Below the pieces are notes generated by a model. The model searched no databases, was not told the DNA's origin, and saw nothing but the letters and a program-made list of their open reading frames with translations. A stretch of 64,000 nt of DNA, taken from Burkholderia ubonensis. GTDB taxonomy: Bacteria; Pseudomonadota; Gammaproteobacteria; Burkholderiales; Burkholderiaceae. A program made the position numbers and the translations under genes. Numbering within the stretch: the first letter of the stretch is position 1; each line of letters starts with the position of its first letter. The stretch spans positions 62,001-126,000 of the forward strand of contig NZ_CP013421.1 of the NCBI RefSeq assembly GCF_001718695.1, in the 5' to 3' direction. This document shows positions 1 through 64,000 of this stretch, in pieces.

Positions 1-91
1 ACCATTGCGGAGCGCTAAACTTCGCGCTTACTAAGCCGTTATAGATCCTGCTGACTTCGCTGTTTTCGATCTCATAGAATAACGGTTTTGT

Positions 92-1906
92 ATGCTCACA
101 ACCGATTCCGACGATGATGCGGTTGCGTCCGCCGGCTCTGCCGCTGGCGAAGTTTCACCTCTGCTGGCGAGTCCCGAATGCGAGGCAGTGACCCGTCTGG
201 CGCGGGCGCACTTCGGCGTCGTCACTGCGCTGGTCACGTTGTCCGCCCCGGAAGGGCAGCGGTTGCAAGCCGTCGATGGCGTATTTCCCCATGCGATTCC
301 GCCTGACCTGTTCGCTAAACGTATCAACGTTGAGAAGGAATCCGAGAAGGTAGTCGTCGTCCCCGATACGCACGACGACTCGCGCTTTTTTGTCGAAGAT
401 CGCGGCGTTACTGCAAAATTGCCGCGCTTCTTTGCCGCGTGCGCACTTACTGCCAGCGACGGCCGCCATCTCGGCGCCCTGTGCCTGCTGGATGACGCGT
501 TTCGCACGCTCGACGAAGGGCAACGTGCCTTTCTGCACGAACTGGCGACGATAGCCGCGCAATCGGTTGCCCGAGGTCAAGTGGAAGCTGAACTGCGCGG
601 CCGTGCGGCTGAACTGCAGGCCGAAAAGGATCTGATTACGCTTGCACTTATCGGAAGTGGGACCGGTGTTTGGGACCGCGATGTCACCACGGGTGAAATT
701 CGCTATTCGCCGGAATGGAAGGCGATACTCGGCTATGAGTCGCATGAAATCAGCAACCGGATTGAAGACGCCTACCTCCGTTTGCATCCCGACGAGCGGG
801 AGTATGTCAAGGAGACGATGCAGGCTCATTTCGAAAACAGGACGGACCGCTATGAAATCGAGCACCGCATCCGTTGCAAGGATGGCACCTACAAGTGGAT
901 CTGCAGCCGCGGTAAGGTAGTCAGCCGCAATGGCGACGGCCGTGCGCTGCGTATGGTCGGCACGACCACGGACATTACCGGTTTGCGCGATATGGCCACG
1001 CAGTTGCAGGAGACCATTAGCCTGATCACCAACCTGACGAACGAAGTGCCGGGCCTCGTCTTTCAATACCGGCAAACGGCTGATGGGCGTGGTGTCTTCG
1101 CATACGCGAGTGATGGCGTAAGACAGATATACGAAGTGACGCCTGAACAGGTCGTTCGCAGTGCGGACGTAGTCGAAGCGCGAATTGATCCACGCGACGT
1201 CACCGGATATCGGCAGTCGCTGCTCGAATCGGCGGCGAACCTGACGCCGTGGCGCTTCGAATACAGGGTAAGATTGCCGCAGCAGGGCATTCGCTGGCGG
1301 CAGAGCGACGCTCGGCCACAACGTATGGCTGATGGCAGCACGTTATGGCACGGATTTGTTACGGATACAACCGAGCGCAAGCGTATTGAGGCAGAACTGC
1401 ATGAACTGGCAACGGTCGACCACCTGACTCAGTTGGCCAATCGGCGCCACTTCATGACACAAGGCGAAGCGGAACTTGTCCGGATCCGGCGCGCCGAGAG
1501 TCGCATTGCTGCGGTGCTTATGCTTGACCTCGATAATTTCAAGGCGCTCAACGATCGCTGGGGACACGCGCTCGGCGACCGCGCACTTAGACACTTCGCC
1601 GGGCTGCTGCGATCAGAGGCGCGCGCAGGCGACATCGTAGGGAGGATTGGCGGCGAAGAATTCGCGGCCGTTCTGCCGGACAGCGGCACCGAGGAAGCGA
1701 TCGCATTCGGGCTGCGCGTGCAGCGTCGTGCCGCTGAAACACCTCTGGTTCTGGGCGAACAGCACGTCGCACTGACCGTCAGCATCGGCGTCGACAGGAT
1801 GTATGCGACGGATGTCGGCGTCGATCAGGCACTCACTCGATGTGACAAGGCGCTATATCTCGCGAAGGAGCGCGGCCGCAACAGGGTCGAGCTCTATCGC
1901 GAATGA
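92..1906 (+). CDS. GAF-PAS-PAS-GGDEF diguanylate cyclase
   Basis: A 604-residue soluble protein predicted to make cyclic di-GMP from two GTP. An N-terminal GAF-like sensor (about residues 20-160) is followed by two PAS/PAC modules (about 180-300 and 305-430) and a C-terminal GGDEF domain (about 440-600). The active-site loop reads GGEEF at residues 520-524. An RAGD motif at 511-514 sits exactly five residues before it, matching the RxxD inhibitory site, so product feedback is expected. There is no EAL domain and no membrane segment, so sensing is presumably cytoplasmic. The start ATG has no clear Shine-Dalgarno sequence. It stands alone, next to the insertion-sequence region. The sensed signal is unknown. 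Confidence 0.93.
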   Translation: MLTTDSDDDAVASAGSAAGEVSPLLASPECEAVTRLARAHFGVVTALVTLSAPEGQRLQAVDGVFPHAIPPDLFAKRINVEKESEKVVVVPDTHDDSRFFVEDRGVTAKLPRFFAACALTASDGRHLGALCLLDDAFRTLDEGQRAFLHELATIAAQSVARGQVEAELRGRAAELQAEKDLITLALIGSGTGVWDRDVTTGEIRYSPEWKAILGYESHEISNRIEDAYLRLHPDEREYVKETMQAHFENRTDRYEIEHRIRCKDGTYKWICSRGKVVSRNGDGRALRMVGTTTDITGLRDMATQLQETISLITNLTNEVPGLVFQYRQTADGRGVFAYASDGVRQIYEVTPEQVVRSADVVEARIDPRDVTGYRQSLLESAANLTPWRFEYRVRLPQQGIRWRQSDARPQRMADGSTLWHGFVTDTTERKRIEAELHELATVDHLTQLANRRHFMTQGEAELVRIRRAESRIAAVLMLDLDNFKALNDRWGHALGDRALRHFAGLLRSEARAGDIVGRIGGEEFAAVLPDSGTEEAIAFGLRVQRRAAETPLVLGEQHVALTVSIGVDRMYATDVGVDQALTRCDKALYLAKERGRNRVELYRE

Positions 1907-2057
1907 CTGCGCAGCTTCGCGTTCGCGGCCATTGCGCTCTCTGACGTAAAGGCATTCCAAGGTGTATCGATACGTGCGTGTCCCGAGTAAGCGCGTCCTC
2001 AGCACCGTCTCGACGATATGAAGGGAAGTTGCCAAAGTAGTCCCCACCAGAAAAGTA

Positions 2058-2465
2058 GTGGGGACCACAGTGGCAACAGACGCACCGAAGAGAAGTTCAC
2101 GCAAAGGCATCCCGAATCACCCCATCGAACTCCGGCGGAAGCTGGCTCAGCAGGCCTGCGAAGCAGGCGTATCGGTCGCGCGTTTGGCAATGGAACATGG
2201 GTTGAATCCGAACCTCGTATTCAAATGGCGCCGAGCACTCCGTGCTGGCGAATACGATCCGGTGGATTTGCTGCCCGTGACAGTGGACACACCTGCGCAA
2301 GAGATGGAGCAGCCGGCCCCGGCGCCAGTTACTTGCGCAACTGCTGCAGGCGCCATCGAGATCAGCGTGGGCAACACCCGCGTGCGCATCGAAGGCTCGC
2401 CCAGCGAAACCACGCTACTGTTGGTGCTGCGCATGTTGCGCAGCACGTCGGAATCGGCAGCATGA
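2058..2465 (+). CDS. IS66 family accessory transposition protein TnpA
   Basis: The 135-residue product has the helix-turn-helix region typical of IS66 orfA proteins (about residues 10-65, with PIELRRKLAQQACEAG and NLVFKWRRAL) and a variable C-terminus. It is annotated from a GTG start; a second GTG four codons later is equally possible. In intact elements it acts with TnpB and TnpC in transposition. Here the partners are deleted, so it is a leftover with no likely role except possible DNA binding. It overlaps the first codons of the deleted tnpB. Confidence 0.85.
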   Translation: MGTTVATDAPKRSSRKGIPNHPIELRRKLAQQACEAGVSVARLAMEHGLNPNLVFKWRRALRAGEYDPVDLLPVTVDTPAQEMEQPAPAPVTCATAAGAIEISVGNTRVRIEGSPSETTLLLVLRMLRSTSESAA

Positions 2466-2842
2466 TCGGCTTACCCACCCGCAGCAGCACCTCGAATCGT
2501 TCAACGGCACGCTGCAGGCCGATGCCTACGGTGGTTACCAGGCGATTTACGAAACTGGACGAGTGGCCGAAGCAGCGTGCTGGGCCCATGCCCGGCGGCA
2601 GTTCTACGAACTGCATGCTACGCGGCCGAATGCCTTGAATACGGAGGCGGGGGAGCGCATCGGCGCGCTGTACAAGGTCGAAGAATCGAGTCGAGGCAAA
2701 CCACCCGACGAACGACGGTCGTGCCGACAAATTCACACCAAGCCCTTGCTCGATCAACTCCATGTGTGGCTGAGCGCCACACTGGAGACGCTCTCGCGCA
2801 AATCCGACACAAGTCGGGCGATACTTTATGCCCTGAATGTTT

Positions 2843-4147
2843 GGTTCATCGTAGGAAACCGTGGAGGGTTTTAGAGCGATTGCGTAACCTGACGCCTGAC
2901 TTTAAGGACGTCAGGAGAAGCAATTGCTCGATCGCAAGGCACTTCAGGCACTGGGCTGCTGGACGGGTTACCGGTTGGAGCGTGTGGAATGGCCGGAAGG
3001 CGACGACCGCACGCTGTCGCTGTATTTGAAGCCGATCAGCAAGGTCATGTATTGCGAGCAATGTGGTGCACGCTGCCAGCAAATCCACGAGACAACGGTT
3101 CGCCGGGTGCGTGACCTGCCGCTGTTCGAATACCGGGTGGTGCTGCACGTTCCGCGCCGCCGAGTCTGGTGTGAACGCTGCGGCGGCCCGCGACTGGAGA
3201 AGCTGGCGTGGCTGGGCCGCTACCAGCGAGTGACGGAGCGCTTCGCCAAGGCCTGCGAGAAGCTGCTGCAAGCGGCCAGCGTGCAGGCCGTGGCGGCCTT
3301 CTACGACCTGGGCTGGCACACGGTCAAATCGATCGACAAGATGCGTCTGCGGGCGCGTGTGCGCGAGCCCGACTGGTCAACGATCCGCTATCTGGCGATG
3401 GACGAGTTCGCGCTGCATAAAGGCCATCGCTACGCCACGGTGGTGGTCGAGCCGATGAGCCGGCAGGTGCTCTGGATCGGACAGGGCCGCTCGCGCGAGA
3501 CTGCCCGTGCCTTCTTCGAGCAGCTTCCCGAAGGCGTTGCCAAGCGTATTGAAGCGGTGGCGATCGACATGACCACGGCGTATGAACTCGAAATCAGGGA
3601 ACAGTGTCCACAGGCGGAGATCGTCTTCGACCTGTACCACGTCGTGGCCAAGTACGGCCGCGAAGTGATAGATCGGGTGCGAGTGGACCAGGCCAATCAA
3701 CTCCGACATGACAAGCCGGCCCGCAAAGTTCTGAAGTCCAGCCGCTGGTTGTTGCTGCGCAACCGCCACAACCTCAAGCCAGATCAGGCCGTGCACCTGA
3801 AGGAGTTGCTGGCGGCCAATCAGTCGCTGTTATGCGTCTACGTGTTACGCGACGAGCTCAAGCGGCTCTGGTTCTATCAGAAGCCAGCCTGGGCGCAAAA
3901 GGCTTGGGAACAATGGTTCGAGCAGGCTCAGCAAAGCGGGATCGCCGCCCTGCAAAAGTTCGCCGAGCGCTTGCAGGGCTACTGGCACGGAATCGTGACT
4001 CGCTGCCGCCATCCGCTCAATACCAGCGTCGTCGAAGGCATCAACAACACCATCAAGGTCATCAAGCGTCGGGCTTACGGGTACCGTGACGATGAATACT
4101 TCTTCCTCAAGATCCGCGCCGCCTTCCCCGGTAATCCTCGATGAACC
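2843..4147 (+). mobile_element. Complete ISL3-family insertion sequence with 8-bp target duplication
   Basis: The element is 1305 bp long. The terminal inverted repeats are imperfect, about 20 of 25 matching: the left begins GGTTCATCGTAGGAAACC at 2843 and the right, read inward, begins GGTTCATCGAGGATTACC at 4147. The flanks are the direct repeat GAATGTTT at 2835-2842 and again at 4148-4155. Eight bp is the normal duplication size for ISL3. It carries one full transposase gene, whose stop codon lies inside the right repeat. It should be able to move, and it landed in an already damaged IS66. Confidence 0.93.
2924..4144 (+). CDS. ISL3 family transposase
   Basis: The 406-residue protein has an N-terminal zinc-finger-like region (CEQCG at about 45-50 and CERCGG at about 84-89) followed by the DDE catalytic region. 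Candidate acidic residues lie in AMDEFALHKGH (about 159-169) and AIDMTTAYE (about 215-223). The final Glu is likely in the SVVEGINNTIKVIKRRAYGY block near the C-terminus. The length is normal for the family. No frameshift or internal stop is seen and both element ends are present, so it is probably active. It is the only gene in the element. Confidence 0.93.
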   Translation: MLDRKALQALGCWTGYRLERVEWPEGDDRTLSLYLKPISKVMYCEQCGARCQQIHETTVRRVRDLPLFEYRVVLHVPRRRVWCERCGGPRLEKLAWLGRYQRVTERFAKACEKLLQAASVQAVAAFYDLGWHTVKSIDKMRLRARVREPDWSTIRYLAMDEFALHKGHRYATVVVEPMSRQVLWIGQGRSRETARAFFEQLPEGVAKRIEAVAIDMTTAYELEIREQCPQAEIVFDLYHVVAKYGREVIDRVRVDQANQLRHDKPARKVLKSSRWLLLRNRHNLKPDQAVHLKELLAANQSLLCVYVLRDELKRLWFYQKPAWAQKAWEQWFEQAQQSGIAALQKFAERLQGYWHGIVTRCRHPLNTSVVEGINNTIKVIKRRAYGYRDDEYFFLKIRAAFPGNPR

Positions 4148-4552
4148 GAATGTTTGCCGGCGCCGGCTCGGGAGGTGAAAGAGCGGCCGCAATCTACAGC
4201 TTGATCGGCACGTGCAAGTTAAACGGCATCGATCCCGAAGCCTATCTGCGTCACGTGCTCGTCCGCATCGCAGAGCACCCAGTCAATCGCATCGGTAACT
4301 TGCTGCCCTGGAACGTATTGGTCACCTAACTCGCGAAGTCTCTGCCTATGACATACAAGCACTACGCTGTCGTCAATGAGGTCTGTCCGGTATGCGGCCA
4401 GGGGCGCGTGCTTGTAGCCGCCAAATCGAAAAGTTCGAGGGTCTTTGCGCCCTGCGAAGACTGTGAATCTGAATGGAGCCATCCCGACGAAACACATGAC
4501 ACAGAGCTTGCCTCGCGATACAGACACGCCTTTGCACGCTATCTGCGCCTAG

Positions 4553-5762
4553 GGAAACACTGATTTATCCGGCTCGGTGGTCATCGCTGACGCAGCCAAG
4601 GACGTTGTAGAAGATAGTTCACGGAACGGGCCCACGACGATGAAACGGCAAATGAGCTTTGCGGAAGCGGAAAGTGCGGGTAAGAAGCGCGTGACCCGGC
4701 GCCAGCGTTTCTTGGACGAGATGGAGAAGCTCGTGCCGTGGTCGCGGTTGCTGACGGCGATCGAGCCGTACTATCCGAAGGGTGAGCGCGGCCGTCGGCC
4801 GATAGGTCTGGAGCGGATGCTTCGAATCTATTTCCTGCAGCAGTGGTACGGCCTGTCGGACGAAGGGCTGGAAGACGCGCTGTACGACAGCATCGCGATG
4901 CGTGCCTTCGCGGGAATCGATCTGGCTGTCGAGAATGTGCCGGATGCGACCACGCTGCTGAAGTTCCGGCGCCTGCTGCTCGAGCATGACCTGACGCGCA
5001 AGCTGTTCGATGAGATCGGTATCTCGCTGTGCGAACGCGGGCTGATGATGAAGGAAGGTACCTTGGTCGACGCGACGATCATCGAAGCGCCGTCGTCGAC
5101 CAAGAACGCCGAGAAGAGCCGCGACCCGGAGATGCATCAGACGAAGAAAGGAAACGCCTGGCACTTTGGGATGAAGGCCCATCTCGGGGTCGACGCCGAT
5201 TCGGGGCTGGTTCACAGCGTGGTGGGCACGGCGGCCAACGTGTCGGACGTTTCGCAGGCTCACGCCCTGCTGCACGGGCATGAAGAGGAAGCGTTCGGCG
5301 ACGCGGGCTACATCGGCGTGGACAAACGCGACGAAATGAACGGCAAGCTGGTGAAATGGCGTGTGGCGGCCAAGCGCGGAAAGATCAAGGCGATGCAGGA
5401 TGGCCCGCTGAAGGATCTGGAGACCACGGTCGAGCGAACCAAGGCGCAAATCCGCGCGCGGGTCGAGCATCCGTTTCATATCGTCAAGAACCTGTTCCGT
5501 TATCGCAAGGTGCGCTACAAGGGACTGGCCAAGAACACGGCGCAGCTGTTCAGTCTGTTCGCCCTGGCGAACCTGGTGATCGTACGAAACCGGCTGCGTT
5601 CGGCTCATGGGAGCAGTCCGTCATGCGCGTGAAAAATGCGAGCAGGGAGGCTCGTTTACGAGCCAACTGCACCGAAATGAGCGCCGATTCGATTCGTTAT
5701 CCGGAAAGTTCGACGTCGTCTCACCTGAAACGTCGGCAGTTGGCCCATTAATCAGCATTTCC
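4553..5762 (+). mobile_element. Complete IS5-family insertion sequence with CTAG target duplication
   Basis: The element is 1210 bp long. The left end reads GGAAACACTGATTTATCC and the right end, read inward, GGAAATGCTGATTAATGG, so the terminal repeats match well. CTAG flanks both sides (4549-4552 and 5763-5766), the four-base duplication pattern expected for the IS5 group. The single transposase gene is intact. It inserted into the coding sequence of a small zinc-ribbon gene. Confidence 0.92.
4640..5632 (+). CDS. IS5 family transposase
   Basis: The 330-residue DDE transposase has the N-terminal DUF772-type domain (about 20-110, with PWSRLLTAIEPYYPKGERGR and YFLQQWYGLSDEGLEDALYD) followed by the catalytic core. 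The first Asp lies in LVDATIIEAPSS (about residue 138), the second in GDAGYIGVDKR (about 222), and the Glu in the ERTKAQIRARVEHPFHIVK block (about 270-290). The ATG at 4640 is preferred; a GTG 21 codons upstream is possible but adds a non-conserved tail. The gene is intact with normal family length, so it is probably functional. Confidence 0.92.
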   Translation: MKRQMSFAEAESAGKKRVTRRQRFLDEMEKLVPWSRLLTAIEPYYPKGERGRRPIGLERMLRIYFLQQWYGLSDEGLEDALYDSIAMRAFAGIDLAVENVPDATTLLKFRRLLLEHDLTRKLFDEIGISLCERGLMMKEGTLVDATIIEAPSSTKNAEKSRDPEMHQTKKGNAWHFGMKAHLGVDADSGLVHSVVGTAANVSDVSQAHALLHGHEEEAFGDAGYIGVDKRDEMNGKLVKWRVAAKRGKIKAMQDGPLKDLETTVERTKAQIRARVEHPFHIVKNLFRYRKVRYKGLAKNTAQLFSLFALANLVIVRNRLRSAHGSSPSCA

Positions 5763-5813
5763 CTAGACGAGTTAATGGCGCATTCATGGTATTGCCATGT
5801 TCTGAACAAGTAA

Positions 5814-6103
5814 CTGTCGCAGGTATTCGGTCCCCGTCAAGACGGTGCTCGATACACGCTTACTGTCCCGAGCTGTGATAGTGAGTATCGAGATCGCAGG
5901 TTCGCGGCCAGAAATCGTGGGAGTGAACTTTCTCGTCGGTCATCGTCGAATTATCCGTGCGTATTGCGGTCGCACCTGCATTCCGGATGCATAGTGGTGT
6001 TGGCTCTCGTTGGAGAATCATCAGGCAGATGACGCGTATAACGCTAGGAACAGACCCAGAGCTGGTTGAGTATCGAACGGCAGAGAGGGGTTGAATCCGC
6101 AGT
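5814..6103. other. Intergenic stretch between two insertion sequences
   Basis: This is about 290 bp of host DNA between the zinc-ribbon pseudogene and the IS256 element. No convincing gene, RNA or terminator was found. The short open frame on the minus strand here has no family resemblance. The last eight bases (6096-6103, TCCGCAGT) are the left copy of the IS256 target duplication. Confidence 0.6.
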
Positions 6104-6356
6104 GAACCTGTCCGCATTTTTGTGGGCGAGGCGGTTGAACAGCGCGTTATCCGCGCGCCTGCGTGAATCGCTCGCCAAACAGGATAGCAAACTGGTTCAT
6201 CGCTGATTTCCAGTCGAAGGCGGCCCGCACGGTCTTGGCCAGCACGTTGCGCAGCGCCAGCCAGAGCAGCTTGATCGCGGCCTCGTCATTCGGGAAGTGA
6301 CCACGAGTCTTGATGATCTTGCGCAACTGCATGTTCAGACTTTCAATGGCGTTCGT

Positions 6357-7880
6357 AACCGGCATGATATAGCCGGTGCCTCGCGTTCCCGCGCCGAGCG
6401 GTTTGAGCGTATGGTGTGACCATCCGGGACATGGGGCACTGGGGAGCACTTCGGGTGGGCAGGCCGTTCCTATACGATGAGCCGCGAGCTCGTGTTAGTA
6501 GTTGGCCGCCCCTGCGACCCGCCCGGTTGCGCTGCGAGCGCGAATCCGTAGTTGTCGTGCTGTCCCACCGGCTCCCAACAGTGATCTGAAACGGGAGACG
6601 GTTATGCGAATCGTAGGGTTAGATGTGTCGCGCTCCGTGGCCGAGATCGCGTACCTGGAGGATGGCACGCTGCATGCAGGCGGCCGCACCGGGTTGCGAC
6701 GCGATGAACTGGAGCGCTTTGCGGCAAAGCTGCGTGCCACCGATCATGTGGTACTCGAAGCGACCGGCAATACCACTGCCATCGTCAACGTCTTGCGCGC
6801 GCATGTCGCGCGTGTGGCGATTGCCAATCCGCTGCAAGTTAGGCTGATCGCGGAGGCTCGCGTCAAGACGGACAAGATCGATGCAGCCGTGCTGGCACAG
6901 CTGTATGCGAGCGGTTTTCTGCCGGAAGTATGGATGCCGGACGAGCACACGCTGGCGTTGCGTCGACAGATCGCGCGCCGCTCACAGCTGGTGCGGCAAC
7001 GTACACGGCTGAAGAACGAGATTCACGCAGTCCTGATTGCACACCTGATCGAGCGGTGTCCCGCCACCGATCTTTTTGGCAAGAAGGGGCGTGCGTGGCT
7101 CGGTGTTCAACCGCTGCCACTGGATGAACGACTGGGTGTTGAGCAGCGACTGCGCGAACTGGACCGCCTCGGCGACGATCTGCGCGAGGTGGAGCAAGCG
7201 CTCGCGCAAGCGACCATCGACGATGCGCGATTGCGCGTGATGCTAACGATCACTGGCGTGAACACCACAGTGGCGATCGGACTGCTATCGGCCATCGGCG
7301 ACATCGCGCGGTTTCCGAATCCGGAGAAGTTAGTGAGCTACTTCGGTCTCAATCCATCAGTCTATCAATCCGGTCCGGCACCGGCCAGGCATGGTCACAT
7401 CACCAAGCGCGGGCGCTCTTATGCTCGGGCGATGCTGGTCGAAGCCGCTTGGGGTGCAACGCAAGCGCCCGGGCCGCTGCGCGCCTTCTTCCTGCGCGTG
7501 CGCGATCGCCGCGGCCAGCAAATTGCCGCCGTCGCGACTGCTCGCAAACTCGCAGTAATCGTATGGTATGTGCTGACACGCGGTGAACCGTTCGCGTGGG
7601 ATCGCCCGGCGTTGACTGCGCACAAACTGCGTGCGCTGGAACTGCAGGCTGGAATGCCGGCGCAGCATGGCCCGCGCAAAGGTTCGGCTGCGGCCTACAG
7701 TCTGAAGAGTGTGCGTCAGCAAGAGCGAGCCGTGGCCGAGCAGTCTGAGCGAACCTATCAGAGACTGTTTAACCGGTGGAAACAGTCGCGCCCCAAATCA
7801 GACAGCGCGCCGATACGGTGGCCGCAGGCGCGAACATAGCGAACGAGCGAAGCGCGGTGCGGGACTTGTGCATTTCATCC
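6357..7880 (+). mobile_element. IS110-family element nested in IS256
   Basis: The limits come from restoring the interrupted IS256 reading frame: left host DNA ends GGCGTTCGT at 6356 and right host DNA begins at GTTGTGTAG at 7881. About three bases (CGT/GTT) at the junction are ambiguous. No long terminal repeats or target duplication are visible, as usual for IS110. A single transposase gene lies inside, with about 245 bp of 5' non-coding DNA in which IS110 elements are known to encode a guide RNA. Confidence 0.85.
6604..7839 (+). CDS. IS110 family transposase (DEDD recombinase)
   Basis: The 411-residue protein has the RuvC-like DEDD N-terminal domain: Asp in IVGLDVSRSVAEIA (residue 7), Glu in VVLEATGNTTAIV (about residue 54) and the Asp pair in KTDKIDAAVLAQ (about 88-92). 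The C-terminal Transposase_20 domain (about 215-300) contains TITGVNTTVAIGLLSAIGD and YFGLNPSVYQSG, with the catalytic Ser region near SGPAPARHGHITKRGRS. The start ATG is preceded by GGGAGA at a good distance. It is intact and probably able to act. Confidence 0.92.
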   Translation: MRIVGLDVSRSVAEIAYLEDGTLHAGGRTGLRRDELERFAAKLRATDHVVLEATGNTTAIVNVLRAHVARVAIANPLQVRLIAEARVKTDKIDAAVLAQLYASGFLPEVWMPDEHTLALRRQIARRSQLVRQRTRLKNEIHAVLIAHLIERCPATDLFGKKGRAWLGVQPLPLDERLGVEQRLRELDRLGDDLREVEQALAQATIDDARLRVMLTITGVNTTVAIGLLSAIGDIARFPNPEKLVSYFGLNPSVYQSGPAPARHGHITKRGRSYARAMLVEAAWGATQAPGPLRAFFLRVRDRRGQQIAAVATARKLAVIVWYVLTRGEPFAWDRPALTAHKLRALELQAGMPAQHGPRKGSAAAYSLKSVRQQERAVAEQSERTYQRLFNRWKQSRPKSDSAPIRWPQART

Positions 7881-9178
7881 GTTGTGTAGACAACTCGTCG
7901 AATCTCCGGCGGAAACACGAAGAACGGTATGACGTGCTCCCATGCACGCTGCCACGACTGCACGATGGTCGGGTACTTCGCGCCCCAAGGGCCGTCAGCG
8001 AAGTCTTGCAGTGCCTGCCTTGCCGCCTCCTCGCTGGCGGCCGCGTAGATCGGGCGCAGCGCTGCGGCGAGCGCCTTACGGTCCTTGTAGCTGGCGTACT
8101 CGAGACTGTTGCGGATCAGATGCACGATGCAGGTCTGAACGGTCGTGCGGGGATAGGCTGCGCTGATGGCCTCGGCCAGCCCCTTCAGGCCATCGACGAC
8201 GGCGATCAGGATGTCCTGACAGCCACGCGTCTTGAGTTCGTTGAACACCTTGAGCCAGAACTTGGCGCCCTCGGTCTGCTCGATCCAGAGGCCCAGCACG
8301 TCGCGCTGGCCGTCGGCCTGGATGCCCAGGGCCAGATAGACGGCTTTGTTGCTGACCACACCATCGTCACGGATCTTGACCCGCAGGGCATCGAAGAACA
8401 CCACCGGATACATCGTTTCGAGCGGGCGGCTCTGCCAAGTCAGCGCTTCGGCCATCACCTCGTCGGTGACCGAGCTGATGAAATCGGGAGATACCTCGGT
8501 GCCGTAACTCTCGGCCAGAAAGGCCTGAATCTCGCGCACACTCATGCCGCGAGCGTACATCGCGATGATGCGTTCGTCGAAGCCGGTGAAGCGGCGCTCG
8601 TGCTTGGGAATCAGGATCGGCTCGAAGCTGCCGTCGCGATCGCGGGGGACTTCGACCCGAACCGGGCCACGATCGGTGATGACCGTCTTGCCGCTGGCGC
8701 CATTGCGCTCGTTGGCCTGACCGGGCGGCTTGGACTGGCCTGGTCGGTAGCCCAAATGCAGATTCATCTCGGCACCCATCGCGCGCTCGATGACTGCCTT
8801 GTTGAACGCCAGCATCAGGTCCTGAACCTCGGCCGGCGTCATCGGCCCCTTGACCAACTGGTCCAGCAGTTCCTTGGGCAGTTCAGGCAGCGGCCCGCGG
8901 GCCGCTGCCTGACGCGCTACAGTTTGCCTTTTCTTCTTCATTGGCATATCCATGACTTTTACACCTCATGATATGCCCCGCCCACGAAATCACGGATAGG
9001 TCCTCCGCAGTCGATCCCGGCCGTTGACGAAGTGACGGTTGCCGCGTCGCGGCGCGATGGCATCACGGCGATGCGCCATCGCGGCTCCACGGCTCCACGC
9101 CGTCAGAGCATCACATCCTCACGGCAGCGCGGCGCATTCAACGCCACGCCGCCGACTCCTGCCGTTAGCACCTGCCGC

Positions 9179-10075
9179 TCACCGCCCGCCGTTCGATCCC
9201 GCCGCAGTATCCCGCGGTGCGTCGGCACCAAGCTCCGCGCCCGTGATCGGATCGCAGCGCGGGTCCGAAGCGAGACGCCGCGTCATCGCTTCGAGCGCCT
9301 GCGATTGCTGCGGTTCGACCACGCCCTTCGCGGCGCCGTCGCCGCCATCGACGGCCGGCTCACCGCGCCGCAACGACAGCGAATCGCCGCGATTCCACGG
9401 GCCCGGCACAGGCTCGCCGTCCTGCATGCGGAAGTACACGCGGTCGTAGGGCTCGACCGGCGGCAGCTTGCCCGGCGGGAAGTTCGCGGTGATCGCGTAC
9501 AGCGCCTTCTCGAACGACTTCTGATGCGATACCTCGCGGGTCATCAGGAAGCCGAGCGCGTCGCGGATGCCGGGATCGTCGGTCACGTTGATGAGCCGCT
9601 CGTAGATGATCTTCGCGCGCGCTTCGGCTGCGATGTTCGAGCGCAGGTCGGCGGTCGGCTCGCCGATCGTGTCGATGTACGCGGCCGTCCAGGGCACGCC
9701 GCCCGAATTGGTCAGCGGCGTGCCGGCGCCGTACAGCAGCAGCGTCACGTGGCTGTCGTTGCCTGCGCCGTGCAGCTTGCGGTACAGCTCGGCCTGCTCG
9801 TCGACGGCCTCGGCGAGTTCGCCCTTCGCGCCGCGATTGAGCATCGCGACCAGCGAGCCGATCACTTCGAGGTGGCTCAGCTCCTCGGTGGCGATGTCGA
9901 ACAACATGTCCTTGCGGCCCGGATCCTCCTCGGTGACCGCCTGCGTGAAATAGCGCATCGCGGCGGCGAGTTCGCCCTGCGGGCCGCCGAACTGTTCGAG
10001 CAGCAGGTTCGCGAGCCCCGGATTGGGCGCATCGACGCGGACCGTGTACTGAAGCCGTGTGTTGTGAATGAACAT
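9179..10075 (-). CDS. Manganese catalase family protein
   Basis: The 298-residue ferritin-like dimanganese catalase is predicted to dismutate hydrogen peroxide in the cytoplasm. Metal-ligand motifs are visible in order: the Glu of GPQGELAAAMRY (about residue 34), the Glu-His pair of ATEELSHLEVIG (about 67-75), the Glu of EARAKIIYERL (about 150) and the Glu-His of TREVSHQKSFEKAL (about 180). The C-terminal 50 residues are low-complexity and probably disordered. The start ATG at 10075 is chosen because GGAGG sits six bases upstream. A small hypothetical gene lies upstream on the same strand; downstream sits the IS256 element. Confidence 0.92.
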   Translation of the reverse strand: MFIHNTRLQYTVRVDAPNPGLANLLLEQFGGPQGELAAAMRYFTQAVTEEDPGRKDMLFDIATEELSHLEVIGSLVAMLNRGAKGELAEAVDEQAELYRKLHGAGNDSHVTLLLYGAGTPLTNSGGVPWTAAYIDTIGEPTADLRSNIAAEARAKIIYERLINVTDDPGIRDALGFLMTREVSHQKSFEKALYAITANFPPGKLPPVEPYDRVYFRMQDGEPVPGPWNRGDSLSLRRGEPAVDGGDGAAKGVVEPQQSQALEAMTRRLASDPRCDPITGAELGADAPRDTAAGSNGGR

Positions 10076-10338
10076 GAAACCTCCGTTGAAGAAAGGGAGC
10101 ACACCTGCTACGCAGCCGCGAGCACGACGCGCACCCGTAGTGCTCGGGGCTGCTACGGCGCACGCATCGTTGCCGGGCGGCGTTCGGGTGCTGGACGGAC
10201 GCAGAAGCCATACTGCTGATGGGGCCGATGCACGGCCCTGCGTCGCATCCGTCCGCGATTTTTCAACGCGTTGTCATTTCTGCCGTCAGCGCGCGAGCAT
10301 GCGTGCAGCTGCGCGGCGATAGCACCGGGCAAGCGCAG

Positions 10339-10551
10339 TCAGCGCGTATCGCCGTCGCGTGTGGGCATGTGCGCCCCGGCACCATCGGCCGGTGCGCCTT
10401 CATCGGAGGACAGCGGCTTGCCTTCGGCCGGATCGTGCGCGCTGCGCGGCCGCGGCGTGTGCGTGCCGTGCGGCTTTCCTTCGGGGCCGGGCGTGCTGTC
10501 GCCGCGGTCCTGTCCTTGCGAATCGGTATCGAGTGAATTCGAACGGGTCAT
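10339..10551 (-). CDS. Small disordered hypothetical protein
   Basis: A 70-residue hydrophilic, Pro/Gly/Asp-rich product with no recognised domain (it begins MTRSNSLDTDSQGQDRGDS). The ATG at 10551 has AGGAAG upstream at about eight bases. It is upstream of and co-oriented with the manganese catalase, so it may share stress regulation. Similar disordered small proteins occur elsewhere in this window (26098, 28739). Whether it is translated is uncertain; an upstream extension of the frame also exists. Confidence 0.5.
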   Translation of the reverse strand: MTRSNSLDTDSQGQDRGDSTPGPEGKPHGTHTPRPRSAHDPAEGKPLSSDEGAPADGAGAHMPTRDGDTR

Positions 10552-10714
10552 CGGGCTGGCTTCCTGTCGGAACATTGGGGAAGGCGCGCACGCATCGCCC
10601 GTGCCGGCGCCTTCGCGTGGCGATCGACACGGCCGGGCGCGCCGTTTGCTCGCCCGCGCCCTCGAGGCCGGCCCGCGCAATGTCGCGCGCGGCCGTTGCC
10701 TGGAGCGATGTTCG

Positions 10715-12139
10715 ATGTCAGATGCGACCCTGTTCCCGCTGTCCGATCCGCAGCAAGTCCTTGCCTCCCTCGTGCGTGCTTTTACGTTTACGCCGGCACG
10801 ACGCGCGGCCGTGTGCGCGTGGCGCGCGCTCGCGCCGCCCCGCGTCCCGGTATCGGCCTACGCCGGTGGTGCGGTCGGACTGGCACCGCGCGTCGCCGTT
10901 GCGCGCGCCGGAGACGGCAACGCGGCCGGCGGCGACGACGGCAATGCCGGCCGCGACCGACGCGACGAACGCGATGAGCGCGATGAGCGCGATGAGCGCG
11001 ACACCGACGCGCCGGGCGGCGGCGGTGACGGCCATCCGCACGACGATCGCGGCGGCCGCACCGGCGGCGATGGCGACGGCGACAGCCATGACGGCGAACG
11101 CAAGCGCCCGGGGAAGAAGCCGCTGATCATCCTCGGCGCGGTGCTGCTGGTGTTGCTGATCGCCGGGCTCGTGTGGTGGCTCGCGACGCGCGATCAGGAG
11201 AGCACGGACGACGCTTATACCGACGGCAACGCGGTTGCAATGGCGCCGCACGTGTCCGGCTACGTGACGCGGCTTGCCGTCGACGACAACACCTTCGTGC
11301 ATCGCGGCGACGTGCTCGTCGAAATCGATCCGCGCGACTATCGCGCGCGGGTCGACGCGGCGCGCGCACAGCTCGGCCTCGCGCAGGCGCAGCTCGATGC
11401 GGCGCGCGTGCAGCTCGACATCGCCCGCGTGCAGTATCCCGCGCAGTACCGCCAGGCGCGTGCGCAGATCGAGTCGGCGGACGCCGCTTACCGGCAGGCG
11501 CTGGCCGCCCAGGAGCGCCAGCGTGCGGTCGATGCGCGCGCAACCTCCCAGCAGGCGATCGACGCCGCCGATGCGCAGCGCGCCAGTGCCGACGCGAACG
11601 TCGCGATGGCCCGCGCGCAGGCGCGCACCGCGAGCCTCGTGCCGCAGCAGATCCGCCAGGCCGAGACGGTCGTCGAGGAGCGCCGCCAGCAGGTGCTGCA
11701 GGCGCGCGCGCAGCTTGCGACGGCCGAGCTCGATCTGTCGTACTGCGAGCTGCGCGCGCCGTCCGACGGCTGGGTCACGCGCCGCAACGTGCAGCTCGGC
11801 TCATACCTGCAGGCGGGCGCGTCGGTCTTCTCGATCGTCACGCCGCAGGTGTGGATCACCGCGAACTTCAAGGAGTCGCAACTCGAGCGGATGCGGATCG
11901 GCGATCGCGTCGACGTGTCCGTCGACGCGTATCCCGATCTCGACCTGCACGGCCACGTCGACAGCATCCAGCTCGGCAGCGGCGCGCGGTTCTCCGCGTT
12001 TCCGGCCGAGAACGCGACCGGCAACTTCGTGAAGATCGTGCAGCGCGTGCCGGTGAAGATCGTGCTCGACGGCCCGCTGCCGAACCGTCCGCCGCTCGGT
12101 CTCGGCCTGTCGGTCGAACCGACCGTCCATCTGAAATGA
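10715..12139 (+). CDS. emrA: EmrA-like membrane fusion (HlyD family) protein of multidrug efflux pump
   Basis: A 474-residue periplasmic adaptor linking an inner-membrane MFS pump to an outer-membrane channel. An N-terminal stretch of about 135 residues is unusual: it is disordered, with a tandem DER repeat (DNA 10966-11000, unit GATGAGCGC) and Gly/Asp/His-rich sequence. One transmembrane helix follows (PLIILGAVLLVLLIAGLVWW, about 139-158), then the biotinyl-lipoyl-like domain (TDGNAVAMAPHVSGYV and LAVDDNTFVHRGDVLVEID), a long coiled coil (about 215-325) and the beta-barrel (WITANFKESQLERMRIGD). GGAG lies nine bases before the ATG. It is first in an emrA-emrB-nodT operon. A shorter start cannot be excluded. 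Confidence 0.9.
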   Translation: MSDATLFPLSDPQQVLASLVRAFTFTPARRAAVCAWRALAPPRVPVSAYAGGAVGLAPRVAVARAGDGNAAGGDDGNAGRDRRDERDERDERDERDTDAPGGGGDGHPHDDRGGRTGGDGDGDSHDGERKRPGKKPLIILGAVLLVLLIAGLVWWLATRDQESTDDAYTDGNAVAMAPHVSGYVTRLAVDDNTFVHRGDVLVEIDPRDYRARVDAARAQLGLAQAQLDAARVQLDIARVQYPAQYRQARAQIESADAAYRQALAAQERQRAVDARATSQQAIDAADAQRASADANVAMARAQARTASLVPQQIRQAETVVEERRQQVLQARAQLATAELDLSYCELRAPSDGWVTRRNVQLGSYLQAGASVFSIVTPQVWITANFKESQLERMRIGDRVDVSVDAYPDLDLHGHVDSIQLGSGARFSAFPAENATGNFVKIVQRVPVKIVLDGPLPNRPPLGLGLSVEPTVHLK

Positions 12140-12224
12140 CCGGCTGCCGTGAGGCGGCCCGCTTGCTCCGGAGCGACGCGATGTCTCTGATGCGCATACT
12201 CTGCACGCGCCGCGAGGGCCGCCG

Positions 12225-13817
12225 ATGAGCCGGCGTTCCGCTGCGCCGCATTCGTCCGGCAACGGGTGGCGCCCCGCCGCGAACCCGTGGGTCGTCGCGA
12301 TCGTCGTCACGCTCGCCGCCTTCATGGAGGTGCTCGACACGACGATCGTCAACGTCGCGCTGCCGCACATCGCGGGCACGATGTCCGCGAGTTACGACGA
12401 GGCGACCTGGACGCTCACGTCGTATCTCGTCGCCAACGGCATCGTGCTGCCGATCTCCGGCTTCCTCGGCCGCCTGCTCGGCCGCAAGCGCTACTTCGTG
12501 CTGTGCATCGCGGCGTTCACCGTGTGCTCGTTGCTGTGCGGCGTCGCGACCAACCTCGGCGAGCTGATCGTGTTCCGCGTGCTGCAGGGTTTGTTCGGCG
12601 GCGGGCTGCAGCCGAACCAGCAGTCGATCATCCTCGACACGTTCCCGCCCGAGCAACGCAATCGCGCGTTCTCGATCTCGGCGATCGCGATCGTCGTCGC
12701 GCCGGTGCTCGGGCCGACGCTCGGCGGCTGGATCACCGATCACTTCTCGTGGCGCTGGGTGTTTCTGCTGAACGTGCCGATCGGTGCGCTGACGGTGCTC
12801 GCGGTGATGCAGCTCGTCGAAGATCCGCCGTGGCGGCGCGGCGCCGAACGCGGGGTGTCGGTCGACTACATCGGCATCGGGCTGATCGCGATCGGCCTCG
12901 GCTGCCTGCAGGTGATGCTCGATCGCGGCGAGGACGAGGACTGGTTCGACTCGAACTTCATTCGCATTTTCGCGGTGCTGTCGGCGCTCGGGCTGGTCGG
13001 CGCGACGCTGTGGCTGCTGCGCACGAAGAAGCCGGTGGTCGACCTGTCGTGCCTGCGCGATCGCAATTTCGCGCTCGGCTGCGTGACGATCGCGACCTTC
13101 GCGTCCGTGCTGTACGGCAGCGCGGTGATCGTGCCGCAGCTCGCGCAACAGCACCTCGGCTACACGGCCACGCTCGCGGGGCTCGTGCTGTCGCCCGGCG
13201 CGCTGCTGATCACGCTCGAGATCCCGTTCGTGAGCCGGCTGATGCCGCACGTGCAGACCCGCTATCTCGTCGGCTTCGGCTTCGTGCTGTTGTCGGCCGC
13301 GCTGGTGTATTCGCGCCGGCTCGTGCCGGACATCGACTACACGCATCTCGTGCTGATCCGCTGCGCGCAGTCGCTCGCGATCGGCTTCATGTTCGTGCCG
13401 ATCACGACGCTCGCATATTTGACCGTGCCGCAGCGGCTCAACGACGACGCGTCGGCGCTGTTCACGATGTTCCGCAACGTCGCCGGCTCGATCGGCATTT
13501 CGGTGTCGACCGCGTTGATCCGCGAACGCACGCAGGCGCGGATGGCGCATCTGTCGACGCACATGTCGCCGCTATCGCAGAACTTCCAGGACGCGCTGCA
13601 CGACCAGGCACGTACGGTCGCCGCGCTGTCCGGCGCGCCGCCGTCCGCCGCGTTGCAGACGGCGACCGGCCGGCTGTACGAAACCTTCATCTCACAGGCG
13701 ACGATTCTGGCGTACATCGACGTGTTCGCGATCCTCGCGGTGTTCTGCGCGTTCAGCATTCCGCTGACGTTCCTGTTCTCGCCGGTGAAGGCCGCTCGCG
13801 GCGCGGGAGGGCATTGA
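12225..13817 (+). CDS. emrB: EmrB-like MFS drug:H+ antiporter (DHA2, 14 TM)
   Basis: A 530-residue inner-membrane transporter of the DHA2 group, expected to export drugs or toxic lipophiles using the proton gradient together with EmrA. Family motifs are visible: the N-terminal TTIVNVALPHIAG, motif A-like GFLGRLLGRKRYF and motif C-like VLGPTLGGWITDHFSWRWVF. About 14 hydrophobic helices can be counted. The ATG is preceded by GAGG and starts 85 bp after emrA, and the outer-membrane gene follows within 2 bp. The substrate is unknown. Confidence 0.93.
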   Translation: MSRRSAAPHSSGNGWRPAANPWVVAIVVTLAAFMEVLDTTIVNVALPHIAGTMSASYDEATWTLTSYLVANGIVLPISGFLGRLLGRKRYFVLCIAAFTVCSLLCGVATNLGELIVFRVLQGLFGGGLQPNQQSIILDTFPPEQRNRAFSISAIAIVVAPVLGPTLGGWITDHFSWRWVFLLNVPIGALTVLAVMQLVEDPPWRRGAERGVSVDYIGIGLIAIGLGCLQVMLDRGEDEDWFDSNFIRIFAVLSALGLVGATLWLLRTKKPVVDLSCLRDRNFALGCVTIATFASVLYGSAVIVPQLAQQHLGYTATLAGLVLSPGALLITLEIPFVSRLMPHVQTRYLVGFGFVLLSAALVYSRRLVPDIDYTHLVLIRCAQSLAIGFMFVPITTLAYLTVPQRLNDDASALFTMFRNVAGSIGISVSTALIRERTQARMAHLSTHMSPLSQNFQDALHDQARTVAALSGAPPSAALQTATGRLYETFISQATILAYIDVFAILAVFCAFSIPLTFLFSPVKAARGAGGH

Positions 13818-13819
13818 CG

Positions 13820-15718
13820 ATGAAGACGACGCGCGCATCTCGCGGCGCAGGCGGACGGCGCGTGCCCATGCACGCGATCGCGGCTTGTGTTGCGGCTGCG
13901 ATGTTCGGCGGGTGTACGGTCGGACCGGATTTCACGGCGCCGAAGGCTGATGTGCCGGCGAATTGGCACGATGTGCAGGGTGGGGCGGCGGCATCGACGC
14001 CAACATCCACGCCAACGCCGGGTGCGTCGGCGGCTGCGCCGCCGGCCGAGCGTGCGCGCTCGTCGCCCGTGACCGGTGCGGATCCCGACCCGCGCTGGTG
14101 GCGCACATTCGGCGATCCGCTGCTGGACCGGCTCGTCGCGCGCGCCGCGCACGATAACCTCGGCCTGCAGGCTGCGGTGCTGCGCATCGCGCAGGCGCGC
14201 GCGCAAGTGCATGCGGCAGCCGCGCAAGGCTTGCCGAACGTACGGGCGAGCGCCAGCTATCAGCGCGAGCAGCTCGGGCTGAGGGGCATCATCGACGAGC
14301 AGGGCATCGAGCAGCGCATTGCCGGTCTCGGTGGGCCCGGCGCGCGCGGTGCGATCGACGCGCTCGAAGCGCCGGTCAACCTGTGGCAGGCCGGCTTCGA
14401 CGCGTCATGGGAGCTCGACCTGTTCGGGCGCGTGCGCCGTTCGCTCGAGTCGGCCGACGCGCAGGCGAGCGCCGCGGTCGCGAGCCGCGACGACGCGCTG
14501 CTGTCGCTCGAGGCCGAAGTCGCGCAGACCTATCTGCAACTGCGCGGCGCCGAAAGTCAGCGCGCGTTGGCCGACGAGCTGGAGCGCGCGCTGCGCGATC
14601 TGCTCGACCTCACGCGCGAGCAGGCGGCGCACGGCCTGGCGAGCGACCTCGACGTGCGCAGCGCCGACGCACGGCTCGCGCAGATCCGCGCGCAGTTGCC
14701 GCAGTTCGATCAGCAGATCGTGCTGTTGCGCAATGCGCTCGCCTATCTGGTGGGTGGCGCGCCGGGCGCGCTCGACGACTGGCTCGCCGCGCCGCATGCA
14801 TTGCCGCAGGTGCCGCCCATCGTGCCGGTCGGCCTGCCGTCGACGCTCGCGCGCCGGCGGCCCGACATCCGCCGCGCGGAAGCCGACCTGCATGCGGCGA
14901 CGGCCGACGTCGGCGTGGCGGTCGCGCAGTTCTATCCGGATATCTCGCTGACCGGTCAGGTCGGGTTGCGCGCCGCGCACGTGCGCGAGCTCGCGCACTG
15001 GTCGCACCTGTTTTATTCGTTCGGGCCGGCGGTGTCGTTGCCGATCTTTGCGGGCGGTCAGCTGGTGTCGAACCTGCGCTTGTCGCAGGCGCGCCAGGCG
15101 GAAGCCGCGCTCGCGTACCGGCAGGCCGTGCTGGTGGCGCTGCGCGACGTCGACAACGCGCTGGCGGTGTACCGCACCGACCAGACGCGCGCGGCCGCGC
15201 TCGACGATGCGGTCAGAGCCGAGCAGGGCGCGCTCGAGCTCGCGCGCGACCGTTACCGCAAGGGGTTGTCGCCGTTTCTGGACGTGCTCGACGCGGAGCG
15301 TCAATGGTCGGAGGGGCGGCAACAGGCGGTGCAGGGCGCGTTGCAGACGACGACGGATCTCGTCGCGCTGTACAAGGCGCTCGGCGGTGGGTGGCAGACG
15401 TCGGGTACGGTTGGGGCTGCGAAGGTGAGGGATGTGGCGTCGAGGGATGTGGTGCCGAGGGATGAAGCGTCGAGGGATGAGGCGTCGAGGGATGAGGCAC
15501 CGAGGGATACGGCGTCGAGGGATACGGCGTCGAGGGATGCGGCACCGAGGGGTGCGATACCGGGCGATGCGGCGTCGAGGGATACGGCGTCAAGCGATGC
15601 GGCATCGAGGGATGTGGTGTCGAGGGATGTGGCACCGAAGGATTCGACACCGGGTACGGCGACACCGAGCGATGCGGCGTCGCCGTCACGCGCGGCCACA
15701 TCAGCCGCGTTTCAATAG
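13820..15718 (+). CDS. NodT-family outer-membrane efflux lipoprotein with repeat tail
   Basis: A 632-residue TolC-like channel completing the EmrAB pump. The signal peptide ends in a lipobox (AAAMFGGC, Cys at about residue 33) followed by TVGPDF, the usual NodT start. Two outer-membrane efflux repeats (about 90-300 and 310-520) contain [19 protein letters not shown] and [17 protein letters not shown]. The family normally ends near [10 protein letters not shown] (about residue 525). Here about 97 further residues follow, built from degenerate five-residue units such as ASRDA and APRDT, encoded by a 15-bp tandem repeat at 15427-15690. The tail may be exposed or length-variable. The start overlaps the emrB end region closely. 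Confidence 0.92.
15427..15690 (+). repeat. 15-bp tandem repeat encoding the C-terminal tail of the efflux lipoprotein
   Basis: About 17 degenerate copies of a 15-nt unit close to GCGTCGAGGGATGYG run in frame through the end of the nodT-like gene. Each copy encodes a five-residue unit (A/V-S/P-R-D-A/V/T/E). Because the unit is a multiple of three, copy-number change would lengthen or shorten the tail without breaking the frame. Confidence 0.88.
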
Positions 15719-15728
15719 CGCGCGGCCC

Positions 15729-16283
15729 TCACAGGCACGCGCGCGAGAACAGCAGCGAATCGGCGTCGTTGAAGCGGATGCGCACCGGATCGGCATAGCC
15801 GGCCTTCTGCGCCACGCGGATCGACGCGGTGTTGGTCGGCGCGATCAGGCAGACGCTGCGCTCGAAGCGCTGCTGCGCATCGAGCCAGTGCAGCGCGTGC
15901 GTGAGCGCTTCGGTTGCATAGCCTTTGCCGTGCGCCCAGCTCGCGAGCGCCCAGCCGGCCTCCGGCACGCCGCGGATCGACGGCTCGACCGCGCGGTGGA
16001 AGTCCGCGAAACCGAGATCGCCGACGTAGCGGCCCGACGCCTTCTCGCGAATCGCCCAGTAGCCGTAGCCGAGCAGCGGCCACAGTCCGCGATACGCGAG
16101 CAGCCGCATCCACGAGTCGCGCGACGCCGACGGCTTGCCGTTGAAGATGTGCGCGACGACGGTCGGCTCGGTCCACATTGCGGCGAGCGCGTCGAAGTCG
16201 CCGAGCGGATGGCCTTCGAGTATCAGGCGCGGGGTGTCGAGAATGGGCGGGGACGTGACGGGCGGCAGGGCGCTGGATGTCAT
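15729..16283 (-). CDS. GNAT family N-acetyltransferase (RimJ/RimL type)
   Basis: A 184-residue acetyl-CoA-dependent acetyltransferase. The N-terminal strand LDTPRLILEGHPLGDFDAL is typical of the RimJ-like subgroup. The acetyl-CoA loop is in the AHGKGYATEALTHAL region (about 115-130), and the C-terminal NTASIRVAQKAGY (about 150-165) is the conserved Asn-x-x-Ser/Ala-x-x-x-x-x-Lys-x-Gly block. The ATG at 16283 with GGAACG upstream is preferred; an ATG four codons earlier is possible. It is convergent with the efflux operon, leaving only ten bases between them. The substrate is unknown. Confidence 0.88.
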   Translation of the reverse strand: MTSSALPPVTSPPILDTPRLILEGHPLGDFDALAAMWTEPTVVAHIFNGKPSASRDSWMRLLAYRGLWPLLGYGYWAIREKASGRYVGDLGFADFHRAVEPSIRGVPEAGWALASWAHGKGYATEALTHALHWLDAQQRFERSVCLIAPTNTASIRVAQKAGYADPVRIRFNDADSLLFSRACL

Positions 16284-16681
16284 CGGGCGTTCCATCGGGA
16301 AAGACGGGCGAAGGCGGCACGCGGCGTCGCCTTCGGGCTGCCGTACGATACCGCGGAACGCGCTGCGGATGCGCAAAGCCCCGCCTGTATCGTGGAATCC
16401 GCGCGTGTCGACGGCCGTCGCTACCCGTCGTTCTCGCGACGCTGTCGCGTGCGATCGCGCAGGCGCTCATCGAGTGCCGCTCGCTTGCCCGTCACGCGAG
16501 GCGTGCGGACCGCGGACTTGCGGACTTGCTGACTGGTGGGCTTGCAACTCACAGACCCAGAGACCCGCAGACTCGCGCGGCGACGCCCCGCGGAGCGTCG
16601 CCAACGAGACCCTGCTCATGCCCACGTACGGCCCGCCCGCGTACTGGCGCGACGCGTCAGCAGCCGCATGCCGGCCGCCGA

Positions 16682-16906
16682 CTACTTGCGGCTTTTCAGA
16701 AAATTGCGCCCGTGCGCGGTGATCGACGCGCCGGAGCGGCCGTTCGCCGAATGGCTGACGAAACCGGCGCCGACGAGTTCGTGCTCGACCGACCAGCCGA
16801 GCGCCGGCGCATCGCGGCCATAGCGCACGTCGGCGAGGCGCTCGAGCGCCCACAGTGCGGCGGCCGACAGGTTGGGGGTGTTGGTGGACGTGGCGTTGTC
16901 GTTCAT
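16682..16906 (-). CDS. Conserved small hypothetical protein
   Basis: A 74-residue protein with no transmembrane segment, composed like a small winged-helix or plasmid-type accessory protein (LSAAALWALERLADVRYG and a C-terminal TAHGRNFLKSRK). AGGAAGC lies upstream of the ATG at a suitable distance. No family is recognised. It lies between the GNAT gene and the HPr-like gene on the same strand. Codon bias agrees with a real gene. Confidence 0.6.
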   Translation of the reverse strand: MNDNATSTNTPNLSAAALWALERLADVRYGRDAPALGWSVEHELVGAGFVSHSANGRSGASITAHGRNFLKSRK

Positions 16907-16970
16907 CGCTTCCTCTGGCTGGGTGATTCGGGGTGGACGGCACGGGGCCGTGGGGCCGGACGACGCAGCG

Positions 16971-17339
16971 TCAGCCGGCCTGCAGCAACGGCAACAGCGC
17001 CTGAAGCGCGGTGTCCTCGTCGCGGCCGGTGGCCAGCAACTGGGCGGACGTGCCGCCGTGCAACTGCAGCGCCGCGATCGCGGCGGCGTCCTTGGCGGCG
17101 GCGCTGACGCCGTTGGCGATCAGCAGGATGTCGCTTTCGAAGCGGCGAGCCGCCGCGACCAGCGCATCGCGCGCATGGCTCGCGCGCTTGCGGTTCCATG
17201 CCGCACCGATTTGGACGTAGACGACGGTTGCCACGATGCGGATCAGCGGCGAAGCGCGCGGCCGGAACGGCGCGCGGCGGCCGGCAGGCTCGGCGTCGCG
17301 ACCGCGCGGCCTCTGGCTCGGGTGCTTGCGTCGCTGCAT
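16971..17339 (-). CDS. HPr-like phosphocarrier domain protein
   Basis: The last 85 residues resemble HPr of the phosphotransferase system. The His region reads RASHARDALVAAARRF (family GLHARPAA), followed by ESDILLI, AAKDAAAIAALQLHGGTSAQLLATGRDEDTALQALLPLL, which fits the HPr strand-helix pattern to the end. The phospho-acceptor His and the following Arg are kept, but the usual Pro is Asp. About 35 basic N-terminal residues are extra, and translation may start later, for example at the GTG near 17234. No enzyme I or permease gene is nearby, so a regulatory rather than sugar-transport role is likely. Confidence 0.65.
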   Translation of the reverse strand: MQRRKHPSQRPRGRDAEPAGRRAPFRPRASPLIRIVATVVYVQIGAAWNRKRASHARDALVAAARRFESDILLIANGVSAAAKDAAAIAALQLHGGTSAQLLATGRDEDTALQALLPLLQAG

Positions 17340-17431
17340 CGTGCGACCAGCCTGGCTGCATCATCTATCTCGAACATGTCGGCATCCTCGGTTAAGCGGC
17401 GATCAAGTCCGGCGAACGATCGGAGTGGGAG

Positions 17432-17472
17432 ATTATAATACGTACACCAGTTTATGTGTATGGCATTATAAT
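17432..17472. promoter_or_regulatory. AT-rich inverted repeat with back-to-back -10 boxes
   Basis: Two copies of ATTATAAT (17432-17439 and 17465-17472) flank a smaller inverted pair TACAC (17443-17447) and GTGTA (17456-17460). Each outer copy holds a TATAAT -10 box, one per strand. On the minus strand TACACA lies 17 bp from its TATAAT. The site sits between the divergent HPr-like and PhnA genes in otherwise very GC-rich DNA, so it probably combines both promoters with an operator. Confidence 0.55.
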
Positions 17473-17597
17473 GTCGTGCGCATGATCTGCGGCCTGTCGA
17501 ACGTCGGCGGGCCGCTGCGACATGCGATCCCGGCGCCGGTTTGCGCGCCGGTATTTTTTTGTCGATTGACCCGAACCCCCACCGAATGGAAGCCGCA

Positions 17598-17942
17598 ATG
17601 AACACCGTCCCCTCATGCCCGCAATGCGCGATGGAAAACACGTACCCGGACGGCGCGCTGTTCGTCTGCCCGGACTGCGGTCACGAATGGTCGGCGAGCG
17701 CCGGCGCCGACGCGGGCGACGAACCTGCGGGCAGCGTCGTCAAGGATGCGAACGGCAACGTGCTGTCGGATGGCGATTCCGTCGTGCTGATCAAGGACTT
17801 GCGCGTCAAGGGCTCGTCGATCACGTTGAAGATGGGCACCAAGGTGAAGAGCATCCGGATCGTCGGCGGCGATCACGAGGTCGATTGCAAGACCGACATG
17901 GGCGGCTTCATGCTGAAGGCCTGCTACCTGAAGAAGGTCTGA
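17598..17942 (+). CDS. phnA: PhnA/YjdM family zinc-ribbon protein
   Basis: A 114-residue protein with an N-terminal zinc ribbon (CPQC at 7-10 and CPDCGHEW at about 24-31) and the conserved PhnA C-terminal domain (VVKDANGNVLSDGDSVVLIK, LKVKGSS-like LRVKGSS, and GGFMLKACYLKKV at the end). Family members are found with phosphonate genes but their activity is not settled. No phosphonate genes are here. The ATG at 17598 follows the AT-rich divergent promoter. It is followed 40 bp later by a spermidine-synthase-like gene. Confidence 0.92.
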   Translation: MNTVPSCPQCAMENTYPDGALFVCPDCGHEWSASAGADAGDEPAGSVVKDANGNVLSDGDSVVLIKDLRVKGSSITLKMGTKVKSIRIVGGDHEVDCKTDMGGFMLKACYLKKV

Positions 17943-17984
17943 GCGCGTAATGGCGCGGAGCGCCAATCGCAAGGCTTGCCGAAC

Positions 17985-18821
17985 ATGAGCGACGATCGGG
18001 CATCGTACGATGCATTCCTGCGTTTTCTGGCGACGCCGATGAGCGATGAGCGACCCTTCGTGCTGGAGACGCAGCACGCGGTGTCGCTGCACTTCGATCA
18101 TTTCGGCACGCAGAGCTTCATGTCGCTGAAGGATCCGGTCCGGCTCGAACTCGGCTACACGCGCGTGATGATGGGCTTCCTGCTGCTGCAGCCGGCGCCC
18201 GCGCGCATCAGCATGCTCGGGCTCGGCGGCGGATCGCTCGCGAAGTACTGTTACCGCCACTTGCCCGGCAGCTCGATGGAGGCGGTCGAGATCAATCCGC
18301 AGGTGATCGCGCTGCGCGACGTGTTCAGGATTCCGCACGACGATGCGCGCTTCGCGGTGGTGTGTGCGGACGGCGCCGACTACGTCGCGCGTCCCGACGT
18401 GCGAGCGGACGTGATCCTGCACGACGCGTTCGTCGCCGACGGCACGGCCGGCCGCTGCACCGGCGCCGAATTCCTCGACGCGTGCCGTGCGCGGCTCAGT
18501 GAAACGGGTGTGCTGGCGATCAACTTCATGAACGACGATCCGGCGCTGCCGCGGCATCTCGAACAGCTGCGCGCGGTGTTCGACGATTCGTACTCGCTGG
18601 TGCCGTGCGGCGACGACAGCAACTTCGTCGCGTTCGCCTGGAAGAACGGCAACCCGTTGCCGTCGTTGCGCGTGCTGCTCGAGCGTGCGCTCGCGTTCGG
18701 TTCGGCCGGCGAGCTCAAGCTCGCGTCCACCGCGCGGCGCATGAAGGCGGGCGAGGGTATCGACCCGGCGCGGCTGGTGTGGCGCGCGCGCGAACATCCC
18801 CGCTGGGAAATCTGCATGTGA
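17985..18821 (+). CDS. Spermidine-synthase-like SAM/aminopropyl transferase fold protein
   Basis: A 278-residue Rossmann-fold protein with a SAM-type nucleotide loop (ISMLGLGGGSLAKY, about 68-81), the acidic strand end MEAVEINPQVIALRD (about 92-106) and an ADVILHDAFVADG catalytic-strand motif (about 142-154), as in spermidine synthase relatives. It lacks the N-terminal domain of true SpeE, and the aminopropyl-binding residues cannot be confirmed, so the substrate is unknown. The ATG at 17985 is chosen over one three codons upstream. It is probably co-transcribed with phnA. Confidence 0.8.
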   Translation: MSDDRASYDAFLRFLATPMSDERPFVLETQHAVSLHFDHFGTQSFMSLKDPVRLELGYTRVMMGFLLLQPAPARISMLGLGGGSLAKYCYRHLPGSSMEAVEINPQVIALRDVFRIPHDDARFAVVCADGADYVARPDVRADVILHDAFVADGTAGRCTGAEFLDACRARLSETGVLAINFMNDDPALPRHLEQLRAVFDDSYSLVPCGDDSNFVAFAWKNGNPLPSLRVLLERALAFGSAGELKLASTARRMKAGEGIDPARLVWRAREHPRWEICM

Positions 18822-18869
18822 CGGCGTGACGGCGTGGCGCGTGACGGCGCCGCCGCCATGCGCGCAGCG

Positions 18870-19058
18870 TTATTTCCGTACCCGCTTCGCGACCGCGCTC
18901 TTGGTCTTGTAGCTGATGCCGTGCGTGTCGAGATACTCGCGGATCAGTTGCCGTACGACTTGCGACGGCGTCAGATCTTGTGCCGAGCAGAGCATTTCGA
19001 ATGCCTCTTTCTTGGCGGGATCGATCAGGACGGTCAGGCGTGCGGTTTTCGTTTCCAT
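18870..19058 (-). CDS. Ribbon-helix-helix (CopG-like) DNA-binding protein
   Basis: A 62-residue protein with the RHH layout: strand KTARLTVLIDPAKKEAF, then helices LCSAQDLTPSQVVRQLIREYL. The basic C-terminus (KTKSAVAKRVRK) may aid DNA contact. Such proteins act as small dimeric repressors, often of toxin-antitoxin systems, but no toxin gene is adjacent. It is convergent with the spermidine-synthase-like gene. Its target is unknown; it may regulate itself or the neighbouring DUF1275 gene. Confidence 0.8.
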   Translation of the reverse strand: METKTARLTVLIDPAKKEAFEMLCSAQDLTPSQVVRQLIREYLDTHGISYKTKSAVAKRVRK

Positions 19059-19131
19059 CGTCAGGCGTGCGTATTCGATAGGTTGATCGGATTGAAATTC
19101 GTCGGCATTGGCGGCCGGGCCGGGGCCGCGC

Positions 19132-19890
19132 TCAACGCCGGCGTTCGAACCATGTGAGCAGATCGTCGATCACGGGCATCGCGGCGAGCATGACCAGCAC
19201 GCCGGCGAGCGGGACGGTCGACACGTAGCCGACGTGCTTGAAGCCGATTGCGCCGCTCAGGCCGCCGACGAAGAACGACGCCAGCATCGTGCCGTGGGTC
19301 CGCAGCTTCGCGCGGTTGGCAATGACCGCGTGCGCGTCCGGATCGACCGCCGATCGATTCCAGTAAAAGAGCTTGCCCAACTCGATCCCGAGATCCGTCA
19401 CGATGCCGGTCATGTGCGTCGTGCGGATCTCCGCGCCCGACATCTTCGTGATCATCGCATTCTGCAGCCCCATGATGAAGCACAGCAGGATCACGGTCAC
19501 CGGGACGAAGAACGCCTCCCACAGCGCGAGGTGGCTGCCGAGCAGGCCGAACAGGAGCAGCAGCGCGGCCTCGACCAGCAGCGGCAGCACGTACTGGCTT
19601 TGCAGGCTCCGGCGCCGCCCCCAGTTGACGAGCACCGCCGAGCATCCCGCTCCGACGAGAAACGATGCCAGCGAACCGATGCCGGCGAGCACGAGCCGGA
19701 CATCCCCGAGCGCGGCCTGATCCGCAATCGCCGACACGATGCCGCTCATGTGGGACGTGTATTGCCTGACCGCAAGAAAGCCGCCGGCATTGGTTGCGCC
19801 GGCGACGAACGCGAGCGAGAAGCCCAGCTGGCGATTGGCGGGTGCGCTCCGGTGTTTTCCGGTCAGACTCAGGAAGTACTGCGCTGGCAT
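19132..19890 (-). CDS. DUF1275 (YoaK) family membrane protein
   Basis: A 252-residue integral membrane protein with about six to seven helices. It carries the family block AGATNAGGFLAVRQYTSHMSGIVS near the N-terminus and MGLQNAMITKMSGAEIRTTHMTGIVTDLG at about residues 125-155. The family has no firmly assigned function. The ATG at 19890 starts the conserved region; upstream in-frame codons lack family resemblance. A TGATAAT inverted repeat lies about 130 bp upstream. Confidence 0.88.
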   Translation of the reverse strand: MPAQYFLSLTGKHRSAPANRQLGFSLAFVAGATNAGGFLAVRQYTSHMSGIVSAIADQAALGDVRLVLAGIGSLASFLVGAGCSAVLVNWGRRRSLQSQYVLPLLVEAALLLLFGLLGSHLALWEAFFVPVTVILLCFIMGLQNAMITKMSGAEIRTTHMTGIVTDLGIELGKLFYWNRSAVDPDAHAVIANRAKLRTHGTMLASFFVGGLSGAIGFKHVGYVSTVPLAGVLVMLAAMPVIDDLLTWFERRR

Positions 19891-20017
19891 ATGGGTACGG
19901 GGTTCGCTCGATCGCCCGGATCGCCGGGCACGGACAGGGCGGCACGCGCCGGTGCCGGCCCCGGACCTGCGGGCCGGCGGCAAACGGTGCCGGATCGCTT
20001 GCATCATCTGCGACACA

Positions 20018-20034
20018 TGATAATTACATTATCA
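20018..20034. promoter_or_regulatory. Perfect inverted repeat TGATAAT-TAC-ATTATCA
   Basis: Seven-base arms with a three-base spacer sit in a short AT-rich tract between the divergent DUF1275 gene (minus) and a small membrane-protein gene (plus, start 20192). The symmetry and position suggest an operator for a dimeric regulator; the regulator is unknown. Confidence 0.5.
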
Positions 20035-20191
20035 TACTCTGTTAGTCAGACCGCACTTTAAGTACAATGTCTCGCGATGCCGACAGAGCGTGTTTTTCGG
20101 CCGGCATCGTTCGCGCAGCCGGTCGCCGGCTGCTTCCGGATCGATCCGGCCGCACCCGCCACCCGTTCGCAGTTCGCTCGATATCCGCATC

Positions 20192-20542
20192 ATGACCCCC
20201 ATCAAGTTCGTTCTCCGCTACACGGCGATTCCGTTCGTGGCCATCGTGGCCGTCGTCCTGTGGGCGGTCGTGCCGTCGTCGAAGGAAATCGACGCGCGGC
20301 AATATGCGGCGCTGTCGCGCGGATACGCGAACTTTCCGCTACCGTTGCGGCATGAGATCTCGGAATCGATGGCCGACGGGCGGATCAGCGACGGGCGTTA
20401 TCAAGCGCTCGTGCGCGATTCGCTCGGCAATGGCGTCGCGCTGGACTGGCCGGCATCGGGCGTCGCCGACGTCGCGGCCGAGCGGCAAAAACTCGCCGAA
20501 CTGCTGAAGGCCGATCCCGGCCTGGAGGACCATCGACAATGA
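20192..20542 (+). CDS. Membrane-anchored hypothetical protein
   Basis: A 116-residue protein with one N-terminal transmembrane helix (RYTAIPFVAIVAVVLWAVV, about 9-27) and a soluble C-terminal domain of about 85 residues outside the membrane. No family is recognised. Its stop codon overlaps the ATG of the following DUF2909-type gene in an ATGA arrangement, so the two are translationally coupled and probably act together at the inner membrane. Confidence 0.7.
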   Translation: MTPIKFVLRYTAIPFVAIVAVVLWAVVPSSKEIDARQYAALSRGYANFPLPLRHEISESMADGRISDGRYQALVRDSLGNGVALDWPASGVADVAAERQKLAELLKADPGLEDHRQ

Positions 20543-20751
20543 AGGTTGCACTTGTTTCAACGGCTTTCGTGCTGATCATCGGAAGCCTGATCTTCGCGCT
20601 GTATTTCATGAACCACGACCGCGGCAAGAGCAAACGGATGGCGTGGTCGCTCGCGGCGCGCGTGGGCTTGTCGGTCACGCTGTTCCTGTCGCTGTTGATC
20701 GCGTACAAGCTCGGGTGGATCGAGCCGACCGGGTTGCCGATCGGGCGGTGA
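20539..20751 (+). CDS. DUF2909 twin-transmembrane small protein
   Basis: A 70-residue protein of two hydrophobic helices (about 4-23 and 41-58) separated by a basic loop (MNHDRGKSKRM), matching the pattern of the DUF2909 family often encoded near cytochrome oxidase or redox genes. No oxidase genes are here. It overlaps the previous gene by four bases (ATGA). Confidence 0.75.
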   Translation: MKVALVSTAFVLIIGSLIFALYFMNHDRGKSKRMAWSLAARVGLSVTLFLSLLIAYKLGWIEPTGLPIGR

Positions 20752-20952
20752 CGGGCGCTGCGGCGGGTTTCTGCGCCGTCGGAGTTCCGTATGTGTCGGC
20801 AGCGGCGTGGCGAGAAGAGCGCGCGAGCCGCTGGCCGTCCGATCGAAGCCGTGGTGCGAAGTCGGTCATGCGACGCGTCGGCTCGCCACGCATCACACGG
20901 CGGTTTGGTTCAATGCGCGGCGCGTTGCCGCCATCCGCCCATCGTCGGTAGC

Positions 20953-22256
20953 CTAGCCGCGCCCCCCGCGTAACGCCCGCCCCATCTCCGCGATCGGCAT
21001 CGCGACGATCGAATTCAGCAGCCGCATCTCGCCGGCATCCGGCTTCGCCAGCTCGCGCACCTCGTCGAGCGTCTGCGCGACATGACGGTCGAGCGGCTCC
21101 AGAAAGCGCTGGAGTTCGCTCGCAGCCGCCCTCTCCCTGAGCCCCAGCGCCTGACCGAACGCTATCAGCGCGTTCGCGTCGATATCCGCAAACCGCGTCG
21201 CCGCGCCGAGCGGCATCGTCAGCTCGCAGTCGGGCCAATGATCGCCGCGCTGATCGGGCCAGTGCGTCGGCGTCTGATAGACGACCGTGCTGACGATGTC
21301 GTAGAACGGCGCGAGCCGGTAGCCGCGCGCGTCGACGAAGAACGACAGGTTCTTCAGATGCGCATCGGCATTGCCGACCACGACGTTGAACACCGTCCAG
21401 CGGAACACCGACAGACGCGCAAGCGCCCGTGTGCTGGTGCGGTCGATCGCGCGCGCGAGCTCTTGCGCGTTCGCGCGCTGATACTTGAAGCCGCGGTCGT
21501 AATTGAGCAACTGCATCGCGTCGATCGTGTGCAGCCGCCGGGCGGCTGCGCGGCGACGTCGCGATCGAACCGGTCGATCACGTAGCACGCGGACGGTGCG
21601 CGCAGGAAGTGCACGTCCGGCACGTCGAGGCCCATTCTGCCCGCGAGCTTCATGCAGAAGAATTCGTTGATCGCCGAATGCGGATAGCCGGCCGCGCGCA
21701 TGTCGGGCTTGAGCAGGTGCATCGACGGCTCGCTGCCGATCGGCTCGTACAGCGCGTAATCGGGCGCGTCGCCGCGCAGCACCACCAGCAGCTTCTGCTG
21801 CGCGCCGGCCGCCGACATGCGCTTGGGCGCGGTGGCCGTCAGCGCGCGCTCGGGCATCGCGCGGATGCGTCGCTCGAGCTCGTCGAGCGGCAGCGGTTGC
21901 AGGGCGCCGGGCGCTTCGTGCTCGCCGTCGGCCAGCAGCGTCAGCGCGCCGGCCGATTCGCGCCCGAAGTACGCGAGCAGGCCCCATGCGTCGGCGGCGG
22001 CGACGTTCGCTTCGCGCGCGAGCGACGTGCGCATGCCTTCCTCGGGCAGCAGGTTGTCGAAGAACCACTGGACCGGACGATCGCTCGACGTGTCGGTGAA
22101 GGCGCCACCGCGCAACGCGAACGCCGGCGACAACGGATACGCGGCCGCGCTCGCGAGCCATTGCGCATCGTATTCGAACGACCAGATTCCCTTGTCGTCG
22201 GCGAGCGTGCCCATGCGCACGCCGTTGGCGGACACGACCAGCGTTCTAGCCGCCAT
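20953..22256 (-). pseudogene. hipA: HipA-type serine/threonine kinase toxin, frameshifted
   Basis: The gene encodes a HipA-family kinase of about 434 residues if one frameshift near 21540 is corrected. The N-terminal frame runs from ATG at 22256 through couple/HipA_N regions (NGVRMGTLADDKG, FDNLLPEEGMR), the P-loop-like block APKRMSAAGAQQKLLVVL and CYVIDRFDRDV. The C-terminal part lies in another frame and holds the catalytic-loop motif GNADAHLKNLSFF and metal-binding FYDIVSTVVY. The shift occurs in a 19-bp perfect palindrome (21531-21549), so it may be real or a sequencing compression. As read, the product would lose the catalytic loop and be inactive. The start overlaps hipB. Confidence 0.85.
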
Positions 22257-22530
22257 GGCTGCTCCTGCGGCGTTGCGCGGCCTTCAGCGCCGTCGCCTCC
22301 GAAATCTCGACCGACGACTCGGCATACAGCCGCACGCCCAGCTCGCCGAGCAGCAGCATCACCTTGCCGATCTGCGCGGTCGGCTTGCCGGCTTCGACCT
22401 GGCTGATGAATTTCGGCGACAGCCCGGTCGCATTCGCCAGCTCGTCGCGCGTGAAGCCCTGCTGCAACCGGGCCGCGCGGATGAGATGGGCGAGCGCGCC
22501 GAGCGTGTCGACGGACTGGGACTCCGACAT
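22246..22530 (-). CDS. hipB: HipB-like XRE family antitoxin/autorepressor
   Basis: A 94-residue helix-turn-helix protein. The HTH is clear: LIRAARLQQGFTRDELANAT followed by GLSPKFISQVEAGKPTAQIG (about 13-52). HipB proteins bind HipA and operator DNA to repress the operon. The gene overlaps the start of hipA by eleven bases. Four evenly spaced operator-like repeats lie just upstream (22547-22720). The ATG at 22530 is used because the upstream frame runs through those repeats. Confidence 0.88.
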   Translation of the reverse strand: MSESQSVDTLGALAHLIRAARLQQGFTRDELANATGLSPKFISQVEAGKPTAQIGKVMLLLGELGVRLYAESSVEISEATALKAAQRRRSSHGG

Positions 22531-22544
22531 GACGTTCTCCGTGC

Positions 22545-22718
22545 TTCGTATCTGATCGGGAACAGTATTGCACAATTCGGGCGTGCAACCGCGGTTCGTA
22601 TCCAGTCGGAAACGAAAAGGCGATTTGCGGGAGTTGAATCGAGGTTTCGTATCCGGTCGAATACGGAACAACAGCAAAGGATGCCTATACGGTGATGCCC
22701 GTATCCGCTCGGGTACGC
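22545..22718 (-). promoter_or_regulatory. Four phased hipBA operator-like repeats
   Basis: The core CGTATC recurs at 22547, 22597, 22648 and 22700, that is every 50, 51 and 52 bp. Each copy continues as an imperfect palindrome such as CGTATCCGGTCGAATACG (22648-22665). Spacing near five DNA turns would place the bound dimers on one face of the helix and favour looping or cooperative binding. The site begins 15 bp upstream of the hipB start codon. The rest of 22531-22849 holds no gene. Confidence 0.7.
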
Positions 22719-22849
22719 GCGTTCGCGCGGCGTTGGCCCGGCCGGCATCGGGCCGGCGAGCGCGGCCATCGGCATCGTGCGCCGTGCATCAGCGCATCAG
22801 CGCCGCTGGCCGCCGCGCGCCGAATCCCCACGCGAGCCGTTGCGCCACC

Positions 22850-24968
<2,119 letters not shown>

Positions 24969-25032
24969 GCAGCGCGGAACGCGCGATGCTCCGGCAGCAG
25001 GCCGCCGTGGGCGGCTTGAACAGGAGCGAAGC

Positions 25033-25458
25033 ATGACCTCTGTATCTGAAGTGATGACACGCGATGCGGCGACCATCGCGCCGACCCAGACGCTGCGCGA
25101 AGCGGCGCAAATGATGGACGCGCTGAACGTCGGCGCGCTGCCCGTGTGCGACGGCACGCGCCTCATCGGCATGCTGACGGACCGCGACATCGTCGTGCGG
25201 GCCGTCTCGATGGGCGTGCGGCCCGACGAGCCGATCGAGGGCGTCGTCAGCGGGCCGGCGAACTGGTGTTACGAGGACGACGACATCTCCGCGGTGCAGA
25301 ACAAGATGGCCGAAGCGCAGATTCGTCGCGTTCCGGTGGTCGATCGCGACAAGCGGCTGGTCGGCATCGTCGCGCTGGGCGATCTGGCCACGTCGGCCGA
25401 CGGCGGGATGTCGTCGACGCTCGGCGCGGTGTCGGCGCCGTCGAAACCGGAACGATAG
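25033..25458 (+). CDS. CBS domain pair protein
   Basis: A 141-residue protein made of two CBS domains. Sequence features include [25 protein letters not shown] at the start, [15 protein letters not shown] (about 45-60) and [21 protein letters not shown] (about 100-120). CBS pairs bind adenine nucleotides and sense energy state; no enzyme domain is attached, so it may regulate another protein. GGAG lies upstream of the ATG. It is followed 30 bp later by a DUF2934 gene, a pairing that suggests a stress operon. Confidence 0.92.
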
Positions 25459-25485
25459 AACGTGCAATCAGCTCAGGAGAATCGG

Positions 25486-25755
25486 ATGAACGAAGACAGG
25501 GAAACGCAGATCAGGGAACGTGCGTACTGGCTGTGGCAGGCGGACGGTGCGCCTGAAGGGCGCGCGGACGAATACTGGCAGCGCGCCGAACGACAGCTCG
25601 ACGCCGAGGGCGGCGACACGGACGGCGGCGGCGAGCTTGCCGCGGACGTGTCGATCGATCAGTCGGCGAAGCGTCGCAGTCCGGGGGAGCCGCTGCAGGA
25701 TACGGATGCCGTACCGGCCGCGGAGGTCGCGCGGGAGAAGCGGCGCACGCGGTAA
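25486..25755 (+). CDS. DUF2934 domain protein
   Basis: An 89-residue acidic protein with the short DUF2934 motif at the N-terminus (IRERAYWLWQADGAPEGRADEYWQRAE, of which the Trp and Glu positions are diagnostic) and a disordered C-terminal half. Function is unknown. CAGGAG precedes the ATG. It is likely co-transcribed with the CBS gene. Confidence 0.85.
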   Translation: MNEDRETQIRERAYWLWQADGAPEGRADEYWQRAERQLDAEGGDTDGGGELAADVSIDQSAKRRSPGEPLQDTDAVPAAEVAREKRRTR

Positions 25756-25960
25756 GGCACGGCATAGGGCGCGCCAGCCATCGGGCGTAAGGGCGCTGCT
25801 CGACGGCGGTGGCCGTCACTGGCGCCGCCGTGCGCGGGGGCACGAACTCGAAGAAGCGCGGCGGCTGCGGAAGCATCGGCAGTCGCCGCGCAGCACCAGC
25901 ACGCATTCACCAGCGCACGCCCGGCTCCGCGCCGCCTCCATTACGTCGCGATCGACGCGC

Positions 25961-26098
25961 TCACCCATCCTCCCCGACTTCAGTCGGATCGGGAAGCTCG
26001 GGCAGATCGTTCCGACGCTCGGGCTGCGGATGGCCCGGCTTGCCGGCATGGCCGCCTTGCTCGTCGTCGTCGGGTGTCAGATCGTTCGGGTCGCTCAT
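25961..26098 (-). CDS. Small acidic hypothetical protein
   Basis: A 45-residue hydrophilic peptide (MSDPNDLTPDDDEQGG at the start, ending in PELPDPTEVGEDG), probably disordered. AGGAG lies seven bases before the ATG at 26098; a second ATG directly precedes it. It is downstream of the hybrid kinase gene on the same strand with a 70-bp gap. No family is recognised. Confidence 0.5.
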   Translation of the reverse strand: MSDPNDLTPDDDEQGGHAGKPGHPQPERRNDLPELPDPTEVGEDG

Positions 26099-26170
26099 CA
26101 TCGTTCTCCTCGGTCGCAAGGGTGCCGGCGCGGCTGGCATGCCGATCTCAAGCATCGACCGTGCCGCGGC

Positions 26171-28408
26171 TTAGCGCCCGGCTTGCGGACCGTCGTGGTT
26201 GGGCGTCCCGCCTTGCGCGCCGGTGCGGCTCATCGCGAGATGCAGCGCGGCCGGGTCGACCGGTTTCACGAAATGCTCGGCGAATCCGGTCGCGAGACAG
26301 CGCTCGCGATCCGAGTGGCGACCATAGCCGGTCAGCGCGAGAAAGATGCACGGCGGGACTTCGTTGATCGCCTTCAGCCGCAGCAGCAGTTCGTAGCCGT
26401 CCATCACCGGCAAACCGATATCGAGGATCGCGACGTCCGGACGATACCCGCGATACGCGGCGAGCGCCGTCACCGGGTCGTGCACGACCGCGACCTCGTG
26501 CCCGGCGTCGCGCAACCACTGCGCGAGCGTCGATGCGGCGTCCTCGTTGTCGTCGACGAGCATGACGCGCCGGCCGCTGCCGGGTGCGGCCACGCGGATG
26601 CCGGGCTCCGCTTGCGGCGCGGCCGCGGCGCCGACGCGCGGCCGGAATTCCGGCAGCACGATCGTGAACGTGCTGCCGCGGCCGGGCCCGGCGCTGTCCG
26701 CGCGCACGGTGCCGCCATGCAGGTTCACGAGGCTGCGCACCAGCGCGAGGCCGATGCCGAGGCCGCCGTGCGCCTGCTTGTTGTCGCCGTCGATCCGGTA
26801 GAACGGTTCGAAGATGCTCTGAAGGCGGTCGGGCGGAATGCCCGCGCCGTTGTCGTGCACTTCGATCAGCGTGCTGCCGTCCGCACCGCGTTGCGCGTGC
26901 ACCGCGATGTCGCCGCCCGGCAGCGTGTATTTCGCCGCGTTTGTCAGCAGGTTCGCGACGACCTGCGACAGGCGCACGGGGTCGCCGTGGCAGCGCGCCT
27001 CGGGGTCCGTGTCGACGTGCAGACGGTGGCGGCGCTGCTCGAGCAGCGGGCTCGCGACCTCGACCGCGCGGTCGACGATGTCCGCGAGCCGCACCGCTTC
27101 CTTCTTCAGCGTGATCTTGCCGCGCGTGATGCGCGACACGTCGAGCAGATCGTCGATCAGCCGGACCATGTGGTCCAGCTGGCGCTGGATGATCGCAATC
27201 TCGTTCGGCGTGGCCTGGCCGTCGCGATTGCGGATCAGCTCCAGCGCGAGCGAGATCGGCGTCAACGGGTTGCGCAGCTCGTGGCCGAGCACCGCGAGAA
27301 ACTGGTCCTTCGCCTGGTTCGCGTCGCGCAGCTCGCCGAGCAGCCGGTCGCGCTCGGCGTTGGCCGCGACCAGCTTCTCGCGCGCCGCGACGTGTTCCGT
27401 CACCTCGACGGCGCTGACGATCACGCCGAGCCCGTCCGCCAGCGGTTGCGGATTGAAGTGCAGCCGGTACACGCGCGCGCCGTCCGCGTCGGTATCGTCG
27501 GTATCGGGCCGGTCGTGGTGCTCGCCGATCGTCGTCGAGCGCCCCTGCACGCGCGCCGCTTCCAGCGCGCGCGCGATCGCCGCGGTGTCGCCGCCGGGCA
27601 GCACCGACGTCAGCGGCCGGCCGACGATGTCGGCTCGGCCGCACAGCGCGGAGAAGCGGTGATTCGCGAGCACGATCCGATGCGCGGCGCCCGACAGCAG
27701 CGCGATCGGCAGCGGCGCATGCATCAGCACGCCGTTGCGTTGCTGCTCGGCATCCTCGCGGCGGCGGATCTCGTCGGTGAGCGCGCGCGCCCGTTGCTGG
27801 GACAGCGCGAGCGTCAGATGCAGCTGGTTCTCGTCGCTGCGCAGCGACGCCGAAGGCAGGATGCGCCGGTGCAGCGCACACACGTGGCGGAACATCTCCG
27901 ACTGCTCGGCGCTCGGAAACGCGTCGTGCGGATAGCCGCAGTACAGCGAGAAGCGGTATCGCTCGATTAACTCGTTCCATAGCGCTTCGAGCCGCAGCGC
28001 ACCCGCGTAGCGATGCTGCGCGCACAGCAGCGCGACCATTTCGCCGAACGCGTGTACCGGCCGGCCCGCGCGCACGGCCGCTTCGACGATGGTGCCGATC
28101 GAGCGGCGAAAGCGCGCGGGGTCGGGCAGGTCGCCGTCCATGAAGCTGTCGAGCAGTGCTTGCGCGCTCGACATGAAGACGCGGTCGCGCGCCGCACTGC
28201 CGCTCGCTCGCTCGAGCGTGCCGAGCCGCGCGTAGACGGCCGCCAGCCGCTCGGGCCGTGCAATCACGATCGCGCTGCCGCCGTCGCGCAGCGCGTCGGC
28301 CGAGAACGATGCGACTTCCGACACGAGCTGCTCGTCGGAGTCGTAGAACTGAACGAAGTGGTCGGTGCGCATCGGCGCGGATTTCAGCAGGGTAGAGGCA
28401 GATTTCAT
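26171..28408 (-). CDS. MEDS-PAS hybrid sensor histidine kinase with receiver
   Basis: A 745-residue cytoplasmic hybrid kinase. The N-terminal MEDS-type sensor (about 12-175, beginning HFVQFYDSDEQLV and including FGEMVALLC) is linked to redox or light/B12-type responses in other bacteria. A PAS domain (about 225-345) is followed by HisKA (FLAVLGHELRNPLTPISLAL, phospho-His at about residue 377), HATPase (NLLTNAAKYTLPGG, DNGAGIPPD and GGLGIGLALVRSLV), and a C-terminal receiver (VMLVDDNEDAASTLAQWL, phospho-Asp in VAILDIGLPVMDG, Lys in HFVKPVD). No transmembrane segment is seen. No DNA-binding partner is adjacent. Confidence 0.93.
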   Translation of the reverse strand: MKSASTLLKSAPMRTDHFVQFYDSDEQLVSEVASFSADALRDGGSAIVIARPERLAAVYARLGTLERASGSAARDRVFMSSAQALLDSFMDGDLPDPARFRRSIGTIVEAAVRAGRPVHAFGEMVALLCAQHRYAGALRLEALWNELIERYRFSLYCGYPHDAFPSAEQSEMFRHVCALHRRILPSASLRSDENQLHLTLALSQQRARALTDEIRRREDAEQQRNGVLMHAPLPIALLSGAAHRIVLANHRFSALCGRADIVGRPLTSVLPGGDTAAIARALEAARVQGRSTTIGEHHDRPDTDDTDADGARVYRLHFNPQPLADGLGVIVSAVEVTEHVAAREKLVAANAERDRLLGELRDANQAKDQFLAVLGHELRNPLTPISLALELIRNRDGQATPNEIAIIQRQLDHMVRLIDDLLDVSRITRGKITLKKEAVRLADIVDRAVEVASPLLEQRRHRLHVDTDPEARCHGDPVRLSQVVANLLTNAAKYTLPGGDIAVHAQRGADGSTLIEVHDNGAGIPPDRLQSIFEPFYRIDGDNKQAHGGLGIGLALVRSLVNLHGGTVRADSAGPGRGSTFTIVLPEFRPRVGAAAAPQAEPGIRVAAPGSGRRVMLVDDNEDAASTLAQWLRDAGHEVAVVHDPVTALAAYRGYRPDVAILDIGLPVMDGYELLLRLKAINEVPPCIFLALTGYGRHSDRERCLATGFAEHFVKPVDPAALHLAMSRTGAQGGTPNHDGPQAGR

Positions 28409-28738
28409 ATCTCACGACACCACGACGCCGCAGGCAGCCGGCGAACCGGTACGGCCGGCCTATCCCGGCCGGCCTGAGCAAACTGCGTGCCGCGCCCGGA
28501 TTCCCGTGCGGCGGGCGTCGCCGCGCCGCCATGCGGGCGCGCGCGGTGCCGGGCGGCGCTGCGTTTGTAAATTCTGCAGTGCAATGGTCGGATGGATACG
28601 GATGTTGCGCGGCCGCATGACGGCATGGCGCTTGCTGAAGGCGGGTGTCGTCGCACGCCGCCGCGCGCCCGCGATTCGAGCGCGTTCTGCACCGCCGCAG
28701 CGGCGTTGCGCCTGCCCATCCGCACACGGGAGAAAGCC
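28409..28738. other. Intergenic region upstream of hybrid kinase
   Basis: This holds about 330 bp between the divergent kinase gene and a small plus-strand gene. It should carry both promoters, but no clear -35/-10 pair, operator symmetry or RNA gene was identified. Confidence 0.5.
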
Positions 28739-29005
28739 ATGACCCAATCCAGCATACCGAACGATCGCGACGCACGCGGCCTGGCCCGCACGCCGGAACC
28801 GCACGGCGGCACGCAGGCCGAACCGGCGCGGCCGCCAGGCCACGCGCCCGGCGGCGGCGAGCTCGATTCGATTCCGGACGATCAGGCGCGCAAGGTCGTG
28901 CCCGACGATCCGCGTCAGACCGCCGCCCGCGATCCGTCCGACAAGCCCTGGCCCGACGGGCACGACGCGCCCGACGACGCAGGCGACCGGCCGCGCCCGC
29001 TGTAA
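28739..29005 (+). CDS. Small disordered hypothetical protein
   Basis: An 88-residue Pro/Asp/Arg-rich protein (MTQSSIPNDRDARGLARTPE at the start) without a recognised domain. GGGAG lies six bases before the ATG, supporting translation. It precedes the Tat-signal SDR by 95 bp on the same strand. It resembles in composition the disordered small proteins at 10339 and 25961, all beside stress genes. Confidence 0.55.
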   Translation: MTQSSIPNDRDARGLARTPEPHGGTQAEPARPPGHAPGGGELDSIPDDQARKVVPDDPRQTAARDPSDKPWPDGHDAPDDAGDRPRPL

Positions 29006-29099
29006 TGGCCAGTTGCGTTGCACGCGCCGCACCGCAGCCGCGGCTCGGCGCACTTCGGCATCCATCGCTATTCGTGTAGATCTCGCACCGGAGCCCACC

Positions 29100-30104
29100 A
29101 TGTCATCAGACGAAGTATCCGAATCGCGCCGCAAGTGGATGCAGGGCACGACGGCCAGCCTGGTCGCGAGCGTCGCGATTCCGGCCGTCGCGCAGAATGC
29201 CGGCGCGACCGATGTCGGCGACACCGCGCCGCACGACCCGCGCACGCTGTATCCGCACGCGCCGTTTCCGCAGCAGCACCAGCCGTGGCCGGGCCTCGCC
29301 GGGCGCATGACGCCGCGGCCCGATCACGGTGAGCGCAGCTACCGCGGCAGCGGCCGGCTCGACGGCCGCAAGGCGCTGATTACCGGCGGCGACTCCGGGA
29401 TCGGCCGTGCCGCCGCGATCGCGTTCGCGCGCGAGGGCGCGGACGTCGCGATCGCCTATCTGCCGGACGAGGAGCCCGATGCGCGCGAGGTGGTGCAATA
29501 CATTCGCAGTGCGGGCCGCAAGGCAGTGCCGCTGCCCGTCGACATCCGCACCGAAGCGGCGTGTGGCAAGCTCGTCGAACAGGCGGTCGCAGGCTTGGGC
29601 GGGCTCGATATTCTCGTGAACAATGCGGCGCGTCAGCAGAGCCACGATTCGATCCTCGACATCAGCACCGAGCAGTTCGACTGGACGCTGCGCACCAATT
29701 TATATGCGCTGTTCTGGATCACGCGCGCCGCGATTCCGCACATGCCGCCCGGTTCGGCGATCGTCAACACGACCTCGGTGAATGCGTACGATCCGTCGGC
29801 GAACCTGCTCGACTACGCGATGACGAAGGCCGCGATCGCCAACTTCACGAAAGGGCTCGCGAAGCAGATGATCCAGCGCGGGATTCGCGTGAACGGCGTC
29901 GCGCCGGGGCCGTTCTGGACGCCGCTGCAGGTGAGCGGCGGCCAGACCGAGAAGAACGTCGAGACGTTTGGCCAGCAGGTGCCGATGGGTCGGCCGGGGC
30001 AGCCGGCGGAACTCGCGTCGATCTATGTCGAACTGGCGTCGTCGCGTGCGAGCTATGTGACGGGGCAGATCTATGGCGCGTCGGGCGGCGCGGGGCAGCC
30101 TTAG
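29100..30104 (+). CDS. SDR family oxidoreductase with Tat-like signal
   Basis: A 334-residue short-chain dehydrogenase of the YghA/general stress type. The cofactor motif TGGDSGIGRAAA is at about residues 98-109, NNAA at about 176-179, and the catalytic Ser, Tyr and Lys lie in NTTSVNAY and LLDYAMTKAAIANF (about 222-250). The N-terminus carries SRRKWMQGTTASLVASVAI (about 9-27), which looks like a twin-arginine signal (SRRxW plus hydrophobic stretch ending near AVA). An exported NAD(P)-dependent enzyme would be unusual. The substrate is unknown. Confidence 0.9.
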   Translation: MSSDEVSESRRKWMQGTTASLVASVAIPAVAQNAGATDVGDTAPHDPRTLYPHAPFPQQHQPWPGLAGRMTPRPDHGERSYRGSGRLDGRKALITGGDSGIGRAAAIAFAREGADVAIAYLPDEEPDAREVVQYIRSAGRKAVPLPVDIRTEAACGKLVEQAVAGLGGLDILVNNAARQQSHDSILDISTEQFDWTLRTNLYALFWITRAAIPHMPPGSAIVNTTSVNAYDPSANLLDYAMTKAAIANFTKGLAKQMIQRGIRVNGVAPGPFWTPLQVSGGQTEKNVETFGQQVPMGRPGQPAELASIYVELASSRASYVTGQIYGASGGAGQP

Positions 30105-30244
30105 CGGCGCGGCGCAAATGCCGATCGGCTGGACCGCTCCGGCGATCAGGCGCCGTTCGAACCGATCTTCAAGGCGTCGAATTCGACGGCGAGTTCGGCT
30201 CCTAGGCTTGAATACATGCAGGCATCCACGCCGCGCGTATCCCC

Positions 30245-30565
30245 TTACGAAAACGTGGTCGCGATCATGATGCCGAACACCACGCCGATCGCGATGCCGG
30301 TCAGCCGGCCGTAGATCGATGCGTGCACGTTGTCGTCGAGTTCGAACGGCGAGCGCTTGTGCTTCCATACCGTGCTGAAGACGAGCGGGCGCGCGAGCAG
30401 CAACGCGTACGCGATCAGCACCGGTGTCGCGACCAGCAGCGCGATGCGAGCGGCGTTCCAGTTGACGCCGTGCATCAGCAGCGATACGACGGCGGCGAGC
30501 GGCACCTCGACGCACAGGCCGAGCAGCGATCCGCCGACGAAGGAGTCTCCCGGTGCTTGGAACAT
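30245..30565 (-). CDS. Hypothetical membrane protein
   Basis: A 106-residue protein with three hydrophobic segments (about 9-31, 37-60 and 85-103) and no recognised family. The start ATG at 30565 is chosen because the hydrophobic pattern begins there; an upstream ATG 15 codons earlier is possible. It is convergent with the SDR gene. Confidence 0.6.
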   Translation of the reverse strand: MFQAPGDSFVGGSLLGLCVEVPLAAVVSLLMHGVNWNAARIALLVATPVLIAYALLLARPLVFSTVWKHKRSPFELDDNVHASIYGRLTGIAIGVVFGIMIATTFS

Positions 30566-30903
30566 GAGCGTCGGTCCGTTCGAAGGAATTGCGCACCCGC
30601 TTCGGGTCACATGAGAAAGCGATCGCGGCGAGCGGGCGACGACCGTGGTCGATCGTGTGGCCGCGATGTTAAGGCAATTTTCCGGCCGGTTGCCGGCGAC
30701 TCACGCTATTTAACAAAGCGCCGATGCGCCGTGACGTCATATGCGCGCGACGCGCGCGCGACACTCGACGGCGCGCGGCTTCGGCCCGACAATACGCTCG
30801 CGCGTCGGCCGCTCGATTCGGCGAAACGCATGACCGAGCTTGCCGATTCGACGGCCATCGCGGCTGTCGGCAGCGCGCTCGAAGATCCTGGGGAGACCGA
30901 AAC

Positions 30904-31674
30904 ATGTTCGAAGACATCACCCACTATCCGACGACGATCGCATGCAAGGTGTGCGCTGCCGAAGCCGACATCTGCGGCGTGGTCGATTTCTCGCGTTGCG
31001 GCGCCGACATGATCGCGGGGAACAAGGTCGATCCGTTCGTCGGTGTGCCGATCTACTACTACGCATGCCGGCAATGCGGCTTCACGTGCACGCCGGCGTT
31101 CGACCATTGGACGCACGACGACTTCGCGCGTCATGTCTACAACGACGACTACGTGCGCCATGATCCCGAGTATCTCGAGCATCGCCCGCAACAGCATGCC
31201 GACCTGATCTGCACGAGCTTCCCGGAAATGCGCGACGGCCGCATTCTCGATTTCGGTTCGGGGTTGGGGCTGCTCGAGCGCAAGTTGTCGGCGCGCGGGT
31301 TCGGCGACGTCACGTCGTACGATCCGTTCAGCCAGGCTGTCGCGCCGCACGGCACGTTCGACGCGGTGCTGTCGTTCGAGGTGTTCGAGCATCATCCGCA
31401 GCCGCGACGCCTGTTCGCCGACATCGTCCGCTATCGCGGCGTCGCGGGCGCGCTGCTGTTTCAGACCTCGCTGATCACGCCGGAGATTCGCGCGCGCGGC
31501 ATCGAGCAGTGGTGGTACTGCGTGCCGCGCAACGGACATATTTCGTTCTACACGAGCGCGGCGCTCACGCTGCTGGCGACGGAGCACGGGCTCGAACTGG
31601 GATCGTTCAGCCCGGAACTGCACGTGGTGTTCGATCGCGCGTCCGCGCCGCGGTGGGTGTCGAAGTTCTTCTGA
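30904..31674 (+). CDS. Class I SAM-dependent methyltransferase with N-terminal zinc site
   Basis: A 256-residue protein. The N-terminal quarter has CKVC (about 14-17) and CRQCGF (about 54-59), a likely structural zinc site. The SAM loop reads ILDFGSGLGLLERKL (about 112-126), followed by DAVLSFEVFEHHPQP (about 153-167), as in class I methyltransferases. GGAG-like sequence lies about eight bases before the ATG. The substrate is unknown. It is convergent with phrB at the edge of the light-response island, so a link is possible but unproven. Confidence 0.85.
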   Translation: MFEDITHYPTTIACKVCAAEADICGVVDFSRCGADMIAGNKVDPFVGVPIYYYACRQCGFTCTPAFDHWTHDDFARHVYNDDYVRHDPEYLEHRPQQHADLICTSFPEMRDGRILDFGSGLGLLERKLSARGFGDVTSYDPFSQAVAPHGTFDAVLSFEVFEHHPQPRRLFADIVRYRGVAGALLFQTSLITPEIRARGIEQWWYCVPRNGHISFYTSAALTLLATEHGLELGSFSPELHVVFDRASAPRWVSKFF

Positions 31675-31743
31675 ACGATGCGGCGCGCAACGCGCTACGT
31701 GGCGTCCGCGTTCATACCGCAATCCACCGCCGCTACGACCATG

Positions 31744-33261
31744 CTACGCATGGCTTTCCGAATCGAGCCGCTTCACCGATTCCAGCGCGCGTGCACGCGC
31801 GCACTGATGATCGACGATCGGCATCGGATAGCTTCGCCCGAGCGTGACGGACGCGCGTTGCAACTGCTCGCGCGACGCGGCCCATGGCGCGTGGACGGTG
31901 TCTGCGGAAAGCTGCGCGAGCTCGGGCACCCAGCGACGCGTGTAGTCGCCGTGCGGATCGAACTTCTGCGCCTGCAGAACCGGATTGAAGATGCGGAAAT
32001 ACGGCGCCGCGTCGGCGCCGCTGCCCGACACCCACTGCCAGCTCGCGGGATTGCTCGCCTCGTCGGCATCGACCAGCGTATCCCAGAACCATGCTTCGCC
32101 CTGTCGCCAGTCGATCAGCAAGTGCTTCGACAGAAACGACGCCGCCACCATGCGCACGCGGTTGTGCATCCAGCCGGTATGCCACAGCTCGCGCATGCCG
32201 GCATCGACGAGCGGGTAGCCCGTGCGGCCCGTCTGCCACTTGCGCAGTGACTTCGCGTCGTCGCGCCACGGCATCGAATCGAACTGCCGGCGGAAATTGA
32301 CCTGATGAAGCGGCGCGAAGTGATACAGGAGGTGGTACGAGAATTCTCGCCAGCCGATTTCGCTGAGGAACTTGTTCAACGGCCCGTCCTTTGAGTCGAT
32401 GCCGCGCACGGTGTGCGCACTTCGCATTGCATCGGCCGCCGACAGCGTCGCGTACCAAACCTGCCGAACCGATATGTTGCCGAAGCGCAGATACGGCGAC
32501 AGCCGGCTCGTCGCGCGAGCGGCCGGAAAATCGCGCAGCGTCGGATAGTCGGACAGCGAATTCTCCAGGAATGCTTCGAGTTGATCGCTGGCGGCTTGCT
32601 CGCCGCACTGCCAGGTCTCACGCAGCCCGCCGGCCCAGTCGGGAGCCGACGGCTGCAGCTCGAGCTCGCGAAGCGTGCAGACGTGTGGCGTCGCGTGGGC
32701 TGGAACCGGAAAAAACCGGATGTGCGACGGCGCCGGCAGCGGAACCGGCGGGAAAAAATCGTCGCGCCGAGCGGCTCTCCAGTACGCGCTGAAGACCTGG
32801 AACGGCAGGCCTTCGCGCGTGGTCACCGTCCACGGTTCGCGCAGCAGGTGCCCGTTGAACGTCGACACGGCGATCCCGCGGTCGATCAAGTCTCTCTTGA
32901 TCGACGCATCGGTGCCGGTCTGCGCCTTCGCGTAACGCCGGTTCCAGACGACCATCGCCGCGCCGATCGCTGCGGCGAAACCGGTGATCGCTTCATGCTC
33001 GTTGCCGCGCAGCAGAATCAGCGAGCCGCCATGCGCCGCGAGCGCGTCGTCGAGTTTGCTCAGCGATTCATGGAGCCACCAGCGCTGCGCGCCGCCCATC
33101 GCACGACCGTGTTTCGGCGCGGCGTCGTGCACATACACGCAAACGACCGGGTGCCCGGTGTCGAGCGCATGCGTCAGCGCGGGGTTGTCGGCCAGCCGTT
33201 GGTCGTCGCGGAACCATACGACGACGGGGCGAGCTTCGTGCGGAAGGTCGGAGCGGGTCAT
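31744..33261 (-). CDS. phrB: Deoxyribodipyrimidine photolyase (CPD photolyase)
   Basis: A 505-residue photolyase that uses blue light, FAD and an antenna pigment to reverse cyclobutane pyrimidine dimers. The N-terminal antenna domain starts VVVWFRDDQRLADNPALTHA. The FAD-binding C-terminal domain contains LSPYLRFGNISVRQVWY (about 260-276), GWREFSYHLLYHF, TGYPLVDAGMRELWHTGWMH (about 360-379), NRVRMVAASFLSKHLLIDWRQGE and the SNPASWQWVSGSG block. Length is close to the usual 470-500. It lies next to the LitR-like regulator and a cryptochrome gene, suggesting light control. Confidence 0.96.
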   Translation of the reverse strand: MTRSDLPHEARPVVVWFRDDQRLADNPALTHALDTGHPVVCVYVHDAAPKHGRAMGGAQRWWLHESLSKLDDALAAHGGSLILLRGNEHEAITGFAAAIGAAMVVWNRRYAKAQTGTDASIKRDLIDRGIAVSTFNGHLLREPWTVTTREGLPFQVFSAYWRAARRDDFFPPVPLPAPSHIRFFPVPAHATPHVCTLRELELQPSAPDWAGGLRETWQCGEQAASDQLEAFLENSLSDYPTLRDFPAARATSRLSPYLRFGNISVRQVWYATLSAADAMRSAHTVRGIDSKDGPLNKFLSEIGWREFSYHLLYHFAPLHQVNFRRQFDSMPWRDDAKSLRKWQTGRTGYPLVDAGMRELWHTGWMHNRVRMVAASFLSKHLLIDWRQGEAWFWDTLVDADEASNPASWQWVSGSGADAAPYFRIFNPVLQAQKFDPHGDYTRRWVPELAQLSADTVHAPWAASREQLQRASVTLGRSYPMPIVDHQCARARALESVKRLDSESHA

Positions 33262-33342
33262 GAGTGTGTCGTGAAGAGTTGCGGTTGCATGGTGTGAACG
33301 GGATGGGGCCGAGCCGCGCGACGTATCCGAACGATGGCCGCG

Positions 33343-33573
33343 TTATTCATGTCGCGGCCGTCCATTGCCCGCGATGACCGGCGCGGTCACGCCGTCCCAA
33401 CGCGCTGCGATCGCGATCGCCGCCGGCAGGATGAGCGCCCAGCCTCGTCCGTGGCCACAGCGATGCACACGTCGCATCTCGACACGGCGCGCACGCGCAG
33501 CGCGCAGCCAAACAGCGCCGAAGGAATAGGGCGATTCGCAGACGATGGCTTCATCGGGAGCGATGGCGGGCAT
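33343..33573 (-). CDS. Possible small hypothetical protein
   Basis: A 76-residue open frame with GGAG five bases before an ATG (MPAIAPDEAIVCESPYSFGA at the start). It is upstream of phrB on the same strand. No family is recognised and the Arg-rich composition could be chance in GC-rich DNA. It is kept because of the good ribosome-binding site. The region 33262-33727 otherwise holds no gene. Confidence 0.35.
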   Translation of the reverse strand: MPAIAPDEAIVCESPYSFGAVWLRAARARRVEMRRVHRCGHGRGWALILPAAIAIAARWDGVTAPVIAGNGRPRHE

Positions 33574-33727
33574 GCGGGCTCCGTTCGTTGGTTCATGCGT
33601 ATACGGCGGTGCGCGGCGAACGGATGCATCTCGTGCCGACACGAGCGGAACGCGCGCCTGCATCCGCCTGCGCTCCGGCTACGTATACGCGGGTATGCGA
33701 CCCGCGTGGTCACAATTGGAGATTTGC

Positions 33728-34687
33728 ATGAACCTCAAGGTGGCGCTCGCCGTGCTGTCCGTGCTGGTCGCAGCCGCTTTGCTGGCCGCGCACAGTCCGC
33801 TGCGGCTTCTGAATGCATTGACGCCGACCAACACCTTCCGCCTTTTCGCCGATATCCCCTACGGGCCCGGCGAGCGCCAAGTGCTCGACGTCTACTTGCC
33901 GGCGCGCGTGGCGCGCGACTGGCCGACCGAGCCGAATGCCGGCGCGCCCGTCGTCGTGTTCTTTTACGGGGGAAGCTGGCAGTCGGGCAAGCGCAACGAC
34001 TATCTGTTCGTCGGCGAGGCGCTGGCGTCGCGCGGCTTTGTCGCCGTGGTGCCCGACTACCGCACCTATCCGGCCACCACCTTTCCCGGCTTCATCGACG
34101 ACGCGGCCCGTGCGGTCGCATGGGCGCGCGGGCACGCGGCTGCGTTCGGCGGCGACCCGCGGCGCGTGTTCCTGATGGGGCATTCCGCCGGCGCACAAAT
34201 CGCCGCGCTGCTCGCCACCGACGGCCGCTATCTGGCCGCGAGCGAGATGCGCAGCAGCGAGATCGCGGGCGTGATCGGGCTGGCCGGCCCATACGATTTC
34301 CTGCCGCTGCGCGATGCGACGCTCGAACGGATCTTCCCCGACGACCAGCGTGCAGCGAGCCAGCCGATCCGCTTCGTGCGGGGCAGCGAGCCGCCGATGT
34401 GGTTGGCCGTCGCCGAGAACGATACGGTGGTCGAGCCCGGCAACACCGATCGATTCGCGCGGGCGTTGCAGAACGCCGGCGATAGCGTGGTGGTCACGCG
34501 CTACCGGCATCTGAGCCATGCCGCGCTGGTCGGCGTGCTGGGCGCGCCGCTCAGACGCGCGGCGTCGGTGCTGGACGATCTGTCGGCATTCGTCGAGCGC
34601 GCGGGCGGCGTGTCGAACGCCGGAGTCGCGAGCGGCGACGCAAAGCCGCGCGCTGCGACGGTCGCGTCGGCGGTTTCGGCGCAGTGA
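33728..34687 (+). CDS. Alpha/beta hydrolase (HSL-like esterase/lipase)
   Basis: A 319-residue hydrolase with an N-terminal hydrophobic signal/anchor (VALAVLSVLVAAALLAA, about 4-20). The oxyanion region reads VVFFYGGSWQSG (about 75-86), the nucleophile elbow GHSAGAQIAALLA (about 155-167, Ser at about 157), the acid lies in the AVAENDTVV region (about 230) and the His in RYRHLSHAAL (about 261). It should hydrolyse esters in the periplasm or at the membrane. A non-conserved Ala/Ser-rich tail closes the protein. It is convergent with the LitR-like gene and could belong to the lipid-remodelling set. Confidence 0.88.
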   Translation: MNLKVALAVLSVLVAAALLAAHSPLRLLNALTPTNTFRLFADIPYGPGERQVLDVYLPARVARDWPTEPNAGAPVVVFFYGGSWQSGKRNDYLFVGEALASRGFVAVVPDYRTYPATTFPGFIDDAARAVAWARGHAAAFGGDPRRVFLMGHSAGAQIAALLATDGRYLAASEMRSSEIAGVIGLAGPYDFLPLRDATLERIFPDDQRAASQPIRFVRGSEPPMWLAVAENDTVVEPGNTDRFARALQNAGDSVVVTRYRHLSHAALVGVLGAPLRRAASVLDDLSAFVERAGGVSNAGVASGDAKPRAATVASAVSAQ

Positions 34688-34787
34688 GCGGTGGTGAAAT
34701 GGAACGGGCGCGCTCGTCGCCGCGCATCGCGCGTCGACGACGCGCTACGCCACAACGCAACCCAACCGCTGGCTGGCGATTGCCGCC

Positions 34788-35762
34788 CTAGACCGACTTC
34801 GGCGCTTGCGCGGCCGCGTCCAGCCCTTCTTCGCGCAGGATGACGGAGAGTGCCGTTTCGAGCAATTCGGCGGCCCGATTCGCCGCGTCGCCGAGATGGC
34901 GGTGCAGCAGCGCATCGGCGGGCGAGCGCGACACGCATTCGTCGCTGTAGCGCTCGAACGCGCTGAGCTGCATGATCAGTTCGGACAGATGGCGCGGGCA
35001 TTCGCATTTGACCGTCGTCGACAAGCCGCTCAGCGACGCGAGCGTCGCTTCGTCGAAGCGGCGCTGCGTGCGCAGCCACAGCCCGCGCTCGGCGTCGTTC
35101 ACCTGTCGCGCCTTGACGACCGCCTGGGCGAGTTTCGAGATGATCGACGCCGAGTTGGTCTGGCCTTCCGTCGAGCGGAACAGCTCGAACCCGGACAGCC
35201 GCGCCAGCTCGACGGCCTCCGCCGTGCCGAACCCGTATATGACGGCCACCGCATGTGCATTGAGCGCTTGCGCCGCGCTGGCCAGTTGCGACACGACGTC
35301 TTCATGAAGCGACGTGGTCGTCGCGATCAGCGCATCGGCGGACGGACCGGTGTGCCGGCTCGCTTCGTCGATCGATTCGATGCGCGCCGCGATATGGATG
35401 CCCATGCGCTCGATAGCGGACGCCGAGATCGGCAACGCGCCGACGACGGCCAGGCTCACGCCCGTTTCGGGCAGCGCCGCGCCGCCGCGTGTATCGGTCA
35501 ACGACAACGCCTCGAGTTCGTCGCGGCTCAGGCTCGCGATCGAGCCGATCGCGTGGCCCTGGTTGACGAGGGCCTTTAGCAAACGAATCCGCTGCACGTC
35601 GTCGTCCGAGTACATCCGCTGCCCGGACGGCGTCTTCGGCGGCGCAACCACGCCATAGCGCCGCTCCCAAATCCTCAGCGTGGCTGCTGGCATGCGTGCC
35701 AGGCGCGCGGCCTCGCCGCTGCGATAGCGGTGCGGCGTATCGCGATCCTTGCGAGCGGACAT
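34788..35762 (-). CDS. litR: LitR-like MerR family regulator
   Basis: A 324-residue regulator. The N-terminal MerR winged helix is clear: YRSGEAARLARMPAATLRIW, ERRYGVVAPPKTPSGQRMYS, then DDVQRIRLLKALVNQGHAIG (about 12-75). The C-terminal region (about 100-220) has the fold pattern of cobalamin-binding-like LitR/CarH domains (SLAVVGALP, AVAVIYGFGTAEAVELARLS) but no DxHxxG cobalamin motif, so B12 sensing is doubtful. LitR regulators elsewhere control photolyases, carotenoids and lipid enzymes in light. It is divergent from the cryptochrome gene, and its promoter matches that of the HTH-less paralogue at 40542-41342. Confidence 0.88.
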   Translation of the reverse strand: MSARKDRDTPHRYRSGEAARLARMPAATLRIWERRYGVVAPPKTPSGQRMYSDDDVQRIRLLKALVNQGHAIGSIASLSRDELEALSLTDTRGGAALPETGVSLAVVGALPISASAIERMGIHIAARIESIDEASRHTGPSADALIATTTSLHEDVVSQLASAAQALNAHAVAVIYGFGTAEAVELARLSGFELFRSTEGQTNSASIISKLAQAVVKARQVNDAERGLWLRTQRRFDEATLASLSGLSTTVKCECPRHLSELIMQLSAFERYSDECVSRSPADALLHRHLGDAANRAAELLETALSVILREEGLDAAAQAPKSV

Positions 35763-35798
35763 CGGTGCTCTCCTGAAGTCGATGGCTGATGTATCAGG

Positions 35799-35843
35799 AT
35801 TTTACGCTGTTTGCCGGAAATTTGAAGCAGAAAAGTGATTCAA
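35799..35843 (-). promoter_or_regulatory. litR promoter with conserved upstream element
   Basis: Reading on the minus strand: element TTGAATCACTTTTCTGC (35827-35843), -35 TTCAAA (35821-35826), 16-bp spacer, -10 TAAAAT (35799-35804). The same arrangement occurs upstream of the second LitR-like gene, 24 of 28 bases from 35843 to 35816 being identical and the distance to the start codon differing by one base. It abuts the -35 box, where an activator or repressor of the MerR type could act. Confidence 0.7.
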
Positions 35844-36013
35844 TGTGCTCAATTTTGATCGGAAAGATGGTTCGTGAAGCGCATGCGCGGCTAGAATGTA
35901 TCGGTGCGGCGGGCGTTGTGCGCGAAGTTGTAAGTGAAGGATCGTGACGCATCCGGCGTCGCGATGCGCCCGCCTCGACACCCCATGAACGACAACCGAT
36001 CGCAAAGCATCCC

Positions 36014-37543
36014 ATGACCACCTTGAGGCTCGTTCTCGGCGACCAGCTCGACCCGCATCACCGCTGGTTCGCCGAGGTCCGGCCCGGCATCGTATACGCG
36101 CTGATGGAGATTCGGCAGGAGACCGACTACGTGCTTCATCACGCGCAGAAGCTCATTGCGGTGTTTGCGGCGATGTGCCGCTTCGCCGAGTTGCTGCGCG
36201 AGGCGGGGCACGTCGTCCACTACATCGGGATCGACGATCCGCTCAATCGCCAGGCCATTGCGGCGAACCTCGACATGCTGGCCGACCGCTACGGCGCACA
36301 TCGCATCGAGTATCTGCTGCCCGACGAGTGGCGCGTCGACCGGCAACTGCAGGCTTATGCGGCGTCGGCGCGCGTGCCGGTGCAAGTGCTCGATACGAAC
36401 CATTTCTACACCACGCGCGACGAAGTCGCGAGCCTGTTCGGCAACAGCCGCACGTGGGTCATGGACCGCTTCTATCGAAGCATGCGCGTACGCCATCGCG
36501 TGTTGCTCGACGCACAAGGGCGTCCCGCAGGCGGGCAATGGAACTACGATGCCGAAAACCGCGAGGCGTGGTCCGGTACGCCTGCCGAGCCGCCCGACTG
36601 GCGTCCGCGTCACGACCATCGCGCGCTGTGGAGCCGGATCGTGGCCGCCGGCGTGCGCAGCTTCGGCGCGCCGTCCGCCGACGACTTCCGCTGGCCGGTC
36701 GATCGCAGCGAGGCGCTCGCGTGCCTCGAGTCCTTCATCCGGCATGGGCTGCCTTTCTTCGGACGCTTTCAGGATGCGATGCACCGCGACGCGCGACGCC
36801 TGTTCCACTCGATGCTGTCGTTCGCCCTCAACGTCAAGATGTTGAATCCGCGCGAAGTCGTCGAGCGCGCGGAGCATGCGTATCGCACCGGCGCCGCGCC
36901 GCTGGCCGCGGTCGAAGGGTTCATCCGGCAGATTCTCGGCTGGCGCGAGTTCGTGCGCGGCGTGTACTGGGCGCGCATGCCGGGTTACGCCGACAGCAAT
37001 GCGTTCGGCCATCGGCGCGCGTTGCCGCATTGGTTCTGGAACGGCAGCACGCGCATGGCGTGCATGGCGCATGCACTGACGCAATCGCTCGACGCTGCGC
37101 ATGCGCACCATATCCAGCGACTGATGGTGATCGGCAACTTTGCGCTGCTGGCCGGGCTCGAGCCGCGTCAGGTGCATCAGTGGTATCTCGGCGTCTACAT
37201 CGATGCGTTCGAATGGGTCGAGCTGCCGAACACGCTCGGCATGAGCCAGTACGCGGATGGCGGCGCGATGGCGACCAAGCCGTACGTTTCCAGCGCCGCG
37301 TACATCAACCGGATGAGCAACTACTGCAAGGGCTGCGCGTACGACCATCGTGCGCGCACGGGCGAGCACGCGTGCCCGTTCAATGCGCTGTACTGGGATT
37401 TTTTCGACCGGCATCGCAGCGCGCTGCAACACAACCACCGGCTGTCGATCGTCTATCGGCAACTCGCGCGTTTCGACGACGAGGCGTTCGATGCGATCCG
37501 CGCGCAGGCGGAGTGCGTGGTGCGGGATATCGAGTCGCTGTAG
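36014..37543 (+). CDS. FeS-BCP type cryptochrome/(6-4) photolyase
   Basis: A 509-residue member of the bacterial cryptochrome/photolyase group with a 4Fe-4S cluster (relatives include PhrB of Agrobacterium and CryB of Rhodobacter). The N-terminal antenna domain begins LRLVLGDQLDPHHRWF. The FAD domain contains EGFIRQILGWREFVRG (about 305-320) and MVIGNFALLAGLEPRQVHQWYLGVY. Cysteines for the cluster are in NYCKGCAYD (about 436-444) and EHACPFNALYWDF (about 453-465). It may repair (6-4) lesions or sense light. It is divergent from litR, with the promoter region shared. Confidence 0.93.
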   Translation: MTTLRLVLGDQLDPHHRWFAEVRPGIVYALMEIRQETDYVLHHAQKLIAVFAAMCRFAELLREAGHVVHYIGIDDPLNRQAIAANLDMLADRYGAHRIEYLLPDEWRVDRQLQAYAASARVPVQVLDTNHFYTTRDEVASLFGNSRTWVMDRFYRSMRVRHRVLLDAQGRPAGGQWNYDAENREAWSGTPAEPPDWRPRHDHRALWSRIVAAGVRSFGAPSADDFRWPVDRSEALACLESFIRHGLPFFGRFQDAMHRDARRLFHSMLSFALNVKMLNPREVVERAEHAYRTGAAPLAAVEGFIRQILGWREFVRGVYWARMPGYADSNAFGHRRALPHWFWNGSTRMACMAHALTQSLDAAHAHHIQRLMVIGNFALLAGLEPRQVHQWYLGVYIDAFEWVELPNTLGMSQYADGGAMATKPYVSSAAYINRMSNYCKGCAYDHRARTGEHACPFNALYWDFFDRHRSALQHNHRLSIVYRQLARFDDEAFDAIRAQAECVVRDIESL

Positions 37544-37751
37544 GGCGGGTTGTGGTCGGGGCGTATGAAGGGGCGGCGGATGGGGAGCGCCGCTTGCGTC
37601 GAAATGCCGAAGTGCGCGGGCGCCGTGTGTTGCGCCCGTGTCGCATGTCGAGCACTGCCGTGGCGCCGCGCGATCGCTCGCCGCATGCGTTAAGTAGCAG
37701 AGAGCATCGCGGAATTGGCGCGCGCCTCACCCTCCGACGTTCACGAATCGA

Positions 37752-38807
37752 TCAACTATCGGAACTGGGTGTCTCAACGCGTGAATTCCGTGTGCCCAAC
37801 GCGTCGACCACGGCGCCGCCGAGCCCGCTGCCGCTCAACCATGCACCTTCGACCTTGCCGCCGCCCAGCCAGTCCCCGCACAGCCCGACGCCCGCCGTCG
37901 TCCGCCATGCAAAGCGGCCGTGCGTCGAGGCCGTGGCAGCGGCCGGCTCCGCATAGCGCCACCGATGGGCAGTCGCCGACTCGGCGCCAGCGCCCGTGAT
38001 GTCCCGAAACGCCGCCAACAATGCGTCGGTCACCCATTCGGCCCGTGCTTCCAGATGAGCGTGACTCCAGTCGGGCGTTGCATGCAGCACCCACGTGTCG
38101 ATGCCGGCGCGCCCGGGCTTGGACGTGTCGTTGGCGATCCAGCCGAGCGGCCCCGCATTGACGAAGGCCGCGTCGAAGCCGGCGTCCGGCAGCCCGCGGC
38201 ACTGCGCCATCACCGTCCACGTCGCGCGCATCTCGCTGCGCTGTGCGATGACGGCAAGACCCGGCTCCGCATGCCGCAAAAGCGGCACGGCCTGCGGCGC
38301 CGGGACGGCGACGATCACGGCGTCGTGGTGCGCGTCCAGTACGCCGTGCTCGGCCGACGTCGCGCGCCAGCAATCTCCGTCGCGGATCAACTCGACGATC
38401 GTCGTTTCGCAGAGCGTTCGAATGCCGGCCGACAGACGCTGCGCCGGCGCCGACATGCCCGGCACGCCGACGTACCGCAGCGCAGGCGCGAGCAACGCAC
38501 GCGGGCCGAGCGCGCCGATCGACGCCACGCGCGCCTCCCACGGGGCTGCTGCTCCACTTGCCACCCAGCGCGCTACTTCGGCGACGAACGCCGGATGTTG
38601 CGCGGTGAAATACGGCGCACCGTGATCGGCTTGCCAGAGCGCGGTACGGCGCGTACTCATGCGTCCGCCGACACCGCGGCTCTTTTCGTACACGGTCACG
38701 CGGTGACCCGCGTCGGCCAGCACGCGCGCGCAGGCCAGCCCCGCTATCCCGGCGCCGACGATAGCGATATGTGCCGATGAGTCGGAAAACGGCGGCATGT
38801 GATTCAT
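37752..38807 (-). CDS. FAD-dependent oxidoreductase (renalase/amine oxidase-like)
   Basis: A 351-residue flavoprotein with a Rossmann FAD motif at the start (IAIVGAGIAGLACARVLADAG), YEKSRGVGGRMSTR for the second phosphate region and a C-terminal FAD motif GVGLCGDWLGGGKVEGAWLSG. This layout is typical of renalase-like proteins. An ATG three codons downstream of the chosen start is possible. The substrate is unknown. It lies directly downstream of an ECF sigma gene (88 bp), so it probably belongs to the folE-sigma-FAD transcription unit in the light-response island. Confidence 0.87.
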   Translation of the reverse strand: MNHMPPFSDSSAHIAIVGAGIAGLACARVLADAGHRVTVYEKSRGVGGRMSTRRTALWQADHGAPYFTAQHPAFVAEVARWVASGAAAPWEARVASIGALGPRALLAPALRYVGVPGMSAPAQRLSAGIRTLCETTIVELIRDGDCWRATSAEHGVLDAHHDAVIVAVPAPQAVPLLRHAEPGLAVIAQRSEMRATWTVMAQCRGLPDAGFDAAFVNAGPLGWIANDTSKPGRAGIDTWVLHATPDWSHAHLEARAEWVTDALLAAFRDITGAGAESATAHRWRYAEPAAATASTHGRFAWRTTAGVGLCGDWLGGGKVEGAWLSGSGLGGAVVDALGTRNSRVETPSSDS

Positions 38808-38895
38808 CGTGGCAGCCCCATGCGTTGGGAGATCGCCGCAGCGCGTGCCGCATGGGCATCGGCACTCGACGTCGAACTTCTGCAATCGGGCTGGC

Positions 38896-39603
38896 TCATT
38901 GCTCGAGGTAAATCCTGAGCCGCAGCAGGCTGCGGCGAATCCAGCTCTTCATCGTGCCGAGCGGAACCTGCATGCGCTCGGCCAGCTCGGCATACGATGC
39001 GCCGCCGTGAAACGCTTCACGCAGCACGTAGGCTTGTCGCTCGCCGAGATGGGCGAGCCCGCGCTCCAGGCGCTGGCGTTCCTGGCTTGCCTGAGCGCCC
39101 GCGTCCGGTGTCGGGCCTTCGTCCGGTATCAGCAGCGCCTGCTCTTCGTCGAGCGGCGCGTCACGGTGCTGCCGGAGCCGATCGATGGTTCGATTGCGGG
39201 CGAGCGTCAGCAGCCATGTCATCGCGGTGCCGCGTTCGGCGTCGAACGCACCGGCGCGCCGCCATGCCGTCGTGAACACCTCCTGAAGCAGGTCTTCCGC
39301 TTCATGGCGGTCACGTATCATCCGCACGATCACGCCGTACAGCCGTGCCGACGTGAATCGGTACAGCTGCGCGAACGCCTGCTCGTCGCCGGCGGCGACG
39401 CGACACAGCAGGCTGTCGAGCGCCGCGTGCCAGACGGCTTGCTCGTCCGGTTCGCGCTGCGCCGTGTCGTCTGCGAACGCGTCGGCGCCTGCCGCATGCG
39501 ACCGGGAATGAGCGGCGCCGCGGCGTTGCTGTCTGGCCGAATGGAGCGGCTTCGCGCGCCCGTGCGCCGACGACGGGCGGAGTGACTCGTGCGAACAGTT
39601 CAT
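38896..39603 (-). CDS. ECF RNA polymerase sigma factor (orphan paralogue)
   Basis: A 235-residue ECF sigma factor. Region 2 spans about 78-145 (FAQLYRFTSARLYGVIVRMI, DLLQEVFTTAWRRAGAFD, TLARNRTIDRLRQHRD) and region 4 about 170-230 (YVLREAFHGGASYAELAERM, VPLGTMKSWIRRSLLRLRIY). An N-terminal Ser/Arg-rich tail of about 60 residues is extra. GGAGTTG precedes the ATG at 39603. It is closely similar to the sigma factor at 49592-50203, yet no anti-sigma gene is beside it, so control may be by transcription from a light-regulated promoter. Confidence 0.93.
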   Translation of the reverse strand: MNCSHESLRPSSAHGRAKPLHSARQQRRGAAHSRSHAAGADAFADDTAQREPDEQAVWHAALDSLLCRVAAGDEQAFAQLYRFTSARLYGVIVRMIRDRHEAEDLLQEVFTTAWRRAGAFDAERGTAMTWLLTLARNRTIDRLRQHRDAPLDEEQALLIPDEGPTPDAGAQASQERQRLERGLAHLGERQAYVLREAFHGGASYAELAERMQVPLGTMKSWIRRSLLRLRIYLEQ

Positions 39604-39716
39604 CTGCAACTCCGCATGCTGTGAGCTTCCTGCTTTTGCGCGTCGCGGTGCGAGCGGACGCCGATCATGAGTGAACACCGTGCCGGTGGATTCATTGCGC
39701 GTGGTTCCGTGCCGGC

Positions 39717-40448
39717 CTACGCGTCCTTGCCGGACAGAAGGGCAAGGAACTCGCGGCGAAGCGACGCGTCCGCGAGGAACTTGCCGCGCATCACGCTGTT
39801 GGTCATCTTCGCTTGGTCGTCCTTGGTGCCGCGCCAGTGCATGCAGAAGTGGTCGGCTTCGAGCACGACGGCAAGCCCGTCGGGCGCGATGCGCCGTTCG
39901 AGCAGGTCGGCGATCTGCTTGACCGCCTCCTCCTGAATCTGCGGGCGCGCCATGACCCAGTTCACGAGCCGGCCATACTTCGACAAGCCGATCAGATTCG
40001 ACGTGGCGCTCGGCAGCACGCCGATCCATATCCGCCCCATGATCGGGCAGAGATGATGCGAACACGCGCTGCGTACGCGCAGCGGGCCGACGATCAGCAG
40101 TTCGTCCAGCCGCTCGACGTTGGGGAACTCGGTGACGGGCGGCGGTGCCTCGTAACGGCCTGCAAACACTTCGCGGACGAACATCTTCGCGACGCGCCGC
40201 GCGGTGTCGCGCGTGTTGTGGTCGTGATCGACGTCGATGACGAGCGAGCGCAGCACCGCTTCCATCCGCTGTGCGACTTCGCTCTGCAGCGCGTCGAGCT
40301 CGCCGTCGCGCAGGTGCGCGGCGATGTTGTCGTTCGCATGAAAGCGCGCGCCCGCATGTTCGAGCCGACGACGAATCAGTTGCGACAGAGGAATGCCCTC
40401 GTCGATCGCGGTCAACGTGTGCTCGGGCGCGTCGATTACATTTCCCAT
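39717..40448 (-). CDS. folE: GTP cyclohydrolase I FolE
   Basis: A 243-residue enzyme converting GTP to 7,8-dihydroneopterin triphosphate, the first step to folate and other pterins. Zinc and catalytic motifs: VRSACSHHLCPIMGRIWIGV (about 124-143) and HFCMHWRGTKDD (about 205-216), with the GLSKYGRLVNWVM block between. The N-terminus is about 40 residues longer than short FolE forms. A second folE outside housekeeping clusters often serves pterin cofactor supply; here methenyl-tetrahydrofolate is a photolyase antenna in many species, so supply for the two photolyases is a reasonable inference. Confidence 0.95.
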   Translation of the reverse strand: MGNVIDAPEHTLTAIDEGIPLSQLIRRRLEHAGARFHANDNIAAHLRDGELDALQSEVAQRMEAVLRSLVIDVDHDHNTRDTARRVAKMFVREVFAGRYEAPPPVTEFPNVERLDELLIVGPLRVRSACSHHLCPIMGRIWIGVLPSATSNLIGLSKYGRLVNWVMARPQIQEEAVKQIADLLERRIAPDGLAVVLEADHFCMHWRGTKDDQAKMTNSVMRGKFLADASLRREFLALLSGKDA

Positions 40449-40541
40449 TTCGGTTCGTTTCTCGAGGTTGGATGGTGGTGCGGCAGATCGTGATCCGGTG
40501 CGATGCCGTGCGTGCCCGAAGAGGTATCGGCCGCGCGTGGC

Positions 40542-41342
40542 TCAGGTGCGAACGCGCGCGCGTGCCTGCCGACCGGGCCGGCCCGCGCGCTCGCGACGGC
40601 GGCGTGCGTGCGATGTGCGGTGTCGCGCGGCAGGCGTCGTGTCGTCGCGATGCCGCATGCGCGGCAACTCCGGTTCGCTGTCGGTTCGTTCCGGCGCGAA
40701 CGTGGCGGCGACCGCGCGTTTCAGTTTCGCCAGCACGAACTGACGGTCGACCTGACCGTCGGCCGCACGGAACAGATCGAAGCCGGCGACACGCAGCAGC
40801 TCGACGGCGCGCACGCTGCCGTATTCGTAGACGACCGCGGCCGCACGGACGCGACGCCCGTGCGCCAGCGACACGAGGAGCTGCGCAACGTCGCTGTGCA
40901 GCCACGTGACGTGCGCGACGAATGAATCGACGAATAGCTCCGGATGCCGCAGCGCCTGGAACACCGACTCGGCGCGCTCGCTTATGCGCAATCCGGGCGG
41001 CGCGGCCGGCGCGACCGGCATGTCGGCGGCGAACAGGTCGCCCATCACCAGCAGCGTCGGATAGGCGGGCGTACCGAGGTCGGCTTCGGCGAGCGTCGTT
41101 CCGTCAGTGCGGACGAACGTCGCTTCGGCGCGCGCGCATCGGTCGATCGCCTGTGGTTGCGGGCGACGACGGCGTTCCCCGCGCGTCAGCGCCGCGAGCC
41201 GCTGGCGCGAAGCGGGTTCGTCGGCGTTCGCGGCGGGACGGTGCGAGCGCGCGCGCGCGGTGGCGGCGGCCGCACGCATCCGGCCCGCGGCCGCACGGAT
41301 GGCGAGACGGCTCAGCTTGATGTGGTCGTTGCGTGTTGGCAC
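40542..41342 (-). CDS. LitR-like protein lacking the MerR DNA-binding domain
   Basis: A 266-residue protein whose middle (about 95-200) is homologous to the C-terminal domain of the LitR-like regulator at 34788: LLVMGDLFAADMP against LAVVGALP, WLHSDVAQLLVSL against SLHEDVVSQLASA, and AAVVYEYGSVRAVELLRVAG against VAVIYGFGTAEAVELARLSG. The N-terminal 90 residues are basic and Ala/Arg-rich with no MerR helix-turn-helix, and no DxHxxG cobalamin motif is present. The C-terminal 50 residues are also Arg-rich. The start is a GTG with GGGAGG five bases upstream. It may modulate LitR by forming mixed oligomers. Confidence 0.75.
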   Translation of the reverse strand: MPTRNDHIKLSRLAIRAAAGRMRAAAATARARSHRPAANADEPASRQRLAALTRGERRRRPQPQAIDRCARAEATFVRTDGTTLAEADLGTPAYPTLLVMGDLFAADMPVAPAAPPGLRISERAESVFQALRHPELFVDSFVAHVTWLHSDVAQLLVSLAHGRRVRAAAVVYEYGSVRAVELLRVAGFDLFRAADGQVDRQFVLAKLKRAVAATFAPERTDSEPELPRMRHRDDTTPAARHRTSHARRRRERAGRPGRQARARVRT

Positions 41343-41379
41343 GGGGCCTCCCTTGGGTCGATACCTGCGTCACGGCTCG

Positions 41380-41424
41380 ATTGTATGCAAATTTTCGGGA
41401 ATGTGAAGCAGAAAAGCGAGTCAA
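41380..41424 (-). promoter_or_regulatory. Promoter of the HTH-less LitR-like gene, twin of the litR promoter
   Basis: On the minus strand: element TTGACTCGCTTTTCTGC (41408-41424), -35 TTCACA (41402-41407), 16-bp spacer, -10 TACAAT (41380-41385). Element, spacer length and distance to the start codon (55 against 54 bases) match the litR promoter. The two genes are therefore predicted to be switched on together. Confidence 0.72.
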
Positions 41425-41635
41425 GAGTTGTGAAAATGCGAATTTAGTGTGTCATTGCCTCTGCGGTGTGGGGTATTCGTGTGAAATTATGCGTGTAATA
41501 TGGACTATCGAGCCGAATGTGCTTCAATTTCGCGTCTATTGAAACGGAATTATGAGTCGCTATTCGTGATGAATCTGCGCCAAACGATGCGATTCATACG
41601 GATGCTAGCCAATGGGATGGGGTGTGTTGGGCGTC

Positions 41636-41667
41636 TGACTCAAGATATGACTCAGATAGATGAGTCA
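41636..41667. promoter_or_regulatory. Cluster of TGASTCA palindromes
   Basis: TGACTCA occurs at 41636-41642 and 41648-41654, and its reverse complement TGAGTCA at 41661-41667, 12 and 13 bp apart. Related GATTCAT/GGCTCAA words follow. The spacing is a little over one DNA turn. The litR-type element contains TTGA(A/C)TC, so a related binding protein is possible. Confidence 0.45.
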
Positions 41668-41884
41668 ATGGCTCAAATTCGATTCATCCAGCCGCAGTGA
41701 TGCGCTCGACCTCCTGCTGCTGGCCCATCTCGACCGGACACCGACGGGGACAGCCGGCGTGCAGTTCTTTCGACTTGCGTCAACCGCGGAGAACGCACGG
41801 CGCGCATGGGCCAACAGCGCTCAACCGCGCGACGAGGTTCACCCCTGATTGGCCCGGCGCTATGCGCGACGAGCCAGCGCGACC

Positions 41885-42055
41885 TCAATCGCGCGAACCG
41901 ACCGACTTCCCCCTCCCGGTCGATCGCCGGTTTCGCCGGCAGCGATCCGAGCAATATCGGACGTCCTCCCACACTGCCTTCCACTTCTTTCTCCAGCTGA
42001 AAGGCAACCCACAGGCGGCACACGTTTTTCGAGGCAAGTGAATCTTGTCGACCAT
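41885..42055 (-). CDS. DUF2256 family small zinc protein
   Basis: A 56-residue protein with [16 protein letters not shown] (CxxC at about 10-13) and [13 protein letters not shown] (CxxxC at about 31-35), the four-cysteine pattern of DUF2256. Members are frequently encoded next to photolyase/cryptochrome genes, as here. The ATG at 42055 is chosen because it directly precedes the conserved part. It follows the chalcone-isomerase-like gene on the same strand and may be the last gene of the sigma-factor operon. Confidence 0.8.
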
Positions 42056-42148
42056 GGCGAACGACGCGTTGAAAGCGATCCTCACGAAGTTCGATCACGC
42101 GGCAACGCGGCCGCGCGCTGATTCGGCCGGCCGCGCCCGCCGGCCGAA

Positions 42149-42685
42149 TCAGCGCGCATCGTCGCCGAGCAACTGGCGGCGCAACGACGTCGCGCGTGTG
42201 CGCGGATCGAGCCAGATCTCGAAGAACGCGCGCGCGAACGCCGGATCGGCCACTTCCGCGGTGAGGCGACCGTTCGTATAGAAGCGTGCGCCGCGCTCGG
42301 GCAGATACACGCCGCAGAGCACGTCGCCGCGCGACACGTCGGTGAACGCGCGGGCGATGTCGCGTCGCCAGGCGTCGCGCGTCGCGGCGGGCAGCGGCGC
42401 TGCCGCGAGGCGCTCGATTTCATCCATGCCGGTCGCTACGAGCCGCTCGCCCGTCACGTCGTGGCGATAGGCCAGCGACAACGCGAACGGCGTGTCGAAC
42501 GCGCCGGGCGCGCGACGCGCCCACAGCTGCGCGTCGTACAGACAGATCGCGAACACGCAGAAGCGGCCCGAGCCGATCAGCCGCGCCGACGCGACATCGT
42601 CGACGCAATTTGCATCGGCGGCGCCCGGCATCGCGAACGCCGCCCACGCCGCAACGGCCGCGAGGGCCGCGAACCGGCGCGTCAT
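42149..42685 (-). CDS. Chalcone-isomerase-like exported protein
   Basis: A 178-residue protein with a cleavable signal peptide (RFAALAAVAAWAAFAMPGAADA) and the bacterial chalcone isomerase-like fold pattern: LIGSGRFCVFAICLYDAQLW (about 36-55), FALSLAYRHDVTGERL and DARAFFEIWLD-like FARAFFEIWLDPRTRA near the C-terminus. The family's true function in bacteria is not chalcone cyclisation, and related genes sit in light- or singlet-oxygen-induced lipid clusters. It is one base from the upstream Cfa-like gene, so it is in the same operon. Confidence 0.85.
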   Translation of the reverse strand: MTRRFAALAAVAAWAAFAMPGAADANCVDDVASARLIGSGRFCVFAICLYDAQLWARRAPGAFDTPFALSLAYRHDVTGERLVATGMDEIERLAAAPLPAATRDAWRRDIARAFTDVSRGDVLCGVYLPERGARFYTNGRLTAEVADPAFARAFFEIWLDPRTRATSLRRQLLGDDAR

Positions 42686-42686
42686 G

Positions 42687-43904
42687 TCAGCGGCCCGCCG
42701 ACACGACGAAATGCATCACGTCGGTACGCCGCTCGGCAAATCCAGCTTCGCAATAGGCGAGGTACAGCCGCCACGTGCGAATGAAGGTCTCGTCGAATCC
42801 TTGCGCGCGCACCAGATCGGCGTGTGCATCGAACGTCGCCCGCCACGTGCGCAGCGTGCGCGCGTAGTCGTCGCCGAACGCGTGCACCGGTGCGGCGGCG
42901 AGTCCGGCGCGGCGCGCTGCGTCGACGAAGCGCTCGGCGCTCGGCAACATCCCGCCGGGAAAGATGAATTCGCGGATGAAGTCGCTCGACGCGCGGTACG
43001 CCTCGAATTGCGACTCGGCGATCGTGATCGATTGGATCAACGCGCGTGCACCGGGCTTCAGACGCCGCACGAGCACGTCGAAGTACACGGGCCAGAACTT
43101 TTCGCCGACGGCTTCGAACATTTCGATCGACACCGCCGCATCGTATTGGCCGTCGACGTCGCGATAGTCGCGCAATTCGATCGTGACGAGATCGGCCAGC
43201 CCCTCGCGCGCAACGCGTTCGCGAGCCAGCGAATATTGTTGCTGCGAGATCGTCACGCCGTGCACGCGGACGCCCTGACGCGCCGCGTGTACGGCGAAGC
43301 CGCCCCAGCCGCAGCCGATCTCGAGCACGCGCATGCCGGCGCGCAGGCCGAGCGTCGCGACGATGCGCTGATACTTCGCCGCCTGCGCGTCGGCGAGCGG
43401 GCGGCGGTCGTCGCCGTCGAAGCATGCGCTCGAATAGGTCCACGTATCGTCGAGCCACAACCGGTAGAAGTCGTTGCCGAGGTCGTAATGCGCGTGGATG
43501 TTGCGGCGGCTGCCCGCGCGCGTATTCGCGCGCAGCCGATGGCGCAGCGCGTACCACACGCGTGCGAAGGGGCCGCCCGTCACGGTCTTGGCGATCACCG
43601 GCTGATTGCGGATCGCGACGCGCAGCAGCGCGACCGGATCGGGCGTGTCGACCCAGCCGGCGCGATACGCGTCGGCAAAGCCGATGTCGCCGGCGCGCAG
43701 GATCGCGCGGCAGGCGCGCCAGTCGCGGATCTGCAGCGTCGCGGCCGGCTGGCGGTGCGGATCGCCGAACACGTGTTGTGCGCCTTCGGGCGTCACGAGC
43801 GTGAGATGGCCGTCGTGGATGCGTCGCAGCAGCGCGATGAACAACCGGGCCGACAGCGGCAGCGCCGCTTGCGAGGCGGCAGAGAGCAGGCGCAGCAGGG
43901 TCAT
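42687..43904 (-). CDS. Cyclopropane-fatty-acid synthase-like methyltransferase (1)
   Basis: A 405-residue SAM-dependent methyltransferase of the Cfa family acting on unsaturated acyl chains of membrane phospholipids. Motifs: NIHAHYDLGNDFYRLWLDD (about 134-152), TYSSACF, the SAM loop RVLEIGCGWGGFAVHAA (about 191-207), TISQQQ, AVSIEMFEAVGEKFW (about 256-270) and EFIFPGGMLPS. In Rhodobacter a Cfa-like enzyme of a comparable cluster makes methylated fatty acids rather than cyclopropanes; which product is made here cannot be told. Its ATG overlaps the stop of the DUF1365 gene (ATGA). Confidence 0.9.
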   Translation of the reverse strand: MTLLRLLSAASQAALPLSARLFIALLRRIHDGHLTLVTPEGAQHVFGDPHRQPAATLQIRDWRACRAILRAGDIGFADAYRAGWVDTPDPVALLRVAIRNQPVIAKTVTGGPFARVWYALRHRLRANTRAGSRRNIHAHYDLGNDFYRLWLDDTWTYSSACFDGDDRRPLADAQAAKYQRIVATLGLRAGMRVLEIGCGWGGFAVHAARQGVRVHGVTISQQQYSLARERVAREGLADLVTIELRDYRDVDGQYDAAVSIEMFEAVGEKFWPVYFDVLVRRLKPGARALIQSITIAESQFEAYRASSDFIREFIFPGGMLPSAERFVDAARRAGLAAAPVHAFGDDYARTLRTWRATFDAHADLVRAQGFDETFIRTWRLYLAYCEAGFAERRTDVMHFVVSAGR

Positions 43905-44755
43905 GGGCGGGCCTCGTGATCGGACGTCGCCGGGCGGCCGCGTGACGACGCGTCCGGCGAGCGGGACAGGGACGAATCGGCGCCGGCCGAATGGCCCGGC
44001 GGCGTCTTGCCGTAGAACGGCACGCGCGCGAGCCACAGCCGCAGCGCATGCCAATGGATGCGGATGACGACGTTCACCGCGTTCAGCGGCTGGCGAGCCA
44101 GCGCGCGCCACGCGCGTGCGGCGGTCAGCGGTTCGGCGCGCATGCCGAGCGCCGTGCGCAGCAGCAGGCCGTCGTCGTCGCGATAGTCGATCGCGACGCT
44201 CAGGCGGTCGCCACGCTGCCGCACGCGAAACGCATAACTGCCGACCACCTCGCAAAACGGCGAGACGTGAAACGTCTTTCGGCAGACGAGGGCGGTGCCG
44301 GCGTCGATCGGCGCGTGATGCAGCGCCGTCAGCAGATAGCCGTGGTACGCGCCGAAGGTGTTGCGCACGTCCGCGTAGAGCGCGCGCAGCCGGCCCGCGC
44401 GGTCGTAGCAGTACCAGAAGCTGACCGGGTTGAACGCGTATCCGAAGATGCGCGGGATCGTCTGCAGCCAGATCGGGCCGTCGGCCGGAATGCCGGCCCG
44501 CGCGAGCAGATCGCGCATCCATGGCCCGAGCGGCCGCCCGTCGCGCGGGCCGTAGTCGCGCGATGCGAGCGCGAGCGGGCGCCAGCGGTCGACGCCGAAC
44601 CAGCGGCCGTCGATCTCGTCGAGCCGTTCGACGTCGCAGCAGACCTGGAAGATCGGATACGTGAACGCATGGCGCACCGGCCGTAACCGTTCGTGCATCA
44701 CGTGGCCGACCAGAAGCCGCGCGGCATGGCCGTCGCGGGCGAACGGCGCGTTCAT
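43901..44755 (-). CDS. DUF1365 family protein
   Basis: A 284-residue protein with family blocks VGHVMHERLRPVRHAFTYPI (about 16-35), RIFGYAFNPVSFWYCYD (about 101-117) and NTFGAYHGYLL (about 131-141). DUF1365 genes are almost always beside an FAD oxidoreductase and a Cfa-like methyltransferase, as here, but the role is unproven. The C-terminal 30 residues are disordered. The start overlaps the FAD gene stop and the stop overlaps the cfa start, showing tight coupling. Confidence 0.92.
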   Translation of the reverse strand: MNAPFARDGHAARLLVGHVMHERLRPVRHAFTYPIFQVCCDVERLDEIDGRWFGVDRWRPLALASRDYGPRDGRPLGPWMRDLLARAGIPADGPIWLQTIPRIFGYAFNPVSFWYCYDRAGRLRALYADVRNTFGAYHGYLLTALHHAPIDAGTALVCRKTFHVSPFCEVVGSYAFRVRQRGDRLSVAIDYRDDDGLLLRTALGMRAEPLTAARAWRALARQPLNAVNVVIRIHWHALRLWLARVPFYGKTPPGHSAGADSSLSRSPDASSRGRPATSDHEARP

Positions 44756-46062
44756 GGGCGCGCCCAGACCGGCGCGATGCCGAAGTCGGCGGCGACGCGC
44801 AACGCCGATTTCAGCCCGTCCTCATGAAATCCGTAGCCCGTCCACGCGCCCGCGAACCACGTGTTGCGCCGTCCCTGCAGCGCGGGCAGACGTTGCTGCG
44901 CGTCGACGGCCGCGAGATCGAGCAGCGGATGCTCGTAGTCGTAGCGCCCCAACTGCGTGCCTGGCGCGGGCTCGTCGACCGGATTCAGCGTGACGACCAC
45001 CGGCGAACGGAACGGCAGCGGCTGCAACTGGTTCAGCAGATAGCTGACGCACACTGGCGCTGCGTCGCCGCCGCCCGGCGCGGAGCGGCCGCTCAGGTAG
45101 TTCCAGGCCGACCACACGCGCTTGCGGCGCGGCAGCAGCGCCGTATCGGTATGCAGCACCGCGACGTTGTGCTGATAGCGCACGGCGCCCAGCACGTCGC
45201 GCTCGGCGTTGCTCGGGTCGGCGAGCAGCCGCAGGCTCGTCGGCGCGTGGCAGGCGAGCACGACCGCATCGAAGCGCTCGTGACCGGCCGCGTCGGTGGC
45301 GACCATGACGTAGCCGTCGTCGCGCCGGATCGCGCGCACCGGCGTGCCGACGCGCACGTCGTCGAGCGTCGCGGCGATGCGCTCGACGTACTGCCGCGCG
45401 CCGCCGGCGACCGTGCGCCACGGCGGGCGGTTGTTGACCTGCAGCAGCGCGTGATTCAGGCAGAAGCGCAGGAACATCGCCGCCGGAAAACGCAGGATGT
45501 CGTTGGCCGCGCTCGACCAGATCGCGGCCGCCATCGGCAGCAGATAGTGATGCTGGAACGGCGCGCCGTAGCGGCCGGCGGTGAGCAGTTCGCCGACCGA
45601 CAGACGCTGGCGGTGCGCCGCTTCGAGATGATCGCGCGCGGCCGCGTTGAAGCGCAGGATGTCGCGCAGCATGCCGAGAAACGTCGGCGAAAACAGGTTG
45701 CGGCGTTGCGCGAATACCGTGTTGAGATTGCTGCCGGCCCATTCGAGCCGGCCGCCGTCGACCGACACCGAGAACGACATGTCGGTCGCATGTGCCGCCA
45801 CGCCGAGTTCGTCGAACAGCGCGATCAGGTTCGGATAGGTGCGGTCGTTGAATACGAGGAACCCCGTGTCGACGGGGTGGCGCGCTCCGTCCAGTTCGAC
45901 GTCGACCGTGTGCGTGTGGCCGCCCAGATAGTCGGCGGATTCGAACAGCGTCACGCGGTGACGGCGGGCCAGCAGATAGGCGCTTGCGAGGCCCGCGATG
46001 CCGGCGCCGACGACGGCGATTCGTCGTCCGCGCGGCAGCGAGCCGATGTATTGCGGGTGCAT
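44752..46062 (-). CDS. FAD-dependent oxidoreductase (desaturase-like, amine-oxidase fold)
   Basis: A 436-residue flavoprotein. It starts with the FAD motif RIAVVGAGIAGLASAYLLAR and ESADYLGGHTHTVDVELDG, and ends with NTWFAGAWTGYGFHEDGLKS, characteristic of the NAD/FAD-binding proteins paired with DUF1365 and Cfa. A comparable protein in Rhodobacter is a fatty-acid desaturase in furan fatty acid synthesis, which makes a lipid substrate likely. The 4-base overlap with DUF1365 and the lipocalin gene upstream place it in the sigma-factor operon. Confidence 0.9.
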   Translation of the reverse strand: MHPQYIGSLPRGRRIAVVGAGIAGLASAYLLARRHRVTLFESADYLGGHTHTVDVELDGARHPVDTGFLVFNDRTYPNLIALFDELGVAAHATDMSFSVSVDGGRLEWAGSNLNTVFAQRRNLFSPTFLGMLRDILRFNAAARDHLEAAHRQRLSVGELLTAGRYGAPFQHHYLLPMAAAIWSSAANDILRFPAAMFLRFCLNHALLQVNNRPPWRTVAGGARQYVERIAATLDDVRVGTPVRAIRRDDGYVMVATDAAGHERFDAVVLACHAPTSLRLLADPSNAERDVLGAVRYQHNVAVLHTDTALLPRRKRVWSAWNYLSGRSAPGGGDAAPVCVSYLLNQLQPLPFRSPVVVTLNPVDEPAPGTQLGRYDYEHPLLDLAAVDAQQRLPALQGRRNTWFAGAWTGYGFHEDGLKSALRVAADFGIAPVWARP

Positions 46063-46154
46063 CGCGAAGGGTCTCCGTCAGTCACAATAGCGCAATCGGA
46101 AATGACATGTCCGGATATACGTGGCGCGCGCGCGTGCGGATGCACGGCAAGCCG

Positions 46155-46769
46155 TCAATCGCGCCGGCCGGGCGACGCGAAGCCGGGTTGGCCGAGCTGG
46201 TCGGGCGTTTGCGGCACGCGCCTGAAGCGCGACGTGTCGTAGCCCATCGCGTCGAGCCGCGCGAGCAGAGACCGATAGGTGGCGTCGTCCATGGTCGGCT
46301 CGCGCGAGAAGATCCAGCCGAGCGTCTTGCCCGGGTAGCCGAGGATCGTGTAGCGATAGTCGGCGTCGACATACAGCGTCAGCTGCGTGACGTACACCGG
46401 CCAGAACAGCCGCAGGCGCCATTCGCCGCCGCCGCTGCCGGGCTTGACCGAATCGACGAACCGGTAGCGCGTCTCGGGTCGATCGAAGCCGCCTTTGCGG
46501 CCGACGAACGCGTCGTCGATCCGACCGTCTTCGCGTAGCCGCCATTCGGCCCGACTGCCGACGAAATCGCGTTCCGCGAAATACGGAATGTTCGCGATCA
46601 CGTACCAGCGGCCCATGTAGCGCGGCAGGTCGACGGGAACGGTCGACAGCGGAACGCCGGCGCGCGGATTCGGGTTCGGCGGAGCGTCGGAGCAGCCTGC
46701 GGCGCCGAGCGCGAGAGTCATCGCCATCGCCATCGCGACGGCCACGCGACGCACCGCGCCGTGCGACAT
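46155..46769 (-). CDS. blc: Lipocalin (Blc-like) lipoprotein
   Basis: A 204-residue outer-membrane lipocalin. The signal peptide ends with the lipobox LGAAGC (Cys at about 26). The lipocalin signature is YMGRWYVIANIPYFAERDFV (about 51-70), and later blocks include GEWRLRLFWPVYVTQL and YRYTILGYPGKTLGWIFSRE. Blc-type lipocalins bind fatty acids or lysophospholipids. It lies eight bases after the second Cfa-like gene, so it is in the operon and may handle modified lipids. Confidence 0.93.
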   Translation of the reverse strand: MSHGAVRRVAVAMAMAMTLALGAAGCSDAPPNPNPRAGVPLSTVPVDLPRYMGRWYVIANIPYFAERDFVGSRAEWRLREDGRIDDAFVGRKGGFDRPETRYRFVDSVKPGSGGGEWRLRLFWPVYVTQLTLYVDADYRYTILGYPGKTLGWIFSREPTMDDATYRSLLARLDAMGYDTSRFRRVPQTPDQLGQPGFASPGRRD

Positions 46770-46777
46770 GACGGGCC

Positions 46778-47878
46778 TCACGCGTGCCCCCGGCGCTTGT
46801 CGAACAGATAATGGGCGACGCCCCATTCCTGCCCGCCGGCATAGCCGAACAGCTCGGCGACGGCCATGTAGAACATTCGCCAGCGCTGGAACCAGACGCG
46901 CGCGTCGGCGCCATAGACGGTGTCGAAAATCGGCATGATCCGGTCGCGCGCCGCGTCGAGCGACGCGAGCCACTGGTTCGCCGTGCGCGCGTAGTGCGTG
47001 CCGTCGAGCCACCATTGGCGGGCGATGCGCACGTCGTCCTGGAACCGCAGCAGCAGATCGGCCGACGGCATCGTGCCGCCGGTGAAGAAATGGCGCGACA
47101 TCCAGTCGGTGTCGTCGCGCACCGCGAAGTGATAGGCGAGCAGCTTGTGCGCGAAGATGTGCACGAACAGCTTGCCGTCGTCGCGCATCCAGCGCGCGAT
47201 CTTCGCGAGCAGTTGCCCGTAGTTCTTCATGTGCTCGAACATCTCGATCGACAGCACGCGGTCGAAGCCGGCGTCGTCGGCGTCGAAATCGAAGTCGACC
47301 ACGTCGCCGGTCACGATGCGCAGATTGGTCAATCCGCGCCGCGCCGAACATTGCTCGATGAACAGCCGTTGGCCGTGCGAGTTCGACAGGCCGACGATCT
47401 GCGCGTGCGGATAGCGTTCGGCGAGCCACAGCGACAGCGAGCCCCAGCCGCAGCCGAGGTCGAGAATGCGCTGGCCGTCCGCGAGCTGGGCGCGCTCCAC
47501 GTACAACTCGAGCATCGCGTCCTCGGCCTGCGGGAGCGTTTCGGTGCCGCGCGGGTAATAGCCGCACGAATACTTGAGCCGCGGGCCGAGATGCGCCTCG
47601 AAGAACGCGCCGGGCACCTCGTAGTGCTGCGTGTTCGCTGCTTGCGTGTCGATCGCGATCGGGCTCGCGCTCAGTTCGCGCACCAGCGCGTCATGGGCCG
47701 CCGCTCGCCCTTCGCCGTCGTAAGCATGTTCGGCGCGCAGGCGGTCGCGCATCAGCGAGCGCATTCCGGCGCGGATCAGCGGGTCCGGCAGCCAGCCGCG
47801 CTCGCAACAGCGGATCAGCCAGGAGTCGTCGGGTGCCGGCAGCGTGGCCGGCGACGGTGGCGAGGTGGTAGCGGTCAT
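46778..47878 (-). CDS. Cyclopropane-fatty-acid synthase-like methyltransferase (2)
   Basis: A 366-residue Cfa-family methyltransferase of the shorter type. Motifs: [20 protein letters not shown] (about 83-102), KYSCGYY, the SAM loop [20 protein letters not shown] (about 137-156), [25 protein letters not shown] (about 204-220) and [13 protein letters not shown]. It is diverged from the 42687 paralogue, so the operon has two distinct lipid methyltransferases. The start overlaps the end of the DUF1295 gene. Confidence 0.9.
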
Positions 47879-48708
47879 CAGCGTGAGCTCCGGTCTTCGG
47901 GGTGATCGGTCGGCGCGGCGGAAGTGCCGCGCATCGGCCTGGGCGGCCACGGCACGAGCGCGCTGGTCGTGCGCATGTAGTCGCGGTAGCCCGGCCGGGT
48001 TTGCACGAGACGCGCTTCGAGCAGCGGCAAGCCGGATATCTTGACCAGCAGCACGGCCATCAGCAGCGGCGGCAGCAGCGTCAGCCAGCCCCACGGCATC
48101 GCGATCGCCAGCGCCGTGTACGCGAGCCAGTGCACGCACTCGAAAAAGTAGTTGGGGTGCCGCGAATAGCGCCACCAGCCGACGCGACAGACCTGGCCGC
48201 GGTGGCCGGGATCGGCGAGGAAGCGCGCGAGCTGCCGGTCGGCGGCCGTCTCGCCTGCCACGGCGGCGATCCAGATCGCGACCGCGGCGGCAAGCGCCGC
48301 CCCCGACGGCGCTTCCGCGCTATAGGCGGGGACGAAGAACGCGATCGACAGCAACATCGAGATCAGCGCTTGCAGCTGGAACAGCCAGAACATGTTGCGC
48401 GGCGCGGCGTCGCCCCATTGCTCGCGGAACCGGCGATAGCGCGGATCTTCCGGCTGCCCGCGATTGCGCCGCCACAGATGCTGCGCGAGCCGCAGGCCCC
48501 AGACGCCGCCGCCGATCGCGACGAGCGCGCGATTCGCGGCGAGGCCGGTGCCGAGCGCTGCGACGAACACGGCTACGCCGCCGAGCGTCGCGGCCCAGAC
48601 GGGGTCGATCATTGCGGCGTTGCGGGAATGCAATTGTTCGATCCATACCGCCGTGAACGACAGGAACAGACCGATGAAAGCGAGCAGGGCAACGGCGACG
48701 GCGGGCAT
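47878..48708 (-). CDS. DUF1295 (steroid 5-alpha-reductase-like) membrane protein
   Basis: A 276-residue integral membrane protein with about six helices and the C-terminal reductase signature [21 protein letters not shown] (about 178-198). The family includes NAD(P)H-dependent reductases of lipids and steroids. In this operon it may reduce or isomerise an acyl-chain double bond; that is inference. It overlaps the Cfa-like gene and follows the anti-sigma gene by about 155 bp. Confidence 0.9.
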
Positions 48709-48863
48709 ACGGGCTCCGAGGACGCGATGTCTTCGATATACGGAGCCGTGGGCGGAACGGATGCAGCAGGCAGGATGCAGCGCGGTTCGGCGGTGTCGGG
48801 AAGGGGCGGGTGAGACGTAGTCGCGCGCCGCGCGGTTGCGCGGCGTGCGTCATGTGGTGCGCG

Positions 48864-49595
48864 TTATGCGGCGTGCATCGGCCCGGTGGCGAGCACGGGC
48901 CCGGTCGGTTGACCGGTCGGCGAGCCGCCGCGCGGCTCGAGCGACACGGCGAGAACCGCGCGCGCGCCGAGTTGCGCGACGATCGCATCGGGCAGCGTCA
49001 TCGACGCCGGCGCGTTCGGCGCGAAGACGCCGAGCGAAATCGGCTTCGCATTCGGCGGAATCAGCCACAGTTCGGTCGAGCGATCGGCGGCGATCGCCGG
49101 CGTGTTCGCCGGCACGACGACCATCGTCGCGCGCCGCAGGTCGACCGTGGCCGTCCAGTCGGCCACGCCGTCCTGCCGCGCGAGCGTGGCGGCCATGTGG
49201 GGCGTGCCGACGGCGGCGCGCTGCGGCGCCTCGCCGACGCGGAGCACGTTGACCGCGAGCAGCCCGAGCGCCGCGGCGCTCGCGCCGATGCCGACCCAGC
49301 GCCACAGTTGCAGGCTGTTCCACCATCCGCTTGATCGTGCGTCGCCGTGAGCGGGCGGCGCAGCGGTGAAGTCGAGTTCGCGCTGGATTTTCGTCCAGAC
49401 GCGCGCGGGCGGCGCGACCGGCGCGACGTCTTCGGCGAGCGGCGCGAGACGGCGCTGCCAGCGCTCGAGCGTGGCGCGCAACATCGGATCGCTTGCGGCG
49501 GACTGCTCCAGCACGCGGCGTGCGTCGGCGTCGAGCACGCCGAGGGCGTATTCCGCGCAGCGCAGTTCGGGATCGTGATCGGGCGACGTATTCAT
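48864..49595 (-). CDS. Anti-sigma factor (RskA family)
   Basis: A 243-residue membrane protein. The N-terminal anti-sigma domain starts RCAEYALGVLDADARRVLEQ and has LERWQRRLAPLAEDVAPV (about 43-60). One helix (WVGIGASAAALGLLAVNVL, about 98-116) is followed by a periplasmic RskA domain (GVADWTATVDLRRATMVVV, STELWLIPPNAKPISLGVF). It should bind and hold the adjacent sigma factor until a signal releases it. The start overlaps the sigma gene stop by four bases. Confidence 0.93.
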   Translation of the reverse strand: MNTSPDHDPELRCAEYALGVLDADARRVLEQSAASDPMLRATLERWQRRLAPLAEDVAPVAPPARVWTKIQRELDFTAAPPAHGDARSSGWWNSLQLWRWVGIGASAAALGLLAVNVLRVGEAPQRAAVGTPHMAATLARQDGVADWTATVDLRRATMVVVPANTPAIAADRSTELWLIPPNAKPISLGVFAPNAPASMTLPDAIVAQLGARAVLAVSLEPRGGSPTGQPTGPVLATGPMHAA

Positions 49596-50203
49596 TGCTC
49601 CAGACACACCTTTAGCTGCATCAGGCTGCGCCGGATCCAGCTTTTCATGGTTCCGAGCGGCACGCGCAATTGCGCGGCCAGCTCACTGTAGGTCGCACCG
49701 CTGAAGAACGCCTCGCGCACCGCGCGGCCGTGGTGCGGATCGAGCCGCTCGAGGCAGCGCTCGAGGCGTTGGCGCTGCTGACTCGCCTCCGCGAGCGCGG
49801 CCGGCGTCGGAGCGTCGTCGGGGACCGTCAGCCGGTGTTCGTCGTCGAGCTGCGCGTCGCGATGCTGCCGCAACCGGTCGATCGTCCGGTTGCGCGCGAG
49901 CGTGACGAGCCATGTCATCGCGCCGCCGCGCGCCGGGTCGAACGCATCGATGCGCCGCCACGCGGCGGTGTAGACATCCTGAAGGAGATCCTCGGCTTCC
50001 CCGTGATCGTGCACCATCCGCACGATGACGCCGAACAGGTGCGCCGCGCTCAGCCGGTAAAGCTCGGCGAAAGCGGCCTGATCGCCGAGCGCCGCCTGCG
50101 ACGTCACGCGGTTCAGGTGTTCGCGGCGCGCGGCGTCCGCGTCGCCGTCGCGCGCAGACGCCGACGGAGCGACGCGCCCGGCATCCTTCGGCCTGTCGTT
50201 CAT
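49592..50203 (-). CDS. ECF sigma factor (with cognate anti-sigma)
   Basis: A 203-residue ECF sigma factor. Region 2 (FAELYRLSAAHLFGVIVRMV, DLLQDVYTAAWRRIDAFDP, TLARNRTIDRLRQHRDAQL) and region 4 (AVREAFFSGATYSELAAQL, VPLGTMKSWIRRSLMQLKV) are typical. It heads a minus-strand operon of at least eight genes down to 42149. It is very similar to the sigma factor at 38896, so promoter overlap between them is likely. A lipocalin gene is divergent from it across a 22-bp palindrome. Confidence 0.95.
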   Translation of the reverse strand: MNDRPKDAGRVAPSASARDGDADAARREHLNRVTSQAALGDQAAFAELYRLSAAHLFGVIVRMVHDHGEAEDLLQDVYTAAWRRIDAFDPARGGAMTWLVTLARNRTIDRLRQHRDAQLDDEHRLTVPDDAPTPAALAEASQQRQRLERCLERLDPHHGRAVREAFFSGATYSELAAQLRVPLGTMKSWIRRSLMQLKVCLEQ

Positions 50204-50377
50204 GCGGAGAAAATGGCGCGCAGAGCCATGGCTTGAATGTGGAGCGAAATATAGCACTGTCGGACGTACCGGTTGAGCGATCGCGGTCGACACGCCGCCT
50301 GTCGTGCAGGCCGGCGGGCGTCGCAGGATCTTCAGTCAGATACGAGCGTCGCGCGCGTGCAGATGCAGCCGTCATTC

Positions 50378-50399
50378 GCGGGATGCTGCAGCATCCCGC
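50378..50399. promoter_or_regulatory. 22-bp perfect palindrome between sigma operon and lipocalin gene
   Basis: The half-site GCGGGATGCTG is followed directly by its exact reverse complement. It is 47 bp upstream of the plus-strand lipocalin start and about 175 bp upstream of the sigma gene. As DNA it could be an operator for a dimeric regulator; as RNA it would form an 11-bp hairpin, but with no following T-run. Confidence 0.55.
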
Positions 50400-50445
50400 C
50401 GGTCGGGTGCAAAATGGCCGGACATCGTGCCTGGAGAGCTAGTCA

Positions 50446-51015
50446 ATGAAGCAAAGTATCGTCCGTAGGCCCGCGCGTGCGGTGTGCATGGTCGTCGCCG
50501 GCGCAGCACTGTTGCTCGCCGGATGCACCGGCCTGGCCGGCGGGCCGAGCGGCAATGCGCAGGTGCCGCAACCGGCCAGGCCCGTCGATCTCGATCGCTA
50601 CGTCGGCCGATGGTACGAATTCGCGCGCTACGAAAACCGCTTCGAACGGGGATGCGACGGCGTGACGGCCGACTATGCGAAGCGGGAGGACGGCCTCATC
50701 GGCGTGCGCAACAGCTGCCGCGAAGGCGGCCCGAACGGGCCGGTGCGGAGTTCCGAAGGGCGGGCGAGAATCGTCGCCGGCAGCGGCGACGCGAAACTGA
50801 AGGTGTCGTTCTTCGGGCCGTTCTTCTTCGGCGATTACTGGGTGCTCGATCACGCCGACGACTATGCATGGTCGATCGTCGGCGAGCCGTCGGGCCGGTT
50901 CCTGTGGATCCTCACACGCAGCGCGAAGCCTTCTGCCGACGAAGCCGTGGCGCTGATCGAGCGCGTGCGCACGCTCGGGTACGACACGAAGATGTTGCGC
51001 CGCACCGCGCATTAG
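50446..51015 (+). CDS. Lipocalin (Blc-like) lipoprotein, divergent copy
   Basis: A 189-residue lipocalin lipoprotein. The lipobox is LLLAGC (Cys at about 27). The lipocalin signature is YVGRWYEFARYENRFERGCD (about 49-68), and FFGPFFFGDYWVLDHADDY and WILTRSAKPS follow. GGAGAG lies before the ATG. It is divergent from the ECF operon that carries another lipocalin, suggesting shared control and related lipid cargo. Confidence 0.93.
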   Translation: MKQSIVRRPARAVCMVVAGAALLLAGCTGLAGGPSGNAQVPQPARPVDLDRYVGRWYEFARYENRFERGCDGVTADYAKREDGLIGVRNSCREGGPNGPVRSSEGRARIVAGSGDAKLKVSFFGPFFFGDYWVLDHADDYAWSIVGEPSGRFLWILTRSAKPSADEAVALIERVRTLGYDTKMLRRTAH

Positions 51016-51154
51016 GGCGGCCGCGCGAGGTCGGCCCAGCGAGGCGGCACGCGCAAGCCGCATGCGCGCGGCCGATCGAAGCGCATGGCGCGCGCGCGGA
51101 CCGGCCTGCAACCCGCCTCGCGCCGGGCCACTGCCGGCGCGAGCCGGTAAGCGA

Positions 51155-51814
51155 CTAAGCCTGCCCGCGATCGCGCGCGTTCACGGCGACCACCGACGGC
51201 GATTCCGCAAGCGGGACGAAGCGCCGCGTCGCGCCGTCGAGCGCGTCGATGCCGCCGCTCTCGATGTCGTAGACCCAGCCGTGCAGGTTCATGCGGCCTT
51301 GCTCGAGCGCGAGCGCGACCGACGGGTGGGTGCGCAGGTTCGCAAGCTGCGCGATCACGTTTTCGCGCACCAGCCCGTCGAGCTTGGCGCGCGGCGTGTC
51401 GTATTCATGGGCGGCATTGATGACCTTCGCGGCATCGGCATGGCGCAGCCAGTTCGCGACGGCCGGCAGATGATCGAGGCACGTGCAGCGCGAGATCGCG
51501 CCCATCGCGCCGCAATCGGAGTGGCCGCAGATCACGATGTCGCGCACGCCGAGGACGGCGACCGCGTATTCGACGGTGGCCGACACGCCGCCCGGCTCGG
51601 GGCCGTACGACGGCACGATGTTGCCGGCATTGCGGATGACGAACAGTTCGCCGGGTTCGCGCTGCGTGAGCAGCTCGGGGACGACGCGGCTGTCGGAGCA
51701 CGTGACGAACAGCGCTTTGGGGCTCTGTGACGTGGCGAGTTGCTTGAACAGCGCCTCGCGTTGCGGAAAGATGTCGCGCTGAAAACGCAGAAAACCGTCG
51801 ATGATGTCTTGCAT
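51155..51814 (-). CDS. Beta-class carbonic anhydrase
   Basis: A 219-residue zinc enzyme interconverting carbon dioxide and bicarbonate. Zinc ligands and catalytic dyad are visible: [11 protein letters not shown] (Cys and Asp-Arg at about 39-44) and [13 protein letters not shown] (His and Cys at about 98-101). [11 protein letters not shown] and [15 protein letters not shown] are typical too. Length is normal. It is convergent with the lipocalin gene and probably independent of the light-response island. Confidence 0.95.
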
Positions 51815-52207
51815 GCTTGCTCCAAGGCTTCAAGTTCGGATGCCGGCGCAGAAGCGGCACGTGCCCCTGCGCGGCGCGCAATATTATCCCGATATCGAGC
51901 CGGTGTGGTATCGCGCCTTCGCGAGCCTTCGTGTGGGGGCAGAACGCTCGCGCGCAAATGCTGCTGCGCAGATTCCGCTGGATTTTTGGGGTCGCACCGA
52001 AAACGAGAGGCCCGCGCGAAGCGTGCCGATCGGCACGCGGCGCCGTTTTCCCGGCTCGCCGTATGGCCATTCTCCCGCGCCGGAAAAATCTTGTAGCATC
52101 GCCGGCGTGCCAGCGGGCAGGCAGCGAGCGCCGCTGCCAGCCGGTTTTTTCCTGTTTGTCGCGGTCATGCCGGGTCGGCCGGCGGTGCCGATTCACATGA
52201 GGTCAGT
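51815..52207. other. Intergenic region between carbonic anhydrase and GlxA-type regulator
   Basis: About 390 bp between divergent genes. No supported gene, RNA or clear operator was found; it should hold both promoters. Confidence 0.5.
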
Positions 52208-53161
52208 ATGCGTCGCATTGGGCTCGTCCTCGTCCCGCAGTTCCAGGTGATGAGTTTGCTAGCGTTATCCGTGTTCGACATCGCCAATCTGCGGGCCGGG
52301 CGCTCGCTGTACGAGGTCAGCGTCATCTCGGAGGATGGCGGCCCGGTGGAGGCGTCGTTCGGCATGTGCGCGTCGACCCGGCCGGCTCACGCGGCGGAGC
52401 TGCACACCGTATTCGTCGGGGCGTCGTTGTCGAAGCCGCCGCTGACCGACGGCATGCGCCAGTTGCTGCTCGATCTCTCCGGCAAAGTCGAGCGGATGGC
52501 CTCGATCTGCCTCGGCGCATTTCTGCTGGCCGACGCCGGCTTGCTCGACGGGCGCCGCGCCACGACGCACTGGGCGTACGTCGACCAGTTCAGGGAGCGC
52601 TTTCCGGCGGTGAGCGTCGAGAAGGACTGCATCTTCGTGCGTGACGGCAGGATCTGGAGTTCGGCCGGGATGAGCACGGCCATCGACATGGCGCTCGCGA
52701 TGCTCGAGGAGGATCTCGGCGCGGATGCCGCGCTGGAGGTCGCCAAGGATCTCGTGATTGAACGGTGGCGGCGCTCGGGCGCGCAGCCGCAGACGTCGGT
52801 GCTGCTCGAGCATCCGGCGCGCAGCAACCGGATCCACGAGGTCATCACCTACATCCGGCAGCATCTCGGCACCGAACTGACCGTAGAGAAGCTCGCCGAC
52901 GTGGCGCGAATGAGCAAGCGCCAGTTCACGCGTCGCTTCAAGGACGAAACGGGCCTGACGCCGGCCAAGGCGGTCGATCGCATCAGGCTCGAAACGGCGC
53001 GCGATTTCCTGACGAGTTCGTCATGGACCATCGACACGATCGCGCGCGAAACCGGATACGCGGATCCGGAGCGCATGAGGCGCTCCTTCGTGCGCGCGTT
53101 CGGGCAGCCGCCGCAGGCGCTGCGGCGACCGGCCGCGACCGAGCCCGTGGATTCCGACTGA
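52208..53161 (+). CDS. GlxA-type AraC family regulator (DJ-1/PfpI domain plus HTH)
   Basis: A 317-residue transcription factor. The N-terminal DJ-1/PfpI-like domain (about 1-185) has ASICLGAFLLADAGLLDGRR at the nucleophile-elbow position and ATTHWAYVDQFRERFP. The C-terminal AraC domain (about 212-310) includes LTVEKLADVARMSKRQFTRR and DTIARETGYADPERMRRSFV. Relatives respond to small amines or nitrogen compounds; the ligand here is unknown and no obvious target genes are adjacent. Confidence 0.92.
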   Translation: MRRIGLVLVPQFQVMSLLALSVFDIANLRAGRSLYEVSVISEDGGPVEASFGMCASTRPAHAAELHTVFVGASLSKPPLTDGMRQLLLDLSGKVERMASICLGAFLLADAGLLDGRRATTHWAYVDQFRERFPAVSVEKDCIFVRDGRIWSSAGMSTAIDMALAMLEEDLGADAALEVAKDLVIERWRRSGAQPQTSVLLEHPARSNRIHEVITYIRQHLGTELTVEKLADVARMSKRQFTRRFKDETGLTPAKAVDRIRLETARDFLTSSSWTIDTIARETGYADPERMRRSFVRAFGQPPQALRRPAATEPVDSD

Positions 53162-53744
53162 CGCGTGCCGGCGGATGTCGCATCCAGCATGGCGCGAAAC
53201 GAGGGAACTGCGTCCCTCCGCGCGCATCGTTGATAAATAAAATGAGCGCTGTCCGGATGGCATCGGTTCCGGGATGCCGCCGGCCGGGGCCTCGCAGCCG
53301 ACGGGACGCATCCAGCAGATCTCGCTTCAACCCGTCGACATCGTTCCCGCCAGTTGGACGAACTTTCCGCACCCGATTTCAGTGCCGTGCTCGGCTGCGT
53401 CCGGTTGCGTTCGCGCACGGGGCGTCGAAGCTGGTGCTCGCCGATCCAGCGATGGCGGCCCCCCAACCTCGACGCGACGCTCGCCGCACGACGGCCGGCC
53501 GCGCGTCGGGTACGAGCTGCGGCCGGGCGTGCTCGCTGGTTCGGCGGCGAAGGGGCGCGGTCGGTCGGGCGCGTGCCGGGTTCGGACGCGAACGCGCTCG
53601 TCCGCCGCGCAGCGCACGCAATTGCCCGCGGCAAGCATCGAGCACCGGTGACGCAAGCGCCGTCGGACACGCCGGCGCGAGATGCGTCGCGGCCCGCATT
53701 CGCGGCACTGAACCAAGACTGAATGGACCGTTGAGACGCAGGAT
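53162..53744. other. Intergenic region upstream of the FixJ-like regulator
   Basis: About 580 bp with no supported gene. Open frames on both strands here have no family resemblance and start with weak codons. A short AT-rich patch (TTGATAAATAAAATGA, 53230-53245) stands out and may mark a promoter. Confidence 0.5.
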
Positions 53745-54386
53745 ATGGCAGAGGTAGCGACGCAAGACGGTTCGACGCCGGTCGTGTACATCGTCGACGA
53801 CGATGCCGCGGTGCGCGCGTCGCTCGATACGCTGTTGCGCTCGATGGGCATGCGCGTCGCGACGTTTGCGAGCACGGCCGAATTGCGCGCTACGCAATGG
53901 GCGGACGCGTCGAGTTGTCTGCTGCTCGACGTCCGGCTGCGCGGCGAGAGCGGGCTGGTGTTCCAGCAGGCGCATGATCGGCCGCCGGTGCCGATCGTCG
54001 TCATCAGCGGCTTCGCCGACGTCGAGGTGTGTCGCAAGGCGCTGAAGGGCGGCGCCGTCGATTTTCTGGTGAAGCCGTTTACCGACCAGGAGCTGATCGA
54101 CGCCGTGAACCTCGCGCTGTCGCTCGATACGGCTCGGCGTACGAACGACAGCACGCGCCGGCGGCTGCAGCAGTTGTTCGAGCAGCTTACGCGGCGCGAG
54201 CGCGAGGTGCTCGCGCACGTGGTCAGCGGGGCGTTGAACAAGCAGATCGCTTCGCAGCTCGGATTGAGTCTGATCACCGTCAAGCAGCATCGCGCGTCGG
54301 TGATGCGCAAGATGAATGCGTCGTCGCTAGCCGACCTCGTGCGCAAGTCGGAAGCCATCGGCGTGCACGCGCCGGCGGCGGGCTAG
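53745..54386 (+). CDS. FixJ/TtrR-type response regulator (receiver plus LuxR HTH)
   Basis: A 213-residue regulator. The receiver has the acidic pair VVYIVDDDAAVRASL, phospho-Asp in CLLLDVRLRGESGLV (about 65), Ser in VVISGFADVE and Lys in DFLVKPFTDQEL (about 107-109). The LuxR HTH is LTRREREVLAHVVSGALNKQ followed by GLSLITVKQHRASVMRKM (about 145-185). It is convergent with a PAS histidine kinase 197 bp away, its probable partner. Confidence 0.93.
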   Translation: MAEVATQDGSTPVVYIVDDDAAVRASLDTLLRSMGMRVATFASTAELRATQWADASSCLLLDVRLRGESGLVFQQAHDRPPVPIVVISGFADVEVCRKALKGGAVDFLVKPFTDQELIDAVNLALSLDTARRTNDSTRRRLQQLFEQLTRREREVLAHVVSGALNKQIASQLGLSLITVKQHRASVMRKMNASSLADLVRKSEAIGVHAPAAG

Positions 54387-54582
54387 GCGGCGCGGCGATG
54401 ACGCCGGTTCGGTGTGGTTCCAGTTCGGCTTGCCGATCGAGGTGCCAGGCTCGAATCTATCGGGGACCGCCTATGTGGCGGCCGTCGTGTTGATCCGGCG
54501 CTTGGGCGAACCGCGCGTTAAGCCGCCCCACGGCGACGAGGGCAAGCGTTCAGCAAAACCGCGTCTGTCGATACGGCTTTCG

Positions 54583-55824
54583 TCACCCGTCGGCGGCCTC
54601 GGCTGGCCGGCGCGCGGGTAGTGCGAACGAGAAGCGGCAGCCCGCGCCCGGTTCGCCGTGTGCCCATATCCTGCCGTGGTGCGCGTCGACGATCGAGCGA
54701 GCGACGGTGAGGCCCATTCCCATGCCGTCGCACTTGCTCGTGAAGAACGGCTCGAAAAGCTGGTCGATCGTCGCCTGTTCGACGCCGGGGCCCGTATCGC
54801 AGACGTCGAACACGACTTCGTCGGCATTCGCGGTGACCGACACGCTGAGCACGCGCTCGCGCGACGAACCGATATCGATCGCCTGGATGCCATTGAGCAG
54901 CAGATTCGCGAGCACCTGCTGGATCAGAACCGGATCGGCGAATACGCGCGCGTCCGGATCGATCGAACGTTCGATGCGGACGTCCTTTGCGCCGGCTTCG
55001 GGCGAGACCAGGAACAGCGCGGCATGCACGGCGTCCGACGCCGCGAACTCGACGAACTGGACCGGCGCCTTGGCGATGAAGCCGCGAATCTTGCGGCATA
55101 TCTCGGTCGCGTCGCGCGCCCAGCGCGCGGCGCGGGCGATGGCGGCTGTCGCTTCGCCGATGTCGGGCTCGTCGCGAGCGAGCCAGCGCAACGCGGCTTC
55201 GGCCGATGAACCGACGGCCGACAGCGGCTGGCTCACCTCGTGCAGGATCGACGCGGACATCTCGCCGAACAGCGACACGCGCGCGGCACGCGCGGCTTCC
55301 GCGCGCAACGCGTCGAGCCGGTCGCTGTGCTCCTTCTGTTCGGTCACGTCGAACGCGTAGAAATGCAGGCGCCGGTAGCCGTCCTCGTGCTTCGGCAGCG
55401 AGCAGCGCCACACGATCGGCACGCTGCGGCCCTTGAAGGTCAGCAGCGTGCGCTCGCCCTGGCACGCGGGGCTAGCGTCGTAGATGGCGCGCAGCACCGC
55501 GCGGTTGCTCAATCGATCGGGCGGCAACAGGATCTGCGCATGCTCGAGGAAATGCGCTCTCGACTCCGCTTCGAACAGGCTCACCACCGCGTCGTTGACG
55601 GCCACCAGCGTGTGCTGCGCGCGCAGCTCCGCGACGGCGTGCGGATGCTCGTCGAAATAGCGGTCGAGATCGACGATGCCCGACCGCCGCAGCGCCTGCA
55701 CCGCCCGATAAACGTGCGACCAGTCTTCGATCAGGATCGGTATCGGCGCCGACAGAAAGAGCTCGCTTTCCGCCGGAGGTGAGTCGCCTGGCGGCTTGAG
55801 CGTGAGGGTTGCGGACGTGGGCAT
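54583..55824 (-). CDS. PAS sensor histidine kinase (FixL-like)
   Basis: A 413-residue cytoplasmic kinase. A PAS domain (about 55-165, with RRLHFYAFDVTEQKEHSDRL at its end) leads to the phospho-acceptor MSASILHEVSQPLSAVGSSA (His at about 195), then HATPase motifs NLLLNGIQAI, DTGPGVEQATIDQLF and GMGMGLTVARSIVDAHHGRI. No transmembrane segment is seen. The HEVxQPL form groups it with FixL/DctB-type kinases that pair with FixJ-like regulators, as encoded next door. The signal is unknown. Confidence 0.92.
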   Translation of the reverse strand: MPTSATLTLKPPGDSPPAESELFLSAPIPILIEDWSHVYRAVQALRRSGIVDLDRYFDEHPHAVAELRAQHTLVAVNDAVVSLFEAESRAHFLEHAQILLPPDRLSNRAVLRAIYDASPACQGERTLLTFKGRSVPIVWRCSLPKHEDGYRRLHFYAFDVTEQKEHSDRLDALRAEAARAARVSLFGEMSASILHEVSQPLSAVGSSAEAALRWLARDEPDIGEATAAIARAARWARDATEICRKIRGFIAKAPVQFVEFAASDAVHAALFLVSPEAGAKDVRIERSIDPDARVFADPVLIQQVLANLLLNGIQAIDIGSSRERVLSVSVTANADEVVFDVCDTGPGVEQATIDQLFEPFFTSKCDGMGMGLTVARSIVDAHHGRIWAHGEPGAGCRFSFALPARRPAEAADG

Positions 55825-56202
55825 GAGGACCAGGTGCTTGCGCTGTGGGCTCGCGTTGCGCGCGAAAAACCGGATGGACAGACGTGACGCATCGGGCCGG
55901 CGATCGATGCGTTGCATGTGCGTTCGAATGCAAGTGCAACTATAAGGTAGATCGTTGCGCGTTGCAGTGCGTGCCGCGGGCGGCGGGTAGCCGATCGGCA
56001 ACCCAAACCTTGGTATGAGACGGCATCCACCACCGGCTGATGGTTCAGACGAAATCGTTCCACTAGACTCGCCTTCGACGTGAGTGAAGGGCGTGGTGCC
56101 GCGAAGCGGGGAATCGGCGAGGCGGCAGCTTCGCGGTTTCGTCGGCGCAACGCACCGATGGCGGGCGCCGCATGCGCGGTCGATGCAAGGGGAACGGAAG
56201 AT
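55825..56202. other. Intergenic region upstream of the PAS kinase
   Basis: About 378 bp between the divergent kinase and DUF3331 genes. An inverted repeat GTTGCA (55911-55916) and TGCAAC (55935-55940) flanks a TGCATT-rich centre and could be an operator. No gene is supported here. Confidence 0.45.
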
Positions 56203-56652
56203 ATGACGCAGCCAACGTTTGCATACGACGATGTGTTCGAACGTGCACTGATGCGCTTGCTCGATCCGTCGAGAGGCGCCGGCGCGTGCGATGGCGTGGC
56301 CGACGCGGCAGCGCGGCGCACGCGGCGCGGGGCGACCGGCGACGTTGCGACCGACGCGGCCGACATGACGGCACCTGCGGCCGTCAAGATCAGGATCGTC
56401 GAGATTCTGTCGGCGACGTCGGTCAGTGTGCGCTGGAGCGATCCGCGATTCGGGCATTTCGGCGAACAGGTATGGCGCTGCGTGACCGCGCGGATGGCGT
56501 CGCGCTGCGTGCTGACCGGTGTGCCGATCCATTGCGGCGACCGTGTGTACCGCCCGCAGGGGCGCGGCCGTACCGTGCCGTGCAACTGGGACAGGATGAT
56601 CCACGCGGCGGCCGTCGCGCCGGGCATTTCGTGCATGTCGGACGGTCAGTGA
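56203..56652 (+). CDS. DUF3331 family protein
   Basis: A 149-residue protein with the DUF3331 core: IRIVEILSATSVSVRWSDPR, ARMASRCVLTGVPIHCGDRV and YRPQGRGRTVPCNWDRMI (about 60-140). The three cysteines may bind metal. The family is nearly restricted to Burkholderia and relatives and has no known function. The ATG at 56203 is chosen because the frame upstream is not conserved in composition. It stands between two signalling genes. Confidence 0.85.
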   Translation: MTQPTFAYDDVFERALMRLLDPSRGAGACDGVADAAARRTRRGATGDVATDAADMTAPAAVKIRIVEILSATSVSVRWSDPRFGHFGEQVWRCVTARMASRCVLTGVPIHCGDRVYRPQGRGRTVPCNWDRMIHAAAVAPGISCMSDGQ

Positions 56653-56789
56653 CGCACGAGGGACCGCGGCCGGTATCGCACACTTCCACCTGGGCATGAC
56701 CGTCGCGGCAGCGCGCCGACGATACGTTGCCCGAAATCCGGTTGCGTTCCCGGCCCGGCCGGCGAGCGTGGCGTCACGCGAGACATGCT

Positions 56790-57158
56790 GTGCACGACAA
56801 GACGGTTTGCATCATCGACGATGAAATGGCGGTAAGGCAGTCGCTGGAATCGCTCGTGCGCTCGATGGGCGTGCGCGTGATGTTGTACGCGTCGGCCGAA
56901 GCGTTTCTCGCGCACGGAAGCGGCGCGCCGTTGCACTGCATCGTATGCGATATCCAGATGCCCGGTATGTCGGGCATCGAACTGCTCGCGTGCCTGCGCG
57001 CGCGTTGCTGCGACGTGCCGTTCATCTTCGTGACCGCGCATCTGAGCGCGCGGCGGCTGGGCGACGCGCAACGCCTCGGCGCATTGTGCGTGCTGGAGAA
57101 GCCGTTCGATCCGGGGGAACTCGTGCAGCGGCTGATGTGGGCGCTCGCGGGTTGCTGA
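56790..57158 (+). CDS. Stand-alone response regulator receiver
   Basis: A 122-residue receiver domain. It has VCIIDDEMAVRQSLESLV, phospho-Asp in CIVCDIQMPGMSGIELL (about residue 56), Thr in IFVTAHLS and Lys in VLEKPFDPGEL (about 104). The first strand and SMGVRVMLYAS resemble FixJ receivers, including the one at 53745. The start is a GTG (56790); a TTG upstream is possible. With no output domain, it may be a phosphate sink or shuttle for the nearby kinase. Confidence 0.85.
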   Translation: MHDKTVCIIDDEMAVRQSLESLVRSMGVRVMLYASAEAFLAHGSGAPLHCIVCDIQMPGMSGIELLACLRARCCDVPFIFVTAHLSARRLGDAQRLGALCVLEKPFDPGELVQRLMWALAGC

Positions 57159-57450
57159 CAGGGCGGCAGCGGGACACCTTGACTGCGTGCATGCGCTCTG
57201 ACGGAGGTGCGTTGTGCCGCTTCCACCGTGGTCGCGATCCATTCGCCGGGACGCGTCGGCCGTGTTGCCGTGCAGCGTGCGAACCGGATGTGGGCCATAC
57301 CATCGCGATCGTACGGCGCCGACGAGGCGGCGGGCGCCGCCATAGCGAGCGCCGCCGATGCGCCGCTCGCGTCGTATCCGCCATGCTCCACGGCGACACA
57401 CTGCCGCGAGCGGCTGTCACTTTAGGCAACACGTGATCGGTGGCGCGCCG

Positions 57451-57897
57451 TCACGCGCGCGCCGCCTGCTGTGCTTCGAACATGCCGTGCAGAAGCTCGA
57501 GCGAGATCTCCGCGATCGGCGTGCCGTCGTCGCTCAGGATTTCATACAGCAGTTCACCGGGCCGCGGGCGCATGCTGAACAGCACGATGGCGTCCTCATC
57601 GCCGCCGCCTTCGCGATGCGGCGTCTCGCCCGCCGGCGTGATCGTGTAGCTGCCGGCCGGACGCGCTTCCCGCAGGCTGCCGTCGTGTTCGTAGATGCGG
57701 TGCTCGCCTTGCACGACGAACGTATGGTTCAGCGATGTATGGCGATGCGAAACGATCTGCCGGCCCGCATCGAACCTGAAGATCACATCGGCGATTCGCT
57801 GCTCCATGTCGACGTTCATGATGAAGAACGCGAAGTGCGGGAATTCGCCGAAGGGCTGCCAATCAATTGCGCTGGCGTCGAAATTGCTAACGGTCAT
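57451..57897 (-). CDS. Cupin domain protein
   Basis: A 148-residue single-domain cupin. The metal-binding motif 1 is IVSHRHTSLNHTFVVQGEHRIYE-like (two His near residue 60 followed by the Glu-containing strand), and motif 2 lies around PAGETPHREGGGDEDAIVLF (about 100-120). The fold could be an oxygenase, isomerase or sensor. AGGAGAC precedes the ATG at 57897. It is divergent from an AraC-family regulator that probably controls it. Confidence 0.85.
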   Translation of the reverse strand: MTVSNFDASAIDWQPFGEFPHFAFFIMNVDMEQRIADVIFRFDAGRQIVSHRHTSLNHTFVVQGEHRIYEHDGSLREARPAGSYTITPAGETPHREGGGDEDAIVLFSMRPRPGELLYEILSDDGTPIAEISLELLHGMFEAQQAARA

Positions 57898-58033
57898 GCG
57901 TCTGTCTCCTGAATGGATCATGTTCGTTTCCTTGGGGTGGGGCGGAAACGTCCCATCAAGATATGCGCCGGATCGCACCCACACTTGCCATTTCGCGCCA
58001 CGTGCCGATGCGGTGGTTCACCGGATCGGCGCG

Positions 58034-59005
58034 ATGTCGGCTGTAGGCCTGACGCGCGCGCGGTCGATGGGGCCGCTGGTCGAGGCCGTGGTGCAATGCG
58101 GCGCATCGGTCGAGCGCCTGTTCGCGCGGGCCGGCTTGCCGTCGCGATTGATCGACGACCCGGACCATCTGATTCCGCTGCGGGACCAGTTGGCACTGGT
58201 CGAGCACGCGCGGCGCGAGCTCGGCGATGCGACGTTGCCGGTGCGGCTGTCGTCGGACGGCGGCGTGAACGTCCTCGGACCGTTCGCGGCGCTGCTGCGG
58301 ACCACGGCGACGCTCGGCGACGCGATCGACTGCGCGAGCCGTCTGATTAACCGTGCGCTGCAGACGGCCACGAAGATGCAGATCGCCCGGCACGGTCGCG
58401 ACGCGCGCTGGACCTACCATGTCGCCGAGCCGGTCGAATTCGGCCGGCAGGCGAACGAACTGCTGGCGCTCGGCTATATGCGCGACCTGGTGCGGATGTT
58501 CGTCGGCAAGGACTGGCAGCCCGAGTTCCTGGTGATGCCGGGCGAGCTGATGGCGCAGGTGGCGGTCGAACAGGCATTGGGCGTGGGGATCGCGCGCGGC
58601 GCAGTGGCCACGCTCGCCATGCCGATGGAGCTGCTCGACGCGCCGAATCCGATGCGCACAACCGGCCCGCTGCGCATTCCGCCGTCGCTGCCGGACGAGG
58701 ACGACTTCGTCGGTACCGTGACCGAATTGGTTCGTACCAGCACGTTGCTGGACCAACAGGCGCGCGTCGACTGGGTAGCGAAACGGCTCGACATATCGAG
58801 CCGAACCCTGCAGCGGCAGTTGGCGATGCACGGGCGCGATTTCCGGACGATTCGTCAGGCGGTTTCCTGTGAACGGGCGCACGCGCTGCTCGCAGCCGGG
58901 ATGCGCGTGACCGAGATCGCGTATGAACTCGGCTACAGCGATCCCGCGCATTTTTCGCGCGCGTTTCGCGCGTGGACCGGTCGGCCCCCGCAGCGGTGGC
59001 GGTAG
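58034..59005 (+). CDS. AraC family transcriptional regulator
   Basis: A 323-residue regulator with the Arabinose_bd-type N-terminal domain of the OruR/ArgR-like group (about 10-190) and a C-terminal AraC HTH (about 225-320): VDWVAKRLDISSRTLQRQLA and VTEIAYELGYSDPAHFSRAF. The terminal WTGRPPQRWR is characteristic. The start ATG at 58034 begins the conserved domain; the frame is open upstream through the neighbouring cupin gene on the other strand. It is divergent from the cupin gene. Confidence 0.9.
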   Translation: MSAVGLTRARSMGPLVEAVVQCGASVERLFARAGLPSRLIDDPDHLIPLRDQLALVEHARRELGDATLPVRLSSDGGVNVLGPFAALLRTTATLGDAIDCASRLINRALQTATKMQIARHGRDARWTYHVAEPVEFGRQANELLALGYMRDLVRMFVGKDWQPEFLVMPGELMAQVAVEQALGVGIARGAVATLAMPMELLDAPNPMRTTGPLRIPPSLPDEDDFVGTVTELVRTSTLLDQQARVDWVAKRLDISSRTLQRQLAMHGRDFRTIRQAVSCERAHALLAAGMRVTEIAYELGYSDPAHFSRAFRAWTGRPPQRWR

Positions 59006-59223
59006 CGCCGCATTGGCAGTGCGTCGAGGCCGGGATCGCGAACGCGGAAATTCAGCACAGCCGCGTGCTTCGGAGGCGATACGACGGGGAACAGATCGCG
59101 GCCACCGTCGATGCAGAGAACGCGCGCATGTCCGTGGTGAATCCGGTCAACCAGTTCGGGATATGCGTAACTGCGTTTGCCGAACGGTGCGGCTCGATTC
59201 GCTCGCGTGCCGGTTCCCTGCGC

Positions 59224-60120
59224 CTAGCCCGGCCCATCGCTGGCGGCGGCAAGCAGCGGTACGACCAGATCGCTGATCGGCGTCGGAATGCCGTGAGATC
59301 GACCGAATCGCTGCACGACGCCGTTCCGGCAATCCCATTCGAGCGGGTGACCGTGCTGCCGGTCGGCGAGAATGGACGTGCCCAGATCGGGCGGATAGCC
59401 CTGAAATGCATCGACGATTTCCTGCGGCACGTCGTCGCCGAGCTTCGCCCCTTCCGCGCGGGCGACCGTCAGACATTCGCGCAGATAGGCGAGCGACAGA
59501 TCGGCGATGTCGCTTCGCGCGTACATTCCGGCGCGACGGCCGGTCAGCACCATGAGCCCCGCGACCGCGTTCTGCAGCAGCTTGCGCCACGCGAGCGAGA
59601 TGAAATCCTCGGCGACCTCGACCGAGCAGCGCGTGCCGCGCAAGGCCGACACCACCACGCTGCTCGCCGGCGTATCGGGCACGGTGAGACGCGGCGCGGC
59701 GCGCAGCCACACCGACGCGCCCGACTCGCGTTGCGCCGGAAACCAGACCACCGACGGCACGACCGTCGCGCCCGCCGCATACGGGGCGAAGGCGGCTTGC
59801 TGCTCGACGCCGTTCTGCAACACGCAAACGACGGAGTTCGTATCGCTGAGCGCGGCGAGCCATGGTGCGGCGCTCGCCACCTGGGTCGACTTCACCGCGA
59901 CGAACACGAGATCGAACCGTTCGCGGATCGCATGCGGATCGGTGATGACGGGCCCCGGCACGACGATCTCGCCGCCATCGAAGCGCAATTTCAGTTGCGC
60001 GTGCGCCGAGCGGCCGCAGATCGCCGGCGTGCGGCCGGCTTCGTGAAGCGCGGCGGCGATGGTGGTTCCGATCGCGCCCGGGCCCACGACGGCGATGGTT
60101 GGATGGTCACGCTTGGTCAT
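59224..60120 (-). CDS. Ketopantoate reductase (PanE/ApbA) family protein
   Basis: A 298-residue NADPH-dependent reductase. The nucleotide motif is IAVVGPGAIGTTIAAALHEA (about 9-28), VFVAVKSTQ and LQNGVEQQ are the next conserved blocks, and the catalytic Lys is in LAWRKLLQNAVAGLMVLTG (about 178). SILADRQHGHPLEWDCRNG (about 245-263) holds the substrate Glu region. Secondary PanE homologues often reduce other 2-oxo acids. It overlaps the MFS gene (ATGA) and is the second gene of that operon. Confidence 0.9.
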   Translation of the reverse strand: MTKRDHPTIAVVGPGAIGTTIAAALHEAGRTPAICGRSAHAQLKLRFDGGEIVVPGPVITDPHAIRERFDLVFVAVKSTQVASAAPWLAALSDTNSVVCVLQNGVEQQAAFAPYAAGATVVPSVVWFPAQRESGASVWLRAAPRLTVPDTPASSVVVSALRGTRCSVEVAEDFISLAWRKLLQNAVAGLMVLTGRRAGMYARSDIADLSLAYLRECLTVARAEGAKLGDDVPQEIVDAFQGYPPDLGTSILADRQHGHPLEWDCRNGVVQRFGRSHGIPTPISDLVVPLLAAASDGPG

Positions 60121-61337
60121 CGTGTTCCTCCTGATTGGTCATGCGCCAGATGCGGACGCAGTGCGACGGCGAACGGAAAAATCGCCAGCGCGGTCAATGC
60201 GGTGGCATAGGTCGCGGCGCGCACGCCGATCGCGTCGCCGAGGAAGCCGTAGAGCACCGGCGAAAGCGCGCCCGATGCAATCGTCCCCGTGTAGAAGATC
60301 GCGAAAGCGCGCTCGGTGCGGTCGGGTGACGACATCTCCGGAACGGTTCCGTACAGCACCGACGATGTGCCGTTGAGCATCATGCCGAGGATCGGCAGCA
60401 GCACCATGGTAAGCGTCAACGGCAGATACATCACCGCGACGATGCACGCGGCCGTCCCGCCTTCCGTGAGCAGCACCGTGGTCACCACGCCGGTGCGCGC
60501 GCCGAGCCAGCCGCACATGAATTTGCCGGCCGCCCCGCCGATGAAGACGAGCGCGAGCGCCGTGCCGACGAGTGGCGGCGACACGCCCTTTGCGTTGAGC
60601 AGGAACGGTAGAAACGTGAGCAAGCCCATGCGTACGGCCGTATCGAGCACGCCGATCGAGAACAGCGCGCGGAATCCGCTTCCCACGGCGCCGTCGCGGC
60701 GAGCCGGCGCCGCGGCGCCGGCCGTCACGTCGCGAGCCGCCGACGGCACCGCGGGAAACGACGACGCGATGACCGCGGCGAGTACGCAGCCTAATCCGGC
60801 GACGATCCACAGCGCGTGACGCCACGGCATCATCGTCGCGAACAGCGAAATGGCCGCCGGCAGCGCGGATTTCCCCAGATCGCCCGAAAAGTTGTAGATA
60901 CCGAGCGGGCCTCTCGCGTCGCGCCCATAGCTGCGCGACACGGCCGCCGATGCAATCGGATGCTGCGTGCTCGACCCGACACCCGAAAGCGCCAAGGCCG
61001 CGGACAAACCGAGCAGCCCGCCCGACATCCCCGCCAGCGCATAGCCCAGCGCGGCCAGCAGCGTGCCGACGGCGAGCGTGGCGCGACTGCCGAAGCGTTC
61101 CGCGAGACGCCCCACAGGCAATTGCAGCGTCGCCATCGTGCCGGCATAGACGCCGCGCACGATCGCGAGTGCGGCGAAGTCGAGCCCGAACTCCGCCTGC
61201 CACACCGGCAGCAAGGCGTAAATCATGTCCGTATAGCCGTCGTGCAATGCGTGCGCAATGCACGATAGCCACAGCACGCGCGGCCGCGATTGCGCAGCGG
61301 CCGCGGCCATCGGAGGGGAAAAATCCGGCAAGCGCAT
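60117..61337 (-). CDS. MFS transporter
   Basis: A 406-residue transporter with about twelve hydrophobic helices. The N-terminus WLSCIAHALHDGYTDMIYAL and the motif-A-like loop PVGRLAERFGSRATLAVG (about 73-90) are visible; GGAAGKFMCGWLGARTGVV lies in the second half. It resembles the fosmidomycin-resistance type group. It is first in a two-gene operon with the PanE-like reductase, so it may carry the related 2-oxo or hydroxy acid. A divergent LysR gene probably regulates the pair. Confidence 0.9.
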   Translation of the reverse strand: MRLPDFSPPMAAAAAQSRPRVLWLSCIAHALHDGYTDMIYALLPVWQAEFGLDFAALAIVRGVYAGTMATLQLPVGRLAERFGSRATLAVGTLLAALGYALAGMSGGLLGLSAALALSGVGSSTQHPIASAAVSRSYGRDARGPLGIYNFSGDLGKSALPAAISLFATMMPWRHALWIVAGLGCVLAAVIASSFPAVPSAARDVTAGAAAPARRDGAVGSGFRALFSIGVLDTAVRMGLLTFLPFLLNAKGVSPPLVGTALALVFIGGAAGKFMCGWLGARTGVVTTVLLTEGGTAACIVAVMYLPLTLTMVLLPILGMMLNGTSSVLYGTVPEMSSPDRTERAFAIFYTGTIASGALSPVLYGFLGDAIGVRAATYATALTALAIFPFAVALRPHLAHDQSGGTR

Positions 61338-61417
61338 CGTGGTTCTCTCCGTACGCGAGGGAGGTGGGAGCCGCTCGTAGTGTCGATTTCAGCCTCGCCA
61401 TGCGAATTCTATGACCG

Positions 61418-61442
61418 AGCTCAATGGCATTTCAATTGAGCT
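61418..61442. promoter_or_regulatory. LysR-type operator: AGCTCAAT inverted repeat
   Basis: Arms AGCTCAAT (61418-61425) and ATTGAGCT (61435-61442) are perfect reverse complements around a 9-base spacer, containing a T-N11-A core, the usual LysR-binding form. It lies 34 bp upstream of the LysR start and 81 bp upstream of the MFS start, in the divergent promoter region. Confidence 0.72.
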
Positions 61443-61475
61443 AAAATCGCGCCATTGGAGAGAAAAAGTCACGTC

Positions 61476-62411
61476 ATGGGCGGAATCGGAGAAATTGCGA
61501 AGTATCGGGACGAGCTGCCGCCGCTCAATGCGCTGCGCGCGTTCGACGCGGTCGCGCGGCACGGCAGCTTCGCGGGCGCCGCGGTCGAACTGCACGTCAC
61601 CCACTGGGCCGTAGGAAAGCAGATCCGCTTGCTGGAAGACTGGTTCGGCCGCCCGTTGTTCGACCGTCGGCCGCGCGGCGTCGTGCTGACCGACGACGGC
61701 GCCGCGTTGCTCGGCGACGTCAGCAGTGCGTTCGAGCGCCTCGGGACTGCGGCTGTGCGGCTGCGCCAGCACGCATCGACGCAGCGGATATCAGGCGTCG
61801 TGCGGGTGAACGTGCCGATGAGCTTCGCGTTTTGCTGGCTGCTGCCGCGGCTCGCCGATTTCCATGCGCGTTACCCCGACATCGACGTGCGGGTGTCGAC
61901 GACATCGCGCAAGCTGCGCTATGTCGCCGACGCGTTCGATATCGGTGTCCGGTCCGGTGCAGAGGAAGGCGCGAGCGTGGTGTCGCGATCGTTGATGGCC
62001 GACTTGCGTGTGCCGGCGTGCGATCCCGCATTGTTGCGTCAGCATCCGATCCAGAGCGTGACCGACCTGCGCCATCACACGCTGCTGCATTCGGCCACCA
62101 CGCGCTCTGCATGGTCGCACTGGTTGAAGGCGGCCGGCGCTGCCGATCTGCGGGCGGCGCGCCACGTTGAATTCGATCACGTGAATCTTCAGCTCTGCGC
62201 GGCCGTCGAGGGCCTTGGCGTGGCACTGGCGTCGCTGCCGCTGATCGGTCGCGATCTCGCCGAGGGGCGCCTCGTGTGTCCGCTTGCGGCGCCGATATGG
62301 CGCGCCGACGACTACATGCTGGTGACGAATGCCGATCGCGGCGCGGATCCGGCGGTAGCCGCGTTCGAGCAATGGATCGAGCGCATGGCGGGCCGCGACG
62401 GCGGCGTGTGA
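61476..62411 (+). CDS. LysR family regulator (GcvA-like)
   Basis: A 311-residue regulator. The HTH domain includes LPPLNALRAFDAVARHGSFA and LHVTHWAVGKQIRLLEDWFG (about 13-60), followed by the GcvA-like cofactor domain (SGVVRVNVPMSFAFCWLLPR at about 108 on). Trp replaces the usual Ser/Ala in the recognition segment (THWAVGKQI), which is uncommon. The ATG at 61476 is preferred to a TTG seven codons earlier. It is divergent from the MFS-PanE operon, with an inverted repeat between. Confidence 0.9.
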   Translation: MGGIGEIAKYRDELPPLNALRAFDAVARHGSFAGAAVELHVTHWAVGKQIRLLEDWFGRPLFDRRPRGVVLTDDGAALLGDVSSAFERLGTAAVRLRQHASTQRISGVVRVNVPMSFAFCWLLPRLADFHARYPDIDVRVSTTSRKLRYVADAFDIGVRSGAEEGASVVSRSLMADLRVPACDPALLRQHPIQSVTDLRHHTLLHSATTRSAWSHWLKAAGAADLRAARHVEFDHVNLQLCAAVEGLGVALASLPLIGRDLAEGRLVCPLAAPIWRADDYMLVTNADRGADPAVAAFEQWIERMAGRDGGV

Positions 62412-62700
62412 CTGCCGGGTTGCTTGCAAATCAACCCCAGCTCTTCCATCAAGCGGCTGACCTTGAAGCGGCCAATCGTCGTACCTTCCTCGCGCATCAT
62501 GCCCATGATGCTGCGACTGCCGGCTGAGCTTCGACTCTCGATGAACAGCTCGCGTACCCGGCTACGCAGTGCCATTCGCTCGGCATCAACACGTCGGGCT
62601 CGCCCTCGGTGGGCATACAGGCAGGACCGCGACACGTCGAATACCGCGCAGATCAGCTCGACCGATTCGCTTGCGCCAATCTGATCAATTACTTCGTACG
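62412..62700 (-). pseudogene. IS3-family transposase OrfB fragment
   Basis: The minus strand encodes TYEVIDQIGASESVELICAV, SRSSAGSRSIMGMMREEGTT and GRFKVSRLMEELGLICKQPG, the N-terminal helix-turn-helix region of an IS3-group OrfB. It breaks off at about 62412, one base after the LysR stop codon, and the catalytic DDE domain is absent. It is a different element from the IS3 fragment at 62938. Confidence 0.8.
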
Positions 62701-62797
62701 TTCGATGCCTTCCGACATCAAGAGCGCGGTAGCCTAATGGAATGGTCTGCCCCACCTCCTGCGCGATACTAGGCGCGTCCACCCTGGGAGAGCGACC

Positions 62798-62937
62798 ATG
62801 AACGATCACCGCGTCTATGTCATTGGCATTGATCTCGGCAAGAATTGGTTCCACCTCGTAGCGAACGACGAGCGAGGTACTGAACTATTCCGCAAGAAGC
62901 TCAACCGAGGCCAACTGGCAGAATTTGCGGTCACGGC
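62798..62937 (+). pseudogene. IS110-family transposase, N-terminal fragment
   Basis: From ATG at 62798 the reading is VYVIGIDLGKNWFHLVANDE, RGTELFRKKLNRGQLAEF, the start of the DEDD domain with its first Asp. At about 62937 it runs into an oppositely oriented IS3 fragment and continues in meaningless sequence to 63025. The typical IS110 leader (GGGAGAGCGACC) precedes the ATG. It belongs to a different element from the one at 6357-7880. Confidence 0.8.
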
Positions 62938-63193
62938 ACAGCGCCTCGACGCCCATGCGCTTCATCAGCGTGCGCACGCGACGGCGACCCACTTCATGGC
63001 CTTCCCGGCGCAACAGGCGCGCTAGCATCCGTGCTCCGGAAAACGGAAACTCCATGTGCTGTTCGTCGATTCGTCGCATCAGCAACCGATCGACCTCGCT
63101 GACCGGCTGCGGTCGGTAATACACGCTCGATCTCGCAATGCCAACCAGCCGCGTCTGTCGCGAAACCGGCAGCGCATGCGTACGGTCGATCAT
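62938..63193 (-). pseudogene. IS3-family OrfB fragment, truncated by an IS110 remnant
   Basis: ATG at 63193 overlaps the orfA stop (ATGA). The product reads MIDRTHALPVSRQTRLVGIA, SSVYYRPQPVSEVDRLLMRR and VRTLMKRMGVEALCR, then leaves the family sequence at the junction with the IS110 fragment near 62938. The DDE core is absent. Confidence 0.85.
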
Positions 63194-63500
63194 CGCTTTG
63201 CGCTCAGCAGTCCGGCCTTGCCGAGCGCTCCGGACAAAAAATGGTTCTCCAGTGTCAACTGGCCGATCTTCGCATGCAGCGTCTTCACATCTACCGGCGA
63301 TTCGTTCGATGCCGGGCCCGCTGCGCCGAACACATCCGCAGCGCGCTCCTGCAACTGCCGTTTCCATTCCGTGATCTGGTTCGGATGCACATCGAACTGC
63401 TGCGCCAGTTCGGCCAGCGTCTGCTCGCCTTTGACCGCTGCCAGCGCCAGCTTTGCTTTGAACGCCCCGCTGAGTGCGTCCGTCCGGTTCTCTTCGTCAT
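63190..63500 (-). pseudogene. IS3-family OrfA with frameshift
   Basis: ATG at 63500 gives MTKRTGRTHSA, after which a base is missing in a G run near 63467. In the shifted frame the family sequence continues (AFKAKLALAAVKGEQTLAEL, HPNQITEWKRQLQERAADVF) to the stop at 63190. The HTH of the IS3 OrfA is clear in the shifted frame. Non-functional as read. Confidence 0.78.
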
Positions 63501-63730
63501 TTCCTCGGTTCCTTTGCCAGCATTATCTCTGGCTCTGGCCCCGGCCAAACCACTTATCCGACTGTCCGAATTTGCGCGGCCACCTTTGGTCTGCGAGGTG
63601 ATGAACTGGCCCGCTCGCGACAAGTGCGGCGCGCAGAGTCTCGACGAGCACTTCTCGGTGAACTACATCGGCCGCCGCATTGCGCAGTTCGGCTGACACG
63701 TGCGCGGCACGTTCCACCCGAGCGCCCGCA
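63501..63730. other. Unassigned stretch between IS3 remnant and carbamoyltransferase
   Basis: About 230 bp. It should include the lost end of the IS3 element and host DNA, but no terminal repeat, target duplication or gene could be recognised. Open frames here have no family resemblance. Confidence 0.4.
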
Positions 63731-64000
63731 TCACCGTTTCTCGAGCAGCCGGTCGCCGATCCACAGCGCGTCGATGTCGTTGCGCGCGAAGCCGCGCAGC
63801 GCATCGGCCGGCGTCTCGACGAGCGGCTCGCCCGCGACGTTGAACGACGTATTGAGCAGCACCGGGATGCCGGCCACGCGTTCGAACGCGCGCAGCAACC
63901 GATGGAGATGCGGGTTGTCTTGCGGCGAAACGGTCTGCGGCCGCGCGGTGCCGTCGACGTGCGTGATCGCGGCGATGCGCGCGCGCCACTGCGGCCGGAC
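63731..64000 (-). CDS. Carbamoyltransferase (NodU/CmcH family), C-terminal part, runs off window
   Basis: The last 89 residues of a carbamoyltransferase are read on the minus strand from the window edge to the TGA at 63731. Family blocks: ITHVDGTARPQTVSPQDNPH, then FERVAGIPVLLNTSFNVAGE, PLVETPADALRGFARNDIDA and LWIGDRLLEKR at the end. The LNTSFNVAGEP motif is diagnostic of the C-terminal YrdC-like/carbamoyltransferase domain. The enzyme transfers a carbamoyl group from carbamoyl phosphate to a sugar or antibiotic hydroxyl; the substrate is unknown. The 5' end is outside the window. Confidence 0.88.
   Translation of the reverse strand, partial: VRPQWRARIAAITHVDGTARPQTVSPQDNPHLHRLLRAFERVAGIPVLLNTSFNVAGEPLVETPADALRGFARNDIDALWIGDRLLEKR

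Follow-up and report, generated by a model that had tools for sequence, protein, structure and literature searches.

Two genes in a 64,000-nucleotide stretch of Burkholderia ubonensis DNA (the window), litR and a gene for a LitR-like protein without the helix-turn-helix (HTH) domain, share a 28-bp design, a σ70-type promoter the -35 of which is covered by a predicted LitR operator, and from the sequence we consider it very likely that this design and the two-tier regulation outlined here describe the system correctly. The operator would consist of a pair of near-palindromic TGANTCA-type half-sites of 7 bases each that are 6 bases apart, with the centre of the pair close to -40. LitR, possibly tetrameric as CarH is, would occupy both promoters in the dark and exclude RNA polymerase. 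In the light it would release the DNA, allowing transcription of litR (autoregulation) and of the HTH-less gene, folE, the ECF sigma gene and perhaps the flavoprotein gene; the ECF sigma factor would then act on TGCATC-N16-18-CGTATM promoters before photolyase, hydrolase, fatty-acid and second sigma genes. What is said here of LitR binding, repression and release by light is inferred or taken from the literature. The direct LitR regulon probably consists of these two promoters, with other light genes being reached via the ECF sigma factor.

The first-pass annotation had placed two 28-mers, identical in 24 of 28 bases, at distances of 54 (litR) and 55 bases (HTH-less gene) from the start codons, and recalculation returned the same positions and figures (Table 1). 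No other 28-mer of the window comes closer to the litR copy than 18 of 28 bases. At both promoters the proposed -35 and -10 boxes are present, with TAMAAT 16 bp past TTCAMA by eye, and the -10 is kept across species when orthologous promoters are compared; the element does not, however, merely adjoin the -35 as had been described, since its right half TGCTTCA includes the first four bases of that box. Likewise, the HTH-less gene does lie behind the second promoter but is not its sole target, because a run of HTH-less gene, folE, sigma and flavoprotein genes follows; that this promoter also heads folE and the ECF sigma gene points to a second tier. Self-complementary positions number 12/20 in O1 and 8/20 in O2, which makes O2 the weaker inverted repeat, and both can alternatively be read as 13-bp direct repeats (8/13 and 9/13).

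Table 1. Features of the light-response cluster, in window positions.
Feature	Position	Strand	Remarks
phrB-like photolyase/cryptochrome	31744..33261	-	
ECF-sigma motif TGCATC-N17-CGTATA	33600..33628	-	phrB-like side
ECF-sigma motif	33659..33687	+	alpha/beta hydrolase gene side
litR	34788..35762	-	MerR-type HTH, no Pfam domain for B12 binding; would repress both promoters
litR -10 TAAAAT	35799..35804	-	TACAAT in most relatives
litR -35 TTCAAA	35821..35826	-	
LitR operator O1 (predicted)	35823..35842	-	TGAATCA-CTTTTC-TGCTTCA, two half-sites overlapping litR -35
Photolyase-related gene (DPRP), cryB-like	36014..37543	+	divergent from litR
FAD-dependent oxidoreductase	37752..38885	-	NAD_binding_8/Amino_oxidase
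ecfA, ECF sigma factor	38896..39603	-	candidate LitS; start codon by eye
folE-type GTP cyclohydrolase I	39717..40448	-	
HL, HTH-less LitR-like protein, 266 aa	40542..41342	-	about 39% identity with residues 110-215 of LitR
HTH-less gene -10 TACAAT	41380..41385	-	
HTH-less gene -35 TTCACA	41402..41407	-	
LitR operator O2 (predicted)	41404..41423	-	TGACTCG-CTTTTC-TGCTTCA, overlaps -35 before HTH-less gene/folE/ECF sigma group
Array of 8 LitR-type half-sites	41521..41686	.	includes perfect TGACTCA-N6-TGAGTCA, 41648-41667
Lipid/fatty-acid genes, cfaB-type	42149..48708	-	chalcone-isomerase-like, two CMAS methyltransferases, DUF1365, amine oxidase, lipocalin, DUF1295
ECF-sigma motif	46116..46144	-	before amine-oxidase-like gene 44752-46062
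ECF-sigma motif	48737..48765	-	before DUF1295 gene 47878-48708
ecfB, second ECF sigma factor	49592..50293	-	then RskA-type anti-sigma gene 48864-49607
ECF-sigma motif	50339..50367	-	before ecfB 49592-50293

LitR has an N-terminal MerR-type HTH (PF13411, E 4.1e-18, residues 13-78), and its residues 13-70, to which the PDB match is confined, align with residues 27-84 of T. thermophilus CarH (5c8d). No B12-binding Pfam family was found in LitR at E 1e-3, and judged by its sequence the protein is not a member of class I LitR/CarH. It fits class III, for which the available part of PMC9758184 describes a C-terminus dissimilar to known functional domains and a light-dependent change of the absorption spectrum: the C-terminus of our LitR is without a known functional domain, and the genus is Burkholderia. 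The cluster also matches the gene list given for class III Burkholderia LitR (folE2, cfaB, litS, phrB2, cryB), the exception being genome G062, in which the 20 kb fetched shows litR without the other queried genes.

The HTH-less gene is the first behind the operator in nine genomes and in a second copy in G029, its reading frame is intact in 10/10 copies, and dN/dS is 0.22-0.63. A LitR domain without HTH in this place tentatively suggests, in addition to the LitR reading and without competing with it, that the light-co-induced protein is no enzyme and may instead modulate LitR through a hetero-oligomer or as an anti-repressor, the role ascribed to Myxococcus CarS in the available part of PMC8156234; we hold this to be a real possibility, though somewhat short of an even chance. 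Against it, no copy of the gene was detected in three of the genomes with litR, and the protein evolves fast, that of the window being 42-44% identical to those of seven other genomes (nearest relative excluded). The AlphaFold models (mean pLDDT 43.4 for LitR and 48.8 for the HTH-less protein) are too poor for fold searches, and the modulator reading thus draws no support from the fold.

The first-pass annotation had considered that the element might occur at random across the genome. This is not the case, because TTGAMTCRCTTTTCTGCTTCAMA at <=3 mismatches has two matches in the window, as against none in any of 100 shuffles (mean 0.00, largest 0), and likewise just two in the 6.68-Mb genome (reversed control 0), at the litR promoter and at the HTH-less gene/folE promoter. 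The pattern TGANTCA-N6-TGANTCA has a single exact genome match, upstream of the HTH-less gene (41648-41667), and O1 is among its five single-mismatch places (control 0). As a finder of further sites in the same genome, TGAATCNNNTTNNNGCTTCA at <=3 mismatches proved unusable because the reversed control already gave 105 matches as compared to 213. Among the matches listed, the 2-mismatch site with a likeness to the spacer as well (G000:C1:240970) was discarded because it is located inside an ORF.

When Burkholderia genomes were searched for the element, as the first-pass annotation had proposed, it was found in 12/65 and tracked litR, which is likewise present in 12/65; both occur in 11 genomes and each occurs alone once (Fisher p 1.6e-10, with kinship ignored). 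Named relatives are B. pseudomultivorans, B. ambifaria, B. territorii, B. anthina and B. arboris. The start codon follows the right end of the site at a distance of 59-64 bp in 13/13 litR copies and in all ten HTH-less genes found, counting the best match within 170 bases, a rule under which two litR copies score just 14/20. These are the G062 copy, which retains the arms TGAATCA and GCTTCA, and the second litR copy of G029, the right arm of which is degenerate. The remaining 11 litR copies score 17-20 of 20 and the HTH-less gene copies, 10/10 at the same place, 17-19 of 20. The scores that an operator matrix gives to the sites from which it was built are no test. The 20 kb fetched around litR of G062 gave no match to any other queried gene.

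Outside the genus, we made use of a LitR-homologue search of 398 genomes of the family, 58 of which had a match, 12 of those in the window's own genus. All 64 listed homologues from other genera were used, as 18 first-look and 46 held-out promoters; the half-site patterns were chosen after viewing the 18, and the same patterns were applied to the 46 fetched later. Half-sites were present in 43/46 held-out promoters (shuffles: mean 12.3, largest 23), the promoters being related to one another. The 20-bp dyad was found in 6/46 held-out and 7/18 first-look promoters, so that it is mostly the half-sites that recur. Across all 64 promoters the commonest spacings were an 11-bp same-strand step (17/33 pairs), the 14-bp facing step seen in the operator described here (9/27 pairs) and a 28-bp step in the other orientation (8/27 pairs). 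By eye, the 11-bp same-strand repeats belong mainly to genus g24, and the 20-bp inverted pair occurs in Burkholderia and genus g11 as well as in a few g24 genomes, where it lies far upstream. Inverted pairs here and same-strand repeats there of one half-site, all within a single bacterial family, would mean that the operator architecture changed and the word was kept. This forms part of a wider reading that we rate at even chances, namely that a class III-type LitR has its own half-site TGANTCA, different from TGTACA in class II and from the ACA units of CarH and laid out as 20-bp inverted or 11-bp repeats, that this word and the ECF word TGCATC-N17-CGTAT form the two-word promoter code of a photoprotection cassette, and that the cassette is also carried on a conjugative plasmid.

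Co-occurrence with litR, the fixed position and the half-sites at homologue promoters of other genera agree with the first-pass prediction that one regulator serves both promoters, and suggest that it is most likely LitR. Since LitR is named as the binder from sequence, and the dyad centre near -40 is the usual place of a class II activator, the element might instead be the site of another protein, whether an activator acting from -40 or a further repressor. We regard this as unlikely, considering that the element tracks litR across the genus, that half-sites of the same type recur at LitR-homologue promoters of other genera, and that among the queried window genes litR is the sole regulator present in all 11 other genomes fetched.

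That the likeness is a leftover of duplication, with the HTH-less gene derived from litR and the promoter retained, might be argued from the domain that the two proteins have in common (106 residues, about 39% identical). The surroundings are unalike, though, as had been noted at first pass (23/100 matches in the 100 bases further upstream, 18/53 in the 53 bases downstream), and the element was kept while the HTH-less proteins diverged to the extent given above. Furthermore, folE of G015 and G028 retains the element where the HTH-less gene was not found, unless that gene was lost there, and altogether this origin appears very improbable. Least probable of all is that there is no operator and the element is just a strong σ70 promoter preceded by A/T-rich DNA, or else an ECF promoter. 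Although the element includes the -35 and its TTGACT/TTGAAT is itself -35-like, no -10 was seen by eye 15-19 bp after TTGAMT in either promoter, TAMAAT instead having its place behind TTCAMA. The cluster has another word as its ECF motif, and a common promoter word should turn up at more than two places in the genome.

For the second tier predicted under LitR control, the ECF word was picked out by eye in the alignment at ecfB and in the photolyase region before being tested genome-wide. TGCATC-N16-18-CGTATM has 6 genome matches (reversed control 2), 5 of which precede other genes of the light cluster, i.e. a common motif lies before the target genes of a candidate ECF-sigma regulon. Within the nine full-cluster genomes, 35/42 matches fall inside the cluster (placed by eye on maps), and where the sigma homologue lies elsewhere, matches within about 2.3 kb of it were 2/3 (G015), 1/3 (G028) and 2/4 (G062). 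The word is not specific when taken alone, with 81 matches in 53 genomes without litR (reversed control 7 in all 65). From its proximity to sigma genes we infer that it is the word read by the sigma factor. A search for exact 5-mer pairs in the regions upstream of the cryB-like, photolyase, ecfB and hydrolase genes gave no convincing shared -35/-10-like words, partly because an extra reading frame separates the photolyase gene from its promoter in several relatives.

In B. multivorans, class III LitR reportedly binds the promoters of litR and folE2, with weaker binding after UV-A, and the sigma factor LitS is said to drive other operons. That system, as reported, resembles ours in genus, in a MerR HTH without a B12-binding domain, in a sigma-mediated second tier and in having folE, ECF sigma, photolyase/cryptochrome and cfa genes as neighbours, and its litR and folE2 promoters correspond to the two that carry the element here. 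The system itself is therefore not new, going by Sumi et al. 2018; the operator and sigma words may be, and neither motif was found in the open-licence literature searched, outside which Sumi et al. 2018 falls.

Pseudomonas class II LitR proteins (PplR1, PmlR2), as far as covered by the available part of PMC9758184, are likewise MerR-type light repressors with a site over the -35, PmlR2 repressing from such a site, and with phrB, folE, cryB and fatty-acid genes in the regulon. Their light sensor is a short LOV protein, whereas a Pfam scan of 40 window ORFs gave as its only PAS-type match the PAS_4 domain of a histidine kinase (26171-28408). Their site, T(G/A)TACA-N12-TGTA(C/T)A according to the same part of the source, was not found at either promoter at <=2 mismatches; a single 3-mismatch match lies at 41384-41407 and none at litR. 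With CarH (Thermus/Bacillus) and CarA/CarH (Myxococcus), our LitR shares the HTH family, an operator over the promoter and dark repression (both presumed here). In the available part of PMC8156234, CarA/CarH sites cover the -35 and mediate repression, the CarH operator has three or four tandem 11-bp units nAnnTnnACAn, and the chromophore is AdoB12. No such operator was found at our two promoters, where the best sets of three tandem units deviate at 5-8 of 15 positions. The 11-bp same-strand repeats in some genera outside Burkholderia compare with the 11-bp CarH units in step but consist of a different word.

The operator word would make the direct LitR regulon readable from sequence, as two promoters, one of them leading to the sigma factor by which the rest is probably switched on, and it allows tests of the way in which a B12-independent light repressor holds DNA and of whether the operator layout can change without a change of word. 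The sigma word supplies a list of candidate output genes. Both words are present in B. anthina plasmid DNA, suggesting that the whole light response may be mobile between species as a self-regulated cassette.

Further upstream, a ATGTGCTTCAATTT-like word had been taken as common to both promoters. It is not a conserved common part: the copy at the litR promoter differs already in the nearest relative, L091, and at the HTH-less gene the word is one half-site of a separate, longer array. This array brings the number of half-sites within 41430-41700 to 8, a count attained in 0/1000 shuffles (mean 1.18, largest 6).

The first-pass annotation had placed two near-identical 28-base stretches upstream of litR and of the HTH-less LitR-like gene, and its coordinates, the 24 of 28 bases in common and the distances of 54 and 55 bases to the start codons were all confirmed. 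The surrounding DNA is indeed dissimilar, as it had claimed (identity 23/100 bases upstream, 18/53 downstream). When up to three mismatches were allowed, TTGAMTCRCTTTTCTGCTTCAMA matched twice in the window (maximum over 100 shuffles, 0), and a check for random occurrence across the own genome (6,684,845 bases, 3 contigs) returned the same two sites only, with 0 for the reversed control. The dyad TGANTCA-N6-TGANTCA, in which two half-sites stand 6 bases apart, has its sole exact genomic match at window 41648-41667, and the predicted operator over the -35 of litR is among five genomic places that differ from it by one mismatch; the reversed control gave none in either search.

Within the genus, 12 of the 65 genomes have litR (E 1e-40 or better), and the element with up to three mismatches likewise occurs in 12, of which 11 carry litR. 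Genome G017 has one 3-mismatch match without litR, in G062 litR is accompanied by a diverged element whose two arms are both kept, and G003 has an extra 3-mismatch match on a contig different from that of its litR. Sites were aligned by the best match to the 20-base core within 170 bases, and the right end of the site lies 59-64 bases before the start codon in 13/13 litR copies and in all ten HTH-less genes found. The lowest litR-site scores, 14/20, belong to the copy of G062 and to the second copy of G029, in which the right arm is degenerate. The HTH-less gene was not found in G015 and G028, where the site precedes folE, and the 20 kb fetched from G062 yielded none of the other queried genes. 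In both promoter groups the -10 (TACAAT, TAAAAT or close variants) is kept 16 bases past the -35. The earlier suggestion that one regulator, possibly LitR, serves both promoters is thus supported by sequence comparison across species. TGC[A/G]TA stands 12 bases past the -35 hexamer in 18 of 19 tallied promoters, the exception being the litR promoter of the window. Its spacing is that of the class II operator; LitR may make an additional contact here, over the -10. Part of the light cluster occurs a second time, in decayed form, at L102 (G029, contig C12, 56000-70000), with a fragmented litR copy in which stops are reported.

Four of the six -35 bases fall in the right half-site, and the half-sites at the operator may be read from the sequence as either inverted or direct. 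Related repressors cover the -35 and block RNA polymerase at PmlR2 site 1 (PMC9758184) and in the CarA/CarH systems (PMC8156234). The simplest reading would be that LitR represses in the dark and controls its own gene.

Half-sites of the TGANTCA type were first suggested by 18 promoters of other genera. LitR homologues (E 1e-35 or better) occur in 58 of 398 family genomes and in 6 of 25 genera, including that of the window, and the 46 remaining listed homologues were fetched afterwards and scored with unchanged patterns. Six-base half-sites were present in 43/46 of these later promoters (shuffle mean 12.3, max 23), TGANTCA in 18/46 (mean 3.5, max 10) and the dyad in 6/46 (mean 0.10, max 2). 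The 250 bases before the gene contained 81 half-sites in 11,500 bases, versus 24 in 56,435 bases further upstream. When the 64 promoters were pooled, a distance of 11 bases separated 17 of 33 same-strand half-site pairs, the 14-base step seen in the Burkholderia operator recurred in 9 of 27 facing pairs, and a 28-base distance was found for 8 of 27 pairs in the third orientation; the 11-base pairs are not independent, since many come from one genus (judged by eye). Upstream of the HTH-less gene, window 41521-41686 carries eight LitR-type half-sites, including a perfect 7-6-7 inverted repeat, at a density matched among the loci scanned only in L091, the closest relative of the window. In loci L092-L095, which come from species whose sigma gene is not immediately followed by the flavoprotein gene, half-sites are clustered ahead of the latter (e.g. 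L093:11526-11776).

Principal regulatory genes of the cluster (window positions)
Feature	Position	Remark
litR	34788-35762	MerR HTH (Pfam)
HTH-less LitR-like gene	40542-41342	first gene after second promoter
ecfA, ECF sigma gene	38896-39603	after folE-type gene

No B12-binding domain was found in the litR product by Pfam at E 1e-3. Behind the second promoter, the HTH-less gene is followed by the folE-type GTP cyclohydrolase I gene, ecfA and the flavoprotein gene. Genes nearby encode a photolyase/cryptochrome and a photolyase-related product, a hydrolase, a pair of CMAS methyltransferases, DUF1365, an amine oxidase, a lipocalin and DUF1295, as well as an RskA-type anti-sigma factor and a second ECF sigma factor (ecfB). 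Divergent from litR, a promoter-like stretch GATGGTTCG...CTAGAATG (window 35866-35898) precedes the photolyase-related gene and is kept, without the ECF word TGCATC-N16-18-CGTATM, in several relatives. The HTH-less reading frame is intact in 10/10 copies, and its dN/dS of 0.22-0.63, compared with 0.03-0.22 for litR, indicates that the protein evolves under weak constraint; we would guess that it is a partner of LitR.

B. multivorans has a class III LitR cluster with this gene content, for which Sumi et al. (2018) reportedly found that LitR binds the litR and folE2 promoters and that the phrB2 and cfaB operons depend on the sigma factor LitS. Class III LitR is described in PMC9758184. The layout here fits the LitR/LitS system. 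The class II site T(G/A)TACA-N12-TGTA(C/T)A is absent from both promoters, save for a 3-mismatch match at 41384-41407, as are CarH-type direct repeats; we therefore regard the cluster as a member of the known system. Novelty is limited to detail, although the sequence-level code may be new. When three mismatches were tolerated, the class II pattern matched 21 times across the whole window, compared with 7.3 expected and a maximum of 16 in shuffles.

The region upstream of ecfB contains a conserved TGMATC-N17-CGTATC. In the own genome the ECF word has 6 matches, 5 of them in the cluster (reversed control, 2), and the form ending CGTAT has 5 in the window (shuffle mean 0.07, max 1). Of the five in the cluster, one lies towards the photolyase and one towards the hydrolase, and the other three precede the amine oxidase, DUF1295 and ecfB genes. 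Across nine full-cluster genomes, 35 of 42 matches to the TGCATCC form are inside the cluster, as placed by eye. G015, G028 and G062 have the sigma homologue elsewhere, with 2/3, 1/3 and 2/4 matches, respectively, within about 2.3 kb of it. The product of ecfA or of ecfB could read the word. Its occurrence in the 53 genomes without litR (81 matches, about 1.5 each; reversed control 7 over all 65) speaks against such a second, sigma-driven tier of promoters: the word serves elsewhere too, or some of its copies are conserved by chance. Two genomes without litR have pairs of words 1.6 kb apart (G014:C5:1499482 and 1501128; G038:C14:170923 and 172514), the same distance as between the promoters of DUF1295 and ecfB in the window, so a sigma tier may exist without LitR.

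A B. anthina plasmid (L186; NZ_CP071828.1, 205995-237072) also carries the entire cluster, including two LitR sites and five copies of the ECF word. This 271-kb plasmid is typed conjugative, and a gene of the phage integrase family lies some 5 kb away from the cluster. L186 shares 20 kb at 99.9% identity with L094, on a 4.8-Mb contig of G030, and 21.9 kb at 98.7% identity with a B. arboris replicon.
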